Shown: in pieces, positions 1 through 64,000 of the stretch
How the letters are laid out: the number at the start of each line of letters is the position of its first letter
Position numbering within the stretch: the first letter of the stretch is position 1
Notes under the pieces: generated by a model
Seen by the model: the letters and a program-made list of their open reading frames with translations, nothing else
Told to the model about the DNA's origin: nothing
Databases searched by the model: none
Assembly (NCBI GenBank): GCA_030068145.1
Contig: JAPJBO010000659.1
Coordinates: 62,001 to 126,000, forward strand
From: Diplonema papillatum
Taxonomy: Eukaryota; Euglenozoa; Diplonemea; Diplonemida; Diplonemidae
DNA: 64,000 nt
Direction of reading: 5' to 3'
Made by a program: the position numbers and the translations under genes

Positions 1-405
1 GAACAAAGGACGGGGCGACCAGGGCGGCCACTGGGAGAAGGCGGGTGTCCTGACCGGCAGCTTCCGACCCCAGGCCCATTACCCACGGGGGTGGCAACAC
101 AGCGGCGAGAAGTGGAAGGCACGGGCAAGACACGACCGGGCGACGCACCGTCGCGCACGCGGCGGCGGCAGCCGCCACCTTTGGGACGTCCTAGCGAACG
201 CCGAGAAGAAGAAAGCCGACGCGCAACGGGCGGGGTGCAGACCGGGATCGTCAACCAACCGCCCGACAGCGGCTGCAGCGGCAGCAACAGCGGCAGCGAC
301 ATCGACAGCGGCGACGTCGCGAGGACGCACGGAAGGACCCGCGGCACAGCACCAGTCCATTCCCCACGCGGGGGGAGATGGCCGTGGAACCCTCCCCCGG
401 GATGA
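1..405 (+). pseudogene. Arg/Pro-rich C-terminal tail of a LINE ORF (partial)
   Basis: A reading frame is open from base 1 to a stop at 403-405 and encodes an Arg-, Pro- and Gly-rich tail (for example SRTRRRQPPPLGRPSERREE). It has no recognisable domain. LINE-A downstream also ends in an Arg/Pro-rich tail followed by a short 3' UTR, so I read this as the C-terminus of a related ORF2 with the RT part to the left of the window. An unrelated open frame in GC-rich DNA cannot be excluded. Confidence 0.35.
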
Positions 406-602
406 CGAAGGCCGGGGAGAGCCGGGGGCAGTGAAGTAACGAAGCCCGCGAACGGTGGGTGGTGACCCCTCCGAACAGTCTCCCTGGCCCTGGCCCACGC
501 CTGATGCCGCAACCCCTTAACCCGGGCGGCGGCGCTTTTGCATGAGCCAGGAACCTCAAGGGGAGCAGCGCGAGAGGCATCATCCACGCTTCAAAGGCCC
601 AC
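1..602 (+). mobile_element. 3' end of a LINE-type retroelement (family R1)
   Basis: The left edge of the window holds the 3' part of an element whose last ~150-170 bases recur at 21258-21416 and 27739-27886. Both of those shorter copies are 5'-truncated and flanked by near-identical ~17-20 bp direct repeats, as expected of target-primed LINE insertion. This copy ends next to CACACTAATGCAACAAA (603-619), the same motif that flanks LINE-A and the copy at 21 kb. Its 5' part lies outside the window. Calling it a LINE rather than a SINE rests on the open reading frame in its first 405 bases. Confidence 0.55.
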
Positions 603-871
603 ACACTAATGCAACAAATTTACAACTGCTGTCAGCTGGTGCCAACGTGAATGCTGCATGTAACGACGGGGTCACTGCACTCATTCGCGCAAGTTACGAG
701 GGACATGGAAGCATCGTTATGAAGCTGCTGTCTTCTGGCGCCGACGTGAATGCTGCAAAGAACGACGGTTCCACTGCACTGATTCTCGCCAGCGTGAAGG
801 GCCATGCGAACGTCATGAAGGAACTGTTGTTAGCAGGTGCCAATGGCCTGATGCCTGAGTGCCTACCCTAA
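603..871 (+). pseudogene. Ankyrin-repeat fragment 1
   Basis: The frame running to the stop at 869-871 encodes about two and a half ankyrin repeats, with the motifs GVTALIRASYEGHGSIVMKL and GSTALILASVKGHANVMKEL and loops NVNAACND and DVNAAKND. Ankyrin repeats are protein-interaction modules of ~33 residues. The fragment starts directly at the LINE junction and ends abruptly where dispersed repeat R2 begins (842), so it looks like a broken exon. A paralogous fragment starts with the same bases at 7956 beyond LINE-A. The two could be parts of one gene split by insertions, or separate members of a large family. Confidence 0.6.
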
Positions 872-957
872 GCAGGGCTGCATCCTCGTGTTGTAGCCGT
901 GTTGTGTAATATAGGAGGGGGGGCCTGGTCAACCACCTCATCACAATAGGAAAATCC
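842..957 (+). repeat. Dispersed repeat R2, copy 1
   Basis: The segment is nearly identical to 50210-50333, and the reverse complement of the family recurs at 26764-26885. It contains the shared words GCAGGGCTGCATCCTCGTG and GGCCTGGTCAACCACCTCA. It has no coding capacity and its family is unknown. Confidence 0.7.
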
Positions 958-1294
958 CAGAGTCCCGCGAGGCGAATGCGAGCAGCCAGGCATCGTGAGC
1001 CGGCCCGCCGCAGCCAGTTGTGTTAGATTGAAGCCAACTCGGGCCTTCGCCAGTTGAGCTGGAGTCTTGGCTGACTGATTCGGTAGCCAGGAGGACCGAT
1101 CTCATCAACTGAGGCAGCCGCCGGGCAGCCTACTTCGCCTGTCAGCTCGTTCCCAAGGTACCAGCAAGCCAGCTAAGGAGAGCTAACCGTGAGTGATCCT
1201 TTGATTGGTGTGAAATGAATTACACGGATGCTAAATTGGCGGATGGAGAAGGAACAACGGCTCCGAGTGACTCTCTCCAAGGAGGCAATTTAAA
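958..1294. other. Unassigned sequence
   Basis: I see no convincing reading frame, structured RNA or tandem repeat here. Confidence 0.5.
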
Positions 1295-1435
1295 TTTTGT
1301 TTTTGTAAAAGCACCTGCTTTGTAGGAAATGCTTGACGAGACTGCCAGTTGCGATAGATCAAAGGAGGAAAATGTGCTGTAGCCCACACGAAACACAGGT
1401 AAATCTGGGTTTAGTGGCGGGCGTAAGCGTTCAAC
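1295..1435 (+). repeat. Dispersed repeat R3, copy 1
   Basis: The block recurs at 20510-20645 and 23290-23435 in the same orientation (shared words GTAGGAAAT, GAGGCTGCCAG and GTGGCGGGCGTAA). It is non-coding. A pyrimidine-rich tract (about 1500-1580) without a supported gene follows up to 1788. Confidence 0.65.
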
Positions 1436-1788
1436 CCACCCAGTGGCAGGAACGGCGACGCGTGCTTGAACTCGTCATCTGTTTTACTAGTAATTCGTGA
1501 GAGCTCTCTCTTCCTTTTCGTTTCCCGCGGCCCACCCCATTCTCCTTCTCCTTCTCCCCCCCGTTCTCCTTGCCATTTTTCAACCACTTCAGTCTTTCCA
1601 CGGGCGCTGCTACTACTACCGTCCTGACCCCAGCCCTTTTTTGAACCAATGGGTCGTCATATTTGGGCCGAGATCCTTCCACCTTGCCCCGTGACCCCGC
1701 ATGGTGTCCAAAGTCCCCTTGGGGTATCACCCCATTGTAAGTTGTTATCCGGATTTCTTCATTCCTCCTTTACTTTGATCATAGGTCG

Positions 1789-2154
1789 ACTGCAATGCCC
1801 AACACTGAGGAGAGCCGATAGAGTTTCCTAAGCGCCTACGAAACGCCTACCTAACGCAAAAATACACAGAAGCAATGCCTGACTGCAATGTCCGACTGCA
1901 ATGCCCAACACTGCGATAGAGATTCCTAAGCGCCTACGAAACGCCTACCTAACGCAAAAATACACAGCAGCAATGCCTGACTGCAATGTCCGACTGCAAT
2001 GCACAACACTGAGGAGAGCCGATAGAGTTTCTTAAGCGCCTACGAAACGCCTACCTAACGCAAAATGCACAGCAGCAATGCCTGACTGACTGCAATGCCC
2101 AACACTGAGGAGAGCCGATAGAGTTTCCTAAGCGCCTACGAAACGCCTACCTAA
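1789..2154. repeat. ~100-bp tandem repeat, about 4 copies
   Basis: Units start near 1789, 1895, 1992 and 2089 and share GACTGCAATGCCCAACACTG, CTAAGCGCCTACGAAACGCC and ACACAGCAGCAATGCCTGAC. Length differences come from small internal duplications. I see no coding role. The 226 bases between this array and the 13-bp satellite look unique, with no gene. Confidence 0.85.
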
Positions 2155-2380
2155 TTCAGGCGCCTGAAATTGTCCGTCTATGCCTTGGAAGCGAACCCAA
2201 ACGAGACGAAAGAGAACGCAAATCAGTCTGGCGACACGTACCGGCCCGAGACTGTATTCATGGCGAATTGTTCGTGGTGTCATTGAAACGTGGCTAGCCA
2301 CAGGTATAGTGAGCAAATGTAGCCGGCGGGGCAGTCGGGGCGCAGCAGCTTCCTCCGGGTGCCGATGGCGGGCACTAGGC

Positions 2381-3601
2381 CCTCGTCGAGAAGCCTCGTC
2401 GAGAAGCCTCGTCGAGAAGCCTCGTCGAGAAGCCTCGTCGAGAAGCCTCGTCGAGAAGCCTCGTCGAGAAGCCTCGTCGAGAAGCCTCGTCGAGAAGCCT
2501 CGTCGAGAAGCCTCGTCGAGAAGCCTCGTCGAGAAGCCTCGTCGAGAAGCCTCGTCGAGAAGCCTCGTCGAGAAGCCTCGTCGAGAAGCCTCGTCGAGAA
2601 GCCTCGTCGAGAAGCCTCGTCGAGAAGCCTCGTCGAGAAGCCTCGTCGAGAAGCCTCGTCGAGAAGCCTCGTCGAGAAGCCTCGTCGAGAAGCCTCGTCG
2701 AGAAGCCTCGTCGAGAAGCCTCGTCGAGAAGCCTCGTCGAGAAGCCTCGTCGAGAAGCCTCGTCGAGAAGCCTCGTCGAGAAGCCTCGTCGAGAAGCCTC
2801 GTCGAGAAGCCTCGTCGAGAAGCCTCGTCGAGAAGCCTCGTCGAGAAGCCTCGTCGAGAAGCCTCGTCGAGAAGCCTCGTCGAGAAGCCTCGTCGAGAAG
2901 CCTCGTCGAGAAGCCTCGTCGAGAAGCCTCGTCGAGAAGCCTCGTCGAGAAGCCTCGTCGAGAAGCCTCGTCGAGAAGCCTCGTCGAGAAGCCTCGTCGA
3001 GAAGCCTCGTCGAGAAGCCTCGTCGAGAAGCCTCGTCGAGAAGCCTCGTCGAGAAGCCTCGTCGAGAAGCCTCGTCGAGAAGCCTCGTCGAGAAGCCTCG
3101 TCGAGAAGCCTCGTCGAGAAGCCTCGTCGAGAAGCCTCGTCGAGAAGCCTCGTCGAGAAGCCTCGTCGAGAAGCCTCGTCGAGAAGCCTCGTCGAGAAGC
3201 CTCGTCGAGAAGCCTCGTCGAGAAGCCTCGTCGAGAAGCCTCGTCGAGAAGCCTCGTCGAGAAGCCTCGTCGAGAAGCCTCGTCGAGAAGCCTCGTCGAG
3301 AAGCCTCGTCGAGAAGCCTCGTCGAGAAGCCTCGTCGAGAAGCCTCGTCGAGAAGCCTCGTCGAGAAGCCTCGTCGAGAAGCCTCGTCGAGAAGCCTCGT
3401 CGAGAAGCCTCGTCGAGAAGCCTCGTCGAGAAGCCTCGTCGAGAAGCCTCGTCGAGAAGCCTCGTCGAGAAGCCTCGTCGAGAAGCCTCGTCGAGAAGCC
3501 TCGTCGAGAAGCCTCGTCGAGAAGCCTCGTCGAGAAACCTCGTCGAGAAGCCTCGTCGAGAAGCCTCGTCGAGAAGCCTCGTCGAGAAGCCTCGTCGAGA
3601 A
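2381..3601. repeat. 13-bp minisatellite, about 94 copies
   Basis: The unit CCTCGTCGAGAAG is repeated almost without variation (one G-to-A change near 3536). Because 13 is not a multiple of 3 and the unit has no stop on either strand, several frames on both strands are open through the array. They encode a 13-residue peptide repeat (PRREASSRSLVEK on the plus strand). This opens a long frame that fuses with the downstream LINE-A RT frame. I regard that fusion as accidental. Confidence 0.95.
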
Positions 3602-6600
3602 CACACACAGGGTTCAACCAAATGACGCTGCGTTACTCCGTGCAACGTGCGCTCCCTCCGTTGAGCAAGCCCGACGCCCCTGTGCCTTCGCTGGAGGCGT
3701 TCGAGGGGGCACTGGCAGACGGGGACGTAGAGCTGGCTTGGGGTGAGCTTTCGGCGGCATGCGAGCAGCATCTCCTCGACAGGTGCGATGTGCCGGCGGC
3801 AAAGGCACGCCCGTATGTAGGCCGTGGCCTCGCGAGGGAGCCGAGGCGGGTCCGGGCGGTTGCCCGGAGCTGCCCGGGGAAGGGCGTTACGTGCGAGGCC
3901 GAGCTGAAATACGGCAAGGCCATCACACGGCTGATGCACTACGTGCACGCACGAAGCCGCCTGGAGGTGTCCGGGCCGTTCGTCGTGCCGCAGGATCTGC
4001 GCGCTTGTTGGGCGCGGTGCATCCCGGTGCTGACGTGTGAAGGGGAACCTCCGCCGCCGGCTGAACCTCCGCCTGCCGAGGCCGCCCGGGCTATGCTGCA
4101 TCGAGTCAGAGCCCGGAGCGCCCAGCACAATGCGGCGGCCAGGCAGAGCCGCGAACGGCAAGCCCGCCAGGGGCTCCGAGAGAGGTACGCCACGGACCGC
4201 AGATCGCTGGTTTCCATGCTGAGGGGTGACACCAAGCCCTCGGCGGACACTCTCAGAGCTGATGGCGGCCGCCTTACGGCGAACCTCGACGAGATGGATG
4301 ATGTCCTCCAGCAAGCTTGGGGCCCCATCCTGAGGCTGTACTCGCCGGAGACCCCCGAGCCCAGCTACGACGACTTCGCCAAGGCCTTTGGGGAGCACGT
4401 CCAACACCGGCCGATGCAAGTCACCGACATCACTGGTGAGGAGCTGCGAACCATCCTTCGAGAGAGGAAGAAGAAGTCCTCGGCGTGCGGTGTGGACGGG
4501 TGGCGCATGGACGAGCTGAAAGCCCTGCCCGTCCCACTGATGGACGCCTTCGCCAGCTTCTTCAACCTGGTTGAAAAGGAGGGGCGGTGGCCAGAAGGGC
4601 TGCTGACGGCGTTGGTGTCGCTCATTCCAAAGAGCGAGGATCCATCGCCCACCAACATGCGGCCCATCACGGTCACCAGCTGCGTGTACCGCCTTTGGGC
4701 GTGCCGCAGGCTGCGTGACATCATGGCGTGGCAGGAGGAGTGGGCGCTCCCCACCCAGCATGGCTTCCGGACGGGACACCGCTGCGACGACGCCCTCATG
4801 GAGATGGCGACGCTCGTCGAGGAGACGCTGCTCGACGAGACGAAGTCGCTCGTCGTCCTGGCCTTGGACTTTGCCAAGTGCTTCGACAGGGTGCCGCAAG
4901 GGATTGTTCTGCGACTTGCGGAGGAGATGGGGCTGGACGCCCGCATCCACAAGCCGCTGCAGGCGATGTACCGCGGGCTGAAGCGGCGGTTCAAGCTGCC
5001 GCTAGGTGTTGGGGCCTACTTTGAGGTCACCAACGGCATCCTGCAGGGCTGCCCGATCTCGGTCATCCTGATCAACGCGCTGTTGTCAGTGATGCTGAGG
5101 GCGGTGCCGGTGGCGTCGGAGTCGTACGCCGACGACGCCACACTGCACGCGTCCAACGAGCCCGCTGTGCAGAAGGCGGTCGACGTTGTGAGCCGGTTCT
5201 GCGACGTTACGGGCATGCGCCTGAACGTGAAGAAGACGGTAGCGCTCGGGATCCTCGAAGGCAAGACGCAGCAACGCATGCAGCGCCCCTACCGGTCCAC
5301 GCTGCACATTGGCGAGGGCGACGGCAAGGAGGTCTTCCCCACCGTGTCGTCCACGAAGGTGCTGAGTGGCAGGTTGAACACCTCGACCAAGAGGTGCGAC
5401 CGCACCAACGACGCACGGCTGGAGGCCCAGAGTGGGCTGATGGACGCGTTAGGTCTGTCGCCACTCCCCTTCGACGAGCGGTGCGAGATCGCGAGCTCCA
5501 GCACGCTGGGCAGCGCACTGTCTGGGTGTCAGTACACACCCTTCACGAAAGCGGGCCTGAAGAGTCTCCGCACGAGGATTGCGCGAGGGGTCTTTGGGCC
5601 GGTAAACAGGGGCACCTCCCGGAGCGTTTCTGCGGTGCTGACCGTCCTGGCGAAGGGCCACCGGGTCGACCCCGTGCTGGCGCGCCCTTACTGGGTGCTA
5701 TGCTCACTGCTGGACTCGTGCGAGCGGTTGCCGGGCGTGCGCGAACGCATGAAGCGCATCTGCCGGCTGTATGGCGAACGGGGCGGGATGCTCGGACGGG
5801 GTTTGGGTCCCGTCGGTATCGCGATCACCGACGGGCTCCCCCCGGTCGGGGCCGAATACGACGGGTTTGACCTCGGCACCATGAAAGTGCAAGGGCGGGT
5901 CCTGCTGGACATGCGACGGGCCGAGCGGCACCATGTGTTGCGGGGGCAGCTGCGACAGTCCGCCTGGACGCAGCTTGCTGCGGAGCGCCCGTCCTTTGAC
6001 GGGGTGCAGCACGGTGTAGACTACGTGCGCACCAACGAGGAACGCCGCCGAGCGACGGCGAGTGCGGCGCTGCGGAAGGCCCTCACGACCATCCTGGCCG
6101 GCGGCGTCTACTACGCAACGCGCTGGGGGCGCGGCGCCGGCAACGGAGACCGCCGGGGCGACTCCGGCGACGGCGGTGACGGTTCGGCCGCGTCCCCTCC
6201 TCTGCTGAAGGGTCCTCCGGACCCTCCTCCGGCGGCGAAGACGATCGGACCGCATCAGCTGATGCTTTCGACGAGGTGACCTCGAGCAGCGAAAGCGCTC
6301 CCCGGGCCCGTGGCCGTGACTGCCCCGACTGCGAGCTGCGGGTCCCCGACACCGCGGAGCACCTGTGGTGGGCATGCCCCGCGTACGACAACATCCGGAG
6401 AATGGACTGCTTCGCGGCCCTCGTACGGGCTGACCGCTCGCGCTGGCCCTCCTGCACCCGGGTGCACGGTGTCATCACCGTGGGACTGGATATTGATGCC
6501 ACGGCCCTGCATCGCATGATGGGAACGATCCTTGCAGCCAGGACTGAGGCGAGCCTTGCGCGCTGGAAGTCCGCGCCGGTGACCCACGCCTGGGTGCTCG

Positions 6601-7955
6601 CCGCCTCCACACAGGCGACCGCCCACAGATTTCGGTACAACGACCTACCGGATGCGCCGCGGAAATGGAACTTTGGCGCCCCGATGATGCGCGCTCTGAA
6701 GGGCTGGTTGGCGGCGCTGCGGTGGACCACCTTTGAAGGGGTCTCCAATATCGAGCTCGCTCTGGACTTCGAGCTGTTCACAGGGATGGATGTCAAGCAC
6801 TGCCCCAAGAGGCCGAAGGTTCAGCGCCCCGCTGGCCCCGTATCGGTGGCCGAACGGGGTCAGCGGCTAGGAGCGATGCTCGCAGTGCTGTGCCGCCTAT
6901 GCGAGACTCTGAAGCTGCCCTCGCCGCTGCCGACGGCGAGACTGGAGAGGGTGAAGAGCCTCCACACGCTCGGTGTGCCGCGGGTGATTGGCGGGCTGCA
7001 AGTACGTCCCGTCTTCGCGGCGGGCGCGGAAACGGCGGCTGTCCTGGAGGCCTGTGCCACGCGTGCCCTGCCCGTCGGTGGGCTGACAAGCCAAGTGTGG
7101 GGTAGGGACGTGTTCCCGCAGTACGACTCGGCTCTACGCGCTGAGCGCGCTCAGAAGTGGGAGGTGCGGAGGCCGGTGCTGACACGCTCTGCGCATCCAG
7201 TGCTGGTGCCCGCGTCGCAGGCCATGACGCGAGGGCGTTTTCAGGTCTGCGACAAGTGCGCGAAGAAGAAGTGTCCGTTGTGCGCCTCGAGCTCACAGCG
7301 CACGCCGGAGCAGTGTTGCCGGGACCACCACGAGCCCGGTGACGGTGTCCTCACGCAATGCTGCGGAGCGCACCACCTGACGCGTTGCGGCGGCTGCGCC
7401 AATGCCTCCGTGTGCTGCCGGAGTGGCCACCACCGGGCGGGAGACCGGCCGGACGACGCCGACGACGAGAACGAGGCACCTGCACCTCCGGCGGGACCTC
7501 AACCGGCACCGGCAGCGCCCCGACGCGGGCTCCGACGCAAACGCGGGGAGACGAGCGAGGAATCCTCCGGCTCCGGCCAGGGAGACTCACCAACGATCGA
7601 TCGCGCTGCGCCGCTGCGGCGGCGTGCTGCGGAGGACCCTTCCGTCCCACGCACCCCCCCAGCGCGGCGGCGCCGACGCACTCAACTGCCAACGCCGCAA
7701 CTCCGGGCCAACACCCCCGCCCGACGAACGCCGCCCAATGCGCAGCCCCCGGCTGCGTCCATCCGACGCGCGAACCGACGCAAACGCGAAGAAACGAGCG
7801 AAGGGTCATCCAACGATGGCTCCGGCCGGGAGGCCACAATGACACCCACTCGTAGGCCGCCTCCGCGGCGACGTAACAGACGCGTTCCATCTGCTGTGAC
7901 GTAGACACGGAGTGTGCATAGTGCGTTGCTCAGGGTAGTCGAAGGCCTGACAATC
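3602..7955 (+). mobile_element. LINE-A: 5'-truncated non-LTR retrotransposon
   Basis: The element carries reverse transcriptase and C-terminal domains closely resembling LINE-B (34811-41870), but it lacks ORF1, the 2A-like motif and the endonuclease. It begins in the linker just after the position where the endonuclease would end. Its 3' end (7850-7955) is repeated as a ~105-bp 5'-truncated copy at 21131-21240. Both 3' ends abut CACACTAATGCAACAAA. The 5' junction is against the 13-bp minisatellite, and a matching 5' target duplication is not clear there (CACACAGGGTTCAACCAAA at 3603-3621 is only a loose match). Confidence 0.85.
3622..7904 (+). pseudogene. LINE-A ORF2 remnant: reverse transcriptase plus Cys-rich C-terminus, frameshifted
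   Basis: Frame 1 runs to a stop at 6279 and a second frame carries on to 7904, so one frameshift lies between about 6150 and 6300. RT motifs in order: GVDGWRMDELK (near 4489), LIPKSEDPSPTNMRPITVTS, ALDFAKCFDRVP (near 4865), GILQGCPISVILINALLS, and YADD at 5124-5135 with the two catalytic Asp. After the shift comes CPDCELRVPDTAEHLWWACP, a CCHC-type knuckle matching the equivalent part of LINE-B. It is followed near 7240-7440 by a Cys/His-dense block (CDKCAKKKCPLC, CCRDHHEP, CGGCANASVCC) and an Arg/Pro-rich tail. The frameshift and missing endonuclease make autonomous activity unlikely. Upstream in-frame minisatellite sequence is not counted as part of the protein. Confidence 0.85.
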
Positions 7956-8242
7956 ACACTAATGCAACAAATTTACAACTGTTGTTAGGCGGTGCTGACG
8001 TGGACGCAGAGAGGCGCGGTTACACCGCACTGACTATCGCCAGCAGCAACGGCCATGAAAGCGTCGTGAAGGAACTGTTGTTAGGCGGTGGTGACGTGAA
8101 TGCTGCAATTAACGGTTGGACTGCACTTATGTACGCAAGGTGCGGGGGCCATGCAAGCGTCGTGAAGGAACTGTTGTCAGCCGAACTGCTAACTGGGAGG
8201 CAACAGGTAAGCACCACACGGAACCCGGCTGGAAGGCCCTAA
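7956..8242 (+). pseudogene. Ankyrin-repeat fragment 2
   Basis: The frame encodes about two ankyrin repeats (YTALTIASSNGHESVVKELL and WTALMYARCGGHASVVKELL, with the loop GDVNAAING) and then loses the repeat pattern before a stop at 8240-8242. The first ~20 bases match the start of fragment 1. The fragment lies between the 3' end of LINE-A and the tyrosine-recombinase element, so it is probably debris of a gene interrupted more than once. Confidence 0.6.
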
Positions 8243-8349
8243 AGGGCAGTTGTTGGTGCTTACCAAAGCTGCCCGTGGTAAAACGCCGCCCAGGCCACCC
8301 AAACAACCAACTATTTTGTACCCCCGTCCCATCCCCTACTTGTAGCCGG

Positions 8350-8391
8350 AGTTTCTGCTCTTCGTATGGTCTGACGAGAACTGCCTAGAAG
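8350..8391. repeat. Partial extra copy of the B-repeat end
   Basis: About 41 bases duplicate the outermost end of repeat B2 (8394 onward) directly outside the element, with one base changed in the shared TTCGTATGGTCTGACG stretch. It could be a footprint of a second, partly deleted insertion or of a recombination event at the element terminus. Confidence 0.7.
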
Positions 8392-8393
8392 AG

Positions 8394-8535
8394 TTTCTGC
8401 TCTTCGTATTGTCTGACGAGAACTGCCTAGAAGAAAGGGAGAAGTAAGAACACATCTTTGTAACTGATAGCACTAGCGCAAGGGAATGTTGAGTGACTGC
8501 CTTAACCCGGGGAAACGAGCTTGGGCGAGGTCACC
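8394..8535 (-). repeat. Split direct repeat B2 (3' terminus)
   Basis: This is a 142-bp copy of B1 (8649-8790), starting TTTCTGCTCTTCGTATTGTC and ending CGAGGTCACC on the plus strand. It forms the right-hand end of the minus-strand element. Confidence 0.9.
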
Positions 8536-8554
8536 GGGGGTTAGGGAGGGTGGG

Positions 8555-8648
8555 AAAACTTGAATTTTTCTTTGAACCAACCACACCCTGAAGGCTGTGT
8601 TAAGTTCTCTAATCGACTTTTCGTGGTGCATCAACTCCCTCAGTGAAA
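8555..8648 (-). repeat. Split direct repeat A2 (internal)
   Basis: This is a 94-bp copy of A1 (13062-13155), containing AACCACACCCTGAAGGCTG. It lies directly next to B1 with no gap. Confidence 0.9.
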
Positions 8649-8790
8649 TTTCTGCGCTTCGTATTGTCTGACGAGAACTGCCTAGAAGAAAGTGAGAAGT
8701 AAGAACACGTCTTTGTAACTGATAGCACTAGCGCAAGGGAATGTTGAGTGACTGCCTTAACCCAGGGAAACGAGCTTGGGCGAGGTCACC
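8649..8790 (-). repeat. Split direct repeat B1 (internal)
   Basis: This 142-bp partner of B2 lies at the 3' end of the coding region. Confidence 0.9.
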
Positions 8791-9613
8791 TTCCATCCAC
8801 CACAACGCCAGTGAGAAACTGCCTCACCGCAAGTACAATTGAATCGAGCGCATCAGCGCCAATCATGGTCAGCGGTACGCGTGACGGCAAGTCCGCAGGG
8901 TTGCCCTCACTCCTGACCCATCGTACAGAAACAGCGCAATTCAAGGAACGCACGCGTTCCAGTCCTTTAACTACCGCCTCGTTCAAGACGGCACTTTTCA
9001 AGCAGGACCCCTTACGGGCCACTCCTTTCACAGTGGTATTATCAACCACAATGTCCACTCTCCCACCTCTAATCGAGGGCGGCAGAGCCAAGACAACTAA
9101 CTTGAAGGCAATAGCCTAGCTCTCCGCAGAGTTCCAAGACCCACCCAACACGGTCACTTCCATTGTGCGCGAGTCAACAAGGACACCCCCCCAGCCTTTC
9201 TTACTCGCGTCCACGAAGGCCGTGATACGTGGGGACTGTTCGAGAGTGGGAACGGCCCTCGGCTTCAGCACCGGGTCAATCCACTCTTGGAGCGACAAAT
9301 GAACACACGGAGAAACTTCAACTCTATCAGAGGGCAGCCGAGCCCCTCGGTTCAACGAGTTGGTTATGCATCGAAAGAACTTCAACGCAAACCAAAACGA
9401 GCCCGGAAAAATGCCGGCGACTGCAGAGGCATGCAATAAGCGGCAGCCGAGAGTCTCGAGCTCGCAAGGACAGAACAGCTTACGTCGTTTCATAACTATG
9501 CATCGCTCCTGTGCGAGAGTAGAGGAATGCGAGTCTCCCGCATATTGGGTTTGAAAGAGACGAATTCGCGCGCAGATCCCGTGTTTCCTGGTAGCAATAC
9601 GATCTGAAACCAA
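8786..9613 (-). pseudogene. RNase H domain of the YR retrotransposon (broken)
   Basis: Two minus-strand frames together give an RNase H-like region. The first (9613-9116) has FVDASKKGWGGVLVDS near 9187-9223, with the first acidic residue in the DASKKGWG motif typical of DIRS/Ngaro RNase H. The second (9091-8786) has IVVDNTTVKGVARKGSCLKS, then the C-terminal WVRSEGNPADLPSR motif. A stop and frame change between them, and a stop between RT and this part, show decay. The role in an intact element would be removal of the RNA template during reverse transcription. Confidence 0.75.
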
Positions 9614-9625
9614 CGACAGAACAGC

Positions 9626-10617
9626 TTACGTCGTTTCATAACTTTGCATCGCTCCTAGCACGGCAGGCGACGATTTCAGCGTGTAGTGCGCCTCCATCAG
9701 CTTTCTTCGCAACTTCCGCGAGACAGCCACACGATGAGCAACGTAGTCCCAATCGACCCCGATGAACTCATACTGTGTGGCGACAGTCTGCGAATCGGAC
9801 GGCTTCCACGTCAGGCCGCACTCCTCCGCGGTCTGGTCCAGCCTCCGAGTCGCGAGCCGCACAGCCGGCTTCTTGCCCGCATACCGGATGTTGTCGATCC
9901 ACATGTCGACGATGACATCCCGTTCCGCAAACTCCGGACGCACGAAGTCCTCATGTCCGCCGGCCACCGCTGCCAAGGCTCCGGTGCACACGAGTGTCCC
10001 ATGGGAAGCCGCAGAAGTTCCCACCAACCACCATCGGAGTCAGCGAACCTGAAGAGATGACGCGACTCCGGCGGGATCTCAATGGCGTAAAAACCCGTCT
10101 TGAAATCCCGGGTTGAGCCACACTCCTCGCGGCTCGCCCCGAGGTAGCCGGAAACGTGTCCGAGGGGCACAGATGCTTCGTAACCCGCCTCTTGAGCGGC
10201 TCGGTTACCGTCCACCGTCCACAAGATGAAGCGCTGACGCAGCGCCCCTTCCTTCTCCTCCAGCACTGTGAAAGGGACTGAAGCGAACGGGCCGGGACCG
10301 GTTGAACTGCGGGCAATCCCGTTTTCCGCGAGCAAAGATGCATGGTCGGGACGAAGGGTCGAGGGGGACCCGATTGCCGTCTCCGTCTCGACACGGGGAA
10401 AGAACGTTGAACGCCACGTATCGTCAAAACGTCGGAGGGTTGCCTCGTTCATCCGCGCACGAAGCTTCGCGACAGACATCGGCTTGATCGGCGCGACATG
10501 CAATGGCGAAGCGCGCTCCTCCTTGCTTCGCGGCAGCCGCGTCGAACCGCCTCGTCGGGTGACGGAGTGGAATTGACCACTGCGGAGGTATCCCGTCACA
10601 AGTGCTTCGTCACCTTG
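9626..10617 (-). pseudogene. Reverse transcriptase domain of the YR retrotransposon (frameshifted)
   Basis: The frame following the recombinase encodes a start with FFPRVETETA, then DFKTGFYAIEIPPESRHLF and WWELLRLPMGHSCAPE, the palm region ahead of the active site. The active-site part lies in another frame (10027-9626): VDMWIDNIRYAG near 9877-9912 takes the place of the usual DD box, then LRRKLMEAHYTLKS. The shift is near 9985-10000. The WIDNIRYAG form resembles the active-site region of VIPER/DIRS-type RTs as I recall them. Only a profile search could confirm this. Confidence 0.75.
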
Positions 10618-11888
10618 CCGGTCTCGAGTGCCCTGGCAAGGTCCACGTCGCCCCCGGCGTACCGGAGTGTGGTCCTCGACAGCGTTCCGGGTCCGCCCTC
10701 CTCCTCGTGCTTCGTCAGCCGGTCGATGAGGTGCGGCGACAGCTTGCCGCTGGTCAGCAACGGCAAGAGGTGCTTCACCGCTCCGCGTTTGATGGAGTGC
10801 GCGGTGTACCCCTGCATCTGCGTCGACTGGCCCCACAGAGCGTCCAGTGCCGACGTTGTCAACGCCGACAGCGGAGCGAAGGGTGCACACTTCGCGTACA
10901 GAACGGCGATTTCCGCCGTCAACGGTCCCTGGATGACCGCAAACCGCGACGCCTTGAACGGATCCTGCGTCCGCCCCTTCGGCGTCTGGAACCAGTCCAC
11001 GATGACCTCCTTCTGCGTCACCAGGAGGAACTGCACTGACGAAAGATTCGCCGCCTCCGCCCAACGCGAAGCCGTCTTCCACGCGACCAGAACCGCCAGA
11101 CGAACGGACGACTGCTGCTGCCTGGCCCAAGACACAAGCTTCCGCCTCTCGATTGGCGTCGCCTGGTTCTCCGGGATAGCCGCCCCACCCCCGCGCAAGG
11201 CCTTGGCCAAGACCCGCAGGGGGTGGTTCTCGAACCCCATTGCCCCAAACGAGGCCGACAGGGCCTTGGTGTAGGCAAGCTGTCCCTGGGGCCGGACACC
11301 CGTTGCCGCCACGAACAGGCATGCCGAGTCCGCGTTCATCCCAAGTCCACGTTCTGTCGTCCATGCCTGCAGCCGCCGCCACAGGCTTCGACGCTCCTGC
11401 GTGGTCGACCGGGCCCACATGTCCGCCACGACCGCCGACATCTTCGTACGAGCCATCTCCACGGTACTCGCACCCTCCTGTGTCCGACCGGTACGGCTCG
11501 TGCCTCCAGACGAAATGAGGCGGTAGACTGCCATGCCTATCTCCGATGTCGGCATCCCTTCGGTTCCCGGCAACGGCGGCGCACAGGTTGGTCGCAGTGA
11601 CGATGAGGTCGTTGACGGCCGTGAGGAGCTGCAAGCTCGAACCCACATCATTGGCCGGGTCGGTGTTGGTGGCAGCATCGACGCCTCGGTTGTGCGTGCC
11701 AACGGGGGATGAAGATCTACTTGGTGTGTAGGCATGGGAATCGGCGGGGAGACGAACTTTTGAACGGGTGGGGAGTGCGTCGGAAAGACATTCGACGGAG
11801 GGAGGAACTTCATTCGCACGGGAGGTGAGTGGGTCGACGCGACGGTGGAACGAGGGAGGAACTTCATCCGCGCGAGCTGTTGTTGCAT
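10596..11888 (-). CDS. Tyrosine recombinase of the YR retrotransposon
   Basis: This 430-residue frame starts at ATG 11888 (in an intact element the N-terminus might begin in the overlapping frame at ATG 11931, which overlaps the stop of the previous frame). Catalytic-type residues appear in family order: Arg in WKTASRWAEAANLSS (near 11045-11095), the HxxR-like box YTAHSIKRGAVKHL (10786-10812), a second His in LTKHEEEGG, and the nucleophile Tyr in TLRYAGGDVDLA (near 10656-10672). In this element class the enzyme integrates circular DNA without target-site duplication. The recombinase lies before the RT, which is the VIPER-like order. The first ~130 residues are low-complexity and may be out of the true frame. 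Confidence 0.8.
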   Translation of the reverse strand: MQQQLARMKFLPRSTVASTHSPPVRMKFLPPSNVFPTHSPPVQKFVSPPIPMPTHQVDLHPPLARTTEASMLPPTPTRPMMWVRACSSSRPSTTSSSLRPTCAPPLPGTEGMPTSEIGMAVYRLISSGGTSRTGRTQEGASTVEMARTKMSAVVADMWARSTTQERRSLWRRLQAWTTERGLGMNADSACLFVAATGVRPQGQLAYTKALSASFGAMGFENHPLRVLAKALRGGGAAIPENQATPIERRKLVSWARQQQSSVRLAVLVAWKTASRWAEAANLSSVQFLLVTQKEVIVDWFQTPKGRTQDPFKASRFAVIQGPLTAEIAVLYAKCAPFAPLSALTTSALDALWGQSTQMQGYTAHSIKRGAVKHLLPLLTSGKLSPHLIDRLTKHEEEGGPGTLSRTTLRYAGGDVDLARALETGKVTKHL

Positions 11889-11927
11889 TGGAACTGGCTG
11901 TTGAAGCCTGGGCCGGGTGGGTGCCAG

Positions 11928-12293
11928 TCATTTCCCGCCGGCCTTTCCGTTTCCCGGCTGCCTCGGCCTGAAGGCCGGCTTCTTCGTCGGACCCCTCTCC
12001 TTCTTGCCGCGCAGAACCGCGGCGGCCTTGTCCAACGGGTCCTCAGCCTGAGACCCGATTTGTCGGAGGAGGTCCCGACGGCTCATCCCCTCCTCCACGT
12101 ACAGCTTCTGAAGCCGGAGTTGTTTCAGAAGCTCATTTCCCAGCCTCAGCTGGTCGGGGCTGCGCGTCCATCCCTCGGTGGCCGACATGGCCAACATCCA
12201 GCATCGGAGCATGCCGAACGTGCTGTCGAGCTGCTCGCCACCCGGAAGGTGAGCCCTCCCACACACGTAAGCCGATTCGACGTCCCGGATCAA
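11928..12293 (-). CDS. Second part of the Gag-like region of the YR retrotransposon
   Basis: The frame has no ATG at its beginning and overlaps the end of the first Gag frame by a few bases in the -1 frame. It may be a frameshifted continuation rather than a separate gene. It contains LRLGNELLKQLRLQKLYVEE and a basic Gly/Pro/Lys-rich end (RGPTKKPAFRPRQPGNGKAG) that would suit nucleic-acid binding. The stop overlaps the ATG of the next frame (ATGA at 11928-11931). The Gag assignment is by position and composition only. Confidence 0.45.
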   Translation of the reverse strand: MIRDVESAYVCGRAHLPGGEQLDSTFGMLRCWMLAMSATEGWTRSPDQLRLGNELLKQLRLQKLYVEEGMSRRDLLRQIGSQAEDPLDKAAAVLRGKKERGPTKKPAFRPRQPGNGKAGGK

Positions 12294-13138
12294 ACCCCAC
12301 GGGTCCAGGAGCAGTCCTTGGCGTCCTTCGCGAACACCCTGGGGGCAACGTCTTCTTCCTCTTCCTGCCGCCCGTCAGTCTCCATTGGCTGCGCGGTCGC
12401 TGACACTGACGCTACCGCGGGCGACGGCTGGTGCGAAATGCCCATCAGCTGCGTCTGCATCTGCTGCAGCACCTGCATCATGTGCGCTTGTTGCTGTTGT
12501 TGCGCCCGCATTTCCCGCTGCTGCGCCTGCATCTGCTCCTGCTGCTGCATGACCATCCGCTGCAGCTGGTCCTGAATCGATGCGCCCGCTGATGCCGTCA
12601 TCGGAGGCGCCACCGACGCAGACGGGACCGCTGCAGAGGGAACCGACGCAGAAGGAACCGGCTGCCCCACTCTGCTACCCTCGACCGGGGCCTGGATGAG
12701 ACTCGCCAGTGAAGGCGAGGGTACATCAAATTTTCCGACAATCTTCTTAACAGCTAGTGACACGCGAGCTTCGTCCTCCTCATACACGAGCATTAGGATC
12801 GCCAAGACCCGCTGCAGATCCAAACCTGCCACCTCAAGTAACGTGGCGCCGATCGCCTCGGCGAGTACCGCGCGGGCCCTGTCTGTGACGGCATCTTCGC
12901 ATGAGCCGAATAGCGTGCAACAAAATGACTCCATCTCGCGCACGCGGAACTTCCTTTTGGAAGGTGGCTCATAGGCAAAGGATCGAGTCCAGGCCTCGCG
13001 GAGCACAGAAGGGAACCTGTAGTCCCCACCTGTCGGCACTCGGCAGCGGCGAAGACATGCTAAAACTTGAATTTTTCTTTGAACCAACCACACCCTGAAG
13101 GCTGTGTTAAGTTCTCTAATCGACTTTTCGTGGTGCAT
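12290..13138 (-). CDS. Gag-like ORF1 of the YR retrotransposon
   Basis: This 282-residue frame begins at ATG 13138, which lies inside repeat A1, as expected if A1 carries the 5' leader. A helical N-terminal half (SFCCTLFGSCEDAVTDRARA; GLDLQRVLAILMLVYEEDEA) is followed by a Pro/Ser/Val linker. Then comes a Gln-rich, probably coiled-coil segment (QLQRMVMQQQEQMQAQQREM) and an acidic end. No zinc knuckle is visible. The position ahead of the recombinase and the coiled coil suggest a nucleocapsid-like protein. Confidence 0.5.
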   Translation of the reverse strand: MHHEKSIRELNTAFRVWLVQRKIQVLACLRRCRVPTGGDYRFPSVLREAWTRSFAYEPPSKRKFRVREMESFCCTLFGSCEDAVTDRARAVLAEAIGATLLEVAGLDLQRVLAILMLVYEEDEARVSLAVKKIVGKFDVPSPSLASLIQAPVEGSRVGQPVPSASVPSAAVPSASVAPPMTASAGASIQDQLQRMVMQQQEQMQAQQREMRAQQQQQAHMMQVLQQMQTQLMGISHQPSPAVASVSATAQPMETDGRQEEEEDVAPRVFAKDAKDCSWTRGV

Positions 13139-13155
13139 CAACTCCCTCAGTGAAA
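13062..13155 (-). repeat. Split direct repeat A1 (5' terminus)
   Basis: This 94-bp partner of A2 (8555-8648) marks the left end of the element on the minus strand and supplies the first ATG of the Gag-like frame. Confidence 0.9.
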
Positions 13156-13632
13156 CTGTGAGAGCGGCTCGGTGGATCATCACTGGATGAAGGACTGCAA
13201 GTCGCTGGCTCCCGACCAACGGAACGCTATCACCAACGCCTTGGCAACGATGAACGACCGTACCCGCCAGACAACGGGGAAGCACGACCGCAAACAGCGC
13301 GGCACAGAAGCAAAGCACAGGGCTGGAAGGCCCTGACGGAACGAAAAAGGTAACAGCAACACGATGTTGCCCAAACTCGTGCCGACTCTACCCGAGCAAC
13401 GAACCTATTTTCTGAGTCTAGAGGTTTGGTAAATTTGAAATTCTCAAATTTAGCTCTCTAGCGAGCTATCCCACTTTTCTGGGGCTGGCCATGAGGTACC
13501 CCCATCCCGGACATTTCTCTACCGTTTTTTCATGGTACTTTTGAGACTTCACAATTCATCGAAAAAACTCTTCTGGCGGCCGACAACGGCGTGGCACAGT
13601 CGTCAGTGCACGACGTTCCTGACCTTACACCT
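13156..13632. other. Unassigned sequence
   Basis: I see no gene or repeat with support between the YR element and the partial kinase copy. Confidence 0.4.
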
Positions 13633-14072
13633 AAAGACGCCCAGCCTCGTCTACAAAGCTTGCATGTGCAAATGGTCCCCATTTCCCTCAAACCTGATGC
13701 CACGTTCTCTCCAACAGGCGGGGGAGGGGAACTATGAACGATTCCCGGGAGCTCGAAGCTTTGCTGGATGCGGTGCAGCTGGATGGGAAGGCAAAGGGGA
13801 GCCTCGAGACGGAGGGGATCGACGACGTCGAGACGCTGCTCCTGTTCTCGGAGGCTGATTTGTCGTCGCGCGGAGTTCCGCACGGGGGGCAGCTGCTGTT
13901 TGCCGCGCGACTGTTCGGCCTCCTGAGCCGGTCGAACCTCGCCTGCTACGCGGCTTCCCTGCTTTCCTTCGGCGTCCACGATTGTCCCTCGCTGCAGGCG
14001 ACCGCACCAAACTCAAAGAGGTCTACGCAACGTTTACATTTGCGTTACATTCAAGAAAGACGCCCAGCCTCG
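13633..14072 (+). repeat. Partial kinase-gene copy flanked by 17-bp direct repeats
   Basis: AAAGACGCCCAGCCTCG occurs at 13633-13649 and again at 14056-14072, bracketing a segment that contains the duplicated 5' part of the kinase gene. The pair could be a target-site duplication or the footprint of a microhomology-driven duplication. Confidence 0.7.
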
Positions 14073-14084
14073 GTGGTCAACTGA
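13651..14084 (+). pseudogene. Truncated 5' copy of the SAM-kinase gene
   Basis: Bases 13651 to about 13998 match 14199-14555 almost exactly, covering the upstream region and the first ~87 codons (ATG at 13734, MNDSRELEALLDAVQLDGKA). The frame then departs from the gene and stops at 14082-14084 after 116 codons. Only the first SAM-like helix bundle and the start of the second remain. No kinase domain is present. Confidence 0.85.
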
Positions 14085-14285
14085 CGAAAAGACTCTCAGC
14101 ATCTGAGCATACCGAACCTTTAACGAAGAAAACAGCTTGCGTGTGCACGAAACAGTCCAATATGAGCGCGAAACAGTCCAAAGAACAATGAAAAATCAGT
14201 CTACAAAGCTTGCATGTGCAAATGGTCCCCATTTCCCTCAAAACCTCATGCCATGTTCTCTCCAACAGGCGGGGGGAGGGGGACT

Positions 14286-17204
14286 ATGAACGATTCCCGG
14301 GAGCTCGAAGCTTTGCTGGATGCGGTGCAGCTGGATGGGAAGGCGAAGGAGAGCCTCGAGACGGAGGGGATCGACGACGTCGAGACGCTGCTCCTGTTCT
14401 CGGAGGCTGATTTGTCGTCGCGCGGAGTTCCGCACGGGGGGCAGCTGCTGTTTGCCGCGCGACTGTTCGGCCTCCTGAGCCGGTCGAACCTCGCCTGCTA
14501 CGCGGCTTCCCTGCTTTCCTTCGGCGTCCGCGATTTTCCCTCGCTGCAAGCGATCACGCAGGACGACCTGACGGCTGCCGGAATCGTGAAGGAAGGCCAC
14601 CGAAGGAAACTGCTCTGCAAAGTGCAAACCATCACTTCCCTCGATCCCTGCGCTTCCTCCGCCACCATCAACCTCCCAGGCGTGTCGAAGCAGCTCTCGG
14701 CCCACCCGCAACGTGCTGCCGTGCCCAGCCACAGAGACGCGTTCGCCTTCGTATGCGGCGTTTCTCGTGAAACCAGCGGGAAACAGCCGCCGCAGGAACC
14801 GGCGACGACCCCCGCGAAGCTCCCTGGACGGCCGCTGTCGCTGGCGGCCGTGCCGCAGCCGGACACGTCCGGGCTGGGCGCGAAGCCGCTGGCGGCAGCC
14901 CTTCCGCGGCGGGCACCTTCTCTCCCTGTTGGAACCGGCGCTGCGGACGGGAACAGGAGTGCGCAGCCTTGCCATGCGCCCGGTTCTGGCGGTGGGTCAA
15001 ACGGGAACGCACGGGCTTACCATGCGCCAGCTTCTGTTTCTGGTGGCGGCGCTGCGGATGGAGCGCCCGGCGCTGGGTTGAACGGGAACACGCAGTATCC
15101 ACAAGCTTCTCTTTCTGGTACCGGCGCTGCTGATGGGTTGAACGGGAATACGCAGTCGTACCATGCGCCAGCTTCTCTTTCTGGTACCGGTGGGTTGGAC
15201 AGGAATACGCAGGCTTACCATGCGCCAGCTTCTCTTTCTGGTACCGGTGGGTTGGACAGGAATACGCAGGCTTACCAAGCGCCAGCTTCTCTTTCTGGTA
15301 CCGGTGGGTTGGACAGGAATACGCAGGCTTACCAAGCGCCAGCTTCTCTTTCTGGTACCGGTGGGTTGGACAGGAATACGCAGGCTTACCATGCGCCAGC
15401 TTCTCTTTCTGGTACCGGCGCTGCGGACGGGACGCCCAGCGTCGCTGCGGCGAATGGACGCGCGTGCTCTGGTGAACTGCCTGGGTTTTTCTCCGGGGGA
15501 AGCCCTGCGCCATCCGCTCAATTGGAAACGGTGGTTTTGAACCCGCCGGTGCCTCTGCTGAAAGAGCAGCGCTGGCTGGGCGGCGCTGCGGCGCAGCCCG
15601 TGGTGCAGGGGGGGTGCTGCTGCTTGAGGGGGTTGGGCGATGACCGCGCGCTGCTGCCGGGGCTGACGGTGTTTCGGCGGTCGAAGCGGCCGAAGGCCGA
15701 CGGCGGCGGCGGTGCGACGCCGGGAGACTCGTGGAACCGGATTTTTTCGGACGGCATCGAAAAGACGCCGCCCGAAAAAGGAGTCTTTCGCGCAACGCAG
15801 GCTGAAGGGGCTGGGACGCAGGCTGAAGGGGGAAGAGTCTGTCCTGAGACGCAGGCTGAAGGGGGAAGAGTCTGTCCTGGGACGCAGGCTGAAGGGGGAA
15901 GAGTCTGTCCTGAGACGCAGGCTGAAGGGGGAAGAGTCTGTCCTGGGACGCAGGCTGAAGGGGGAAGAGTCTTTGCGGGGACGCAGGCGCGCGAAAAAAG
16001 AACCGGCACGCCGCAGCAGGCCTTGCTGTCCCTCAAAGCGACGCCTTTGCACGACGCGCCGACGCGGCTGCCCAATAAGGACCGCTCCTCACCAGCCCCC
16101 CCCGCCGCCCTCCTCGGAAAACAGCCCGTTTCCTCGGGAGGAGAAGCCGCGGGCCCCCCGCGGAATGGATCGTCGTCTTCGGGGCCGTCTGCGCCAGCGC
16201 CGGCCGCGGTTCCCGCGGCGGCGGCGGCCGGCGGTAAGCCGGGGGGGAAGCGGGGGCTGAGCAAGTTCGTGAGCAAGATGATCGTGACGAAGCGAGCTCT
16301 CGGTGGTTTCGTGATCCCTTCGCCTGGTCCATCGGATTCGGAGTTTGAGTTCGGAGAGGTGATTGGGAGGGGGTCCTTCGGCGTGGTGTACTGCGCAGCG
16401 GGGAAGACGACAGGTGCGTCGTACGCAGTGAAGACGATCGCGCTGAAGAACAGTAGCGACGCAGCGGGGGTCTCTAAGGAGTACGAGCTGCTGAAAGGGC
16501 TCAACAACATCAACATCGTAAAAGTGTACACTTGGTACACTGACGGCAGGAACGGGAAGCAGACTGTCAACATCGTGATGGAAGCCATCCTCGGACCCGA
16601 CATCCAGTGCTCCGGGATCCTCACCGCGACGAAAATGCAGTGGTGGACGTACCAGGTCGCGTCCGGCCTAAAATACCTTCACGGGAAAGGCATCCTCCAC
16701 AACGACGTGAAACCGAGCAACATCCTGATCGACACCCACGGGATCCTGAAGCTTACGGACTTCGGGCTGAGCAGCGTCTTCGACAAGAACCAAATCGAAG
16801 TCGAATCCGCCGACGGCAAAGACACTGGCGGAACCCTGATCTACAAGTCGCCCAAGCTCGTGTACTCCAGGGGGCAGCCCACCGCCCAGAGCGACATCTG
16901 GGCCTTCGGCTGCACCGTCCTGGAGCTTTCGACGAAGCTGAAGCCCTGGCACGACAAGCACCTGACGAACGACGCGCAAATCACGGTGCATCTCGGCACC
17001 TGCTGGACGACGGGCGAAACGCCGTGCCGTGATCGCATCCCGGAAGATGACCTGGCCCCTGCCCTCAAAGAGTTCCTGACGACGGTTTTCGAGTGCGAGA
17101 GAACGGAGCTGACGATGATCGAAGTCTTCAAGGCTGACTACCTGTCCCTTGACGCGTATCCTGAGCTGTCTCTGAACGCGTGCAAGCTGAACTCGGTTGT
17201 GTAG
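14286..17204 (+). CDS. SAM-domain protein kinase with Pro/Ala/Ser-rich minisatellite linker
   Basis: The protein is 972 residues from ATG 14286, the start conserved in the 5' partial copy. An in-frame ATG at 14214 is less likely, and TCTCCAACAG just upstream could be a splice acceptor in the 5' UTR. An N-terminal SAM-like segment (residues ~4-60) is followed by a clearer SAM domain (~68-118, ITQDDLTAAGIVKEGHRRKL). Then come about seven 19-residue repeats (APASLSGTGGLDRNTQ type, 57 bp) and about six 11-residue TQAEGGRVCPE repeats. The kinase domain starts near 685: GRGSFGVV loop at 694-701, Lys716 in YAVKTIAL, HNDVKPSN with Asp807, Asp825 of TDFG, and DIWAFGCTVLEL. The form is closest to STE11/MAP3K-type Ser/Thr kinases. 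The usual HRD Arg is Asn, as in several MAP3K-like enzymes. SAM suggests oligomerisation or scaffold binding. The substrate is unknown. Confidence 0.9.
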   Translation: MNDSRELEALLDAVQLDGKAKESLETEGIDDVETLLLFSEADLSSRGVPHGGQLLFAARLFGLLSRSNLACYAASLLSFGVRDFPSLQAITQDDLTAAGIVKEGHRRKLLCKVQTITSLDPCASSATINLPGVSKQLSAHPQRAAVPSHRDAFAFVCGVSRETSGKQPPQEPATTPAKLPGRPLSLAAVPQPDTSGLGAKPLAAALPRRAPSLPVGTGAADGNRSAQPCHAPGSGGGSNGNARAYHAPASVSGGGAADGAPGAGLNGNTQYPQASLSGTGAADGLNGNTQSYHAPASLSGTGGLDRNTQAYHAPASLSGTGGLDRNTQAYQAPASLSGTGGLDRNTQAYQAPASLSGTGGLDRNTQAYHAPASLSGTGAADGTPSVAAANGRACSGELPGFFSGGSPAPSAQLETVVLNPPVPLLKEQRWLGGAAAQPVVQGGCCCLRGLGDDRALLPGLTVFRRSKRPKADGGGGATPGDSWNRIFSDGIEKTPPEKGVFRATQAEGAGTQAEGGRVCPETQAEGGRVCPGTQAEGGRVCPETQAEGGRVCPGTQAEGGRVFAGTQAREKRTGTPQQALLSLKATPLHDAPTRLPNKDRSSPAPPAALLGKQPVSSGGEAAGPPRNGSSSSGPSAPAPAAVPAAAAAGGKPGGKRGLSKFVSKMIVTKRALGGFVIPSPGPSDSEFEFGEVIGRGSFGVVYCAAGKTTGASYAVKTIALKNSSDAAGVSKEYELLKGLNNINIVKVYTWYTDGRNGKQTVNIVMEAILGPDIQCSGILTATKMQWWTYQVASGLKYLHGKGILHNDVKPSNILIDTHGILKLTDFGLSSVFDKNQIEVESADGKDTGGTLIYKSPKLVYSRGQPTAQSDIWAFGCTVLELSTKLKPWHDKHLTNDAQITVHLGTCWTTGETPCRDRIPEDDLAPALKEFLTTVFECERTELTMIEVFKADYLSLDAYPELSLNACKLNSVV
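14990..15430 (+). repeat. 57-bp in-frame minisatellite inside the kinase gene
   Basis: The 19-codon unit (TCTGGTACCGGTGGGTTGGA core) is repeated about seven times. The central four units are almost identical, and the outer ones are diverged with GAADG in place of GGLDR. The frame is preserved throughout. Confidence 0.85.
15795..15990 (+). repeat. 33-bp in-frame minisatellite inside the kinase gene
   Basis: About six units encode TQAEGGRVCP(E/G), so each unit adds a Cys. They alternate between E and G at the last codon. Length is a multiple of three, unlike the intergenic satellites of this window. Confidence 0.85.
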
Positions 17205-18130
17205 TCGAACTGTGTCGTGATCGGATTCCGAAGTACGAACTGGCGCTTTGCTTTCAAAAAATTTTCTCTGAAACTGGTCTTCAGGTTGCAGCGATGGGTT
17301 TTGTCGAGTTGGAGACCATTTTTGGGCCTTCGGTTTGCACCGTCGTGGAGCGCTTGCGACGAAGCTGAAGTCGAATTCTGAAGTACGAACTGGCGCTTGC
17401 TTTCAAAAAGGTGTCTGAAACTGGTCTTCAGGTTGCGGCTACGGGGTTTGGCCGAGTTGGAGAGATCGAAAGTGACCTGCCATTCTTGGGCCTTCGTTTC
17501 GCACAAACAGCTGACAAACGACGCGCAAATCACGGTGCATCTCGGCACCGCTGGACGACGGGCGAAACGCCGTGCCGTGATCGCATCCCGGAAGATGACC
17601 TGGCCCCTGCCCTCAAAGAGTTCCTGACGACGGTTTTTGAGTGCGAGAGAACGGAGCTGACGATGATCGAAGGCTTCAAGGCTGAGTACCTGTCCCTTGA
17701 CGCGTATCCTGAACTGTCTCTGAACGCTTGCAAGTTGAAGTCGGTTGTGTAGTCGAACTGTGTCGTGATCGGATTCTGAAGTACGAACTGACGCTTGCTT
17801 TCAAAAAAGTTTCTGAAACTGGTCTTCAGGTTGCAGCGATGGGTTTTGTCGAGTTGGAGAGACCATTTTTGGGCCTTCGGTTTGCACCGTTCTGGAGCGC
17901 TTGCGACGAAGCTGAAGTCGAATGCCGAAGTACGGACTGGCGCTTGCTTTTAAAAAAGTTCCTGAACCTGGTCTTCAGGTTGCGGCGATGGGTTTTGTCG
18001 AGTTGGAGAGACCGAACGTGACTTTTTGGGGCCTTCGGTTACCACAGTCCTGGACCGCTTTCGAGAAAGCTGAAGTCCTGGCACGACAAGCAGCTGACGA
18101 ACAACGCGCAAATCACGGTGCATCTCGGCA
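17205..18130 (+). pseudogene. Tandem partial 3' copies of the kinase gene
   Basis: Bases 17508-17755 repeat the last ~80 codons and stop of the kinase gene (16960-17210) nearly exactly, including LKEFLTTVFECERTELTMIE. A further scrap at 18062-18130 repeats 16930-16998. Between them a block (GAAGTACGAACTGGCGCTTG ... GGTCTTCAGGTTGC ... GGGTTTTGTCGAGTTGGAGA) occurs four times, near 17230, 17380, 17780 and 17925. No kinase catalytic part is present, so these are non-functional fragments. Confidence 0.8.
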
Positions 18131-18143
18131 CCATGACCACTAA

Positions 18144-18446
18144 ATGGAGGACCACGCGTTATATGACCATGAGAGGAGAGGCGCCCCGTGTACAAAGCTA
18201 CGTGGAAAGCGGCCGAAAAGCCACCAACGATCAACAACCAAGGTCCACACCGATTCTGTATGTATCCACTGCGGAACAGCGGTCACCAAAGCTGGTTCAC
18301 CATTCGTGGGAGAAATAGGTCTCAGAATTCACATGAGGCAATGCTCCCGAAATCCAAACCTGAAACGGTATCATACCCAGTTTCACTGGAGTGCACGTTC
18401 CCGGCGAGCTACGAGGGAACGAACCTGTACGCTACTCTTTCTATAA
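18144..18446 (+). CDS. Short frame with a zinc-finger-like motif, unknown
   Basis: This 100-codon frame contains CIHCGTAVTKAG followed by GLRIHMRQC, giving C-x2-C and H-x3-C in C2H2/C2HC spacing, in a basic context. Such single fingers occur at the N-terminus of some retroelement proteins. No RT sequence follows, so this may be a relic, and the whole frame may be accidental. Confidence 0.25.
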   Translation: MEDHALYDHERRGAPCTKLRGKRPKSHQRSTTKVHTDSVCIHCGTAVTKAGSPFVGEIGLRIHMRQCSRNPNLKRYHTQFHWSARSRRATRERTCTLLFL

Positions 18447-18964
18447 CGTCCACATAAAAGGTGTCACGGGAAAAGCCGGCAGCCGCTGCTTAACGGTGGT
18501 TCATGTACTTAAAAGAACTCAATGCTTAACGGCTTATCACGTGGGCGGCCCTGAGATTACCCCCTCAGGTGACACCACTTTATTCTTAGCCATACTTCAA
18601 CTCTCTTACCTCGTGGAAATACGACTCTGAAGAACACGCATTGCACAGAGGACGTCTTACCGTATGTCCAACGGTCACCCAGAGACTTTCAATCCCCCTG
18701 GAGTTTCAAGCGAACTTTCACTCTAAAAAAATAGATGCCCTCATACCCCGAATAGATGCTCTTTACTCTAAATTCCCCGTCCTCTCTGTTCTCATTTCAC
18801 TTTCCATCAAAAAGGTCAGCGCGGGAGCGGTGGCCATGCGCAGCCAAACTTCCCACCTGATTCGGATGTCCAAAAAATGAGCCTTCGCCAGCCGAAGGAT
18901 CTCGGCCTCAATCAGTGGGTGGGGAAGGGCACTGGGGCTGCTGTGGCGCGACTGCCCCGCCCTT
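18447..18964. other. Unassigned sequence with one copy of motif R6
   Basis: No supported gene. Bases 18694-18735 hold the dispersed R6 motif (GGAGTTTCAAGCGAACTTTC). Confidence 0.4.
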
Positions 18965-19215
18965 TGGCTTGTTTTTTACATAAGCGCCAGCTAGAAAGGA
19001 AATGCTCGACGATGCTGCCCGACAAAGAACAGAAGGGATCCCAAGTGCTGTAACTACCGAACCACGTGTTGAACGGACGTGAGGTCATGCGGGTCTACCC
19101 CTACACGACAAATCACACAAACACCACAGGTCAAAAGTCCTGAGTGAGCAAACAACACACGGTGGTGTAAGCGAAGAACAAATCAGATTGTGTTTGTATT
19201 GTATTTGCCCCTTAC
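18965..19215 (+). repeat. Dispersed repeat R5, copy 1
   Basis: The copy contains TACCGAACCACGTGTTGAACG, TCTACCCCTACACGACAAAT and TGTGTTTGTATTGTATTTG. Parts recur at 31364-31475 in the same orientation, and at 57795-57862 and 58010-58230 in reverse complement, where the order of the parts is rearranged. Family unknown. Confidence 0.65.
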
Positions 19216-19291
19216 CTCTATATTTCCCCCCTTCCATTCGGAGTCGAAGCAGCTACGTCGAGTATTTTGATGTGTTCTCTCTTTCTCTTTG

Positions 19292-19366
19292 CTAGCCGTT
19301 TCTCAGGGCTCCCCTCACCGGAATCGAACCTGGATTCCCCGTCACCCGTTGCAGCCACGATAGTCC
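19292..19366 (-). rRNA. 18S rRNA fragment (pseudogene)
   Basis: The minus strand reads ACTATCGTGGCTGCAACGGG, TGACGGGGAATCC, AGGTTCGATTCCGG and CCCTGAGAAACGGCTAG. These match the conserved small-subunit rRNA region about 350-420 bases from the 5' end (general eukaryotic form: CAACGGGTRACGGGGAATTAGGGTTCGATTCCGGAGAGGGAGCCTGAGAAACGGCTAC, split here by small changes). Neighbouring rRNA sequence is absent on both sides, so it is an isolated, slightly degraded scrap and not a functional gene. Confidence 0.8.
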
Positions 19367-19427
19367 ACTGCACTGCACCACCGGACTGCAGCAGCCATAC
19401 TAAGTCAATGCGGGAGTGAAAAAGTTC

Positions 19428-20186
19428 CCGCATTGAGGGGGTCCCACCCTCATTGAGGGGGTCCCACTCCCGCATTGAGGGAGTGCCACTCCCGCATTGG
19501 GGGGGTCCCACTCCCGCATGGAGGGAGTGCCACTCCCGCATTGAGGGGGTCCCACTCCCGCATTGAGGGGGTCCCACTCCCGCATTGAGGGGGTCCCACT
19601 CCCGCATTGAGGGGGTCCCACTCCCGCATTGAGGGGGTCCCACTCCCGCATTGAGGGGGTCCCACTCCCGCATTGAGGGAGTGCCACTCCCGCATTGAGG
19701 GAGTGCCACTCCCGCATTGGGGGGTCCCACTCCCGCATTGAGGGGTCCCACTCCCGCATTGAGGGAGTGCCACTCATTGAGGGAGTGCCACTCCCGCATT
19801 GAGGGGGTCCCACTCCCGCATTGAGGGAGTGCCACTCCCGCATTGGGGGGTCCCACTCCCGCATTGAGGGGTCCCACTCCCGCATTGAGGGAGTGCCACT
19901 CATTGAGGGAGTGCCACTCCCGCATTGAGGGGGTCCCACTCCCGCATTGAGGGAGTGCCACTCCCGCATTGGGGGGTCCCACTCCCGCATTGAGGGAGTG
20001 CCACTCCCGCATTGAGGGAGTGCCACTCCCGCATTGAGGGGGTCCCACTCCCGCATTGAGGGAGTGCCACTCCCGCATTGAGGGGTCCCACTCCCGCATT
20101 GAGGGAGTGCCACTCCCGCATTGAGGGGGTCCCACTCCCGCATTGAGGGAGTGCCACTCCCGCATTGAGGGGGTCCCACTCCCGAG
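19428..20186. repeat. ~22-bp tandem repeat, about 34 copies
   Basis: The unit is CATTGAGGGGGTCCCACTCCCG, alternating with a variant GAGGGAGTGCCACTCCCG that makes each unit partly self-complementary (GGGAGTG/CACTCCC). Higher-order duplications are visible: 19750-19870 and 19866-19990 share the same variant order. Confidence 0.9.
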
Positions 20187-20292
20187 TAGAGACCCGGGCT
20201 AAGTAGCCTGCAACTAGTGTGATGGACCTTTCTTCGAAGGGGCTCACGCACACAATGATCGACTTATACATCCATACTTGCGATCTTTCACT

Positions 20293-20396
20293 CTTAGGGA
20301 ACGTGTCAGTTAGACTTTGGCGGACACTTGCCGGCATAGCGGAGAACCCCCCCCCCACCCCATGCCCGCCAAAGTCTAACTGACACGTCCCTTAAA
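20293..20396. repeat. Short inverted repeat (hairpin)
   Basis: ACGTGTCAGTTAGACTTTGG near 20300 is the exact reverse complement of CCAAAGTCTAACTGACACGT near 20368. The arms extend imperfectly to about 27 bp, with a loop of ~40 bases containing C- and G-runs. It is long enough for a stable hairpin and may be a small MITE. Confidence 0.8.
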
Positions 20397-20509
20397 GAAT
20401 TAGCAAAAAAAAAAAAAAAAACGCGTTAGGGGAAAGACCCTAAGGTTTCACGAAGGAGTGACACGTCACCCGACACGAGTAGTAGCCCGCTCTTCTGGCT
20501 TCTTCTTTT

Positions 20510-20645
20510 TTTTTTTTTGTACGAGCATCTGCTTCGTAGGAAATACTTGAGGAGGCTGCCAGTTGCAAAAGATCGAAGGAGGTAGTGCTGTAGCCCACAC
20601 GGAACACAGGTGAATCTGGGTTCAGTGGCGGGCGTAAAGCGTTCA
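20510..20645 (+). repeat. Dispersed repeat R3, copy 2
   Basis: Same block as 1295-1435 and 23290-23435, preceded here by a T-tract. Confidence 0.65.
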
Positions 20646-21130
20646 ACAAAAAGGGCCGACTCTGTAGTAGTTGCATCGTTTCTCCCCCTCTAGCGTCGAA
20701 GTAACAAACAAGACAGCCCCTCGAGTACTTTCCGTTTTTCTAAATCTTTTTCGTCCCCACGCCATCCCCCCCCGGGCCCCCCTTTTAATAAGGAAACTCA
20801 ACTCACTAAGGAACCAGTGGCTTATGTTTGGGTCTGGTTCTCGGACCAAATCCGAGCAAGGGATAAAAAAAAAAAAAAAAAAAAAAAAAACGCTACCCCA
20901 AACAACTTCCGCCGGTGGAGGAAACCTGCCTAAAGAAACCAACTGCCTTCGGGTGGGATAGTCTGACACTTGCTGTCGTCGGGGGAAAAAAAAAAATGAA
21001 ACCACAAAGTTGTCACAGTTGACCAGACTTCTTGAGTTTATGCTGCCACGATTGTGGGAGTTAGCAGAAAAACCTAACGTAACCTAAAGCAGGACAGAAA
21101 CCCCCCTATCGCAAGACGAAACACCCCACC
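20646..21130. other. A/T-tract-rich intergenic sequence
   Basis: Several homopolymer A runs (about 20865-20890 and 20985-20996) and no supported gene. Confidence 0.5.
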
Positions 21131-21240
21131 AGAGACTCGTAGGCCGCCTCCGCGACGGCGCAACAGACGCGTTCCATCTGCTGTGACGTAGCCACGGAGT
21201 GTACATAATGCGTTGCTCAGGGCAGTCGAAGGCCTGACAA
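21131..21240 (+). mobile_element. 5'-truncated copy of the LINE-A 3' end
   Basis: The bases match 7850-7955 (CTCGTAGGCCGCCTCCGCG, CCATCTGCTGTGACGTAG, GTCGAAGGCCTGACAAT), covering the last codons and 3' UTR of LINE-A. It is followed by CACACTAATGCAACAAA, as in LINE-A. Confidence 0.85.
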
Positions 21241-21257
21241 TCACACTAATGCAACAA

Positions 21258-21416
21258 ACGAAGCCCGCGAACGGTGGGTGGTGACCCCTCCGAACAGCCT
21301 CCCTGGCCCTGGCCCACGCCTGATGCCGCAACCCCTTAACCCGGGCGGCGGCGCTTTGGCATGAGCCAGGAACCTCAAGGGGAGCAGCGCGAGAGGCATC
21401 CACGCTTCAAAGGCCC
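21258..21416 (+). mobile_element. 5'-truncated R1 insertion with target-site duplication
   Basis: The bases match 436-600. CACACTAATGCAACAAA (21241-21257) precedes and CACACTGATGCAACAAA (about 21419-21435) follows, a one-mismatch 17-bp duplication. The copy lands directly after the truncated LINE-A copy. Confidence 0.85.
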
Positions 21417-21469
21417 ACACACACTGATGCAACAAATTTACAACAAGTGTCGGATGTGGGTACACCCGC

Positions 21470-21722
21470 AAATCCAGTGAGAGATCTGGTGTGACACCCG
21501 CAAATCCAGTGCGAGATCTGGTGTGACACCCGCAAATCCCGTGTGTGAAATCCGGTGTGACACCCGCAAATCCAGTGCGAGATCCGGTGTGACACCCGCA
21601 AATCCCGTGTGTGAAATCCGGTGTAACACCCGCAAATCCAGTGAGAGATCCGGTGTGACACCCGCAAATCCCGTGCGAAATCCGGTGTGACACCCGCAAA
21701 TCCCGTGTGAAATCCGGGAGAC
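21470..21722. repeat. ~30-bp tandem repeat, about 8 copies
   Basis: Units are GTGTGACACCCGCAAATCC plus a variable AGTGCGAGATCCG or CGTGTGTGAAATCCG tail. Non-coding. 21723-22080 shows no supported gene. Confidence 0.85.
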
Positions 21723-22082
21723 AGCCGCACAAACAGGTGATCCCACTGGATTCGCACTGGACTTCGCGGAGTGTGGCACACCCGCAAAATTGTTCCGCAC
21801 AGTTTAGCTCCCCCACCCGGCGCTGGAGCACACCGCGCAGGCTCGCCTGACGGCCACGCATGTCGTGCATGTTTCAAACCCTGGCAAAGAAAACTTGACA
21901 TGGGCACGTGGTCTTTCCTTTCGTCCAAGAATACCGTCCAAAATCTGGAGAAATCGGCCAAAAGGGCCAAAAATGACCAAAATCTGGAAAAATCGGAAAA
22001 AGTGGCCTAGTTCTGAAAAAAAAAAAATTTTTTTTTTCCTTCGGGATCGACGGTAACACAAAAAAAAAATAGTTTTCGGGGA

Positions 22083-22280
22083 CCAAAATTGGACCAAAAT
22101 TGGACCAAAATTGGACCAAAATTGGACCAAAATTGGACCAAAATTGGACCAAAATTGGACCAAAATTGGACCAAAATTGGACCAAAAAATTGGACCAAAA
22201 AATTGGACCAAAAAATTGGACCAAAAAATTGGACCAAAAAATTGGACCAAAAAATTGGACCAAAAAATTGGACCAAAAAT
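22083..22280. repeat. 11-bp then 13-bp minisatellite
   Basis: About ten ACCAAAATTGG units (11 bp) change abruptly to about eight ACCAAAAAATTGG units (13 bp, two extra A). The unit is a palindrome (CCAAAATTGG), and frames on both strands are open. Confidence 0.9.
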
Positions 22281-22425
22281 GGACCAGTATTAGGGGGGGG
22301 GGTACCCACCCACCCCGGCCACGGCCCCAGGGTGGGACATTGTCCGTCGGTATTCCAAAAACGTCATCCCTATGAAGATTTCCAACATTTCCCGCAGTTC
22401 AGGCATTTGAGTTTCAGTTGTCGAA

Positions 22426-22634
22426 CCGGGTAAAACCTGGGACATCCCCAAAAATGGGTCTGGGTCCCACGTTTTACCCGGTCCGGCCTTTTTTGTGTCT
22501 ACCAAATGCAATTTGTCAAGAACAAAAACGGGGGGGGGGTTTGCGTTCTTTGCAGAATATCGCGACCCTGGTGTAGCTGCAGGATGTGCTTGCTAGCTGG
22601 TCCTACTACCCAGGTGTCCCAGGTTTTACCCGGT
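22426..22634. repeat. Inverted repeat pair
   Basis: CCGGGTAAAACCTGGGAC (near 22427) and GTCCCAGGTTTTACCCGG (near 22617) are exact reverse complements ~190 bp apart, with a further GTTTTACCCGGTC copy at about 22473. The pair may mark a small transposon. No gene lies inside. Confidence 0.6.
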
Positions 22635-22752
22635 CGGTCATTAACCCGTTTCAGCTTTAATCCAGTTCATCATTATTCAATTACAGTCTGTGGTTAGCAG
22701 CGGTGCCCAAAACCACTTCTCCTCAGAAGAAGAAGAAAAGAAGAAAAGAAGA

Positions 22753-23003
22753 AGGCCGCTCCTGGTCCAGGAACGTGACAGTACTACAGCTTGCAAAGCT
22801 TGAGACAGTGCTACAACCACGTCCGCTCTGCCCTGTGGCTGACCGTCTCGACGAGCTTGTGTTCAGCGCGAGCGCCAAGCCCCAAGGTGCGCCACGCCTT
22901 GATGCTTTAGTTTGGGAACTCGGTAGCCACTTGACCCGTAGACCCAGTACCGCCGAACACGTGAACCTTGGCTCCCGTGTAGCAGGCTTTCCCTGGTACC
23001 GGT
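22753..23003 (+). repeat. Dispersed repeat R4, copy 1
   Basis: This ~250-bp block contains CCTGGTCCAGGAACGTGAC, GCAAGCGCCAAGCCCCAAGG-like sequence, CGCCACGCCTTGATGCTTTA and CAGGCTTTCCCTGGTACC. Copies occur at 23628-23872 and 30959-31217, and a truncated one at 59012-59082. No conserved frame. Confidence 0.75.
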
Positions 23004-23289
23004 AACAAAAAAAAAAAAAGATTATTCGCCGCGACACTCCGCCCCTTTGTACGAAGCCGCTCGAAGTATTCGGGCAGGCTTCCTTCCTTCCGTCGAGGCG
23101 ATGGTTTCCTTTGCGGCAGAAAGTGGCGCAATTCCACCCCTCGCTTTGTACTCCTCGCACCCCTAAATTAATCGAAAGAAGACGAAAAGGAGACTTTAAA
23201 CCCCCGGAGTTTCAAGCGAACTTTCACTCTAAAGAATGGACGAGTCGTCGGAAGCCAGTGCTCCCGCTAATAAATTAACCGATTTTTTA

Positions 23290-23435
23290 AAGTTTGTTTC
23301 TTGTATAAGCACCTGCTTTGTAGGAAATACTTGAGGAGGCTGCCAGCTGCAAACGATCAAAGGAGGTAAAAATGTGCTGTCACCCACACGAAACACAGGT
23401 GAATCTGGTTTCAGTGGCGGACGTAAGCGTTCAAC
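23290..23435 (+). repeat. Dispersed repeat R3, copy 3
   Basis: Same block as 1295-1435. It is preceded at 23185-23230 by a copy of motif R6. Confidence 0.65.
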
Positions 23436-23627
23436 AAAAACGACCCACGTTGTAGTTGTATTGTTTCTCCCCCTCTAGCCTCCTTCGAAGTAAGCACAAG
23501 GCAGCCCTCGAGTATTTTGTGTCTAACAAATGCAATTTTGTCAAGAACAAAAACCGATCGTGGCAGCGTACTAACCTCACTCCCATGAACACAACAGAGT
23601 TGAAGGAAGTGTGCATGAAAAAAGAAA

Positions 23628-23872
23628 AAGGCCGCTCCTGGTCCAGGAACGGCTACCACAGCTTGCAAAGCTTGAGTCGGAGGCAGCACAGTGCCACAAC
23701 TCCGTCCGCTCTGCCCTGCGGCTGCCCGTCTCGATGAGCTTGTGTTCAGCGCAAGCACCAAGCCCCAAGGTGCGCCACGCCTTGATGCTTTAGTTTGGGA
23801 AATCGGTAGCCACTTGACCCGCGAACACGCGAAGCTTGGCTCCCGTGGCAGGCTTTCCCTGGTACCAAAGGA
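23628..23872 (+). repeat. Dispersed repeat R4, copy 2
   Basis: Close match to 22753-23003, with a shorter segment near the 3' end. Confidence 0.75.
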
Positions 23873-23929
23873 AGTGCGCACAAACAAAGGAAGCCAGATC
23901 CGTTTATTTAAAAAACACCTGGCAAAATC

Positions 23930-24470
23930 CTTCTGCTTAGCGCTTGACGGGCAATGTTTTGTGCCCTCATCAGACATTGCACCTCAGGCTGCGGCAACGT
24001 GCTGCTTCCTTCTGCTTAGGGGGCAGGCATTGCAACTCAGGCTGCAATGCTGCTTCCTTCTGCTTAGCGCTTGACGGGCAATGTTTTGTGCCCTCACCAG
24101 GCATTGCACCCCAGGCTGCAATGCTGCTTCCTTCTGCTTAGCGCTTGACGGGCAATGTTTTGTGCCTCATCAGGCATTGCACCTCAGGCTGCGGCAACGT
24201 GCTGCTTCCTTCTGCTTAGCGGGCAGGCATTGCACCTCAGGCTGCAATGCTGCTTCCTTCTGCTTAGCGCTTGACAGGCAATGTTTTGTGCCGTCACCAG
24301 GCCTTGCACCCCAGGCTGCAATGCTGCTTCCTTCTGCTTAGCGCTTGACGGGCAATGTTTTGTGCCCTCACCAGGCATTGCACCCCAGGCTGTATTGCTG
24401 CTTCCTTCTGCTTAGTGCTAGACGGGCAATGTTTTGTGCCCTCATCAGGCATTGCACCTCTGAAGCTGTT
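23930..24470. repeat. ~74-bp tandem repeat with variants, about 8 units
   Basis: Units share CTTCCTTCTGCTTAGCGC, TTGACGGGCAATGTTTTGTG and CAGGCATTGCACC. A shorter variant unit (GCGGGCAGGCATTG) alternates with the full one. Confidence 0.85.
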
Positions 24471-24501
24471 GGTTGAATTTGTGGTCAGTGGACATTTGAC
24501 T

Positions 24502-26107
24502 ATTAGGGTAGGCGGGTTTTTTTTTTTTTTTGCCCATGTCCGCGCGCGCGTAATTTTTGGAAACCCCCGGAAAAAAAAACTTTTGCAAAAAAAAAACTTT
24601 TGGGATCTGTGCATTGGAACCGGTCGTGAGAGCGACTGCAGGCGTAGTCACGAGCGTGTCCGGCTCGGGAAAAGTCGAAAACCTGTTCATCACACCGATA
24701 CTTCACGGCGATGCAAATCGCGTAGACGTTGTTTACCTCAGTGTGTATTGACTTTGAAGCCGACTATGCCCGGTGCTGGGTTGGTGCGCTGGGCAAGCAA
24801 TATCGTGATACTTTGACGTTGGTGCCAATCTAAACAGCAAGATTTGCGTAGCTTTAGCCAGCTCCTGCTGGACGCACTCGAAGCACGCGGGATACAAGCA
24901 CAGCTTCAGCCTCGAAACCGTGCGCGGTTTTACCGGCAAGGCATGTCGGGGTTTTTTTTTGCCGCTGTGGTGCGATTATCACACAGAACCAGTCCGCGGG
25001 CAGTGCACGCGTCTATGCCTTCCGACGCCTGGAGCAGCTACTAGCAGGGACGTATCTGAGACTCGACTGAGGAGGCATTAAAAGGACGCAGGGCAAGCGA
25101 TGCGTTCGCGGTGCTTGCGACATAGTGCTTTGCACTTGACCGGCGGCAATGCTTGTGCCGTGTGAAGCGGTAGGTCATACGGTGTGAAGCGGTAGGTAGA
25201 GCCGGTTCATACGGTGTGAAGCGGTAGGTAGAGCCGGTACATACGGTGTGAAGCGGTAGGTAGAGCCGGTACATACGGTGTGAAGCGGTAGGTAGAGCCG
25301 GTACATACGGTGTGAAGCGGTAGGTAGAGCCGGTACATACGGTGTGAAGCGGTAGGTAGAGCCGGTACATACGGTGTGAAGCGGTAGGTAGAGCCGGTAC
25401 ATACGGTGTGAAGCGGTGTGTAGCCGGCATACGGTGTGAAGCGGTGTGTAGCCGGTACATACGGTGTGAAGCGGTGTGTAGCCGGCATACGGTGTGAAGC
25501 GGTGTGTAGCCGGTACATACGGTATGAAGCGGTGTGTAGCCGGTACATACGGTGTGAAGCGGTGTGTAGCCGGTACATACGGTATGAAGCGGTGTGTAGC
25601 CGGTACATACGGTATGAAGCGGTGTGTAGCCGGCATACGGTGTGAAGCGGTGTGTAGCCGGTACATACGGTATGAAGCGGTGTGTAGCCGGTACATACGG
25701 TGTGAAGCGGTGTGTAGCCGGTACATACGGTATGAAGCGGTGTGTAGCCGGTACATACGGTATGAAGCGGTGTGTAGCCGGTACATACGGTGTGAAGCGG
25801 TGTGTAGCCGGTACATACGGTGTGAAGCGGTGTGTAGCCGGTACATACGGTGTGAAGCGGTGTGTAGCCGGTACATACGGTGTGAAGCGGTGTGTAGCCG
25901 GTACATACGGTATGAAGCGGTGTGTAGCCGGTACATACGGTATGAAGCGGTGTGTAGCCGGTACATACGGTGTGACATCCAGTAGCAGAAAGTCTTGTGG
26001 CAAAAGTTTTTTTTTTTCTGAAAAGTTTTTTTTTTTTGCGCGCGCGCGCGTAAATTTCTGTGGGCCGACGGACATGGGCCAAAAAAAAAAAAACCGCCTA
26101 CCCTTAT
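24502..26107. mobile_element. Foldback-type element with ~105-bp inverted ends and tandem-repeat core
   Basis: The left end (ATTAGGGTAGGCGG, T-tract, GCCCATGTCCGCGCGCG, GGAAAAAAAAACTTTTGCAA, to about 24606) is inverted at the right end (about 25990-26107: GGCAAAAG, GCGCGCGCGCG, GACATGGGCC, A-tract, CCGCCTACCCTTAT). The interior holds a non-coding stretch and the 25156-25975 array. No transposase is present, so it would be non-autonomous. No certain target duplication was identified. Confidence 0.65.
25156..25975. repeat. 32-bp and 30-bp tandem repeat array
   Basis: The first part uses a 32-bp unit (GAAGCGGTAGGTAGAGCCGG plus TACATACGGTGT). From about 25410 a 30-bp unit takes over (GGTGTGTAGCCGGTACATAC plus GGTGTGAAGC), with GGTATGAAGC variants. 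The 30-bp half stays in frame on both strands, but I see no gene context. Confidence 0.9.
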
Positions 26108-26109
26108 TC

Positions 26110-26763
26110 GACCCCCCCACCCAAGAAACATTTTTCCCCCCTTTGATAGGACGTTTTATTTCATTTCCGCCACGGCGGTTTGCAGATTTTTGGAACTTGG
26201 CTCAAATCTGCATGTTTCTCCACGCAGAGTCCGTTGAGAACAGAAAGTAAAACCCCCCTCTCACCAACAGTCCACAGCACCCAAAACCCCTGCAGGGCAT
26301 TCCCATCCTGTGCGGGATAAACTACTAACTAGGCTCCAGCGTTGTTGCTGCAAATGAGTCTTGTCGCTCGTTTCTTCGGCTGTCAACTGAACTGGTGACC
26401 ACAGTGGAGTCCAGCCTCGGAAGAGCTGAAGTGACAGCTCGAGTTAAAAAGCGAGCGTCACACCCCGCTTTTTGTGTGTGCATTTCCACGCGTATTGGTT
26501 GTGCCAAATCCGCTTGTTGACACGCATCAGGACCTCCCACGCCATGCTTGTGGGTGTGTACACACAATTCACCATCCACTAGCACTTAGTGTGGTATCGT
26601 GCCCAGCACCTACGTATACCATCCACCTCCGGGGTATCAAAGATGGCGGTGTCGCTCGGTGAGCCAAAAGAACGAAATAACGCTAGAAAATCAACCCGCC
26701 GCTCGAAGTCTTCGGCGGCTGTTCAGCTAAAAGCTACGCTCAGTAGCTGAGAAAGAAGGGTAT
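26110..26763. other. Unassigned sequence
   Basis: No supported gene or repeat was recognised. Confidence 0.4.
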
Positions 26764-26885
26764 CCACAACACTGCAACACGAGGATGCAGCCGTGCTTAG
26801 GTGTGCACTCAGCCATCACAGGCCATTGGCTGCTACGCAGCACTTCGTTCCGCGTCGCGTCAAGTACATGATGCTGGCGGTTGCG
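26764..26885 (-). repeat. Dispersed repeat R2, copy 2 (inverted)
   Basis: Reverse complement of parts of 50100-50280, including CATCATGTACTTGATGCGACG and GCAGCCAATGGCCTGATGGC-like words. Confidence 0.65.
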
Positions 26886-27600
26886 GATCGGCGACCGCAA
26901 CTCAATTAAGGTGCGGTCAACGGTGTCGCCTCGTGAAGGCCCCCCGTGACACCTTGAAAGAGTTCAAACAAAAAAAAAAACGAGGGGCACCAACCGGAGA
27001 CCCTAAACTCCCGAAGTCTCAAGCGAACTTTGACTCTGAAATACTCGAGGTAAGCAATACTTAACACTTTCGCTCGTTGCAGATTAGACCTCTAGTGTAT
27101 GTAATGCGGTCCGTAGCACATTAGGCCTCTTCTAGTGCAAGCAATACCTAACACTTTCTGCTCTGCAGCAGATCAGGGCCAGTGTATGCAATGCCTAATA
27201 CTGTGTGCTCCGCAGCACATTAGACCTCTAGTGTAAGCAATACCAAACACTTTGAGTTCCGCAGAAGATCAGGCCGTGTGAGCGATATCCTAATACTTTG
27301 AGTTCCAATCAAAAGAAGCTGAGCGAATATCGCTCACGAAGCCCACAAGAAAAAAAACAGCCAACCCAATCAACTTCCGCCGGTGGATTGCGCTGCCTGA
27401 AGCAGTGTTGCCTGCAGACGTCTGCATCAGCGGCTGCTTATGTGTATGCATCTGCTTATGCGTCTCTGCTCGCCATCTCCACCAAGACAAGAGGGAAAAG
27501 AGGATGCGGGCACAGAGGGACGAAGGCAAGCAATAGAAACCTTCTAATCCACAAATAACGCTAGAAAGGCCGACCGACGCCGATTTTGTCGGTCAAGCAC
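26886..27600. other. Unassigned sequence with short degenerate repeats
   Basis: Degenerate copies of GCAATACCTAACACTTT and CCTCTAGTGTA occur from about 27050 to 27310, and motif R6 at 26996-27045. No supported gene. Confidence 0.4.
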
Positions 27601-27607
27601 ACGTCCA

Positions 27608-27690
27608 TGCAGGGCTTCCGCTCCGTTTTCAGTCGCAGAGAAAATACGTGTGGTCCACATGTGGACGCTGAAGGTTCGAGGGGGGAAATC
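27608..27690 (+). repeat. Dispersed repeat R7, copy 1
   Basis: GCAGGGCTTCCGCTCCGTTT, AGAGAAAATACGTGTGGTCC and GAAGGTTCGAGGGGG recur inverted at 32385-32475 and directly at 58797-58880. Confidence 0.65.
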
Positions 27691-27738
27691 TAATCAGCCG
27701 GCAAGCCGGCTGATCGCGCGCACACTGGTCGGAACGCA

Positions 27739-27886
27739 AATGGGTGGTGACCCCTCTGAACAGCCTCCCTGGCCCTGGCCCACGCCTGATGCCGCAACCC
27801 CTTAACCCGGGCGGCGGCGCTTTGGCATGAGCCAGGAACCTCAACGGGAGCAGCGCGAGAGGCATCATCCACGCTACAAAGGCCCA
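27739..27886 (+). mobile_element. 5'-truncated R1 insertion with target-site duplication
   Basis: The bases match 458-600. The copy is flanked by CACACTGGTCGGAACGCAAA (27719-27738) and CACACTGGTCGGAACACAAA (27887-27906), a 20-bp duplication with one mismatch. Confidence 0.85.
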
Positions 27887-27945
27887 CACACTGGTCGGAA
27901 CACAAAAAAAAAGACAGGCCGTTTTGTTCGCGCGCGTCGGTTGAT

Positions 27946-28320
27946 CGTTTCCCCACTTGTTTTCACCCCTGTCTCGTCTGCAGGTTAGGAAATTTGATCA
28001 CTTAACATGCTGCGGCACAGGTCGCGCTTAGCCTTCACAGCTCATTCGCATTTGTCGCACGCTTTGAAACCTGGGCAAATACAGTATGATAATTTTGTGC
28101 GATAATGCGATAGTTATTATCGCATGCGAATCGTTTCCCCACTTGTTTTCACCCCTGTCTCGTCTGCAGGTTAGGAAATTTGATCACTTAACGTGCTGCG
28201 GCATAGGTCGCGCTTAGCCTTCACAGCTCATTCGCATTCGTCGCACGTTTTGAAACCTGGGCAAATACAGTATGATAATTTTGTGCGATAATGCGATAGT
28301 TATTATCGCATGCGAATCGT
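27946..28320. repeat. ~187-bp tandem duplication
   Basis: Two almost identical copies (27946-28132 and 28133-28320) each end in an inverted repeat, GCGATAATGCGATAG then TTATTATCGCATGCG. Differences are single bases (ACATGC/ACGTGC, CACAGG/CATAGG). 28321-28745 shows nothing recognisable. Confidence 0.85.
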
Positions 28321-28747
28321 TTGACCACTAGGTCAGTTTGCCTCGATAATCTCAAAGGGCGGTGTTAACATTCCACGGAAAGGATCGTTCGCGATTCGAG
28401 AAGAGAAATGCCGATTAGAATGAGTATGAATGACAAACCACATGCTCGAAAGACATGGAGGGGAATGCAAAATGAATCGGCCACGTGCCAATGAAAATGC
28501 AAAAAGTCAAGACCGTTCCTATCCCATGAACTCGTTCCAGATCCGAGTTAGCGTACTCGTATGCGCTCGATCGAATGGTCAAGGTAATCGGGAAGACAAT
28601 CTGGCATGACCTCGCAAAAGGATGCCGATAAAGCACGATGCGTTAAACTTGAAGTTCTCAAGTTTGGTGGGAAAGTCACAGGAGCAAGATGCTTTTCTAT
28701 TCTCGCCACCCGTAGTACGATCGAGAACCGGGGGAAAAGCTCTTGCC

Positions 28748-28840
28748 GCTGGGGTGTGATCCGGTGGCCCTACTTGGGTGCACAAGGGGTGTACTCGAAA
28801 AGTACTTGGGAAGTTCACGGGAGTTCTAAATGCAAAAAGT
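28748..28840 (+). repeat. Dispersed repeat R8, copy 1
   Basis: GTGCACAAGGGGTGTACTCG, GGGAAGTTCACGGGAGT and CTAAATGCAAAAAG recur at 60839-60927. Confidence 0.7.
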
Positions 28841-29129
28841 CGCCAGAAGTCGCCTTTTTTACCCTATTTGGTGGTGACGTGGGAAGTACTTGAGAAGCTC
28901 TCAGCAAGTTCATGGGAAGTTAAGTTTTCTACTGTGGATCACACCGTGATACTCAAAATTAGAGAGTTGGCAGCGTACACGAAACTTACCTAAACAGGCG
29001 AGCTCCGCACGGAAAGCGGAACAGATGAAGAGACGGTTGGCTGTGTATCGTGCTATACCTATCAAGTAGGATTTAACACACGTGTGCGCACAAGCAAATT
29101 GAGTGACGCAAATAAAAAAAAGAGAAAAG

Positions 29130-30211
29130 TACCTTAGGGGCCTAGGAACAAATTTAAATGACCTTAGGGGCCTAATCGGGGACCTTTAGGTCCTCAAAAT
29201 GATTTAAAATTTGTTTTTCTCGGGGGAAAAATACGAACATGCTCAAAAATCGCTAAGTACAATGCCTGCACAAAATACTGGGCAAAATTTGTCAACAATT
29301 CGAAAAATGCATTTTGGGGCCTTTAGGTCCTCAAAATGATTTAAAATTTGTTGTCCATTGGGAATTGTGCCGAAAATGTACTTGTCAAAAAATTTCGAAA
29401 AAAATTTCGAAAAAAATTTCGAAAAAAATTTCGAAAAAAATTTGAAAGAACACAGAACCAACAACAGGAGGCGGGGGTTAAGCAGGACGCGAACATTAGG
29501 CTCGAAGAACGGCCACAGTCACAGAATGTGAAAACAGGAGGGTTCACCTGTATAGAGTGCAATTCTCTAAAATCCTTCAGGAACCGAAAATGCAGCCACA
29601 AAACAACCCCACAACTAGCACCCAACACAACAGGGTGCCCGAAAAACATCCAGAAAGTTCGAAAACTTGCTCCAGGTCGGTGCAGGTTGAAGAACCGGCC
29701 GGTAGAAGAATAATGCCCCAGAGCAGACAAAGAGACAGTCCCTGAATTCCTGGTGTGTTTGCCTGTCGAGTGCTATTCCCTCCGAAACCTCGGTTCTCTA
29801 AGTGAACTTGCACTCTCAAATCTCATATGGATCAGGCATTAACAAAACGGAATAGGGTGGGATGACCCTTGTGGAGCCTTGGGGGAAGTTCATCGGCTTT
29901 CTGCACTTTGAACGCAAATTCACTTTGCTTGTCAATTCAATGAACAGCCCATGTTATGTGTGTTTTACGTGGTGTGCAGCAATCAGCAGTGGTCTTCTCT
30001 TCCTTTGACGTCCCACCTGTGAGTTTGTGGAAAAATTTTTGGAAATTTTTTGGAAATTTTTTTGGAAATTTTTTGGAATTTTTTTTTTTGAGAAGTACAT
30101 TTTCGGCACAAGTTCCCAATGGGCAACAAATTTTTAAATCATTTTGAGGACCTAAAGGTCCCCGATTAGGCCCCTAAGGTCATTAAAAATTGTTCTTAGG
30201 CCCCTAAGGTA
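29130..30211. mobile_element. TA-flanked inverted-repeat element, 1.08 kb
   Basis: Termini are CCTTAGGGGCCTAGGAACAA (29132 onward) and its inverted counterpart ending CTTAGGCCCCTAAGG (30209), flanked on both sides by TA (29130-29131 and 30210-30211). The arms continue inward (CGGGGACCTTTAGGTCCTC, ATTGTGCCGAAAATGTACTT) to about 200 bp on the right. The left arm has an internal ~130-bp duplication (29190-29320). The inner sides carry an A-rich AAAATTTCG repeat on the left and its T-rich equivalent on the right. The core (about 29450-30000) has no recognised transposase, so it is a non-autonomous candidate of a TA-targeting family. Confidence 0.75.
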
Positions 30212-30958
30212 GGTGACCCTAAAAAAAAAAAACAAGGAAAAAATAGAAAAAGAAACGCTGACGGTAAGGGAAACCCTGCCCCAGAATCGGCGGGCTTGTT
30301 CGAAGCGTGGATTGCGGTTCCATACGAGAGGATGCCGGTGAGGGAAGGGAGGGTAGGGGTTGGGCAGAAATATTCTGGCAGAGTACGACGCTACTGATGC
30401 TCACCCGCCAAAACCCCGTGGTCTGGGGCCGATTGGGGTCGAACTCCATCTGGGGCAAGTGAATGCGTCCACTTTTGGGAAGAAAAAGTACGCCTTATAA
30501 CGGGATTCCTTCACAAAATGCAGTAGTCACTAGTAAGAGACAGCAAAAATCACTAGCAAGAATCTTTGACCACAGGTTAGAATGACTAGTCACATTACTG
30601 CTGAAAAATAAGCACTTTTCAGTAGTAATATAACGTAGTCAGAATTACGAGTATCTTTCTGCCCAAAACACCCCCCTTCCCCCTTTTTGCATCCCCCTTT
30701 CTGCATCGTCACAAATAAAAAGACAGTCCATTAATCCTTGTTCCCGCGCTCGAAAATCAAAATCAAAAAAAAAAAAAAAAAAAACGCACAAAAAACGCAA
30801 ACGCAAACAACGAATGCGGTAGAGTAAGTCTGCCTAAAGAAAATCAACTGCCTTCGGGTGTACACTTGCTGTCGTCGGGTAAGGGGGATTAGCCACATTT
30901 GGAATGTCAGTCCAAATTTGGAAAAGCCGGCGGGGAAAAAGAAGAAGAAGAAGAAGAA
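30212..30958. other. Unassigned sequence with A-tracts
   Basis: No supported gene. A long A-run lies at about 30765-30784. Confidence 0.4.
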
Positions 30959-31217
30959 AAAGGCCGCTCCGGGTCCGGGAACGTGACGGTCAACCTCAGC
31001 TTGCAAGGCTTGAGTCGGAGGCAGCACAGTGCCACAACCCCGTCCGCTCTGCCCTGTGGCTGACGTCTTGACGAGCTTATGTTCAGCGCAAGCGCCAAGC
31101 CCCAAGGTGCGCCACGCCTTTGATGCTTTAGTTTGGGAAATCGGTAGCCACTCGTAGGCCCGTGGACGCCGAACACGTGAAGCTTGGCTCCCGTGTAGCA
31201 GGCTTTCCCTGGTACCT
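30959..31217 (+). repeat. Dispersed repeat R4, copy 3
   Basis: Same family as 22753-23003, preceded by a GAAGAA tract. Confidence 0.75.
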
Positions 31218-31306
31218 TGGGAAAACACAGTGCTCCTGCTAAGAAAAAAAGCCCGTCTTTAATGACACCAAAAATTATTTCTTTCAAAAAATCCACCCGG
31301 CAAAAA

Positions 31307-31360
31307 CAGGCCGGTCTTTTCTTTGCCGAAAAAAGACCGGCTAGCCGGCCTTTTTGGCAA
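31307..31360. repeat. Hairpin repeat, copy 1
   Basis: GCCGGTCTTTTCTTTGCCG is followed by AAAAAAGACCGGCTAGCCGG, giving an 11-bp stem with a further GCCGG/CCGGC overlap. An almost identical copy lies at 31666-31719. R5 copy 2 (31364-31475) lies between them. Confidence 0.75.
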
Positions 31361-31363
31361 AAA

Positions 31364-31475
31364 AACGCGGGTCTACCCCTACACGACAAATCACACAAAC
31401 ACAACAGGTCAAAAGTCCTGAGTGAGAAAACAACACACGGTGGTGTAAGCGAAGAACAAAAACACTACACTCCAA
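31364..31475 (+). repeat. Dispersed repeat R5, copy 2 (partial)
   Basis: TCTACCCCTACACGACAAAT and AAGTCCTGAGTGAG match 19090-19190. Confidence 0.65.
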
Positions 31476-31665
31476 GAAGGAAAGTACTTGGTGTCGGTCA
31501 CAAACAGTCCCGGACATGGCTAGCCATAACCCATAACGAAAGCGTGCACTAAATATACAACCCGTAACCACATAGCCCTTTCTTGCTCTCCGAACCCATT
31601 CCATGAACGGTCACACGGAGACCCTAAAACCCCGGAATTTCAAGCGAACTTTAACTCTAAAAAAA

Positions 31666-31719
31666 GGCCGGTCTTTTCTTTGCCGAAAAAAGACCGGCTA
31701 GCCGGCCTTTTTGGCAAAA
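31666..31719. repeat. Hairpin repeat, copy 2
   Basis: Direct copy of 31307-31360. It is preceded by motif R6 (31618-31665). Confidence 0.75.
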
Positions 31720-32384
31720 AAAGACGAGCTGCAACCGACCAGAGCCGGAGGCCGTGGCATTGAGTAGTAGTGCAGGTGGGCTGATCGCAACAACAGTTCA
31801 GCAGGAAAGAGGGACTCTCGTGAACAAAATGCCTGGACAAAAGCGCAGCTGGCAGGAGAATGAGGACAGAGCGCAGAAAAAGCTGCGGCAGACGGCACGG
31901 TTCGACGCAGTTCCGAAGGTGAGCCGTCCAGAGATGATTGACAGCCTCTCGCGGGTGGATTCTGCGGGCCTTCAGGAACTCGATGACGCAACTCGCTGAA
32001 TGCCAAGTTCAAGGCTTACGCTCCACGTGTGGAACGTGTGGATTTCCACACGTTAATTCTTTTTTGGATTTTGTTCCACCACGTGTGAACCCACAGGTAC
32101 CACATGTGGATTTTGATTTATTGGTTCACATGCAGGGGAGTCTAGGCCCGCTAGTGGTCAAGGCCGCACAGCCAGGTGTCGCCAAGTCCAGTAGCTACCT
32201 AGCGACGCTATTTTTTTTTCTTTTTTAGTACTAACAATCTTGTGGGTTGCCCTTCAATGTATTGTGCAGGCTAAAAAGACGTAGGCAGCGTGTTTTGGTG
32301 GTTGATCAGAATTCCTTACCTGAATACACACAGGGTAACTACAAGTGGGAAAACGATCAACCGGCACGCACAAAATGAGGGGAA
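31720..32384. other. Unassigned sequence with CACATGTGG-type palindromes
   Basis: Around 32025-32130 several ACGTGTGGA and CCACATGTGG motifs occur that recur at 60738-60790. The open frame near 31754-31999 is short and unsupported. Confidence 0.4.
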
Positions 32385-32475
32385 AGGTTTCTTTCCCCTC
32401 GAACCTTAAGCGCCCACATGTGGACCATACGTATTTTCTCTGAGACCGAAAACGGAGCGTAAGCCCTGGATACGG
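32385..32475 (-). repeat. Dispersed repeat R7, copy 2
   Basis: Reverse complement of 27608-27690. Confidence 0.65.
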
Positions 32476-32814
32476 TAAAACAAAGCATTTCCCGTTTTAC
32501 CCGTTTTCACATTTTCTTTTGGAAACCCCACGGATCACCACAAGTACACACTAAGCTGAACTTCACAAGCACTCAAAAAGGTCGAAAGGCAACAATCTGT
32601 ACGTCCATTCGGGATCGTCGGAAACACAAAAAAAGGTCGCGCAAGACAACAGACTGACGCGCGTCGTCGAAAAAAAGAAAGAAATAAACAGTCCGGAAAG
32701 AGAGACGGATACGAATTCATAACCTATCTTCATTTCGTTTGTCAGCCGGGGGGGGGGAGGTTTTTTTGCAGTAGTTTTCTCGCTCGTGGTTCCGCGCTTT
32801 TTCACCTCTCTCCG

Positions 32815-32886
32815 CAGACGACCATCTCGCAGATCCGGGAGGACCTGGAACGGCCACCTGCGAAACAACGGCGAGGGTCCCCGCAG
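32815..32886 (+). pseudogene. Small fragment of the 45-residue-repeat gene
   Basis: ACGACCATCTCGCAGATCCG and GGAGGACCTGGAACGG match 42158-42196. A second short match is CCACCTGCGAA plus GCGAGGGTCCC. The piece has an internal deletion and runs straight into the 11-bp satellite. Confidence 0.7.
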
Positions 32887-32891
32887 ATAAA

Positions 32892-33666
32892 GACCCATAA
32901 AAGACCCATAAACGACCCATAAAAGACTCAGAAAAGACCCATAAACGACCCATAAAAGACCCATAAAAGACCCATAAACGACCCATAAAAGACCCATAAA
33001 AGACCCATAAAAGACCCATAAAAGACCCATAAAAGACCCATAAAAGACCCATAAAAGACCCATAAAAGACCCATAAAAGACCCATAAAAGACCCATAAAA
33101 GACCCATAAAAGACCCATAAAAGACCCATAAAAGACCCATAAAAGACCCATAAAAGACCCATAAAAGACCCATAAAAGACCCATAAAAGACCCATAAAAG
33201 ACCCATAAAAGACCCATAAAAGACCCATAAAAGACCCATAAAAGACCCATAAAAGACCCATAAAAGACCCATAAAAGACCCATAAAAGACCCATAAAAGA
33301 CCCATAAAAGACCCATAAAAGACCCATAAAAGACCCATAAAAGACCCATAAAAGACCCATAAAAGACCCATAAAAGACCCATAAAAGACCCATAAAAGAC
33401 CCATAAAAGACCCATAAAAGACCCATAAAAGAAAAGACCCATAAAAGACCCATAAAAGACCCATAAAAGACCCATAAAAGACCCATAAAAGACCCATAAA
33501 AGACCCATAAAAGACCCATAAAAGACCCATAAAAGACCCATAAACGACTCAGAAAAGACCCATAAACGACCCATAAAAGACCCAGAAAAGACCCATAAAA
33601 GACCCATAAACGACCCAGAAAAGACCCAGAAAAGACCCATAAAAGACCCGCGCAGGACCCATAAGG
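32892..33666. repeat. 11-bp minisatellite, about 70 copies
   Basis: The unit is GACCCATAAAA, with variants GACCCATAAAC, GACTCAGAAAA and GACCCAGAAAA clustered at both ends. On the minus strand all frames are open and encode an 11-residue repeat (FMGLLWVFYGS). The plus strand is stopped by TAA. The variant-rich edges and uniform centre suit expansion from the middle. Confidence 0.95.
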
Positions 33667-33803
33667 GACCATAAACGACCCAAAAGTAACCGAGTGATCC
33701 CAAGTGTTGCAACTACCGGAACAGGAAACAACGCAGCCCACACCCAAGGACCCACAAAGAACTAGGCATAACCCCCGGTAAGAACTCGGCAAAACCTGAT
33801 CAC

Positions 33804-34186
33804 ACTGCCTGTGCAAGCTGATCATCCAACCACCAGGCTACCATAACATTATATAAGGTGCCAGCATTTTGCGGGGGGAAGAGAGGGTTTCTCGCTGCAT
33901 GCACGGAAGATGTGGCGGGCGGCACTCGTCTGGCGAAGGGGCGGTGAGGGGCGGGTTGCTGCCGCACGACCCGCATACCATTCAGACGACCATCTCGCAG
34001 ATCCGGGAGGACCCGGAACGGAGCCCGCGGCGCACCCTCGACAGCCACCTGCGAACGGCCGCGAGGGTCCCTGCTGCCGCTGCTGCTGCTGCTACTAGAT
34101 CGCGGGCGTACCTGTCTCCGAAGCCGTCTGCGTACCCTGCACTCGCACCCGCAGCCAGCACCCCCTTCCGACCGCAGAGCGGGAAG
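33804..34186 (+). pseudogene. Truncated 5' copy of the 45-residue-repeat gene
   Basis: The bases match 41988-42365 closely, covering the upstream region and the first ~95 codons (ATG 33899, MHGR). The frame is kept through QTTISQIRE and SPKPSAYPAL and then diverges. A TATATAAGG box (33850-33858) lies ~41 bases before the ATG. The equivalent in the intact gene is GTATGTAAGG. LINE-B and its host MITE now separate this copy from the gene. Confidence 0.85.
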
Positions 34187-34712
34187 AGATTAGTCTTACC
34201 ATCGTATTGTGTCAGCTAAACCTCCCCGTGGCACGTCCCAACAAACGCACGCCTGTACTTTCTCCACATACCTACTCTGTGTGTAAGATCGCGTTTTTCC
34301 GTGTTTAAGATCGCCCCCCAAAAACCCCGATCTTAAACCAGGGGACTTGGAAACCCGGTTTCCCGGTTTCAGAAACCGAGTTTTTCCGGTTTCGGGGTTT
34401 CAAAAAAATAAAAATAATTTATGAATTATGATTTCAAGTGGCCCCCCTGTTCTGTACTGTACTGCAATTACATGGCGCGTCACGGTGTGTTCTGTACTGT
34501 CACTGCAATTCGAAGCTTTTCACTTACCATCTCCGTAGTTTGATAGTGAGCACACCAATACCGCAAGCTTATATCTCACCACCCCCCTTCGTCCCCTTGT
34601 TTGCGTGCGCGGGGCGACGGTTCCACCCACAGGCACCACAGAGCCCCAAAACCGGGTTTTTGGCTGGCTTTTTTGCTCGGTCAGACAAAGAGCTAAAGTC
34701 CTCTGTCTTAAA
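34187..34712. other. Unassigned sequence
   Basis: No gene seen. Short self-complementary stretches occur near 34280-34410 (AAGATCG/CGATCTT, GAAACCCGG/CCGGTTTC). Confidence 0.4.
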
Positions 34713-35188
34713 CACGGGTCCAGGGATTATCCTGTATGGTTAAAAAATTTTTTTTTCACCAAAAAAAAAAGAATTCTGAAAACAGGCCGGTGAAAAAAGA
34801 TTTTTTAACCATGGGGATTTCTGGTGAAAACTTTTTGGCAAGGGACCCAGGCTACAGGCTCAGATCCTGGAGTCGTAGTTGCTGTTTTGTGTACAGCCTG
34901 CCAGCGATGTGGTCCAGAAATATCTCTGGGGCCATGAGGGGCGTTGGGATTAGCGTGTTGGGGGGCGCCTGTCGTGAGCAGCTTCGCCCTGCCTCGATTC
35001 GTTGAAAGGCGTTGAGGCCATCATGCCGTAGTGCCGTAGTGCCCACTGGGACTGACAAGTGAAGGCTACAACTAAGTGGAGAAGCAGCAGCCAGATTGTG
35101 TTTTCCATCACACCCAGTAATCAGTCACTGGAGGATCGTTTGCTATTCTGAAGCTCACAGGCCTGAAAGGATTTTGAAACTAAAAGAG

Positions 35189-35587
35189 ATGTCGCTCACC
35201 GCATTTGGTTTTAGTGGTGGTGCCACTGGCCCTGATGACAATACATTGCAGTACGACTACAGCAACTGGAAGGGACCGAAGTTGGAGAAACAGGCTCTCC
35301 TGAGAGGTGTCCAGCAGGGAACCGGGACGAACAGGTTGAAAGGCGCAGCTCTTTGGGACACTGCTTGCTTCAGCAATCCCAGCTTTCCCACACGCAGCGT
35401 GGGAAAAAAATTTTCTGGCCATATCAAAGATGAATCTGTACTTTATTGGTGGCTTGCCGTGGCTACCTTGAAGGAAAGCGGCTCCGGGTTCTGCCCGGAA
35501 ACACCTCGGGTGAAGAAAAAAGAAGTGGTGGGATATCAGATCAGAAAAAGAGAGAACGAGTATAAGTATCAGCTAAGAGAAGCGTGA
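35189..35587 (+). CDS. Small ORF in the LINE-B 5' UTR, unknown
   Basis: This 132-codon frame starts at ATG 35189 (MSLTAFGFSGGATGPDDN) and ends 30 bases before the ORF1 ATG. It is fairly hydrophilic and ends in a basic stretch (VKKKEVVGYQIRKRENEYKY). I recognise no domain. Its position recalls extra upstream ORFs in some LINEs, but the frame could be chance or captured host sequence. Confidence 0.3.
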   Translation: MSLTAFGFSGGATGPDDNTLQYDYSNWKGPKLEKQALLRGVQQGTGTNRLKGAALWDTACFSNPSFPTRSVGKKFSGHIKDESVLYWWLAVATLKESGSGFCPETPRVKKKEVVGYQIRKRENEYKYQLREA

Positions 35588-35617
35588 AGGGGGGTCCATC
35601 CCCGCTCTCATTCGAGT

Positions 35618-37420
35618 ATGGATGACGTCGACGCACTGATCGCTAGGGCATCCGCCTTGGCTGGGAAGTGCCATGACAAAAAGACGAGGCAGCAACTGCT
35701 GAAAATCTTAGACGTCATCCTGTCCTTGGTCGAGACAGGGATGGCCGGATCGTCGCCCGCACCGCTTGGCGCCCAGAAACCCGCGCCCCCTTCGACGCAT
35801 GGCTCCGGGGCACAAGAGGCTCGACCTCCGGTATCCGAGAAGCGTTCGGTGTCCGATAAGCGACCGGTATCCGAGAAGCGACCGGACCCCTCCACCGAAG
35901 ATTCATGGGCGGAAAGGATGCGCCGCTCTACATCGACGAAGCAACCGCAGGTGCCTAGCACGTGGTCGGAGAGGACGCGCCGCACCCGTCCGAAGGCCAG
36001 TATGGTCTTCCATGACTGGCAAGTGGCGAAGGTCGGGTCTACCGACGAGTTGAGGAGCGGAAAGGGCGGCCTACTCGTGGCTGCAAGTGTCGAAGATGCG
36101 GAATCCGCATGGGGTGCGGCCCTCGACACCGTCGCGGTTTACCCCGAAGCGAAGGTTGCCGTCGTCTGCAGCGTTCCGTGGGACGGTTCAGTGAGGCACC
36201 TCGTCACCTTGTCTGACGGCGGTCATCAGGACGTATGGTCGCGGTTCCAAAACCTGGCCCTGCCCACGGTGCATTGCAAAGCAGTCAACACCCTCCAGCC
36301 GACGACACAGGTTTGCCTGTTCCAGGTGCGCGCCGCCTACGTCCACGCGGCCACCTGGGATACCGCGATGAAGGCCGCACAATCTGTGCGGATTATGGCG
36401 AAGAAGGCCGCAGAAGCGGAAGGACTGCGCATGGATTGGAGCGCAGTGTTCACAAAGGTGCACCGCCGGCAGGGGGTGTGTGAGGTGAGCGTGCGCGTCC
36501 CGATCGTTGACGTGCAGAAGCTGCTGCGGAGCTCCGGCAAAGCCGGAACATTCTGGAAGGCCTTGTCCTTCGTCAACGGGACGGACACCATGCCGGCGGT
36601 GTGGGTGAGTGACTGCACCCTTGAAGAGGCGCGACGGCTGGCGGCACTGACTCCGAATACGTTCGGGGTAATCGCGGGCACAAAGACGGGTGTCTTCGGC
36701 ATTCGGACGACCCCGGAACACGTTGCCGCCACCGAATCCGCGGTCGGAAAAAAGCTGTCGAAGCGCCAACTGCGTGGCGACAAATACGTGGTCACCACCG
36801 CGTGCGCTTCGGAACACGCGACCGACCTCCTTGCCGCCTGCGCTGCTGCCGGCTGGAAGGTCGAACAAGCCGGGGCCTTCAAGCGACAAGGTAAGACCGT
36901 GTGCATCGTCATCGCCGACACGGGCCCACCTGCACCCGTGTTCTTCCGGCTCGATCGCGCGTCTATTTCGATAAGGAAATACGACCGCTCCACTGACGCG
37001 AGGCAACGGAAGGGATTCTCCACGCAGTGTCAGCGGGAGAAGGTCAAACTCCCACCCGAGTTCTTCGCTAGCCTCAACGAACGGCCCGAGCCGTCTCCGG
37101 GCCAAAAGAGGGGACGCACAGAGGATGAGACAACTGAGTCCCAGGAAAAGCTAGCACGGGTGGACGGCAAGGACAACATGGTCACCGACTGCCGGCACAC
37201 CAGCTGGCAGGAAGCACACTCGAACGCCGAAGCTTTCCTCTGCGTGGTCTGCGCCAAAGGCATGCAGGTCGGACAAGCCAAGCGGCTTTGCGCGCACGGC
37301 CCCTGCCAGGCTGCAATCTGTCACGCATGCTGGACTAAGTCGCGGGCCACGCCGCCAACTTCATCTCCCTCGCCCGCGCAGGCGACCGCCGACGTCCCCC
37401 CCCCGGAGTCACAATGGTGA
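35618..37420 (+). CDS. LINE-B ORF1, Gag-like RNA-binding candidate
   Basis: The protein is 600 residues, starting at ATG 35618. The N-terminus is short and helical (DALIARASALAGKCHDKKTR). A Pro/Ser-rich segment follows with three related PVSEKR-type repeats. The central region (~125-460) has a regular alpha/beta-looking character (WQVAKVGSTDELRSGKGGLL; YVVTTACASEHATDLLAACA), but I do not recognise it. The C-terminus holds a Cys/His cluster at about residues 528-572 (TDCRHTSW, FLCVVCAKGM, LCAHGPCQAAICHACW) that could bind zinc and nucleic acid. In LINEs ORF1 proteins package element RNA. ORF1 overlaps ORF2 by 7 bases (37414-37420), suggesting termination-reinitiation or another coupling. Confidence 0.7.
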   Translation: MDDVDALIARASALAGKCHDKKTRQQLLKILDVILSLVETGMAGSSPAPLGAQKPAPPSTHGSGAQEARPPVSEKRSVSDKRPVSEKRPDPSTEDSWAERMRRSTSTKQPQVPSTWSERTRRTRPKASMVFHDWQVAKVGSTDELRSGKGGLLVAASVEDAESAWGAALDTVAVYPEAKVAVVCSVPWDGSVRHLVTLSDGGHQDVWSRFQNLALPTVHCKAVNTLQPTTQVCLFQVRAAYVHAATWDTAMKAAQSVRIMAKKAAEAEGLRMDWSAVFTKVHRRQGVCEVSVRVPIVDVQKLLRSSGKAGTFWKALSFVNGTDTMPAVWVSDCTLEEARRLAALTPNTFGVIAGTKTGVFGIRTTPEHVAATESAVGKKLSKRQLRGDKYVVTTACASEHATDLLAACAAAGWKVEQAGAFKRQGKTVCIVIADTGPPAPVFFRLDRASISIRKYDRSTDARQRKGFSTQCQREKVKLPPEFFASLNERPEPSPGQKRGRTEDETTESQEKLARVDGKDNMVTDCRHTSWQEAHSNAEAFLCVVCAKGMQVGQAKRLCAHGPCQAAICHACWTKSRATPPTSSPSPAQATADVPPPESQW

Positions 37421-40400
37421 TCCACGCCAACGATTTGTCCCCCCAGCCGACGAGAGAGTTCTATCTGGCCCTCGTAGCGTACGCGCTTCTCGTGACTCAA
37501 GGTATCGAACCCAACCCTGGCCCTCCACCAATTCGAATTGTGACTATAAATGTCACGTCCTTGATGAAGAACCTGTACCTCCTCATCTGCATAGCGGCGG
37601 ACATCATCTGTGTTCAAGAAACGAAGTTGACGAGTGCCGGGCAGAGAAGTATCCGGATGGCCCTGAAACAAGCCGGCGCCCTTGATGTATGGCAACCCTT
37701 CTTCGGCAGCTGCTGTGTTGGGCGGAAGTGCGGCAACAGCGTCCCATCCCAGGTTACAGGAGGTAGTGCAGGAGTCGCGATTTTCGTCAAGAAAGGCTTG
37801 CCTGCATGTATCGTCGAGCCTTTTGACGCAGCCGAGCAACGTGCCTACGAATCGGCCCGCTTCTTGCATGTACGTGTCGCGACAGGTGTAGGTAAAGGAG
37901 CCGTACACGTGGTGTCATTGTACGGTCACTGTGGCATTTCCGAAAAACCCGAGCGGGAAAGGTTGATCGAGGGATCCCTGTGGGGATTGCGCCAGCGCTT
38001 GGGTGCTGTGCCCCTTGTCGCCGCCGGCGATTTCAACACGACCCCCCTCGGTTCCCCGGCGCTCCGATTCGCCTTGCGCAACGGCTGGTCGGACTCTGCC
38101 GAGCTGCAAGCTGAAGCCCTGGGAAGTCCTGCAGAGTTTACATGTTACCACGGTCAGCCGTCACGCATCGACCTTCTTCTCACCAACGAAGTCGCTTCTG
38201 CCGCTCTCGGTCGCGTGGAGACTTTCGAAGCCGGCCTCCCTACGCACAAGGCGGTCCGAGCCACCTTTAATCTTGCAGTATTCCAACAACTGAACCCGGT
38301 ACTCCGGTACCCCCGGGCAATTCCAAGCACCGGGCTGAGCGGCCTGGACGACCCGAATGCCCTCCGGAACGTCTCTGAGAAGTACCGCCTCGGGGACCCT
38401 TGCCCCCCCGGGCTCGAAGGTAGCCCCCGGGTGAACTTCCTCTGGCAACGGACTTCGCGAGCTGCGGAAGAGTACCTCATCCTCAAATCCGGAATCGAAG
38501 GCAACCTAACCGGGTACTGTGGCCGTGGCGTACGTCGGGAATTGAACTCTCAGCGAGTATCGGCGAGGCCGTCCCCTGAAGGTGCGGGAGCCGATACAGC
38601 TTCTTTGAAGAGAGCCAGGTGTCTCCTTGGGCGCATACGGGAGTACGCAGCCGCCAGAGCCAAATGGGAAAGCACAATCGTCTCCCCTGGCCCTTTGCCC
38701 TTCCAGCTTGAGGGACAGTGGACGAAAATACGCTCCTTTCGAAGTTTCGTGTTGCAGCGCACGGATGGGAAGTGTGCTCTGCCACCCGAGCCGCCGTCAG
38801 CGAAAATCGGAAGAGGCCTCGCGTTTACCGTCTCAGGACTGTGTCGTGACCTGGCGCATAGCACGCTAACTTCGAGATACCTGAAGAGCGCGAGGAGTCA
38901 GCGGGAGCTTCGCGACCCCCTGGGGAAGGAATCGTTCGCTTGGGTGAAGAAAGACGCGCCATCGGGGTTATCGTTTGTAACTGGGGCCGATGGGCGGCTC
39001 ACTGCGAACTTGGCAGAAGTTGACGCGTTGGTGAGGAGGAGTTGGGATCCAGTGCTCCGCATGTACGCCGAGAAGAGGGAACCCGAGTTTGCCCCTTTCT
39101 TCCAGGAGTACAAAGACTTTATCACGCAACACCCATGCAATCTAAATCCGATCACGGCCGAGCGGCTTCGTCAGGTGGCGAAAAAGAAGAGCGTACAGAC
39201 GTCTTGCGGTGTAGACGGCTGGCGCATGCGTGAAATCGCCGTTCTGCCGAATGCAATCCTGGAAAGCTTTGTCGTGGTGCTCAACGAGGTAGAGGAAACC
39301 GGCTTCTGGCCCGACGGAGTCCTGGACGCAATGGTCACCTTAATTCCTAAAGGAGAAGGGAGTGATCCACTGAAGCTGCGTCCGATTACTGTCTCGAGCG
39401 TGGTATACCGACTCTGGGCTAGCGTGCGCCTACAGGATGTCATGCTCTGGCAAGAGCTATGGATTCACGGGTCGCAACATGGTTTCCGGCACGGCCACTC
39501 CTGCGACGACGTGGTCATGGATATCGCCCTATCGATAGAGGAATCACTGACAAACGGTACACCCCTGTGCGGGGTCGCACTCGACTTTGCCAAGTGCTTT
39601 GACCGCGTCCCTCAGGCCCTGGTGCTCGACTTGATGGAGGCGCTTGGGCTTCACGAGCGTGTGCTGGCACCCTTACGCCACATATACAAGCACCTGAGGC
39701 GTCGCTTCCGGTACCCCTTGGGAGTCGGCGAGATGTTCACTGTCACCAACGGAATTCTCCAGGGCTGCCCGATATCAGTGGTCCTGATCAACGCGCTCCT
39801 CTCTGTTCTCTCGAAGGCCTTGGTCAGCCGAGCTCGGGTGAGTCCGAAGTCGTTCGCCGACGATCTGTACCTGCTGTCGCAACTTGCGAGGCTACTCCAA
39901 GAGGGAATTCGAACCACAGAGGTGTTCGACAGCCTGACAGGCTTTGCCCTCAACGAGGACAAGTCGGTCTCCTTCTCGACGTCCCCAGAGCCTCCTCGCC
40001 TCGTGATCGGTCGCAAAATAATTCGATCGAGCAAAATAGTGAAGGTTTTGGGTGTCCCCCTGGGCACAGAGGGACCCGTTGACAACCGCAGGGCCAACGC
40101 CACGGTCGAGGCCGCGGCCAGACTTGAGGCGGCGCCGCTCATGCATCGCACGAAGTTCCGCATAATGCAGACGATCGCAGCCTCCGCGTATTACGGGGCG
40201 GCCTACTGCACGAATACAACAGGTGGCTTCGTCAACAGCTCAACGCTCCGAACGGCACTCTCCGCTTGCGTGATCCCTCGATCTAACCGGGCGAAGAGCC
40301 CTCTTGCGGTTCTCTCCCTGGTTGCAAAAGCACACCTGTGTGATCCGGCATGCGCCTCAGGTTTCAGCTTATTCCGCACGTTCGTGAAACAATACGGGAA

Positions 40401-41793
40401 AGAGAGGTTTCGGGTGAGGATGGACGCTCTCCTTCGCGTGGGAGCCGACTCGTCTATCAAGGGTCCCGTAGGTCTTATGGCTAATCTTCTGCGGGAGATA
40501 AGATTCCTACGGGCCACGCAGCACAGCTTCCAGTCCCTGTCTTTCGACGGGACTCCCGTGTCGCTACTCGGTAAAGAAGCCCCACACCTCTTTCGTGAGG
40601 GCCTGCGTCTGCGCGCGTGGCGTTACTTGACCACACAGAGACAAGGATTTGACGGAATCGAAGGAGGGGTGGACGTACGTGCCATGAATCGGCTTTGGCT
40701 GAACCGCGCGACGGACCACAAATTGAGTTCCGCGATCAGTCGATGTATTGGGGGAGCGGTGTACTCACGGGAATGGTGCCGCAGGAAGTGGGGTTCGGGG
40801 AGCGGCGACTGCGAGTTCTGCGACAGCGGTGCGACGGGGACCCTGTGGCATTACTACTGGCAATGTCCGGGCCCAGGTTGTAGATGGAACGAGCTGCGAT
40901 CCCGGTTTTGCATTGCTGAGGCGATGGTCCGGGACATGCCCCAGTGCTTGTGCATTAGAGGGATACCCCCCTACGGGACCCCTCCTGACCTCCTGGAGAA
41001 GATCCAGAGGCTGATCGGTACGATCTCAATCGAGATGGCGCAGGCGCAGCGGAGCCTTGCGGCAACACGCCCTTGGGAACTCGCCTCAGGTGCGTCGACG
41101 AAATACGACGTACACTTAGCAACGGACAGTCGTAAGTTGCTAACGACCAACATCGGAACCCGCTTCGCAGCGACGTTGGTCTTCTGGCTGCGGAGTCTAT
41201 CGTGGGTCAGCTCCAACCCTCTCCCGACGACAGGCGTGGAACTCGCGCTTGATTTTGAGGCATTTACGCGTTCGAAGCTCCCAGGGAGAACCTTCGCCGA
41301 GAAGGGGCTGCAAATTGGGTACCTTATGCGAGCTATCAACGACCTGTGCTGCGCCGACTCAGGAGTCGCCTCCTTCCCTGGGAAGTGGCGGCAGGGGGTC
41401 TGTTCCCTCCGCTGTTTTGGTGCGCCGGCTATGCCGGGTTGTACCCACCGCCCACGCTTTGCGGCTGGACGGAAGACCGAGTGGATGTTGGGCAAGCTGG
41501 AAACAATTTGCGCCCGTAACAGCTGGAACGATGCCGTGCCTGAATATCCGCACGACGTACCCTATGTTCAGTGGGAGTTGAGATTCTCTGTCAAGATGCT
41601 AGCCGCCGCCATAGGGCGGGCTATTGCCAAAAGGAGGAGAGCCCGCGAAACAACGTGCCAACACACGCCTGCCAGGCGGTCTCGTCCGCCAGTCAGAACG
41701 CCCCCGGCTGCGCCACCATCGGTGCAACAATCATCTTTGACAGGGCCACGGCTCGCTCCGCGCCCACGGCGCAACGACTTGCGCCCGCCGTAG
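37414..41793 (+). CDS. LINE-B ORF2: 2A-like motif, APE endonuclease, reverse transcriptase
   Basis: The protein is 1459 residues from ATG 37414. Residues 16-37 read as a hydrophobic stretch followed by QGIEPNPGP, a 2A-like ribosome-skipping motif. The APE-type endonuclease (about 40-285) has VTINVTSL (Asn46), QETK (Glu69), GDFNTTP (Asp206, Asn208), RIDLLL (Asp253) and PTHKAV (His278). After a linker, RT motifs are GVDGWRMREI (~598), LIPKGEGSDPLKLRPITVSS, LDFAKCFDRVP (Asp724), GILQGCPISVVLINALLS and FADD (Asp816, Asp817). A CCHC-type knuckle follows near 1131 (CEFCDSGATGTLWHYYWQCP), then a conserved C-terminal region with a basic tail. Nicking by the endonuclease and target-primed reverse transcription fit the 15-bp target duplication. 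All catalytic residues I can name are present. Confidence 0.95.
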   Translation: MVIHANDLSPQPTREFYLALVAYALLVTQGIEPNPGPPPIRIVTINVTSLMKNLYLLICIAADIICVQETKLTSAGQRSIRMALKQAGALDVWQPFFGSCCVGRKCGNSVPSQVTGGSAGVAIFVKKGLPACIVEPFDAAEQRAYESARFLHVRVATGVGKGAVHVVSLYGHCGISEKPERERLIEGSLWGLRQRLGAVPLVAAGDFNTTPLGSPALRFALRNGWSDSAELQAEALGSPAEFTCYHGQPSRIDLLLTNEVASAALGRVETFEAGLPTHKAVRATFNLAVFQQLNPVLRYPRAIPSTGLSGLDDPNALRNVSEKYRLGDPCPPGLEGSPRVNFLWQRTSRAAEEYLILKSGIEGNLTGYCGRGVRRELNSQRVSARPSPEGAGADTASLKRARCLLGRIREYAAARAKWESTIVSPGPLPFQLEGQWTKIRSFRSFVLQRTDGKCALPPEPPSAKIGRGLAFTVSGLCRDLAHSTLTSRYLKSARSQRELRDPLGKESFAWVKKDAPSGLSFVTGADGRLTANLAEVDALVRRSWDPVLRMYAEKREPEFAPFFQEYKDFITQHPCNLNPITAERLRQVAKKKSVQTSCGVDGWRMREIAVLPNAILESFVVVLNEVEETGFWPDGVLDAMVTLIPKGEGSDPLKLRPITVSSVVYRLWASVRLQDVMLWQELWIHGSQHGFRHGHSCDDVVMDIALSIEESLTNGTPLCGVALDFAKCFDRVPQALVLDLMEALGLHERVLAPLRHIYKHLRRRFRYPLGVGEMFTVTNGILQGCPISVVLINALLSVLSKALVSRARVSPKSFADDLYLLSQLARLLQEGIRTTEVFDSLTGFALNEDKSVSFSTSPEPPRLVIGRKIIRSSKIVKVLGVPLGTEGPVDNRRANATVEAAARLEAAPLMHRTKFRIMQTIAASAYYGAAYCTNTTGGFVNSSTLRTALSACVIPRSNRAKSPLAVLSLVAKAHLCDPACASGFSLFRTFVKQYGKERFRVRMDALLRVGADSSIKGPVGLMANLLREIRFLRATQHSFQSLSFDGTPVSLLGKEAPHLFREGLRLRAWRYLTTQRQGFDGIEGGVDVRAMNRLWLNRATDHKLSSAISRCIGGAVYSREWCRRKWGSGSGDCEFCDSGATGTLWHYYWQCPGPGCRWNELRSRFCIAEAMVRDMPQCLCIRGIPPYGTPPDLLEKIQRLIGTISIEMAQAQRSLAATRPWELASGASTKYDVHLATDSRKLLTTNIGTRFAATLVFWLRSLSWVSSNPLPTTGVELALDFEAFTRSKLPGRTFAEKGLQIGYLMRAINDLCCADSGVASFPGKWRQGVCSLRCFGAPAMPGCTHRPRFAAGRKTEWMLGKLETICARNSWNDAVPEYPHDVPYVQWELRFSVKMLAAAIGRAIAKRRRARETTCQHTPARRSRPPVRTPPAAPPSVQQSSLTGPRLAPRPRRNDLRPP
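37501..37524 (+). promoter_or_regulatory. 2A-like ribosome-skipping motif in LINE-B ORF2
   Basis: Codons 30-37 encode GIEPNPGP, matching the 2A signature D-(V/I)-E-x-N-P-G-P except for Gly at the first Asp. Known 2A peptides of LINEs (trypanosome L1Tc, sea urchin STR) also lie at the N-terminus of the endonuclease-RT ORF. Skipping would separate a 36-residue leader from a protein starting at Pro37, directly ahead of the endonuclease. Confidence 0.7.
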
Positions 41794-41942
41794 TAGTACG
41801 GGATAGTAGTGGGGCGACCGGATACTCCTCGGAGAGATGGTCCCTGCACTCTAACTCGTCTCTCTCTCTCAAAGATTTTTTAACCGGGATTTTTCAGAAT
41901 TTCGGGGATTAGAATAACCCCTGCACGGGTCCAAAAAAAAAA

Positions 41943-42070
41943 AAAAACACCTCAAATTATTCTCACGCTTCACTCAGCATTAGTACACTGCCCGTGCAAG
42001 CTGATCACCCCACAACAACAGTATGTAAGGAGCCAGCATTTTGCGGGGGGAAGAGAGGGTTTCTCGCTGC
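41943..42070 (+). promoter_or_regulatory. Upstream region of the 45-residue-repeat gene
   Basis: Bases 41988-42070 are conserved with 33804-33898 upstream of the partial copy. GTATGTAAGG here aligns with TATATAAGG there, ~41 bases ahead of the ATG, a position compatible with a core promoter element. GCCAGCATTTTGCGGGGGG is identical in both. Confidence 0.3.
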
Positions 42071-44332
42071 ATGCACGGAAGATATGGCGGGCGGCACTCG
42101 TCTGGCGAAGGGGCGGTGAGGGGCGGGTTGCTGCCGCACGACCCGCATGCCATTCAGACGACCATCTCGCAGATCCGGGAGGACCTGGAACGGAGCCCGC
42201 GGCGCACCCTCGACAGCCACCTGCGAACGGCCGCGAGGGTCCCTGCTGCCGCTGCTGCTGCTGCTGCTGCTACCAGATCGCGGACGTACCTGTCTCCGAA
42301 GCCGTCTGCGTACCCTGCACTCAGCGCTTGGTCGCACCCGCAGCCAGCACCCCCTTCCGACCACAGAGCGGCGTCGCAGTCGTCGTCTTCGCTGCGGGAA
42401 GCCCGGACCACCGACGAACCGACCGGCGGCCCCGCAGCGCCGCGGCGGCAGAAATCGGCAGTCGACGCGTGGATCGCAACCCGCGTCACGCCGCTTTCCA
42501 ACCAGTGCCGGCACTACTCTCCTCCCGCCAAGAAGACGTGGGCCACTGCAGGGGAAGCTGGCAACCCTGGGTACTACCCGGGGGCGCAGTGGAAGGCCGA
42601 CCGACGCAGCCGATCTGAAGCGCCGCAGCCGGAGACCCCACCCTCCTCGGGCGACGAAGCGACGCACCGCCAGAACGCGGGTTTGGGAGGAGGAAGAGGC
42701 AGTTGGGGGGACGCCGAACAAGCTTCTCGGCGGCCAGCTGCTTCTTCGGCGTCTTTTGGAGGAGTGCAACACGGCGGCGGGCGACAGCGGAGAGAGCCGG
42801 CCAGTCGCAGAAGCTGCACGACCATGGCAGATGATCAGCGTTCGTCGACGGCGGCGGCCCTGCACGACTCTTGCTGGCCGGGGATTGCGCACGAAGCGAT
42901 CCCACACGGATTCGCGTCGGAACACAGGAGAGGGTCTTCCCCCGGAAGAAGCAATCCAACAGTCGAGCAACGATCGATGGCACCGCCGGTGAACAGCGCA
43001 GCTGCCCCACACGACTCTTGCTGGCCGGGGCTTGCCCACGAAGCGATTCCGCACGGATTCGCGTCGGGCCACAGGAGAGGGTCTTCCCCCGGGAGAAGCA
43101 ATGCAACAGTCGAGCAACGATCGATGGCACCGGCCGTGAACAGCGCAGGGGCCCCGCACGACTCTTGCTGGCCGGGGATTGCGCACGAAGCGATTCCGCA
43201 CGGATTCGCGTCGGAAGAACGGAGGAGTTCGTCAACCGGGAGAAGCAACACGACAGTCGAGCAACGATCGATGGCGCCCGTGAACAGCGCGCACGACTCT
43301 TGCTGGCCGGGGATTGCGCACGAAGCGATTCCGCACGGCTTCGCGCCGGAGCACCGGAGGGGTTCGTCTCCCGGAAGAGGCAACACAGCAGTCGAGCAAC
43401 AGCAACAGCAGCAGCAACGCTCGATGGCACCCGTGAACAGCCTACATGACTCTTGCTGGCCGGGGCTTGCGCACGAAGCGATTCCGCACGGATTCGCGCC
43501 GGAGCACCGGAGGGGTTCGTCTCCCGGAAGAGGCAACACAGCAGTCGAGCAACAGCAACAGCAGCAGCAGCAGCAACGCTCGATGGCACCCGTGAACAGC
43601 GCACATGACTCTTGCGGGCCGGGGCTTGCGCACGAAGCGATCCCGCACGGATTCGCGCCGGAGCACCGCCAATGGCCGAACGGCAAGCCTGCGAATCCCT
43701 GGTCGGCGGAGAGGACCGCCACTTTTACGGTGCGCCGCGGTGAAGTCGCGCGGGATCAACTGCTGGACCACCAGTGGGCGGGGGGTCCCCCCGCTGGTGC
43801 CGGCGCACGCGGGAAACGGCCGGAGGCGAGGCTTCCGGGCGGTGGCGGGGTGGTCCGGAGCAAGTCCGCGGCGCCGAAGGTGCCGGAGCCGGCGGAACGG
43901 GCTGCCGCCGCCCGCAGCAGGTCGGCGGCTGAGTCCCAGCGGGGGTGGGCGCCCGTGGCTGACACGGGTGACCAGCAGCAGCAGCAGCAGCAGCGTCCGC
44001 TGGACGCGACGACGGCAGCCTGGGCCGCGAGCCTCCGCAGCGGCCGCCCGGCGGCGGCGGCGGCGCTCGACGCGCGGGCGGCGGCGCTCCTGCAGAGGGG
44101 GAGGAGGCTCGGGTCGCGGCACCACTCGCTCTTCCACGGGTGGGCGGACCCCTTGGTTGCTCCTGCTGCTGCTGCTGCTACTGCTGCGCCGTACCCAGCT
44201 GACGACGGCGCTCACGCCAACGCATCGGCTTCGTTCGCGCCCGCCAGGTTTGTGAGTGTATTTTTTCTTGTTCTTGACTTTGTTGACTCGATTTTTTTCC
44301 CCGGGGCACTCACACACACGCATACATACTAG
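42071..44332 (+). CDS. Repeat-rich low-complexity protein, unknown function
   Basis: This 753-codon frame starts at the first in-frame ATG (42071), conserved in the partial copy at 33899. An N-terminal segment (QTTISQIREDLERSPRRTLD) is followed by an Ala run and a Ser/Pro/Arg-rich region. Six ~45-residue repeats come next, each with HDSCWPG(I/L)AHEAIPHGFA and RRGSSPGR(S/G)N. The last three carry Gln tracts. A basic C-terminal part (RSKSAAPKVPEPAERAAAAR) has a 7-Gln tract. The last codons (from about 44250, CCAG|GTTTGTGAG) look like read-through into an intron, so the true end may be spliced. Repeats with an invariant Cys and Trp suggest a structural or binding role. No family is recognised. 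A duplicated 3' part follows at 44765. Confidence 0.6.
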   Translation: MHGRYGGRHSSGEGAVRGGLLPHDPHAIQTTISQIREDLERSPRRTLDSHLRTAARVPAAAAAAAAATRSRTYLSPKPSAYPALSAWSHPQPAPPSDHRAASQSSSSLREARTTDEPTGGPAAPRRQKSAVDAWIATRVTPLSNQCRHYSPPAKKTWATAGEAGNPGYYPGAQWKADRRSRSEAPQPETPPSSGDEATHRQNAGLGGGRGSWGDAEQASRRPAASSASFGGVQHGGGRQRREPASRRSCTTMADDQRSSTAAALHDSCWPGIAHEAIPHGFASEHRRGSSPGRSNPTVEQRSMAPPVNSAAAPHDSCWPGLAHEAIPHGFASGHRRGSSPGRSNATVEQRSMAPAVNSAGAPHDSCWPGIAHEAIPHGFASEERRSSSTGRSNTTVEQRSMAPVNSAHDSCWPGIAHEAIPHGFAPEHRRGSSPGRGNTAVEQQQQQQQRSMAPVNSLHDSCWPGLAHEAIPHGFAPEHRRGSSPGRGNTAVEQQQQQQQQQRSMAPVNSAHDSCGPGLAHEAIPHGFAPEHRQWPNGKPANPWSAERTATFTVRRGEVARDQLLDHQWAGGPPAGAGARGKRPEARLPGGGGVVRSKSAAPKVPEPAERAAAARSRSAAESQRGWAPVADTGDQQQQQQQRPLDATTAAWAASLRSGRPAAAAALDARAAALLQRGRRLGSRHHSLFHGWADPLVAPAAAAATAAPYPADDGAHANASASFAPARFVSVFFLVLDFVDSIFFPGALTHTHTY

Positions 44333-44764
44333 CAAGCTTGCTCTCACACACACGCATACATACTAGCAAGCTTGCTCTCACACACACGCATACATACTAG
44401 CAAGCTTGCTCTCACACACACGCATACATACTAGCAAGCTTGCTCTCACACACACATACACATACTGCTTGCTCACACGCACTCATACATAATAGCAAGC
44501 TTTGTCTCACACAAATACGCATACTAGCAAGCTTGCTCACACATACGCATACACATACCAGGAAGCTTTCTCACACACCCATACACATACTAACAAGCTT
44601 ACTAGCAAGCTTACTAGCAAGCTTACTAGCAAGCTTACTAGCAAGCTTACTAGCAAGCTTACTAGCAAGCTTACTAGCAAGCTTACTAGCAAGCTTACTA
44701 GCAAGCTTACTAGCAAGCTTACTAGCAAGCTTACTAGCAAGCTCGCTCACACACGCGCACATGC
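44307..44764. repeat. ACTAGCAAGCTT-type repeat array
   Basis: 34-bp units (ACTAGCAAGCTTGCTCTCAC plus ACACACGCATACAT) pass into a pure 12-bp array, ACTAGCAAGCTT, about 13 copies at 44590-44742. The AAGCTT/AGCAAGCTTGCT core is palindromic. The same repeat reappears at 45143-45420 and 45820-46000. Confidence 0.9.
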
Positions 44765-45142
<378 letters not shown>

Positions 45143-45479
45143 ACATACTAGCAAGCTTACTCACACGCACGCACACATACTAGCAAGCTTGCTCACACGC
45201 ACGCACACATACTAGCAAGCTTGCTCACACGCACGCACACGTACTAGCAAGCTTGCTCACACGCACGCACACATACTAGCAAGCTTACTCACACGCACGC
45301 ACACATACTAGCAAGCTTGCTCACACGCACGCATACATACCAGCAAGCTTGCTCTCACACAAGTACACATACTAGCAAGTTGCTCATACACAAATACACA
45401 TACTAGGAGACTTGCTCACAACACATGCACATACGAGCAACCTTTTTCGTGATATACGTATGTACTCTAGACACAACCT
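45143..45479. repeat. ACTAGCAAGCTT-type repeat array
   Basis: About eight 32-bp units of ACTAGCAAGCTTGCTCACAC plus GCACGCACACAT, degenerating at the right end. Confidence 0.85.
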
Positions 45480-45810
45480 CCAGCCACACTTTTGTCGTGT
45501 GTACGTATGTCGACTTTACATACACACATACAGCCACACCGGCACGCAAGCGGTGCATCGACACGTGCAGCGCATGCAGAAGGGGCGGGCAGCAACTTCT
45601 CCTCTGAGGGTGGACACATCCGTGCATTTCACGGCCCCACCACCATCCACCCAGCCAGGGGTCGTTCGGGCGTCTCCTGGTGCTGTGCGAACCGCGTCTA
45701 CGGAGCGGCTGACGCGCGTCATCGAGCAGAGGAAGCAGCGGCTGCGTGACCAGCAGGCGGTCATCCAGCGGCAGCTGGCGAGGTTGAACCTGCAGCAGAG
45801 GCAGGTGGGG
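45480..45810 (+). pseudogene. Truncated 5' copy of the WW-like gene
   Basis: The bases match 46050-46370 nearly exactly, including the ATG (45572; MQKGRAATSPLRVD), the ERLTRVIEQRKQRLRDQQAV helix and the NLQQRQVGG junction. They then switch into ACTAGCAAGCTT repeats. About 80 codons remain. The point of departure (CAGAGGCAG|GTGGG) could be an old exon border. Confidence 0.85.
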
Positions 45811-46040
45811 GGCTTACTCACACGCACGCACACATACTTGCAAGCTTGCTTACAAACCCACAATCATACTAGCAAGCTTGCTTGCAAACACATAATCATA
45901 CAAGCAAGCTTACTCAAACGCACGCACGCATACTAGCAAGCTTGCTCATACACAAATACACATATTAGGAGACTTGCTCACAGACATGCACATACGAGCA
46001 ACCTTTTTCGTGATATACGTATGTACTCTACACACATAGA
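45811..46040. repeat. ACTAGCAAGCTT-type repeat, degenerate
   Basis: Units with TACTAGCAAGCTTGCT and ATACACATA separate the truncated copy from the intact gene. The last part repeats 45380-45470. Confidence 0.8.
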
Positions 46041-46132
46041 CACAACCTCCAGCCACACTTTTGTCGTGTGGACTCTACATACACACATACAGCCACACCG
46101 GCACGCAAGCGGTGCATCGACACGTGCAGCGC

Positions 46133-49100
46133 ATGCAGAAGGGGCGGGCAGCAACTTCTCCTCTGAGGGTGGACGAATCCGTGCATTTCACGGCCCCACC
46201 ACCATCCACCCAGCCAGGGGTCGTTCGGGCGTCTCCTGGTGCTGTGCGAGCCGCGTCTACGGAGCGGCTGACGCGCGTCATCGAGCAGAGGAAGCAGCGG
46301 CTGCGTGACCAGCAGGCGGTCATCCAGCGGCAGCTGGCGAGGTTGAACCTGCAGCAGAGGCAGGTGGGCGGCGGTGCCGGACCTTCGCCGCTCCTCCGCG
46401 CGTTCGACGCGGAGATAGAAGGCGTGCGGAACCTTGCAGGGGACCCAGCGCTGGACTCGATCAGTGAATCGTCGTGCCCGTCCCTCGGGTTGTTCACCGA
46501 CGAGCTGAACGCCCTCCAGGGAGAGCTCTCCGAGCTCAAGAGGGCCACCACCGGCAGCGGAAAACGGACGGGGAGCCCGAATTTGCGCTACCCGGGGAAC
46601 ACCGCCCACCGGACGCAGCGGATTGCCACGCTCCGCCAGCGTTTGCGCAAGCTTTCGGGGCGGTCTGGGCAGGGGTCCGAAGAAGAATTCGCTGCGGAAT
46701 ACCCAGGGCCTACCCCCCCCCAGGACCACCACCACCACCACCACCACGACCCACCGAAGGGCGGTGGCTCGTGGCTGTCGCCGCCGCCGCCGCCGCAGGC
46801 CGCAGTGGAGCGCCCGCAGGTGCAGCAGGACGGCGTGGCCGGTGGTCGGAAACCGGGCGGAAAAAGGGGGCTCGCGCCTTTCGAGACCCAAACCAGCGGC
46901 GCAGGTGTTGCGGGGCCCGGGCTGCAGGAGGGGTCGTCGTCGGACCGGTGCTGCTTCTACTACGGCAGCGACTCCACCGCTGAGCCGCCGGCCCCGAGCG
47001 ACGGAGCCCTGCGCGCGATGGTCCTCGGAGCTGGCAGACTGTCTCCAGCGTTTCACGCCACAGGGCAAGCCCACACGCAGGCGGCAGCTCCAATCGAGCT
47101 CGCGTCGGGAAGCTCTCTCTCCCGGAGCCCGGCCAAGTCTCCCGACCTCGCTGCGGGGCCGGCGGAAAAAGCGAGCGCAGAGGAGGGGCGCGGCCGAGGG
47201 GAGCAGACCGTCGCTGCAGAGGGTTCGGGGGGAACACAAGGCGCAACGGAGCAACGGCAGCAGCAGCAGCAGCAGCAGCAGCAGGCTGCCGCTGGGGCTC
47301 GAGCGGGGGGAAAGAGCCCGGAGCAACGGCAGCGGCAGGCCGTCGCTGCAGAGGGTTCGGGAGGAACACAAGGCGCAACGGAGCAACGGCAGCAACCTGC
47401 CGCAGACCCAGGTCCAGCCGCAGCGGCGGTCGCATCGCCCAAGCCAGAGCAGCCTGCACGCCGGAACCTGCCGAACTCCCCTCGCGCCGGCGCTGCAGGC
47501 GCACCGGCGAAGCCACCCGCGGAGGCCGAGCTGCAGCCGAAGGCCCCCCGCGGCGCCTCCACCGGCGCGGCCTCGCAGGCCGCAGCGGCAGCAACAGAAA
47601 AAGCAGACGCGCCAAAAATAGCCCCAGCGGCAGCAGCAGCAGCGGCAGCAGAAAAAACAGAAACCGCAGCGGCAGCACCGGCGGCGGCGGCAGCAGCGAA
47701 AACAAAAGAAGCACCACCCCCAGCAGCAGCAGCAGCGGCAACAGAAGAAACAGAAACCGCAGCGGCAGCACCGGCGGCGGCAGCAGCAGCAGCCACGGGA
47801 AAAACGGAAGCATCGGCAGCGAATCAGCCGGAAGCAAGCGCTTCTTCCAGCGCCGAGGCCAGCGGCGCAGCGGCGCCCATCGACTGGGCGGCCGCCGCCG
47901 CGCGCGCCGTGGCCGACGGCCAGTGGAAGGCGAAGCAGGACAAGAAGAAGAAGAAGACGTACTACGTCCGGGCCGACAACAAGGACCACCGGTGCTGGGA
48001 CCTGGCCAAGCGCCTGAAGGAGCTAGCCGCGGCCGACGCCAGCGGAGGAGTCGGAAAGACCACCCAGGAAGGCGGCGAAGAAGGCGGCAAAGAAGTCAAC
48101 GAACCCCAGAACAGCGGCAATGAAGTCAAAACCACCCAGCATGGCGGCGAAAATGCTGAAGCCGAGGAGGTCAAGGAGACCCAAAGCGGCGGCAAAGACG
48201 TAGAACAGACCCCAGGTGGCGGCAAAGAAGTCAAAGAAGCTCAGGATGGCGGGAAAAAGGCTAACGTCGAGAAGGCCGAAGAGACCCAGAGTGGAAGCAA
48301 AGGGGGCGAAGAAGGTGAAGAAACGCAGGATAGCGGCAAAACGGCTGCATCCGAGAAGGCCGAAGGGACGCAGGACGACAACAAGAAGGCCACCGGTGGC
48401 AGCGAAGAGGCCGCAGACGGCCCCGTCAAAGAGACCGCGGAAGGCGGGAAGCAGCAGCAGCAGCAGCAGCAGCAACAAGCCGGAGCGCGCGGCTCTTCGC
48501 ACCCGGAAGTCGAAGACGCAGGAACCGAGTCGCGGCCTGCGGCAGCAGCAGCAGCCGTCGACTGGGCAGCCGAGGCAGCTGGCGCCCTCGCGTCCGGCCT
48601 GTGGGTGCGGAAAACCGACAAGAAAAAGGGCAAGCCGTACTTCGTCAGCGCGGCCGACAAGGCCGACCGTTGCTGGAACCTCGCAGAACACCTGCGGAAG
48701 CGGGCTGCCTCCAGCCAAACCCCCCGGGCGCAGGACACGAGCGATGCGGAAGGGGAAGAAGGTGGATCGCAGCAGAAAACGGACTCCAGCGTTTTGGAAG
48801 GCGGCGAAGGTGAATCGAAGCAGAACGCAGACTCCAGCGTTTTGGAAGGCGGCGAAACGAAGCAGAAGGTGGTCTCCAGTGAAGCGAAGGTCATCCCGTC
48901 CCCGTTGATGACCCCTCCCGCGGCGCCGGCCGCGGTGGATTGGAAGGAGGTGGCTGCGGGGCACTTGGCCGCGGGGCGCTGGGTCGAGAAGCACGACAAG
49001 AAGAAGGGCAAGGCGTACTTCATCAACGCCGCGGACAAGGTCGACCGCTGCTGGAACCTCGCCAAGCACCTGCAGCAGCAGGCGGAGAAGGGCCTGCCCG

Positions 49101-49201
49101 CGCCGGCCCCGGCGCACCCGACGCCCAGCAAGGACAAGAGGCTCTCGGTCACCTTCGCCACGCCTCCCGTCACAGACACAGCAACAGAGGAACCGTCGTG
49201 A
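46133..49201 (+). CDS. Ala/Gln-rich protein with three WW-like modules
   Basis: The protein is 1022 residues, starting at the first in-frame ATG (conserved in the upstream partial copy). The N-terminal ~90 residues contain a coiled-coil-like helix (ERLTRVIEQRKQRLRDQQAV), then LFTDELNALQGELSELKRAT. The middle is low-complexity (His run, Gln and Ala tracts with alternating KTE/TEE). The C-terminal half has three ~50-residue modules: IDWAAAAARAVADGQWKAKQ...YYVRADNKDHRCWDLAKRL (47878), VDWAAEAAGALASGLWVRKT...YFVSAADKADRCWNLAEHL (48556) and VDWKEVAAGHLAAGRWVEKH...YFINAADKVDRCWNLAKHL (48935). The W...KKKGKxYF...CW pattern recalls WW domains (Trp, Tyr-aromatic, second Trp) with a longer spacing. The linkers are acidic degenerate GGKEVKETQ repeats. 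A scaffold role is inference. Confidence 0.65.
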   Translation: MQKGRAATSPLRVDESVHFTAPPPSTQPGVVRASPGAVRAASTERLTRVIEQRKQRLRDQQAVIQRQLARLNLQQRQVGGGAGPSPLLRAFDAEIEGVRNLAGDPALDSISESSCPSLGLFTDELNALQGELSELKRATTGSGKRTGSPNLRYPGNTAHRTQRIATLRQRLRKLSGRSGQGSEEEFAAEYPGPTPPQDHHHHHHHDPPKGGGSWLSPPPPPQAAVERPQVQQDGVAGGRKPGGKRGLAPFETQTSGAGVAGPGLQEGSSSDRCCFYYGSDSTAEPPAPSDGALRAMVLGAGRLSPAFHATGQAHTQAAAPIELASGSSLSRSPAKSPDLAAGPAEKASAEEGRGRGEQTVAAEGSGGTQGATEQRQQQQQQQQQAAAGARAGGKSPEQRQRQAVAAEGSGGTQGATEQRQQPAADPGPAAAAVASPKPEQPARRNLPNSPRAGAAGAPAKPPAEAELQPKAPRGASTGAASQAAAAATEKADAPKIAPAAAAAAAAEKTETAAAAPAAAAAAKTKEAPPPAAAAAATEETETAAAAPAAAAAAATGKTEASAANQPEASASSSAEASGAAAPIDWAAAAARAVADGQWKAKQDKKKKKTYYVRADNKDHRCWDLAKRLKELAAADASGGVGKTTQEGGEEGGKEVNEPQNSGNEVKTTQHGGENAEAEEVKETQSGGKDVEQTPGGGKEVKEAQDGGKKANVEKAEETQSGSKGGEEGEETQDSGKTAASEKAEGTQDDNKKATGGSEEAADGPVKETAEGGKQQQQQQQQQAGARGSSHPEVEDAGTESRPAAAAAAVDWAAEAAGALASGLWVRKTDKKKGKPYFVSAADKADRCWNLAEHLRKRAASSQTPRAQDTSDAEGEEGGSQQKTDSSVLEGGEGESKQNADSSVLEGGETKQKVVSSEAKVIPSPLMTPPAAPAAVDWKEVAAGHLAAGRWVEKHDKKKGKAYFINAADKVDRCWNLAKHLQQQAEKGLPAPAPAHPTPSKDKRLSVTFATPPVTDTATEEPS
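48060..48470 (+). repeat. Degenerate in-frame repeats in the WW-like gene linker
   Basis: Codon-phase repeats of about 12-18 residues (GGKEVKETQ(D/S)GGK type) make an acidic Gly/Glu/Lys linker. The cognate linker between modules 2 and 3 uses DSSVLEGGEGESKQ, and this unit later forms the non-coding array at 49202-49500. Confidence 0.6.
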
Positions 49202-49500
49202 TCTTTTGAAGGGCGCGAATCCAAGCAGAAAACGGACTCCAGCGTTTTGCAATGGCGCGCATCGAAGCAGAAGACAGTCGACAACGATTCGGAAGGGGGC
49301 GAGTCGAAGCAGTAATGGGCCTCAGCGTTTTGGAAGGGGGCGAAGGCGTGTCGAAGCAGATAATGGACCCCCAGCGTTTCGTAAGGGGGCGAATCGAAGC
49401 AGAAATCGGACTCCAGCATTTTGCAATGGCGCGAATCGAAGCAGAAGACAGTCTACAACGATTCGGAAGGGGGGCGAGTCGAAGCAGAAAGCTGTCTCCA
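49202..49500 (+). repeat. Degenerate array derived from the DSSVLEGGE linker
   Basis: About five ~55-60 bp units with CAGCGTTTTG, GGGGGCGAATCGAAGCAG and GCGAAGGTGTGTCGAAGCAG-like sequence, homologous to 48770-48870, lie downstream of the stop codon. Frames are broken. Confidence 0.7.
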
Positions 49501-49817
49501 GTGAAGCGAAGGTCATCCCGTTGATGAACCCTCCCGCGGCGCCGGCCGCGGTGGATTGGAAGGAGGTGGCTGCGGGGCACTTGGCCGCGGGGCGCTGGGT
49601 CGAGAAGCACGACAAGAAGAAGGGCAAGGCGTACTTCATCAACGCCGCGAACAAGCTCGACCACTGCTGGAACCTCGCCAAGCACCTGCAGCAGCAGGCG
49701 GAGAAGGGCCTGCCCGCGCCAGCCCCGGCGCACCCGACGCCCAGCAAGGACAAGAGGCTCTCGGTCACCTTCGCCACGCCTCCCGTCACAGACACAGCAA
49801 CAGCGAAACCGTCGTGA
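49501..49817 (+). pseudogene. Partial 3' copy of the WW-like gene
   Basis: The bases match 48880-49201, including one complete WW-like module (AAGHLAAGRWVEKHDKKKGK; INAANKLDHCWNLAKHL) and the C-terminal end with its stop (49815-49817). Differences are few (D to N, V to L, R to H in the module, ATEEPS to ATAKPS at the end). No start codon or promoter belongs to it. Confidence 0.85.
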
Positions 49818-50104
49818 TCATTTTTTTAAGGTAACAACCGCGGTTGTCATTATCAAAAAGCGAAGGTTGGCAGCAGCGTACTGTGAAAATTACCAAAGTA
49901 GGTGATAGCACATACGCACAAACAAAGAGTTCCGGTTGATTCTCGCTGTGATGAAGAGCCTCTGCGAGCAGATACGCGTGCACGAGACGAGACAAAGCAG
50001 CAGAATGGGGAAACTGGCTGTGAAGTGAATTGAGCACGGTAAAAGAGCGAGCTAACTGGGTTTAGCATACTAGTTTCTTGTTTCCCTTTTTTACTCTACC
50101 TGAA
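49818..50104. other. Unassigned sequence
   Basis: A small inverted stretch (ACAACCGCGGTTGT) lies at 49834-49847. No gene. Confidence 0.4.
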
Positions 50105-50333
50105 CCGCGAGCATCATGTACTTGATGCGACGCGGAACAAGTGCTGACAGCACCGCCCGGCGAATAGAGGGCCACAAAAGTGGCAAATCAACCGGTCGGG
50201 GGTGCTTAGCAGCCAATGGCCTGATGGCTGAGTGCGCACCTAGGCAGGGCTGCATCCTCGTGTTGTAGCCGTGTTGTGTATAAGGCTTCGTGGGGGCCTG
50301 GTCAACCACCTCATCACAATAGGCGCAAACTTT
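50105..50333 (+). repeat. Dispersed repeat R2, copy 3 (longest)
   Basis: The right half matches 842-957, and the left and middle match the inverted copy at 26764-26885. It shows that the two shorter copies are fragments of one family of at least ~230 bp. Confidence 0.65.
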
Positions 50334-50690
50334 CTCGACAGTGATTGGACAGTCGGGATTGCCGGGGGCGGGTCTCCATGAAGAAGAGCAAAGTAAAGCA
50401 AGACCTGCCCCCTGCGCCTGCTGTCTCCGGCTGCTTCGGCAGACGACACATACTACTACTACTACTACTACCTACTACTCTACCTGAAGCGCGCCACCCA
50501 AATTCCTTGCCAAACAAACAAAGGCCGCAAGAAACTGATCGTCCCCCGGGATCGACGGTAACACAAGAAGTATAGCGCCAACCCGCTTTTTTTTTAAACT
50601 CCAGCTTTTAGCTCCAGCTTCTGAGGCTGGACTCGACCGTTGCAGACGGGATTGTAGGTGTACATGCCGCCGCCGCGGCTGGTTGGTGGA
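50334..50690. other. Unassigned sequence with a short TAC microsatellite
   Basis: (TAC)n occurs at about 50450-50475. No supported gene. Confidence 0.4.
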
Positions 50691-51540
50691 GTGGTTTGTT
50701 AGCTTGATTCCGTTAACGAACGAGATCTCGACCCTTAAATAGCTCGACCCTTAAATAGGTGGGAACGTTTCATCGGAGGAGTGTCAGAGAACAATGCGAA
50801 GTCCCGATGAACACTGACCCCACTCTGCAGCATGACCCAACACGGGGGATTTTACTAGGTCAGGACGATCTCAAGGATTGACAGTTGGAGAGCTCCTTCT
50901 CGAGGAATTGTGTGGTGGTGCGTGGCCGCTACTGGTTTGGTGGTGAGATTTTGCAGGTTGATCCCGTTAACGAACGAAACTCGACCTTTAAACGTTTCAC
51001 ATCGGGGAAGTTGGAACTGAACCTACTCTGCAGCATGCCAGAAGCACAGCTTAGTTTGACCCAACACAACGGGAATCCGAATCCTAGGTCAGGACGATTT
51101 CAAGGATTGGCAGATCGAGAGCTCTTCCTCGATGAATTGTGTGGTGGCGCATGGCCGCTCCTGGCTTGGTGGAGCGATGTTCCAGGTTATTACAATGGCC
51201 CCGCCCCATGTCTCAAATATGTCACTTCCCTTGTGGTTTGTTTCTTTTTTAAGCATGGCTTCGGGCCCCTTCGGCCGGACAGACGCGAAGCAGCTTAGAA
51301 GCCCCAAATGGGCAAATTCAGGAAGAAAGGCAACATTTGGGTTTGGCCCTTTTTATCGTATTTTGACCACCTTCCAAAGGTGTTCTGGCGTAATTCCGGT
51401 GGTACCCCCATTTTTCTACCGTCAGTCAAACCGGATTCCGTTGACGAACGTTTCACATCGGGGGAGTGTCGGAACTGACCCCACTCTGCAGCATGCCACA
51501 AGCACAGCTTAATTCTACACAACGGGATTTTTACTAGGTC
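50691..51540. repeat. Degenerate ~240-bp tandem repeat
   Basis: Three diverged units share CCGTTAACGAACGA, CACTCTGCAGCATG, ACTAGGTCAGGACGAT and GAATTGTGTGGTGG (near 50708-50945, 50958-51190 and 51425-51540). No frame is conserved. Confidence 0.65.
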
Positions 51541-51734
51541 AACGTCGCGCTCAGGCGCGCGTTTGTTGCCGCGCTTCCCCTATTTACCACTTTCTATTTT
51601 GCATCCCTTGCCTAGACGACATCTTCATCTTCCTCGAAGAAGACTTGATGCTAGCGTCAACCATGCATGAGAGGCAGTGCTCTGCCTAAACACTAAACTA
51701 AGATTTTCCCCTTCGATTGCTCGTCCAGGTGCAT

Positions 51735-51892
51735 CGCCTGCCAGTGCGGTGTTGAGCACATATCCATTCTAAGCACGTGGCACCTAGGTAGGGCTGGTGG
51801 TCCGGCTTATGTGTCCGTGGTTTAAAGGACCGAAACACGGCGCAGACGGGACCAGTGCGGTGTTGAGCACATATCCATTCTAAGCACGTTCT
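51735..51892. repeat. Short direct repeat pair
   Basis: CCAGTGCGGTGTTGAGCACA followed by TATCCATTCTAAGCACGT occurs twice, 112 bp apart (51739 and 51851). No gene in the surrounding 51541-51962. Confidence 0.8.
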
Positions 51893-51970
51893 TGCAATCC
51901 CCCCTTTCTAGCTTTTTAACTCACCGCATGTATTGTAAAACCCCCTCCACCCGCCACCCCCCCCCCTAGG

Positions 51971-52014
51971 CATGCATAAAAATAAGGCCACGGGTAACGG
52001 GTAACGGGTAACGG
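51971..52014. repeat. Left TIR and subterminal GGGTAAC repeats of the hAT-like element
   Basis: A 16-bp TIR is followed by CCACGGGTAACGGGTAACGG-type heptamers, three in a row. Subterminal short repeats are typical transposase-binding regions of hAT elements. Confidence 0.75.
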
Positions 52015-52529
52015 GGGTATCTCCGGATCCCGGGTCACCCACACTATGAACACGCGATGTCACATTATGTACATGCCTAACCCCCGGCATATGGACCGGA
52101 TGTGCTCAGGAGCTGACAGAAACCCCAGATCCTCCTTTCAAGGGCGAATATGGCGGGCCAGCCGGCCATAGTCTACCCAAATATCGACATGCTCCAGGCC
52201 AGGCCCGCACCCCACGGGTGGTCGGCGGCAGTCAGCCAGCGTGCCAGCCAGCGTGCTCGGTGTTAGGGTACGTCACCTGCTCACGCTATCCTTGGAATCT
52301 GCAGGCGGCAGGGTCTAGGCTCCCCTGTGTGATCGTGACCCGCTCCTTGTCCACACGGCTTTCTTTGCTGCCCCTCCGTCTTCCCCGTCCATCCATCCAT
52401 AACCTGCTGACAGATTTCCCGCTGTCCCTTACCTGCCCTTGGGCTGACTCCTCGAAACATCCAGGGGGGGCCCTCCAAAAACATCCGGGGGTGGGGGGGT
52501 GGTGGTGAAGACAAAGACGTTCAGTTCTG
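52015..52529. other. 5' non-coding region of the hAT-like element
   Basis: No second gene is visible. Contains C/G-run tracts near 52460-52500 just ahead of the transposase ATG. Confidence 0.4.
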
Positions 52530-55493
52530 ATGCTGGTGTTTGATGTATTCGACAGTCTGAGCAGCCATTCTGCAAAGACGAAGAGTCGCCTCTTCAAGCA
52601 GCTCATCGATGCAGGGTGCAAGGAGGGCGACAGGGTCGAGGCGAAGGCGCAGAAGGGGGCTGAGTGTGGGAGCGTCGCTCTCTTTGTTGCCGGGCAGCTG
52701 GCTCGGGGACACAGTGTACAGAGCCTGCCTACTTTGAAGGAGCTTCAATCATGGCTGCAAAGGTTTCCTCCTGGCTGGCTTTCGAACGAGAGAAAACAGG
52801 AGCTACTACTGTCTCTCAACGACGAGTCGCCCCTCGCCCTGACGACAGTTGAGGTGACTGACTGCACTGTCCACCTCGGCAGGCAGTATCCAACGCCCAT
52901 CAAGATAATGGATGCACAGCGTGTTCCGAGACTGATGGCCTCTGCGTGTGAAAGCACAATTGTCATTGTGTTTGCACCCCCTGTGGGAAGGCAAAAAATG
53001 GGACATTTCTTTGTCCTTCGCTTTCGTCCCCCACGTTCAGAGCCAAGACCGACAACCGGCGTTTTCCCGCTGTTTGCACCCAAACAAAAGGCAGCTGCGA
53101 GCGCAGAACCTGTGAAGCCGGCAGCACCTCCTGCAGACGAGTTTGCAGAGGTCTTTTTCTCGACGCCGGAAGGTATCGGCTGCATCGTTTGTCGTGACGC
53201 GCACGGCCTTGGCGTGCTGAGCTCTACTCCAAAAAACGAAGCGTTTTTAAAGGGGTCCGTGAATTCTCGGGGAGCACCGCTTCGAACAGCGAAGAGCAAG
53301 CACCTCGGACGGGAGTACCACAAAACAGCTCTAAGGCGCATTCGTACGGTCTGTGCTGTGGTCTCTGCTGCTGCCGTACTGGGTGTGGTGTTCAACTGCT
53401 GCCCCTCGTTTCCGACACTGAGTGTCGTGCACGAGGAAACGGATGAGGAGGAAGACGACGAGGACGAAATTGCAGAGACTGGCGACAGTGGTGCGCTGAA
53501 GGTCGGTACCAACGAAGCTGTGAAGCAAGTCAAAATTGCAGAGGCCGATGTGCAGGACGCAACCCTCGAGTCGATGCACGTCAATTTCTACGTCAGCCTT
53601 CACAACAAACTCTCGATCTCCCAAAGCCTGAGGCAGCTTGACGCAGATGTAAGTCGGGGGATCGCCATGCATCCGCAGTACAGGAACGAAGAGCACATCA
53701 AACAAATGACCTACCTTTGGGCACGAATTCTTCGATTCCAGTTGCATGTGCGTCTGGCTCCAGTTTCTTTCTTCGTGATCAGCACTGACGGTGCTACGCT
53801 TTCCCTTACAAAAAAACAAGTGATCGAAGTACGTATTCGATTCTACGAGCTTTCGAAGTACACTGAGGTGTTCGTAGGGTTGGTTGCCATTCCGCGTGGC
53901 GATCGTGAGGACGGTGAATGCATCCATCGCCTGGTGTGCGCGGCTCTGCGCAAAGTTGGGGTTGCACAGAACCAACTGCTCGGTATAGTGACTGACGGGG
54001 CAAGCGCCCTAACAGGAGCAAACAACGGGTTGTTTGGGAGACTTGTTGCTGATGCGCACAAAGGGGCCCGGCTGTTCAAGACGTGGGATTTTGCGCATTA
54101 CCTCCAAACGTGCTTGAAGGTTATCACTGAAGCCAAGGTGTTCAAGTCCATTGCTGCGATGGTGGCAGCGATCGATTCGTTTTACGCAGCTTCATCACTG
54201 CTATGCCGGGACATAGAGGAGTTTGCTGCAGAAAACCCGTCGATAAGCGCTGCTGTCCCTGGTCAGCCTCGCACTGCTTCTGTTCTTCGCCCAAAGCAGG
54301 GGCACGTCATCCGGTGGCTTCCAAAGTGGAAAAATACCTTTTCTCGAGTGCAGCGTATGAACAAGCTGTGGATCGCACATTTGGAAAGTGATCGCCGTGC
54401 CTTCAAGACCTCAAAGGGTGGTGACAAACAGCAAAAACGGGCGTACAAGAGAAAACTCAGCCAGGCAAAGCGACCGACAAGGGGCGGCCCGTCTAAACTT
54501 GTGCACAAGTTCAAGCAACCGCTCGTACAGAAGCAGCTGCTGTACTTTGACCAGCTGTTTACCGCGATCTCGCCGGTGAGCCGCACAGCGCAGTCGACAA
54601 GCACTTCTGTCGTCCACATTGAAGCCGAGCTACGCTCTGCAACAGAGGTGCTCCTGCAAATCGAGGCACCATCGGGTTTGCAGTCTCTCCATAAGCTTGT
54701 GCAGGAAGCTTTTGACACCATGTTGCAGTTCAACGATGACCAACGGGCTATTCTGAAGATCTTGAAGTTTTTCTACTTCGATCTAAGCAACATGAGCACT
54801 GCCGAGATTGCTGCGTACGGCAACAATGAGCTTCAGGAACTGCAGGGGCCAATCCTTTCACGACTGGGTGCTGAAGGGATCGACCTCAAACAGGCCTGGT
54901 GCAGTGCCAAGGCCCTTGCGGCAGGGATGAGCAGTGGCTCCAGCTTGCGCTGCGTGACATGCAGTCTTCGCGAGACGGACATAGAGCACAACGTTTTTCT
55001 TGCTGATGTGCTTGAGGGAATAGCTCTACTTGGCAGTGTGTCGTGCTGTTCTATTGAATCTCACTTTGCAGCGGTACGGCAGCGGCTTGGACTGTCTCGC
55101 ACAAAGCTTCGTATCACACTTCTTGAGGCTGAGCTGTTTGTGCATGAACTAGGACCAAGCCCCGCTACATGCCGCGAGTTTGTTCAGACTGGAGTGCGCT
55201 CTTTCTTTGGTGATCGAAAGAGGAGAGCCCCAGGAGGTGGCCGCAAGAGGCTAGGACCAAAGCCCACTCGGTTACAGGTAATTGAAGAGGGCCTTCGAAG
55301 TCAGTGCCTCCTGCGCGAATACGAGGACGAAGAAGACAGCGAGGAAGATGAGGAGTGCGAGGAAGATGAAGAAGATGAAGAGTGCGAAGAAGATGAAGAG
55401 GAGTCTGAAAACGAGGACCTTGAAGAAGATGAAGAAAGCGAGGAAACAGAAGACAGCCCAAAGAATGTCAGAAAAAGAGCGCGCCGAAAATAG
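52530..55493 (+). CDS. hAT-like transposase with BED/TTF-type zinc finger
   Basis: The protein is 987 residues from ATG 52530 to a stop at 55493, uninterrupted. The N-terminal ~190 residues (including TIVIVFAPPVGRQKMGHFFV) are unassigned and vaguely recall a protease-like fold. A zinc-finger-like region has Cys218-x2-Cys221 and His258-x5-His264 with FLKGSVNSRGAPLRTAKSKH, similar in style to BED/TTF fingers of ZNF862/KIAA1586-like hAT proteins. An acidic patch follows near 305. The catalytic core has FVISTDGATL (Asp420) and GIVTDGASALTGANNGLFGR (Asp489), then DFAHYLQTCLK. A C-terminal CCSIESHFAAVRQRL (Glu843) sits where the hAT Glu/dimerisation region is expected. The tail is strongly acidic, then basic (RKRARRK). 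Cut-and-paste transposition is the likely role. Confidence 0.75.
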   Translation: MLVFDVFDSLSSHSAKTKSRLFKQLIDAGCKEGDRVEAKAQKGAECGSVALFVAGQLARGHSVQSLPTLKELQSWLQRFPPGWLSNERKQELLLSLNDESPLALTTVEVTDCTVHLGRQYPTPIKIMDAQRVPRLMASACESTIVIVFAPPVGRQKMGHFFVLRFRPPRSEPRPTTGVFPLFAPKQKAAASAEPVKPAAPPADEFAEVFFSTPEGIGCIVCRDAHGLGVLSSTPKNEAFLKGSVNSRGAPLRTAKSKHLGREYHKTALRRIRTVCAVVSAAAVLGVVFNCCPSFPTLSVVHEETDEEEDDEDEIAETGDSGALKVGTNEAVKQVKIAEADVQDATLESMHVNFYVSLHNKLSISQSLRQLDADVSRGIAMHPQYRNEEHIKQMTYLWARILRFQLHVRLAPVSFFVISTDGATLSLTKKQVIEVRIRFYELSKYTEVFVGLVAIPRGDREDGECIHRLVCAALRKVGVAQNQLLGIVTDGASALTGANNGLFGRLVADAHKGARLFKTWDFAHYLQTCLKVITEAKVFKSIAAMVAAIDSFYAASSLLCRDIEEFAAENPSISAAVPGQPRTASVLRPKQGHVIRWLPKWKNTFSRVQRMNKLWIAHLESDRRAFKTSKGGDKQQKRAYKRKLSQAKRPTRGGPSKLVHKFKQPLVQKQLLYFDQLFTAISPVSRTAQSTSTSVVHIEAELRSATEVLLQIEAPSGLQSLHKLVQEAFDTMLQFNDDQRAILKILKFFYFDLSNMSTAEIAAYGNNELQELQGPILSRLGAEGIDLKQAWCSAKALAAGMSSGSSLRCVTCSLRETDIEHNVFLADVLEGIALLGSVSCCSIESHFAAVRQRLGLSRTKLRITLLEAELFVHELGPSPATCREFVQTGVRSFFGDRKRRAPGGGRKRLGPKPTRLQVIEEGLRSQCLLREYEDEEDSEEDEECEEDEEDEECEEDEEESENEDLEEDEESEETEDSPKNVRKRARRK

Positions 55494-55875
55494 GATCCTC
55501 ATCGTTCTTCAGGGTCATCTCGTTTTTTTCTTGAGGCTGACACCGAGCTCTTACCAGTGTTTTTTTGAGTACCAGCCCTCGGGGTTCGCTACGAGCAGCA
55601 CCATTTCCGTGCCCCTTCGCCCTTTGTACAGTCCCGAGGTTTTGAAAGCACCTCCTCCATCCGGCTCTTTGAGAGTTCAACCATCTTCGGCACGTGTTGC
55701 TGATTCTTTGGTGCCGTCGCTTGTGCTTTATTGCCAACTTCAGCCCCTCCCCCCCCCGTCTCTTTCGCCCCTCCCTTTCGTATCGAGTCCGATCAGAACT
55801 CCGAGTACTTTGCTGGCTGCGTTTTTGCAGTACTCATTTTGTTTTGTATGTCTTTCGTGAGTCTTGAGCATTCTT
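55494..55875. other. 3' non-coding part of the hAT-like element
   Basis: No second gene is supported. CGTGAGTCTTGAGCATTCTT occurs at 55856 and again at about 56010. Confidence 0.4.
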
Positions 55876-56312
55876 TTTGGTCCAGTTTGGGCCTCAGCCG
55901 CAGTCCACCAGCATGCTGCACCTCAGGCGCGCTGGCCTCAAGCCCAGTCCACTTCAGCCACAGTCCACCCAGCGTGCTGGGCTTCGGCATTCCACCTAGT
56001 GTCATCTTTCGTGAGTCTTGAGCATTCTTTTTGGTCTCAGCGTTCTTCTTGTTTTAGCGTTTGGGCCTCAGGCGCGCTGGCCTCAAGCCCAGTCCACTTC
56101 AGCCACAGTCCACCCAGCGTGCTGGGCTTCGGCAGTCCACCTCAGCAATAGCCCACCCAGTATGCCGGGCCTCAGGCACAGTCCACCCGACGTACTGGGC
56201 CTCACGCACGCCGGGCCCCGGCGCAGTCCACGCGCAGTCCACTCGGCGCGCTGGGCCGCAGCAACGCACCCACCATGCTGGGTCTCAGGAGCAGCCCACC
56301 TCAGCCACAGTC
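55876..56312. repeat. Degenerate CAGTCCAC/GTGCTGGGC repeats
   Basis: Units of about 20-45 bp (CAGTCCACCCAGCGTGCTGG, CCTCAGCCACAGTCCAC, GGGCCTCAGGC) fill the 3' part of the hAT-like element. Some frames stay open (QSTSATVHPA type) but are likely by-products of the repeat. Confidence 0.75.
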
Positions 56313-56314
56313 GG

Positions 56315-56385
56315 ATAAAAATAAGGACGGGTAACGGGTAACGGGTAACGCCCCCCCAGAAGGCCGATTCTTATTTTTATGCATG
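56315..56385. repeat. Right end of the hAT-like element: inverted ATAAAAATAAG with GGGTAAC repeats
   Basis: ATAAAAATAAGG (56315), three GGGTAAC heptamers and a C-run precede CTTATTTTTATGCATG (TIR). The two ATAAAAATAAG copies are inverted relative to each other, so this end can fold on itself. Confidence 0.75.
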
Positions 56386-56389
56386 CCCC

Positions 56390-57602
56390 TAGGGGGGGTC
56401 AAAAGCTGTCAAAATAGGTCATTTTTTTGGGAACCACATAGGGGCTCCTAAAAGGCAATAAAATTTGGTAAACCGCCCCAGAACCGTATAGAAATGCCTA
56501 AGACATGCTTTTTGGCTGCTGAAGTGCCCCGAAAAGGCCTTTTTACGAGTGCCCAATTTTTGGACTCAGGGTGGACACCGTTTGGTACCGGTGTTCTTCT
56601 TTTTAGGTGACAACCCGAAAAATAGTGACAGCATGAACCGAAGAAGGAAAACAACACTGCCCAAACCTATGTATTTTTACTCAAAAGACTTTCCTGAGAG
56701 TTGGGGATGGTGGGGCTTCGTAGGAGGCATTGACAAGCGACTCAATGAGGTACGGCTTCGTAACGTGCCGCCCCCTCGAGTCCTTGACGTCAGCGCCAGC
56801 TTTCGTAGTGGCCTGTGTCGTGTAGCGTGCTACCGCAAGCTGCAGATACCCTGCCCTGAGCTGCTATGTCGTGGCAGTCCTATAAATCCACCGCCGAACC
56901 TTTTCGTTCAAGTCCAGTTTTCTATTTTTGTTCAAGCTCAACGTGCGTTGGGGTTAGGTACCAGAGATACACCCCGGTGACCAGTATTGTCTTCCGTGCG
57001 TGTGCAATGCGACCCTTTCGGGGTGGTGTACGAAAGGCGAACTTGAATAAAAGACACTGTCGCGTGCATCCCTTCAACAAAAACGTTGGGATCTGGAAAA
57101 TCCCACTACGGATGAGAGCATCTCATTGTTTTTCTCGGAAAGACATCGAACTTTGTGAATATCGCTCCAGCAGAAGTTCGGGGAAGAGCTGCTGCCTGCG
57201 GTGTCAACAACACCTCAGCTTGCGCAAGACTCAGAGAGCCTTTTGGGACGTTGTTAACCATCCAGACGAGCAACGTTCATAGCTGCCTTCCTCCTGGGTG
57301 TCGTTTGCCCTTTTGTTGCTTCCATTTGTGGCTGCCTGCACGTGATTGTAGCCTCATCTTTGCATGGTATGAAGAGTGAAGCACACACACAGGCTGCTAG
57401 CCGGTACCAAACGGTGTCCACCCTAAAACCATCAACTAATACACCCCCCCCTGGGCCATTTTCCATGAAACTTCCCCCAAAAACACGTTTCCGGGCATTT
57501 CTGAGGCGGGTTGCATGTTTTTTTAGCCTTAAACTGCCGTTAAGTCTACAGGCTGAAAATGTCACCATTTTGACGCAAAAAAAGACCTTTTGACCCCCCC
57601 TA
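56390..57602. mobile_element. TA-flanked element with 200-bp inverted ends
   Basis: Both arms are 200 bp (56392-56591 and 57401-57600). They begin GGGGGGGTCAAAAG and end GGGTGGACACCGTTTGGTACC, both exactly inverted, while the arm middles have diverged. TA lies outside at 56390-56391 and 57601-57602. No transposase-like domain is seen in the 809-bp core. The left TA and first GG lie inside the right target duplication of the hAT-like element, so this element was there first. Confidence 0.75.
56633..56980 (+). CDS. Small ORF inside the TA-flanked element, unknown
   Basis: This 115-codon frame from ATG 56633 (MNRRRKTTLPKPMYFYSKDF; SWGWWGFVGGIDKRLNEVRL) is located directly inside the left arm. 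It shows no domain I recognise. TTCTTTTTAG|GTGACA just upstream could be a splice acceptor. It may be a remnant of the element's own gene or a chance frame. Confidence 0.25.
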   Translation: MNRRRKTTLPKPMYFYSKDFPESWGWWGFVGGIDKRLNEVRLRNVPPPRVLDVSASFRSGLCRVACYRKLQIPCPELLCRGSPINPPPNLFVQVQFSIFVQAQRALGLGTRDTPR

Positions 57603-57794
57603 ACCCCCCCCCCTGCCTTCCGCGAAGAAGACTAGCATGTAGAGCTACTGCTGCACCGCGCTGCTGCTGTGCTGCTGTGTGGTGGTGTATGCATATACGC
57701 ATATGTTGCTGCTGCTTAGCATGTAGAGCTACTGCTGCACCGCGCTGCTACTGCTGGGTGCACCGCTGCATGCTACGCTGCTGCTGATCCACTG
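57603..57794. repeat. CTG-rich low-complexity with an ~86-bp duplication
   Basis: AGCATGTAGAGCTACTGCTG followed by CACCGCGCTGCT occurs at 57634 and 57717. CTG/GCTGCTG tracts dominate. Confidence 0.7.
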
Positions 57795-58560
57795 CTAGGG
57801 GTAGACCCGTATGACCTCACGTCCGTTCAACACGTTGTTCGGTAGTTACAGCACTTGGGGGAAGGTCGCCCGGAGACTTTAAAACCCGGAGTTTCAAGCG
57901 AACTATAACTCTTAAAACGATTTCCCTGCCTGGCCGCTTGTCGTCGCCATAGTTTCCCGACGACGAAAATACTCGACGTAGCTTCTTCGACTCCGAATGG
58001 AGGGGAGGAAATATACAGGTGAGGGGCAAATACAATACAAACACAATCCGATTTGTTCTTCGCATTCACTACCGTGTGTTGCTTCCTCACTCAGGACTTT
58101 GACCTGTTGTGTTGGTGTGATCACGTCCGTTCAACACGTTGTTCGGTAGTTACAGCACTTGGGACCCCTTCTGTTCTTTGTCGGGCAGCATGTCGAGCAT
58201 TTCCTTTCAAGCTGGCGCTTATGTAAAACCAAAACGACGCTGGCGTGATCCAGGCCCCTGGTAGAAAGTTGGTAAGAAGTCGCCAAGGACCTGGCAGAAA
58301 GGACATCTTCCCTAAGGTCGCCCGGAGACTTTAAACCCCCGGAGTTTCAAGCGAACCATAACTCTTAAACGATTTCCCTGCCTGGCCGCTTGTCGTCGCC
58401 ATAGTTTCCCGACGATGAAAACAAAACGACGCTGGCTATGAAGTCGCCAAGGACCTGGCAGAAAGGACGTCTTCCGAAGGTCGCCCGGAGACTTCAAAGC
58501 CCCGGAGTTTCAAGCAAACATTTCACTCTGGAAACCCGGCGAAAACTGAGCAAAAAATCA
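57795..58560 (-). repeat. Rearranged R5 copies interleaved with R6/R9 repeats
   Basis: R5 in reverse complement occupies 57795-57862 and 58010-58230. A ~105-bp block (R9: GGTCGCCCGGAGACTTTAAA, CCTGCCTGGCCGCTTGTCG, GTTTCCCGACGA) occurs at 57865-57970 and 58316-58420, with a shorter one at 58476-58530. Each R9 copy begins with motif R6. No gene. Confidence 0.7.
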
Positions 58561-58796
58561 CACCGAACGCATTTTTCTGCTTTTTTTATTGTCCATGTTC
58601 ACCGTGCTCTGTTTCCTTTTTTTTTTCTCGTCGTTTTTTCCGGCTGTTTGTTTGTTTCTTTTTCCGGCTGCCGTCTCTTCACGTTTGTCATACGTCCAGC
58701 CATCGTCAAGCGGCGCGGGCTCAGAGTCTACTCGTGCACACTTCACCTGCAGAAGCGCGAAAAATTCGGTTCATCTTGGAAAACAGGTGTTATACT
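58561..58796. other. Unassigned sequence
   Basis: No supported gene. T-rich at 58600-58670. Confidence 0.4.
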
Positions 58797-58880
58797 TGTA
58801 CGCTGTGCCAAGCAGGGCTTACGCTCAGAGAGAAATTCGTGTGGTCCCCATGTTGGCGCTTAAGGTTCGAGGGAGAAAAA
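58797..58880 (+). repeat. Dispersed repeat R7, copy 3
   Basis: GCAGGGCTTACGCTCAGAGA and CTTAAGGTTCGAGGGAG match 27608-27690 and inverted 32385-32475. Confidence 0.65.
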
Positions 58881-59011
58881 AACCTATCCCCCCTGTGTGC
58901 GGCGGGCAAACCAAATAGCCTCCCTACTGGACTTGGCGACTTGTGGGCCTAGACTCCTCTGCAGACTAACCTGTGGCAAGCACATGTGGGGGGAAGAAGA
59001 AGAAGAAGAAA

Positions 59012-59082
59012 AAGGCCGCTCCTGGTCCAGGAACGTGACGGTCAACCACAGCTTGCAAAGCTTGAGTCGGAGGCAGTACAGC
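59012..59082 (+). repeat. Dispersed repeat R4, copy 4 (truncated)
   Basis: Matches the first ~70 bases of the R4 family after a GAAGAA tract, as in copy 3. 59083-59620 shows no supported gene. Confidence 0.7.
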
Positions 59083-59623
59083 GCATCCTGCAACCCGCTG
59101 TTCCTCAAATCCTTGAACTCCTGTATTCCAAGAATTCCTGCTCCCGAACTGTCGCTTTTCAGCCAACGGTTTTCAGGGCTACGGTTGGATAATTTGAGGA
59201 TGACCAGCCCCACGAAGGAGACCAAGAAGATTCGCACAGCATCGGCGAGATAGGCTAATGCTTGCTTATGGGTTATCATGGGACCAATCATGTGGCTCAT
59301 CCGTCTCGTGCTAAACCCTCGTTGCATGTGCACACAGGGAGAGGGGGAAACCTTAACTAGGGCCTCAGGGGGCTGATTGCAACTGTGTGCTTGTGCCTGG
59401 TTCTGTGGGTAGGGTCTGATCCTCCTTGAAACCCATTGCCGTCGTGCCACGATTCCAGGGGTAGTTTCTTTCGGATTTTTCGAGACTGGAGGTCCTATGA
59501 ACATGCAAAGTGAATAGCCTCTATTCGAGCCAACCCGGCTTTTCTTGCAACAATTATGAAACCGTATTGTTTTTGGGCTGGATAATAGTTCCGAGCAAGC
59601 TTTTTCCCCTTCTGGCAAAATGC

Positions 59624-59693
59624 ACGGGGGTGGCAGAGTGAGCGGGCGCCGGCCTTCAGGCCGCTCGGCCCGGGTTCGAACCCCGCCCCTCAC
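59624..59693 (+). tRNA. tRNA-like sequence (pseudogene or SINE head)
   Basis: TGGCAGAGTGAGCGG (59631-59645) fits an A box, and GGTTCGAACCC (59673-59683) fits a B box exactly. The region between holds a GGCC-TTCA-GGCC hairpin. The acceptor arms pair only partly and I cannot form a good anticodon arm, so a functional tRNA is unlikely. It may be the Pol III promoter of a SINE or a decayed tRNA gene. Confidence 0.35.
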
Positions 59694-59781
59694 ACTTTTC
59701 CGGTCGAAGATTGTTTTCGAGGTTTTGTTGGGTTTCGGGGTCTAATGCAAGAATGCGCCCGAAATTTGCGTTTTTTGCGGA

Positions 59782-59942
59782 GTTCAATGTTAAGTATAGG
59801 TATGGGTTCAGCGTTAAGTATAGGTAATTACCTATACTTAACATTGAACCGCGATTTTTGCGGTTCAATGTTAAGTATAGGTAATTACCTATACTTAACA
59901 TTGAACCACGATTTTGGGCGGTTCAATGTTAAGTATAGGTAT
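59782..59942. repeat. Palindrome cluster
   Basis: A 23-base motif (GGTTCAATGTTAAGTATAGG plus TAA) is arranged head to head. 59862-59907 is a perfect 46-bp palindrome and 59806-59848 an almost perfect one, with half-copies at 59782-59802 and 59919-59941. The short spacers (CGATTTTTG, ACGATTTTGGG) are similar. Confidence 0.9.
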
Positions 59943-60064
59943 GCTACGCATACTTTACACATGCCAAGGTGTAGTTGAGGCTGCCGGACAAGGTGTAGAG
60001 TTTCTCATTATCTCGCGGTATTTAGGCACCACGGGAAACGGAGTCGGGGTCTCCCCGGGTATTT

Positions 60065-60480
60065 GCTACCACACGCCGAACTCAGCGTCACCAGAACCCG
60101 AATTGCTTCGCCCGCACTTTGCTTTGCTTCACCAAAACTTGCTACCACACGCCGAACTCAGCGTCACCAGAACCCGAATTGCTTCGCCCGCACTTTGCTT
60201 TGCTTCACCAAAACTTGCTACTACACGCCGAACTCAGCGTCACCAGAACCCGAATTGCTTCGCCCGCACTTTGCTTTGCTTCACCAAAACTTGCTACTAC
60301 ACGCCGAACTCAGCGTCACCAGAACCCGAATTGCTTCGCCCGCACTTTGCTTTGCTTCACCAAAACTTGCTACTACACGCCGAACTCAGCGTCACCAGAA
60401 CCCGAATTGCTTCGCCCGCACTTTGCTTTGCTTCACCAAAACTTGCTACTACACGCCGAACTCAGCTTCACCCGAGTCAG
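60065..60480. repeat. 76-bp tandem repeat, about 5.5 copies
   Basis: The unit is GCTACCACACGCCGAACTCA, GCGTCACCAGAACCCGAATT, GCTTCGCCCGCACTTTGCTT plus TGCTTCACCAAAACTT. The plus-strand frames are open but only as a by-product of the array. It decays into shorter GAACTTTGCTTCGCC-type words up to about 60680. Confidence 0.9.
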
Positions 60481-60838
60481 CGTCACCAGAACCCGAATTT
60501 TGCTTTGCTTCACCAGATCTTAGCTTCACCCGGTTTGATTCACTGGAACTTTGCTTCGCCCGAACTCAGCTGCGCCCGAACTTTGCTTCGCCTGAACTTT
60601 GGTTCACCAGAAATTTGCATCACCCAAACTTAGCATCGCCCGAACTTAGCTTCGCCCGAACTTTACTGTTTCCCGAACTTTAACTGCTGCCTCCAGTCTC
60701 GCCCCGCGCCGGTCTTTAGCCGAGCGCACGTACTCTTTCCCCACGTGTGCTACCACGTGTGGATCCACAGGTACCACATGTGGATTTTGGTTTATTTTTT
60801 CCCCCCAGAACCAAGTGGAATTCTCCAAAAACTTACAC

Positions 60839-60927
60839 GGTGTGATCCGGTGGCCTTGCATAGGTGCACAAGGGGTGTACTCGGGAAGCACTGGGGAAGT
60901 TCACGGGAAGTACTAAATGCAAAAAGG
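60839..60927 (+). repeat. Dispersed repeat R8, copy 2
   Basis: Matches 28748-28840. It is followed by a short R6-like GGAGTTTCAAGCG. Confidence 0.7.
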
Positions 60928-61065
60928 AGTTTCAAGCGCACATATCCCTAACCATCGTTGCATCGTTGCAGGAAATCATGGGTTTTTTTTTTTCTTTTGC
61001 ATCGTTGCATCGTTGCATGATCGTTGCTCACTATGGTAGGCATAGGGCAACCATGCAACGATAGC

Positions 61066-64000
61066 GATGTAGTGCAACGATGTAGTGCAGCGATGTAGTG
61101 CAACGATGTAGTGCAACGATGTAGTGCAACGATGTAGTGCAACGATGTAGTGCAACGATGTAGTGCAACGATGTAGTGCAACGATGTAGTGCAACGATGT
61201 AGTGCAACGATGTAGTGCAACGATGTAGTGCAACGATGTAGTGCAACGATGTAGTGCAACGATGTAGTGCAACGATGTAGTGCAACGATGTAGTGCAACG
61301 ATGTAGTGCAACGATGTAGTGCAACGATGTAGTGCAACGATGTAGTGCAACGATGTAGTGCAACGATGTAGTGCAACGATGTAGTGCAACGATGTAGTGC
61401 AACGATGTAGTGCAACGATGTAGTGCAACGATGTAGTGCAACGATGTAGTGCAGCGATGTAGTGCAACGATGTAGTGCAACGATGTAGTGCAACGATGTA
61501 GTGCAACGATGTAGTGCAACGATGTAGTGCAACGATGTAGTGCAACGATGTAGTGCAACGATGTAGTGCAACGATGTAGTGCAACGATGTAGTGCAACGA
61601 TGTAGTGCAACGATGTAGTGCAACGATGTAGTGCAACGATGTAGTGCAACGATGTAGTGCAACGATGTAGTGCAACGATGTAGTGCAACGATGTAGTGCA
61701 ACGATGTAGTGCAACGATGTAGTGCAACGATGTAGTGCAACGATGTAGTGCAACGATGTAGTGCAACGATGTAGTGCAACGATGTAGTGCAACGATGTAG
61801 TGCAACGATGTAGTGCAACGATGTAGTGCAACGATGTAGTGCAACGATGTAGTGCAACGATGTAGTGCAACGATGTAGTGCAACGATGTAGTGCAACGAT
61901 GTAGTGCAACGATGTAGTGCAACGATGTAGTGCAACGATGTAGTGCAACGATGTAGTGCAACGATGTAGTGCAACGATGTAGTGCAACGATGTAGTGCAA
62001 CGATGTAGTGCAACGATGTAGTGCAACGATGTAGTGCAACGATGTAGTGCAACGATGTAGTGCAACGATGTAGTGCAACGATGTAGTGCAACGATGTAGT
62101 GCAACGATGTAGTGCAACGATGTAGTGCAACGATGTAGTGCAACGATGTAGTGCAACGATGTAGTGCAACGATGTAGTGCAACGATGTAGTGCAACGATG
62201 TAGTGCAACGATGTAGTGCAACGATGTAGTGCAACGATGTAGTGCAACGATGTAGTGCAACGATGTAGTGCAACGATGTAGTGCAACGATGTAGTGCAAC
62301 GATGTAGTGCAACGATGTAGTGCAACGATGTAGTGCAACGATGTAGTGCAACGATGTAGTGCAACGATGTAGTGCAACGATGTAGTGCAACGATGTAGTG
62401 CAACGATGTAGTGCAACGATGTAGTGCAACGATGTAGTGCAACGATGTAGTGCAACGATGTAGTGCAACGATGTAGTGCAACGATGTAGTGCAACGATGT
62501 AGTGCAACGATGTAGTGCAACGATGTAGTGCAACGATGTAGTGCAACGATGTAGTGCAACGATGTAGTGCAACGATGTAGTGCAACGATGTAGTGCAACG
62601 ATGTAGTGCAACGATGTAGTGCAACGATGTAGTGCAACGATGTAGTGCAACGATGTAGTGCAACGATGTAGTGCAACGATGTAGTGCAACGATGTAGTGC
62701 AACGATGTAGTGCAACGATGTAGTGCAACGATGTAGTGCAACGATGTAGTGCAACGATGTAGTGCAACGATGTAGTGCAACGATGTAGTGCAACGATGTA
62801 GTGCAACGATGTAGTGCAACGATGTAGTGCAACGATGTAGTGCAACGATGTAGTGCAACGATGTAGTGCAACGATGTAGTGCAACGATGTAGTGCAACGA
62901 TGTAGTGCAACGATGTAGTGCAACGATGTAGTGCAACGATGTAGTGCAACGATGTAGTGCAACGATGTAGTGCAACGATGTAGTGCAACGATGTAGTGCA
63001 ACGATGTAGTGCAACGATGTAGTGCAACGATGTAGTGCAACGATGTAGTGCAACGATGTAGTGCAACGATGTAGTGCAACGATGTAGTGCAACGATGTAG
63101 TGCAACGATGTAGTGCAACGATGTAGTGCAACGATGTAGTGCAACGATGTAGTGCAACGATGTAGTGCAACGATGTAGTGCAACGATGTAGTGCAACGAT
63201 GTAGTGCAACGATGTAGTGCAACGATGTAGTGCAACGATGTAGTGCAACGATGTAGTGCAACGATGTAGTGCAACGATGTAGTGCAACGATGTAGTGCAA
63301 CGATGTAGTGCAACGATGTAGTGCAACGATGTAGTGCAACGATGTAGTGCAACGATGTAGTGCAACGATGTAGTGCAACGATGTAGTGCAACGATGTAGT
63401 GCAACGATGTAGTGCAACGATGTAGTGCAACGATGTAGTGCAACGATGTAGTGCAACGATGTAGTGCAACGATGTAGTGCAACGATGTAGTGCAACGATG
63501 TAGTGCAACGATGTAGTGCAACGATGTAGTGCAACGATGTAGTGCAACGATGTAGTGCAACGATGTAGTGCAACGATGTAGTGCAACGATGTAGTGCAAC
63601 GATGTAGTGCAACGATGTAGTGCAACGATGTAGTGCAACGATGTAGTGCAACGATGTAGTGCAACGATGTAGTGCAACGATGTAGTGCAACGATGTAGTG
63701 CAACGATGTAGTGCAACGATGTAGTGCAACGATGTAGTGCAACGATGTAGTGCAACGATGTAGTGCAACGATGTAGTGCAACGATGTAGTGCAACGATGT
63801 AGTGCAACGATGTAGTGCAACGATGTAGTGCAACGATGTAGTGCAACGATGTAGTGCAACGATGTAGTGCAACGATGTAGTGCAACGATGTAGTGCAACG
63901 ATGTAGTGCAACGATGTAGTGCAACGATGTAGTGCAACGATGTAGTGCAACGATGTAGTGCAACGATGTAGTGCAACGATGTAGTGCAACGATGTAGTGC
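61066..64000. repeat. 13-bp satellite, about 226 copies, running off the window
   Basis: The unit is GATGTAGTGCAAC, with rare variants (GCAGCG at 61089 and 61451). On the minus strand all three frames are open and encode a 13-residue repeat (HYIVALHRCTTSL). The plus strand has TAG in every unit. Just before the array (60957-61060) come irregular GCATCGTTGCATCGTTGCAT words in the opposite orientation, a likely seed. Confidence 0.95.

What the first reader, a model, noticed from the sequence alone, without database searches (positions are those of the whole stretch)
8394..13155. VIPER-ordered tyrosine-recombinase retrotransposon with textbook split direct repeats
The sequence shows A1 (94 bp), coding region, B1 (142 bp), A2 (94 bp), B2 (142 bp), with equal lengths within each pair. 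The recombinase frame, with R, HxxR, H and Y residues, lies upstream of the RT/RNase H frame. From established knowledge, Gag-YR-RT-RH is the order of trypanosomatid VIPER, while DIRS and Ngaro put the recombinase last. Split repeats plus VIPER order in a genome that looks algal/alveolate would widen the known range of this lineage.
Basis: partly seen in the sequence, partly recalled or inferred. Interest (0 to 1): 0.85.

Follow-up and report, generated by a model that had tools for sequence, protein, structure and literature searches.

The report
VIPER-like jumping gene in a diplonemid
The window holds a damaged copy of a retrotransposon that appears to splice itself into DNA with a tyrosine recombinase, of a kind known from trypanosomes, here in their free-living relative Diplonema, where near-identical intact copies suggest that the family moved recently.

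Summary
On the minus strand, 13161 to 8349, lies a 4813-nt copy: A1, broken gag, intact tyrosine recombinase (YR) frame, broken RT/RNase H, B1, A2, spacer, B2. Six sister copies are intact, exactly 4743 nt long, and differ by 1-12 nt. Their ends, fused, equal the internal B1|A2 junction, which fits a circular intermediate. Of 15 copies tested, 7 had a findable empty site, and in all 7 the flanks join with no duplication or loss. Targets read roughly A-C-[T/A]-[C/A]^C. The YR lies upstream of RT in 60 of 78 listed RT matches and downstream in none. The host guess was wrong: spliced-leader motifs and a U2 array point to Diplonema papillatum, a diplonemid, sister to the kinetoplastids that carry VIPER and TATE. 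Its published genome already mentions TATE-like ORFs. So this is a new, fully delimited, probably recently active member of the VIPER-like kind, with hundreds of SIRE-like short derivatives and a suggestive bias of long copies towards minisatellite arrays. Membership by RT phylogeny could not be tested: no reference RT sequences were available.

The parts
8349..13161 (-). whole element copy, 4813 nt (intact sister copies are 4743 nt)
   Evidence: ends TCACAG / GAAACTC shared with intact copies
13062..13161 (-). A1, 5' terminal repeat (100 nt)
11928..13058 (-). gag-like region, broken by frameshifting indels; 387-aa frame in intact copies
10596..11888 (-). tyrosine recombinase frame, 430 aa, intact; R, K, HxxK-R, H and Y motifs at about 11075-11043, 10997-10971, 10802-10776, 10715-10701, 10673-10650
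   Evidence: motif assignment from established knowledge plus alignment to Pfam-scoring YRs of the same genome
8786..11931 (-). RT/RNase H region (996-aa frame in intact copies, overlapping the YR frame), broken here by a 10-nt deletion, a 186-nt insertion and further indels
   Evidence: RNase H by PF17917 on an intact sister copy
8649..8790 (-). B1, internal copy of the 3' repeat, lacks one 42-nt unit and its last 3 nt
8555..8648 (-). A2, internal copy of the 5' repeat, lacks its first 6 nt
8536..8554 (-). spacer between A2 and B2 (19 nt), C-rich on the sense strand
8349..8535 (-). B2, 3' terminal repeat with two 42-nt tandem units at its end

Best explanation
A VIPER-like (order DIRS) tyrosine-recombinase retrotransposon of the diplonemid Diplonema papillatum. 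SHOWN: YR before RT/RH, with a gag-like frame first; split direct repeats; six intact 4743-nt copies; fused ends equal to the internal B1|A2 junction; insertion without target duplication at a short A-C-[T/A]-[C/A]^C site; more A2-x-B2 junctions than full copies, and short A-x-B copies read directly. INFERRED: the genomic RNA begins inside A1 and ends inside B2; the internal B1-A2 block serves as template to restore the outer ends and close a circular DNA; the YR recombines the circle junction (GAAACTC|TCACAG) with a short CTC-like core in the chromosome. Short A-x-B copies are the SIRE equivalent, left by loss of the A1-to-B1 part or moved in trans. The window copy is dead: gag and RT/RH are broken.
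For: Repeats and order. Six of six intact copies read whole are 4743 nt, A1=A2 in 6 of 6, B1=B2 in 5 of 6 (1 nt off in the sixth), three open frames each, 1-12 differences between copies. 31 of 96 listed YR matches keep the whole 443-aa frame open at 98-100%; 22 of 78 listed RT matches lie in a 1033-aa open frame. YR upstream 60 of 78, downstream 0, none listed 18. Ends linked to frames in 60 of 78. Empty site best with no loss or gain in 7 of 7 copies where one was found within 3 mismatches, out of 15 tested. Target: C at -3 in 27 of 36 left flanks, C at +1 in 24 of 26 right flanks. RNase H: PF17917 at its cut-off when the domain is given alone (24.8 bits, E 2.4e-5). YR: HSIKRGA aligns with HSLRRGA of Pfam-scoring YRs of the same genome, z 5.2, 5.8 and 6.3 against 200 shuffles in 3 of the 4 comparisons in that frame. 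Genome counts at up to 2 mismatches: A 5' ends 859, B1|A2 99, A2-x-B2 357, A1-gag 41, controls 0. Host (PMC10161547 passages).
Against: No Pfam match to Phage_integrase for this YR family, and none to any RT model for the RT part, at E up to 10; whole RT/RH pieces match RNase H only below its cut-off (21.1-22.3 bits against 24.8). In the whole-genome search PF00589 listed 150 places, none at this family's YR. One of four comparisons stayed under z 4. PDB sequence searches: none for RT/RH and RNase H, only unconvincing ones for RT (one, E 0.021, a DNA circularization protein) and YR (two, E 0.43 and 1.4). HxxK replaces HxxR, and RT motif C reads IDN instead of xxDD in all 50 stretches found (duplicates of loci included), so catalysis is inferred. 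The predicted YR structure had pLDDT 35.7 and is unusable. No RNA, protein or circular DNA data were available. No VIPER or TATE sequence was available for a tree.
Confidence: 0.85

Rival explanations
1. It is a Ngaro-, PAT- or DIRS-derived element whose YR moved upstream independently, so that the VIPER order is convergent.
For: Structural features are known to be homoplasious in YR elements (PMC4157794 passages); PAT and Ngaro share the A1..B1-A2-B2 pattern (PMC6681497 sections). No phylogeny could be made here.
Against: No copy with YR downstream among 78 listed RT matches; no room for a methyltransferase (DIRS, PAT) after RNase H, because the frame ends inside the first 5 nt of B1; the host is the sister group of the VIPER hosts (relationship recalled).
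Confidence: 0.12
2. The excess of long copies in minisatellite arrays reflects survival (insertions elsewhere are purged or shortened to A-x-B), not target choice.
For: Short copies, presumably older on average, are mostly outside arrays (4 of 17) while long ones are mostly inside (22 of 27), Fisher p 0.0003; with doubtful labels turned against the bias 20 of 27 and 5 of 18, p 0.005. Ages were not measured.
Against: The six intact copies differ by at most 12 of 4743 nt, leaving little time for selection; 4 of the 6 lie directly in arrays and a fifth is nested in a short copy that lies in one.
Confidence: 0.5
3. Short A-x-B copies are mobile in their own right (SINE-like) rather than deletion products of full copies.
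For: 357 A2-x-B2 junctions against 99 B1|A2 junctions; a form with a foreign interior exists (L014); a short copy inside an array, with its own clean empty site, carries a nested full one (L031).
Against: Recombination between A1 and A2, or YR action at the two A starts, would give exactly A-x-B from a full copy (inference).
Confidence: 0.5

Closest known systems
VIPER of Trypanosoma cruzi (with SIRE)
   Same: Gag-like, YR and RT/RH order with overlapping YR and RT/RH frames; A1 ... B1 A2 B2; no target duplication; short A2-B2 derivative with its own small internal region (PMC6681497 sections; PMC5146736 and PMC12278014 passages). Frame sizes are close: 446, 335 and 942 aa there, 387, 430 and 996 aa here.
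   Different: Host is a diplonemid; repeats are 100 and 187 nt instead of 173 and 219; no CH-box in the gag-like frame of the one copy tested, whereas T. cruzi Dm28c VIPER has one; recombinase HxxK and RT motif IDN (whether VIPER has these was not checked).
TATE of Leishmania and relatives
   Same: Same order and repeat pattern; insertion into tandem (telomeric) repeats and tandem clusters in L. braziliensis (PMC6681497, sections). ORFs like TATE are reported in D. papillatum (PMC10161547, passages).
   Different: Here the arrays are minisatellites of many different units (22, 31, 41, 62, 102 nt among others), not telomeric hexamers.
Ngaro (for example of Cafeteria burkhardae)
   Same: A1-[ORFs]-B1A2B2, isolated AB repeats scattered in the genome, target preference (PMC8547959, passages)
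   Different: Ngaro carries YR after RT/RH (established knowledge); here it lies before.
PAT and DIRS1
   Same: YR in place of integrase; PAT has split direct repeats
   Different: Both are described with a methyltransferase domain (PMC4157794, passages), for which there is no room here; DIRS1 has inverted repeats.

Membership tests
VIPER-like (VIPER/TATE) | order Gag - YR - RT/RH on one strand | tested here: met
   six intact copies; YR upstream in 60 of 78 listed RT matches, downstream in 0, none listed 18
VIPER-like (VIPER/TATE) | split direct repeats A1 at 5', B1-A2-B2 at 3' | tested here: met
VIPER-like (VIPER/TATE) | overlapping YR and RT/RH frames | tested here: met
   ORF3 open through the whole YR frame; its ATG overlaps the gag stop. 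But its YR-overlapping part shows no sign of constraint (16 differences, 3 synonymous in ORF3, 9 in YR)
VIPER-like (VIPER/TATE) | no target site duplication | tested here: met
   7 of 7 copies with a findable empty site, 15 tested
VIPER-like (VIPER/TATE) | short A2-B2 derivative (SIRE) with its own internal region (VIPER) | tested here: met
   A2-x-B2 357 junctions against 99 B1|A2; spacer of about 20 nt
VIPER-like (VIPER/TATE) | RT groups with VIPER/TATE in a tree | not testable with these tools
   no VIPER, TATE, Ngaro, PAT or DIRS reference was found to hand; scans of viral and prokaryote contigs gave no relative
VIPER-like (VIPER/TATE) | tyrosine recombinase catalytic residues R, K, HxxR, H, Y | tested here: inconclusive
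   R, K, H, Y present; HxxR is HxxK followed by R; no Pfam match
VIPER-like (VIPER/TATE) | reverse transcriptase and RNase H | tested here: inconclusive
   RNase H PF17917 at cut-off; RT only by motif order seen by eye, motif C IDN
Ngaro | YR downstream of RT/RH | tested here: not met
   0 of 78 listed RT matches
DIRS1 and PAT | methyltransferase domain; inverted repeats in DIRS1 | tested here: not met
   the RT/RH frame ends inside the first bases of B1, with no frame after RNase H; 0 inverted repeats of 30 nt or more in 7500-14500

The most novel reading that the evidence does not exclude
The VIPER/TATE lineage predates the split of diplonemids and kinetoplastids and is still mobile in a free-living diplonemid, where its recombinase, with a changed active site (HxxK), inserts circular DNA at loose CTC-C sites and concentrates intact copies in minisatellite arrays as safe havens, while short A-x-B forms spread elsewhere.
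Probability: 0.4. Interest if true: 0.65.

Novelty: new member of a known kind. Interest (0 to 1): 0.45.

Why it matters
To my knowledge, replication of split-repeat YR retrotransposons is a model drawn mostly from sequence. Here is a family with six intact copies, exact ends, a circle-junction motif, mapped empty sites and a target consensus, in a free-living protist for which gene replacement is reported (PMC10161547, passages). It also dates VIPER-like elements either to the ancestor shared by diplonemids and kinetoplastids or to a horizontal transfer, which a tree could decide.

Tried and rejected
Algal or alveolate host: rejected. Reading the 9-nt gap at B1|A2 as a natural junction: rejected, 20 of 22 junction strings keep those bases and the other 2 are the window copy read twice. 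Dual coding of YR and ORF3: weak evidence against. Structure of the YR: one job, pLDDT 35.7, dropped without fold search. Relatives in viral contigs (RT 13 and YR 4 pattern hits, none confirmed) and genome contigs (66 pattern hits, none confirmed); single-sequence queries reach close relatives only. NCBIfam gave matches far below the cut-offs, which I take as low-complexity or chance.

Limits of the counts. A 4-mismatch signal at a 4-nt duplication comes from the 4-N spacer that I put into the script. One search listed 41 left and 57 right flanks, under stricter rules, kept 36 and 26: dropped were left flanks that did not begin TC or were internal B1|A2 junctions, and right flanks that were inner 42-nt units, internal junctions or not ending CTC. 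Some kept flanks lie in related satellites and are not fully independent (for example L053, L062, L064). Long and short labels were set by hand; several long copies are known from one flank and the YR only; two with array cover 0.40 and 0.38 were counted outside, one with exactly 0.50 inside, and L031 inside although its own flank is a short copy whose 42-nt units raise the cover. The short copy in L073 and those in L018 and L027 were left out. With L031 outside and the L073 short copy added the test gives 21 of 27 against 5 of 18, p 0.0017; with L013 outside too, 20 of 27, p 0.005. The array background is one window only (64 of 373 random 250-nt pieces). Script 45 stopped with an error after printing the six whole copies. 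One search contained one row in a wrong frame and was not used.
Full report
OBSERVATION. The element lies on the minus strand. Read as it stands, the gag and RT/RH frames are broken and the YR frame is open (430 aa from ATG).

INTACT SISTERS. The A repeat has 40 scored matches (1075 first-look candidates) in the 271-Mb own genome. Six copies fetched whole (L031-L036; of nine places asked for, the other three are a solo A, a truncated piece and a copy without A1) are each exactly 4743 nt, with frames of 387, 430 and 996 aa, A1 identical to A2 in 6 of 6, B1 identical to B2 in 5 of 6, and 1-12 differences between copies. Measured on them, A is 100 nt, B 187 nt with two 42-nt tandem units at its end, and the A2-B2 spacer 20 nt. 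The window copy therefore spans 8349-13161; it has lost one 42-nt unit in B1 and 9 nt exactly at B1|A2. Its differences from an intact copy are clustered in gag and in the RT/RH part, with 2 mismatches in the bins from 800 to 3299, which suggests a mosaic.

FRAMES. In intact copies the gag stop overlaps the ATG of the third frame, which stays open through the whole YR frame. Between two subfamilies the YR region differs at 16 sites: 9 synonymous in YR, 3 in the overlapping frame; numbers are small. RNase H matches PF17917 at 24.8 bits, equal to its cut-off, when given alone, and 21.1-22.3 bits in longer pieces. RT is assigned from motif order by eye; no Pfam RT model matched. Motif C reads IDN in all 50 stretches found, which include duplicates of loci. 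The YR has R, K, H-S-I-K-R, H and Y, kept in a family at 54% identity (L074). It has no Pfam match, but PF00589 finds other YRs in the same genome (150 scored of 1099 candidates, none of the listed places at this element's YR). Of two such fragments compared with two YRs of this element, 3 of 4 comparisons in the right frame gave z 5.2-6.3 against shuffles, with HSLRRGA on HSIKRGA; the fourth stayed under 4.

ORDER AND LINKAGE. Of 78 listed RT matches, 60 have a listed YR directly upstream on the same strand, 0 downstream, 18 none listed. 60 of 78 have a B1|A2 junction within 900 nt downstream, which explains 60 of the 99 junctions in the genome; the other 39 lie at copies not in that list. 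31 of 96 listed YR matches keep the full frame at 98-100% identity. Places with YR at about 74% but RT at 92%, and others with YR 75% and RT 97%, point to exchange of parts.

ENDS, TARGETS, SHORT FORMS. In the six intact copies the left end TCACAG and right end GAAACTC, fused, give the B1|A2 junction. Of 15 copies with both ends in hand, 7 had an empty site within 3 mismatches in the same locus, and in all 7 joining without gain or loss fits best; the other 8, the window copy among them, had none, as expected for unique flanks. C stands at -3 in 27 of 36 left flanks and at +1 in 24 of 26 right flanks. Whole-genome pattern counts at up to 2 mismatches: A starts 859, B1|A2 99, A2-x-B2 357, A1-gag 41, reversed controls 0. 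So short A-x-B copies outnumber full ones (by subtraction, about 258 against 99); some carry a foreign interior or only the last bases of B. Long copies lie in tandem arrays in 22 of 27 cases, short ones in 4 of 17 (Fisher p 0.0003; 20 of 27 and 5 of 18, p 0.005, with doubtful labels turned against the bias), against 64 of 373 random pieces of the window. Samples were chosen by high identity and labels set by hand, so this is suggestive only.

HOST. The spliced-leader core shared by kinetoplastids and diplonemids (recalled) has 624 hits, control 0; the dinoflagellate one (recalled) has none. 27 of 46 listed U2 matches lie on one contig, mostly at about 1240-nt steps with a few wider gaps, and spliced-leader hits sit about 240 nt from U2 on two other contigs. 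The D. papillatum genome paper describes U2 alternating with 5S and SL RNA genes up to 27 times in a row and calls this unit apparently absent in other diplonemids (PMC10161547, passages). Its assembly is 280 Mb in 6181 contigs; the held one is 271 Mb in 2910. The paper counts 110 SL genes; the larger count here may include fragments. The species name is thus an inference, the phylum a firm one.

COMPARISON. VIPER and TATE share order, overlapping frames, repeat pattern, lack of target duplication and, for VIPER, the SIRE short form (PMC6681497, sections; PMC5146736 and PMC12278014, passages). The structural features tested all meet the VIPER-like description; the tree that defines the group was not testable, and the catalytic motifs are inconclusive. 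The Diplonema paper mentions more than 60 ORFs resembling proteins of TATE, MULE and Helitron, without anatomy in the passages I read. Searches for diplonemid with DIRS (0 papers), for diplonemid, retrotransposon and tyrosine recombinase (15 of 179 listed; one cryptomonad paper, PMC12747079, holds all three words and was not read) and for VIPER, TATE and Euglen- (4 papers) showed in their listings no paper describing such an element (open-licence papers only).

MECHANISM. Shown: conservative insertion of a unit whose fused ends match its internal junction. Inferred: circular intermediate, recombinase action, end restoration from B1-A2. Speculative: the sense-strand C-rich spacer has a G-rich complement with four G runs, which might stall second-strand synthesis (one search gives the sequence only).

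CHECK.

Noticed in passing
window 37414-41793 (+): LINE-type ORF of 1459 aa; its N-terminus carries a 2A-like motif (TQGIEPNPGP), as recalled for L1Tc/ingi elements of trypanosomes.
   Followed up: no
window 13720-13948 and 14272-14500 (+): 99% identical tandem copies (552-nt step) of the 5' part of the kinase-like gene at 14214-17204; fits the repeat-bounded genes described for Diplonema papillatum (PMC10161547, passages).
   Followed up: partly
window 50831-51141 (+): Fragment of eukaryotic SSU rRNA (RF01960, positions 1194-1486, 54.9 bits); the only Rfam match of the window.
   Followed up: no
window 61065-64000: 13-nt satellite, about 226 copies at 99% match, running to the window end; another 13-nt array at 2381-3601 adjoins LINE-like sequence.
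   Followed up: no
window 52530-55493 (+): 987-aa ORF with an acidic tail, perhaps a transposase; not searched.
   Followed up: no
G000 C598:15573 and 15880; C1174:3945 and 4209: B|A junctions 307 and 264 nt apart on one strand: probably head-to-tail A-x-B units, as if the junction itself were a target.
   Followed up: partly
L031 (G000 C404:22300-28700): A full 4743-nt copy nested in a short A-x-B copy, itself inside a 31-nt minisatellite array.
   Followed up: yes
L014 (G000 C303), about 1495-2422: Non-autonomous form: A and B ends around a largely unrelated interior.
   Followed up: partly
G000, PF00589 matches such as C14:354594-354788 and C400:134516-134680: Other abundant YR families (open frames of about 521 and 554 aa) in the same genome, type of element unknown; the two fragments read carry the HSLRRG motif.
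   Followed up: partly
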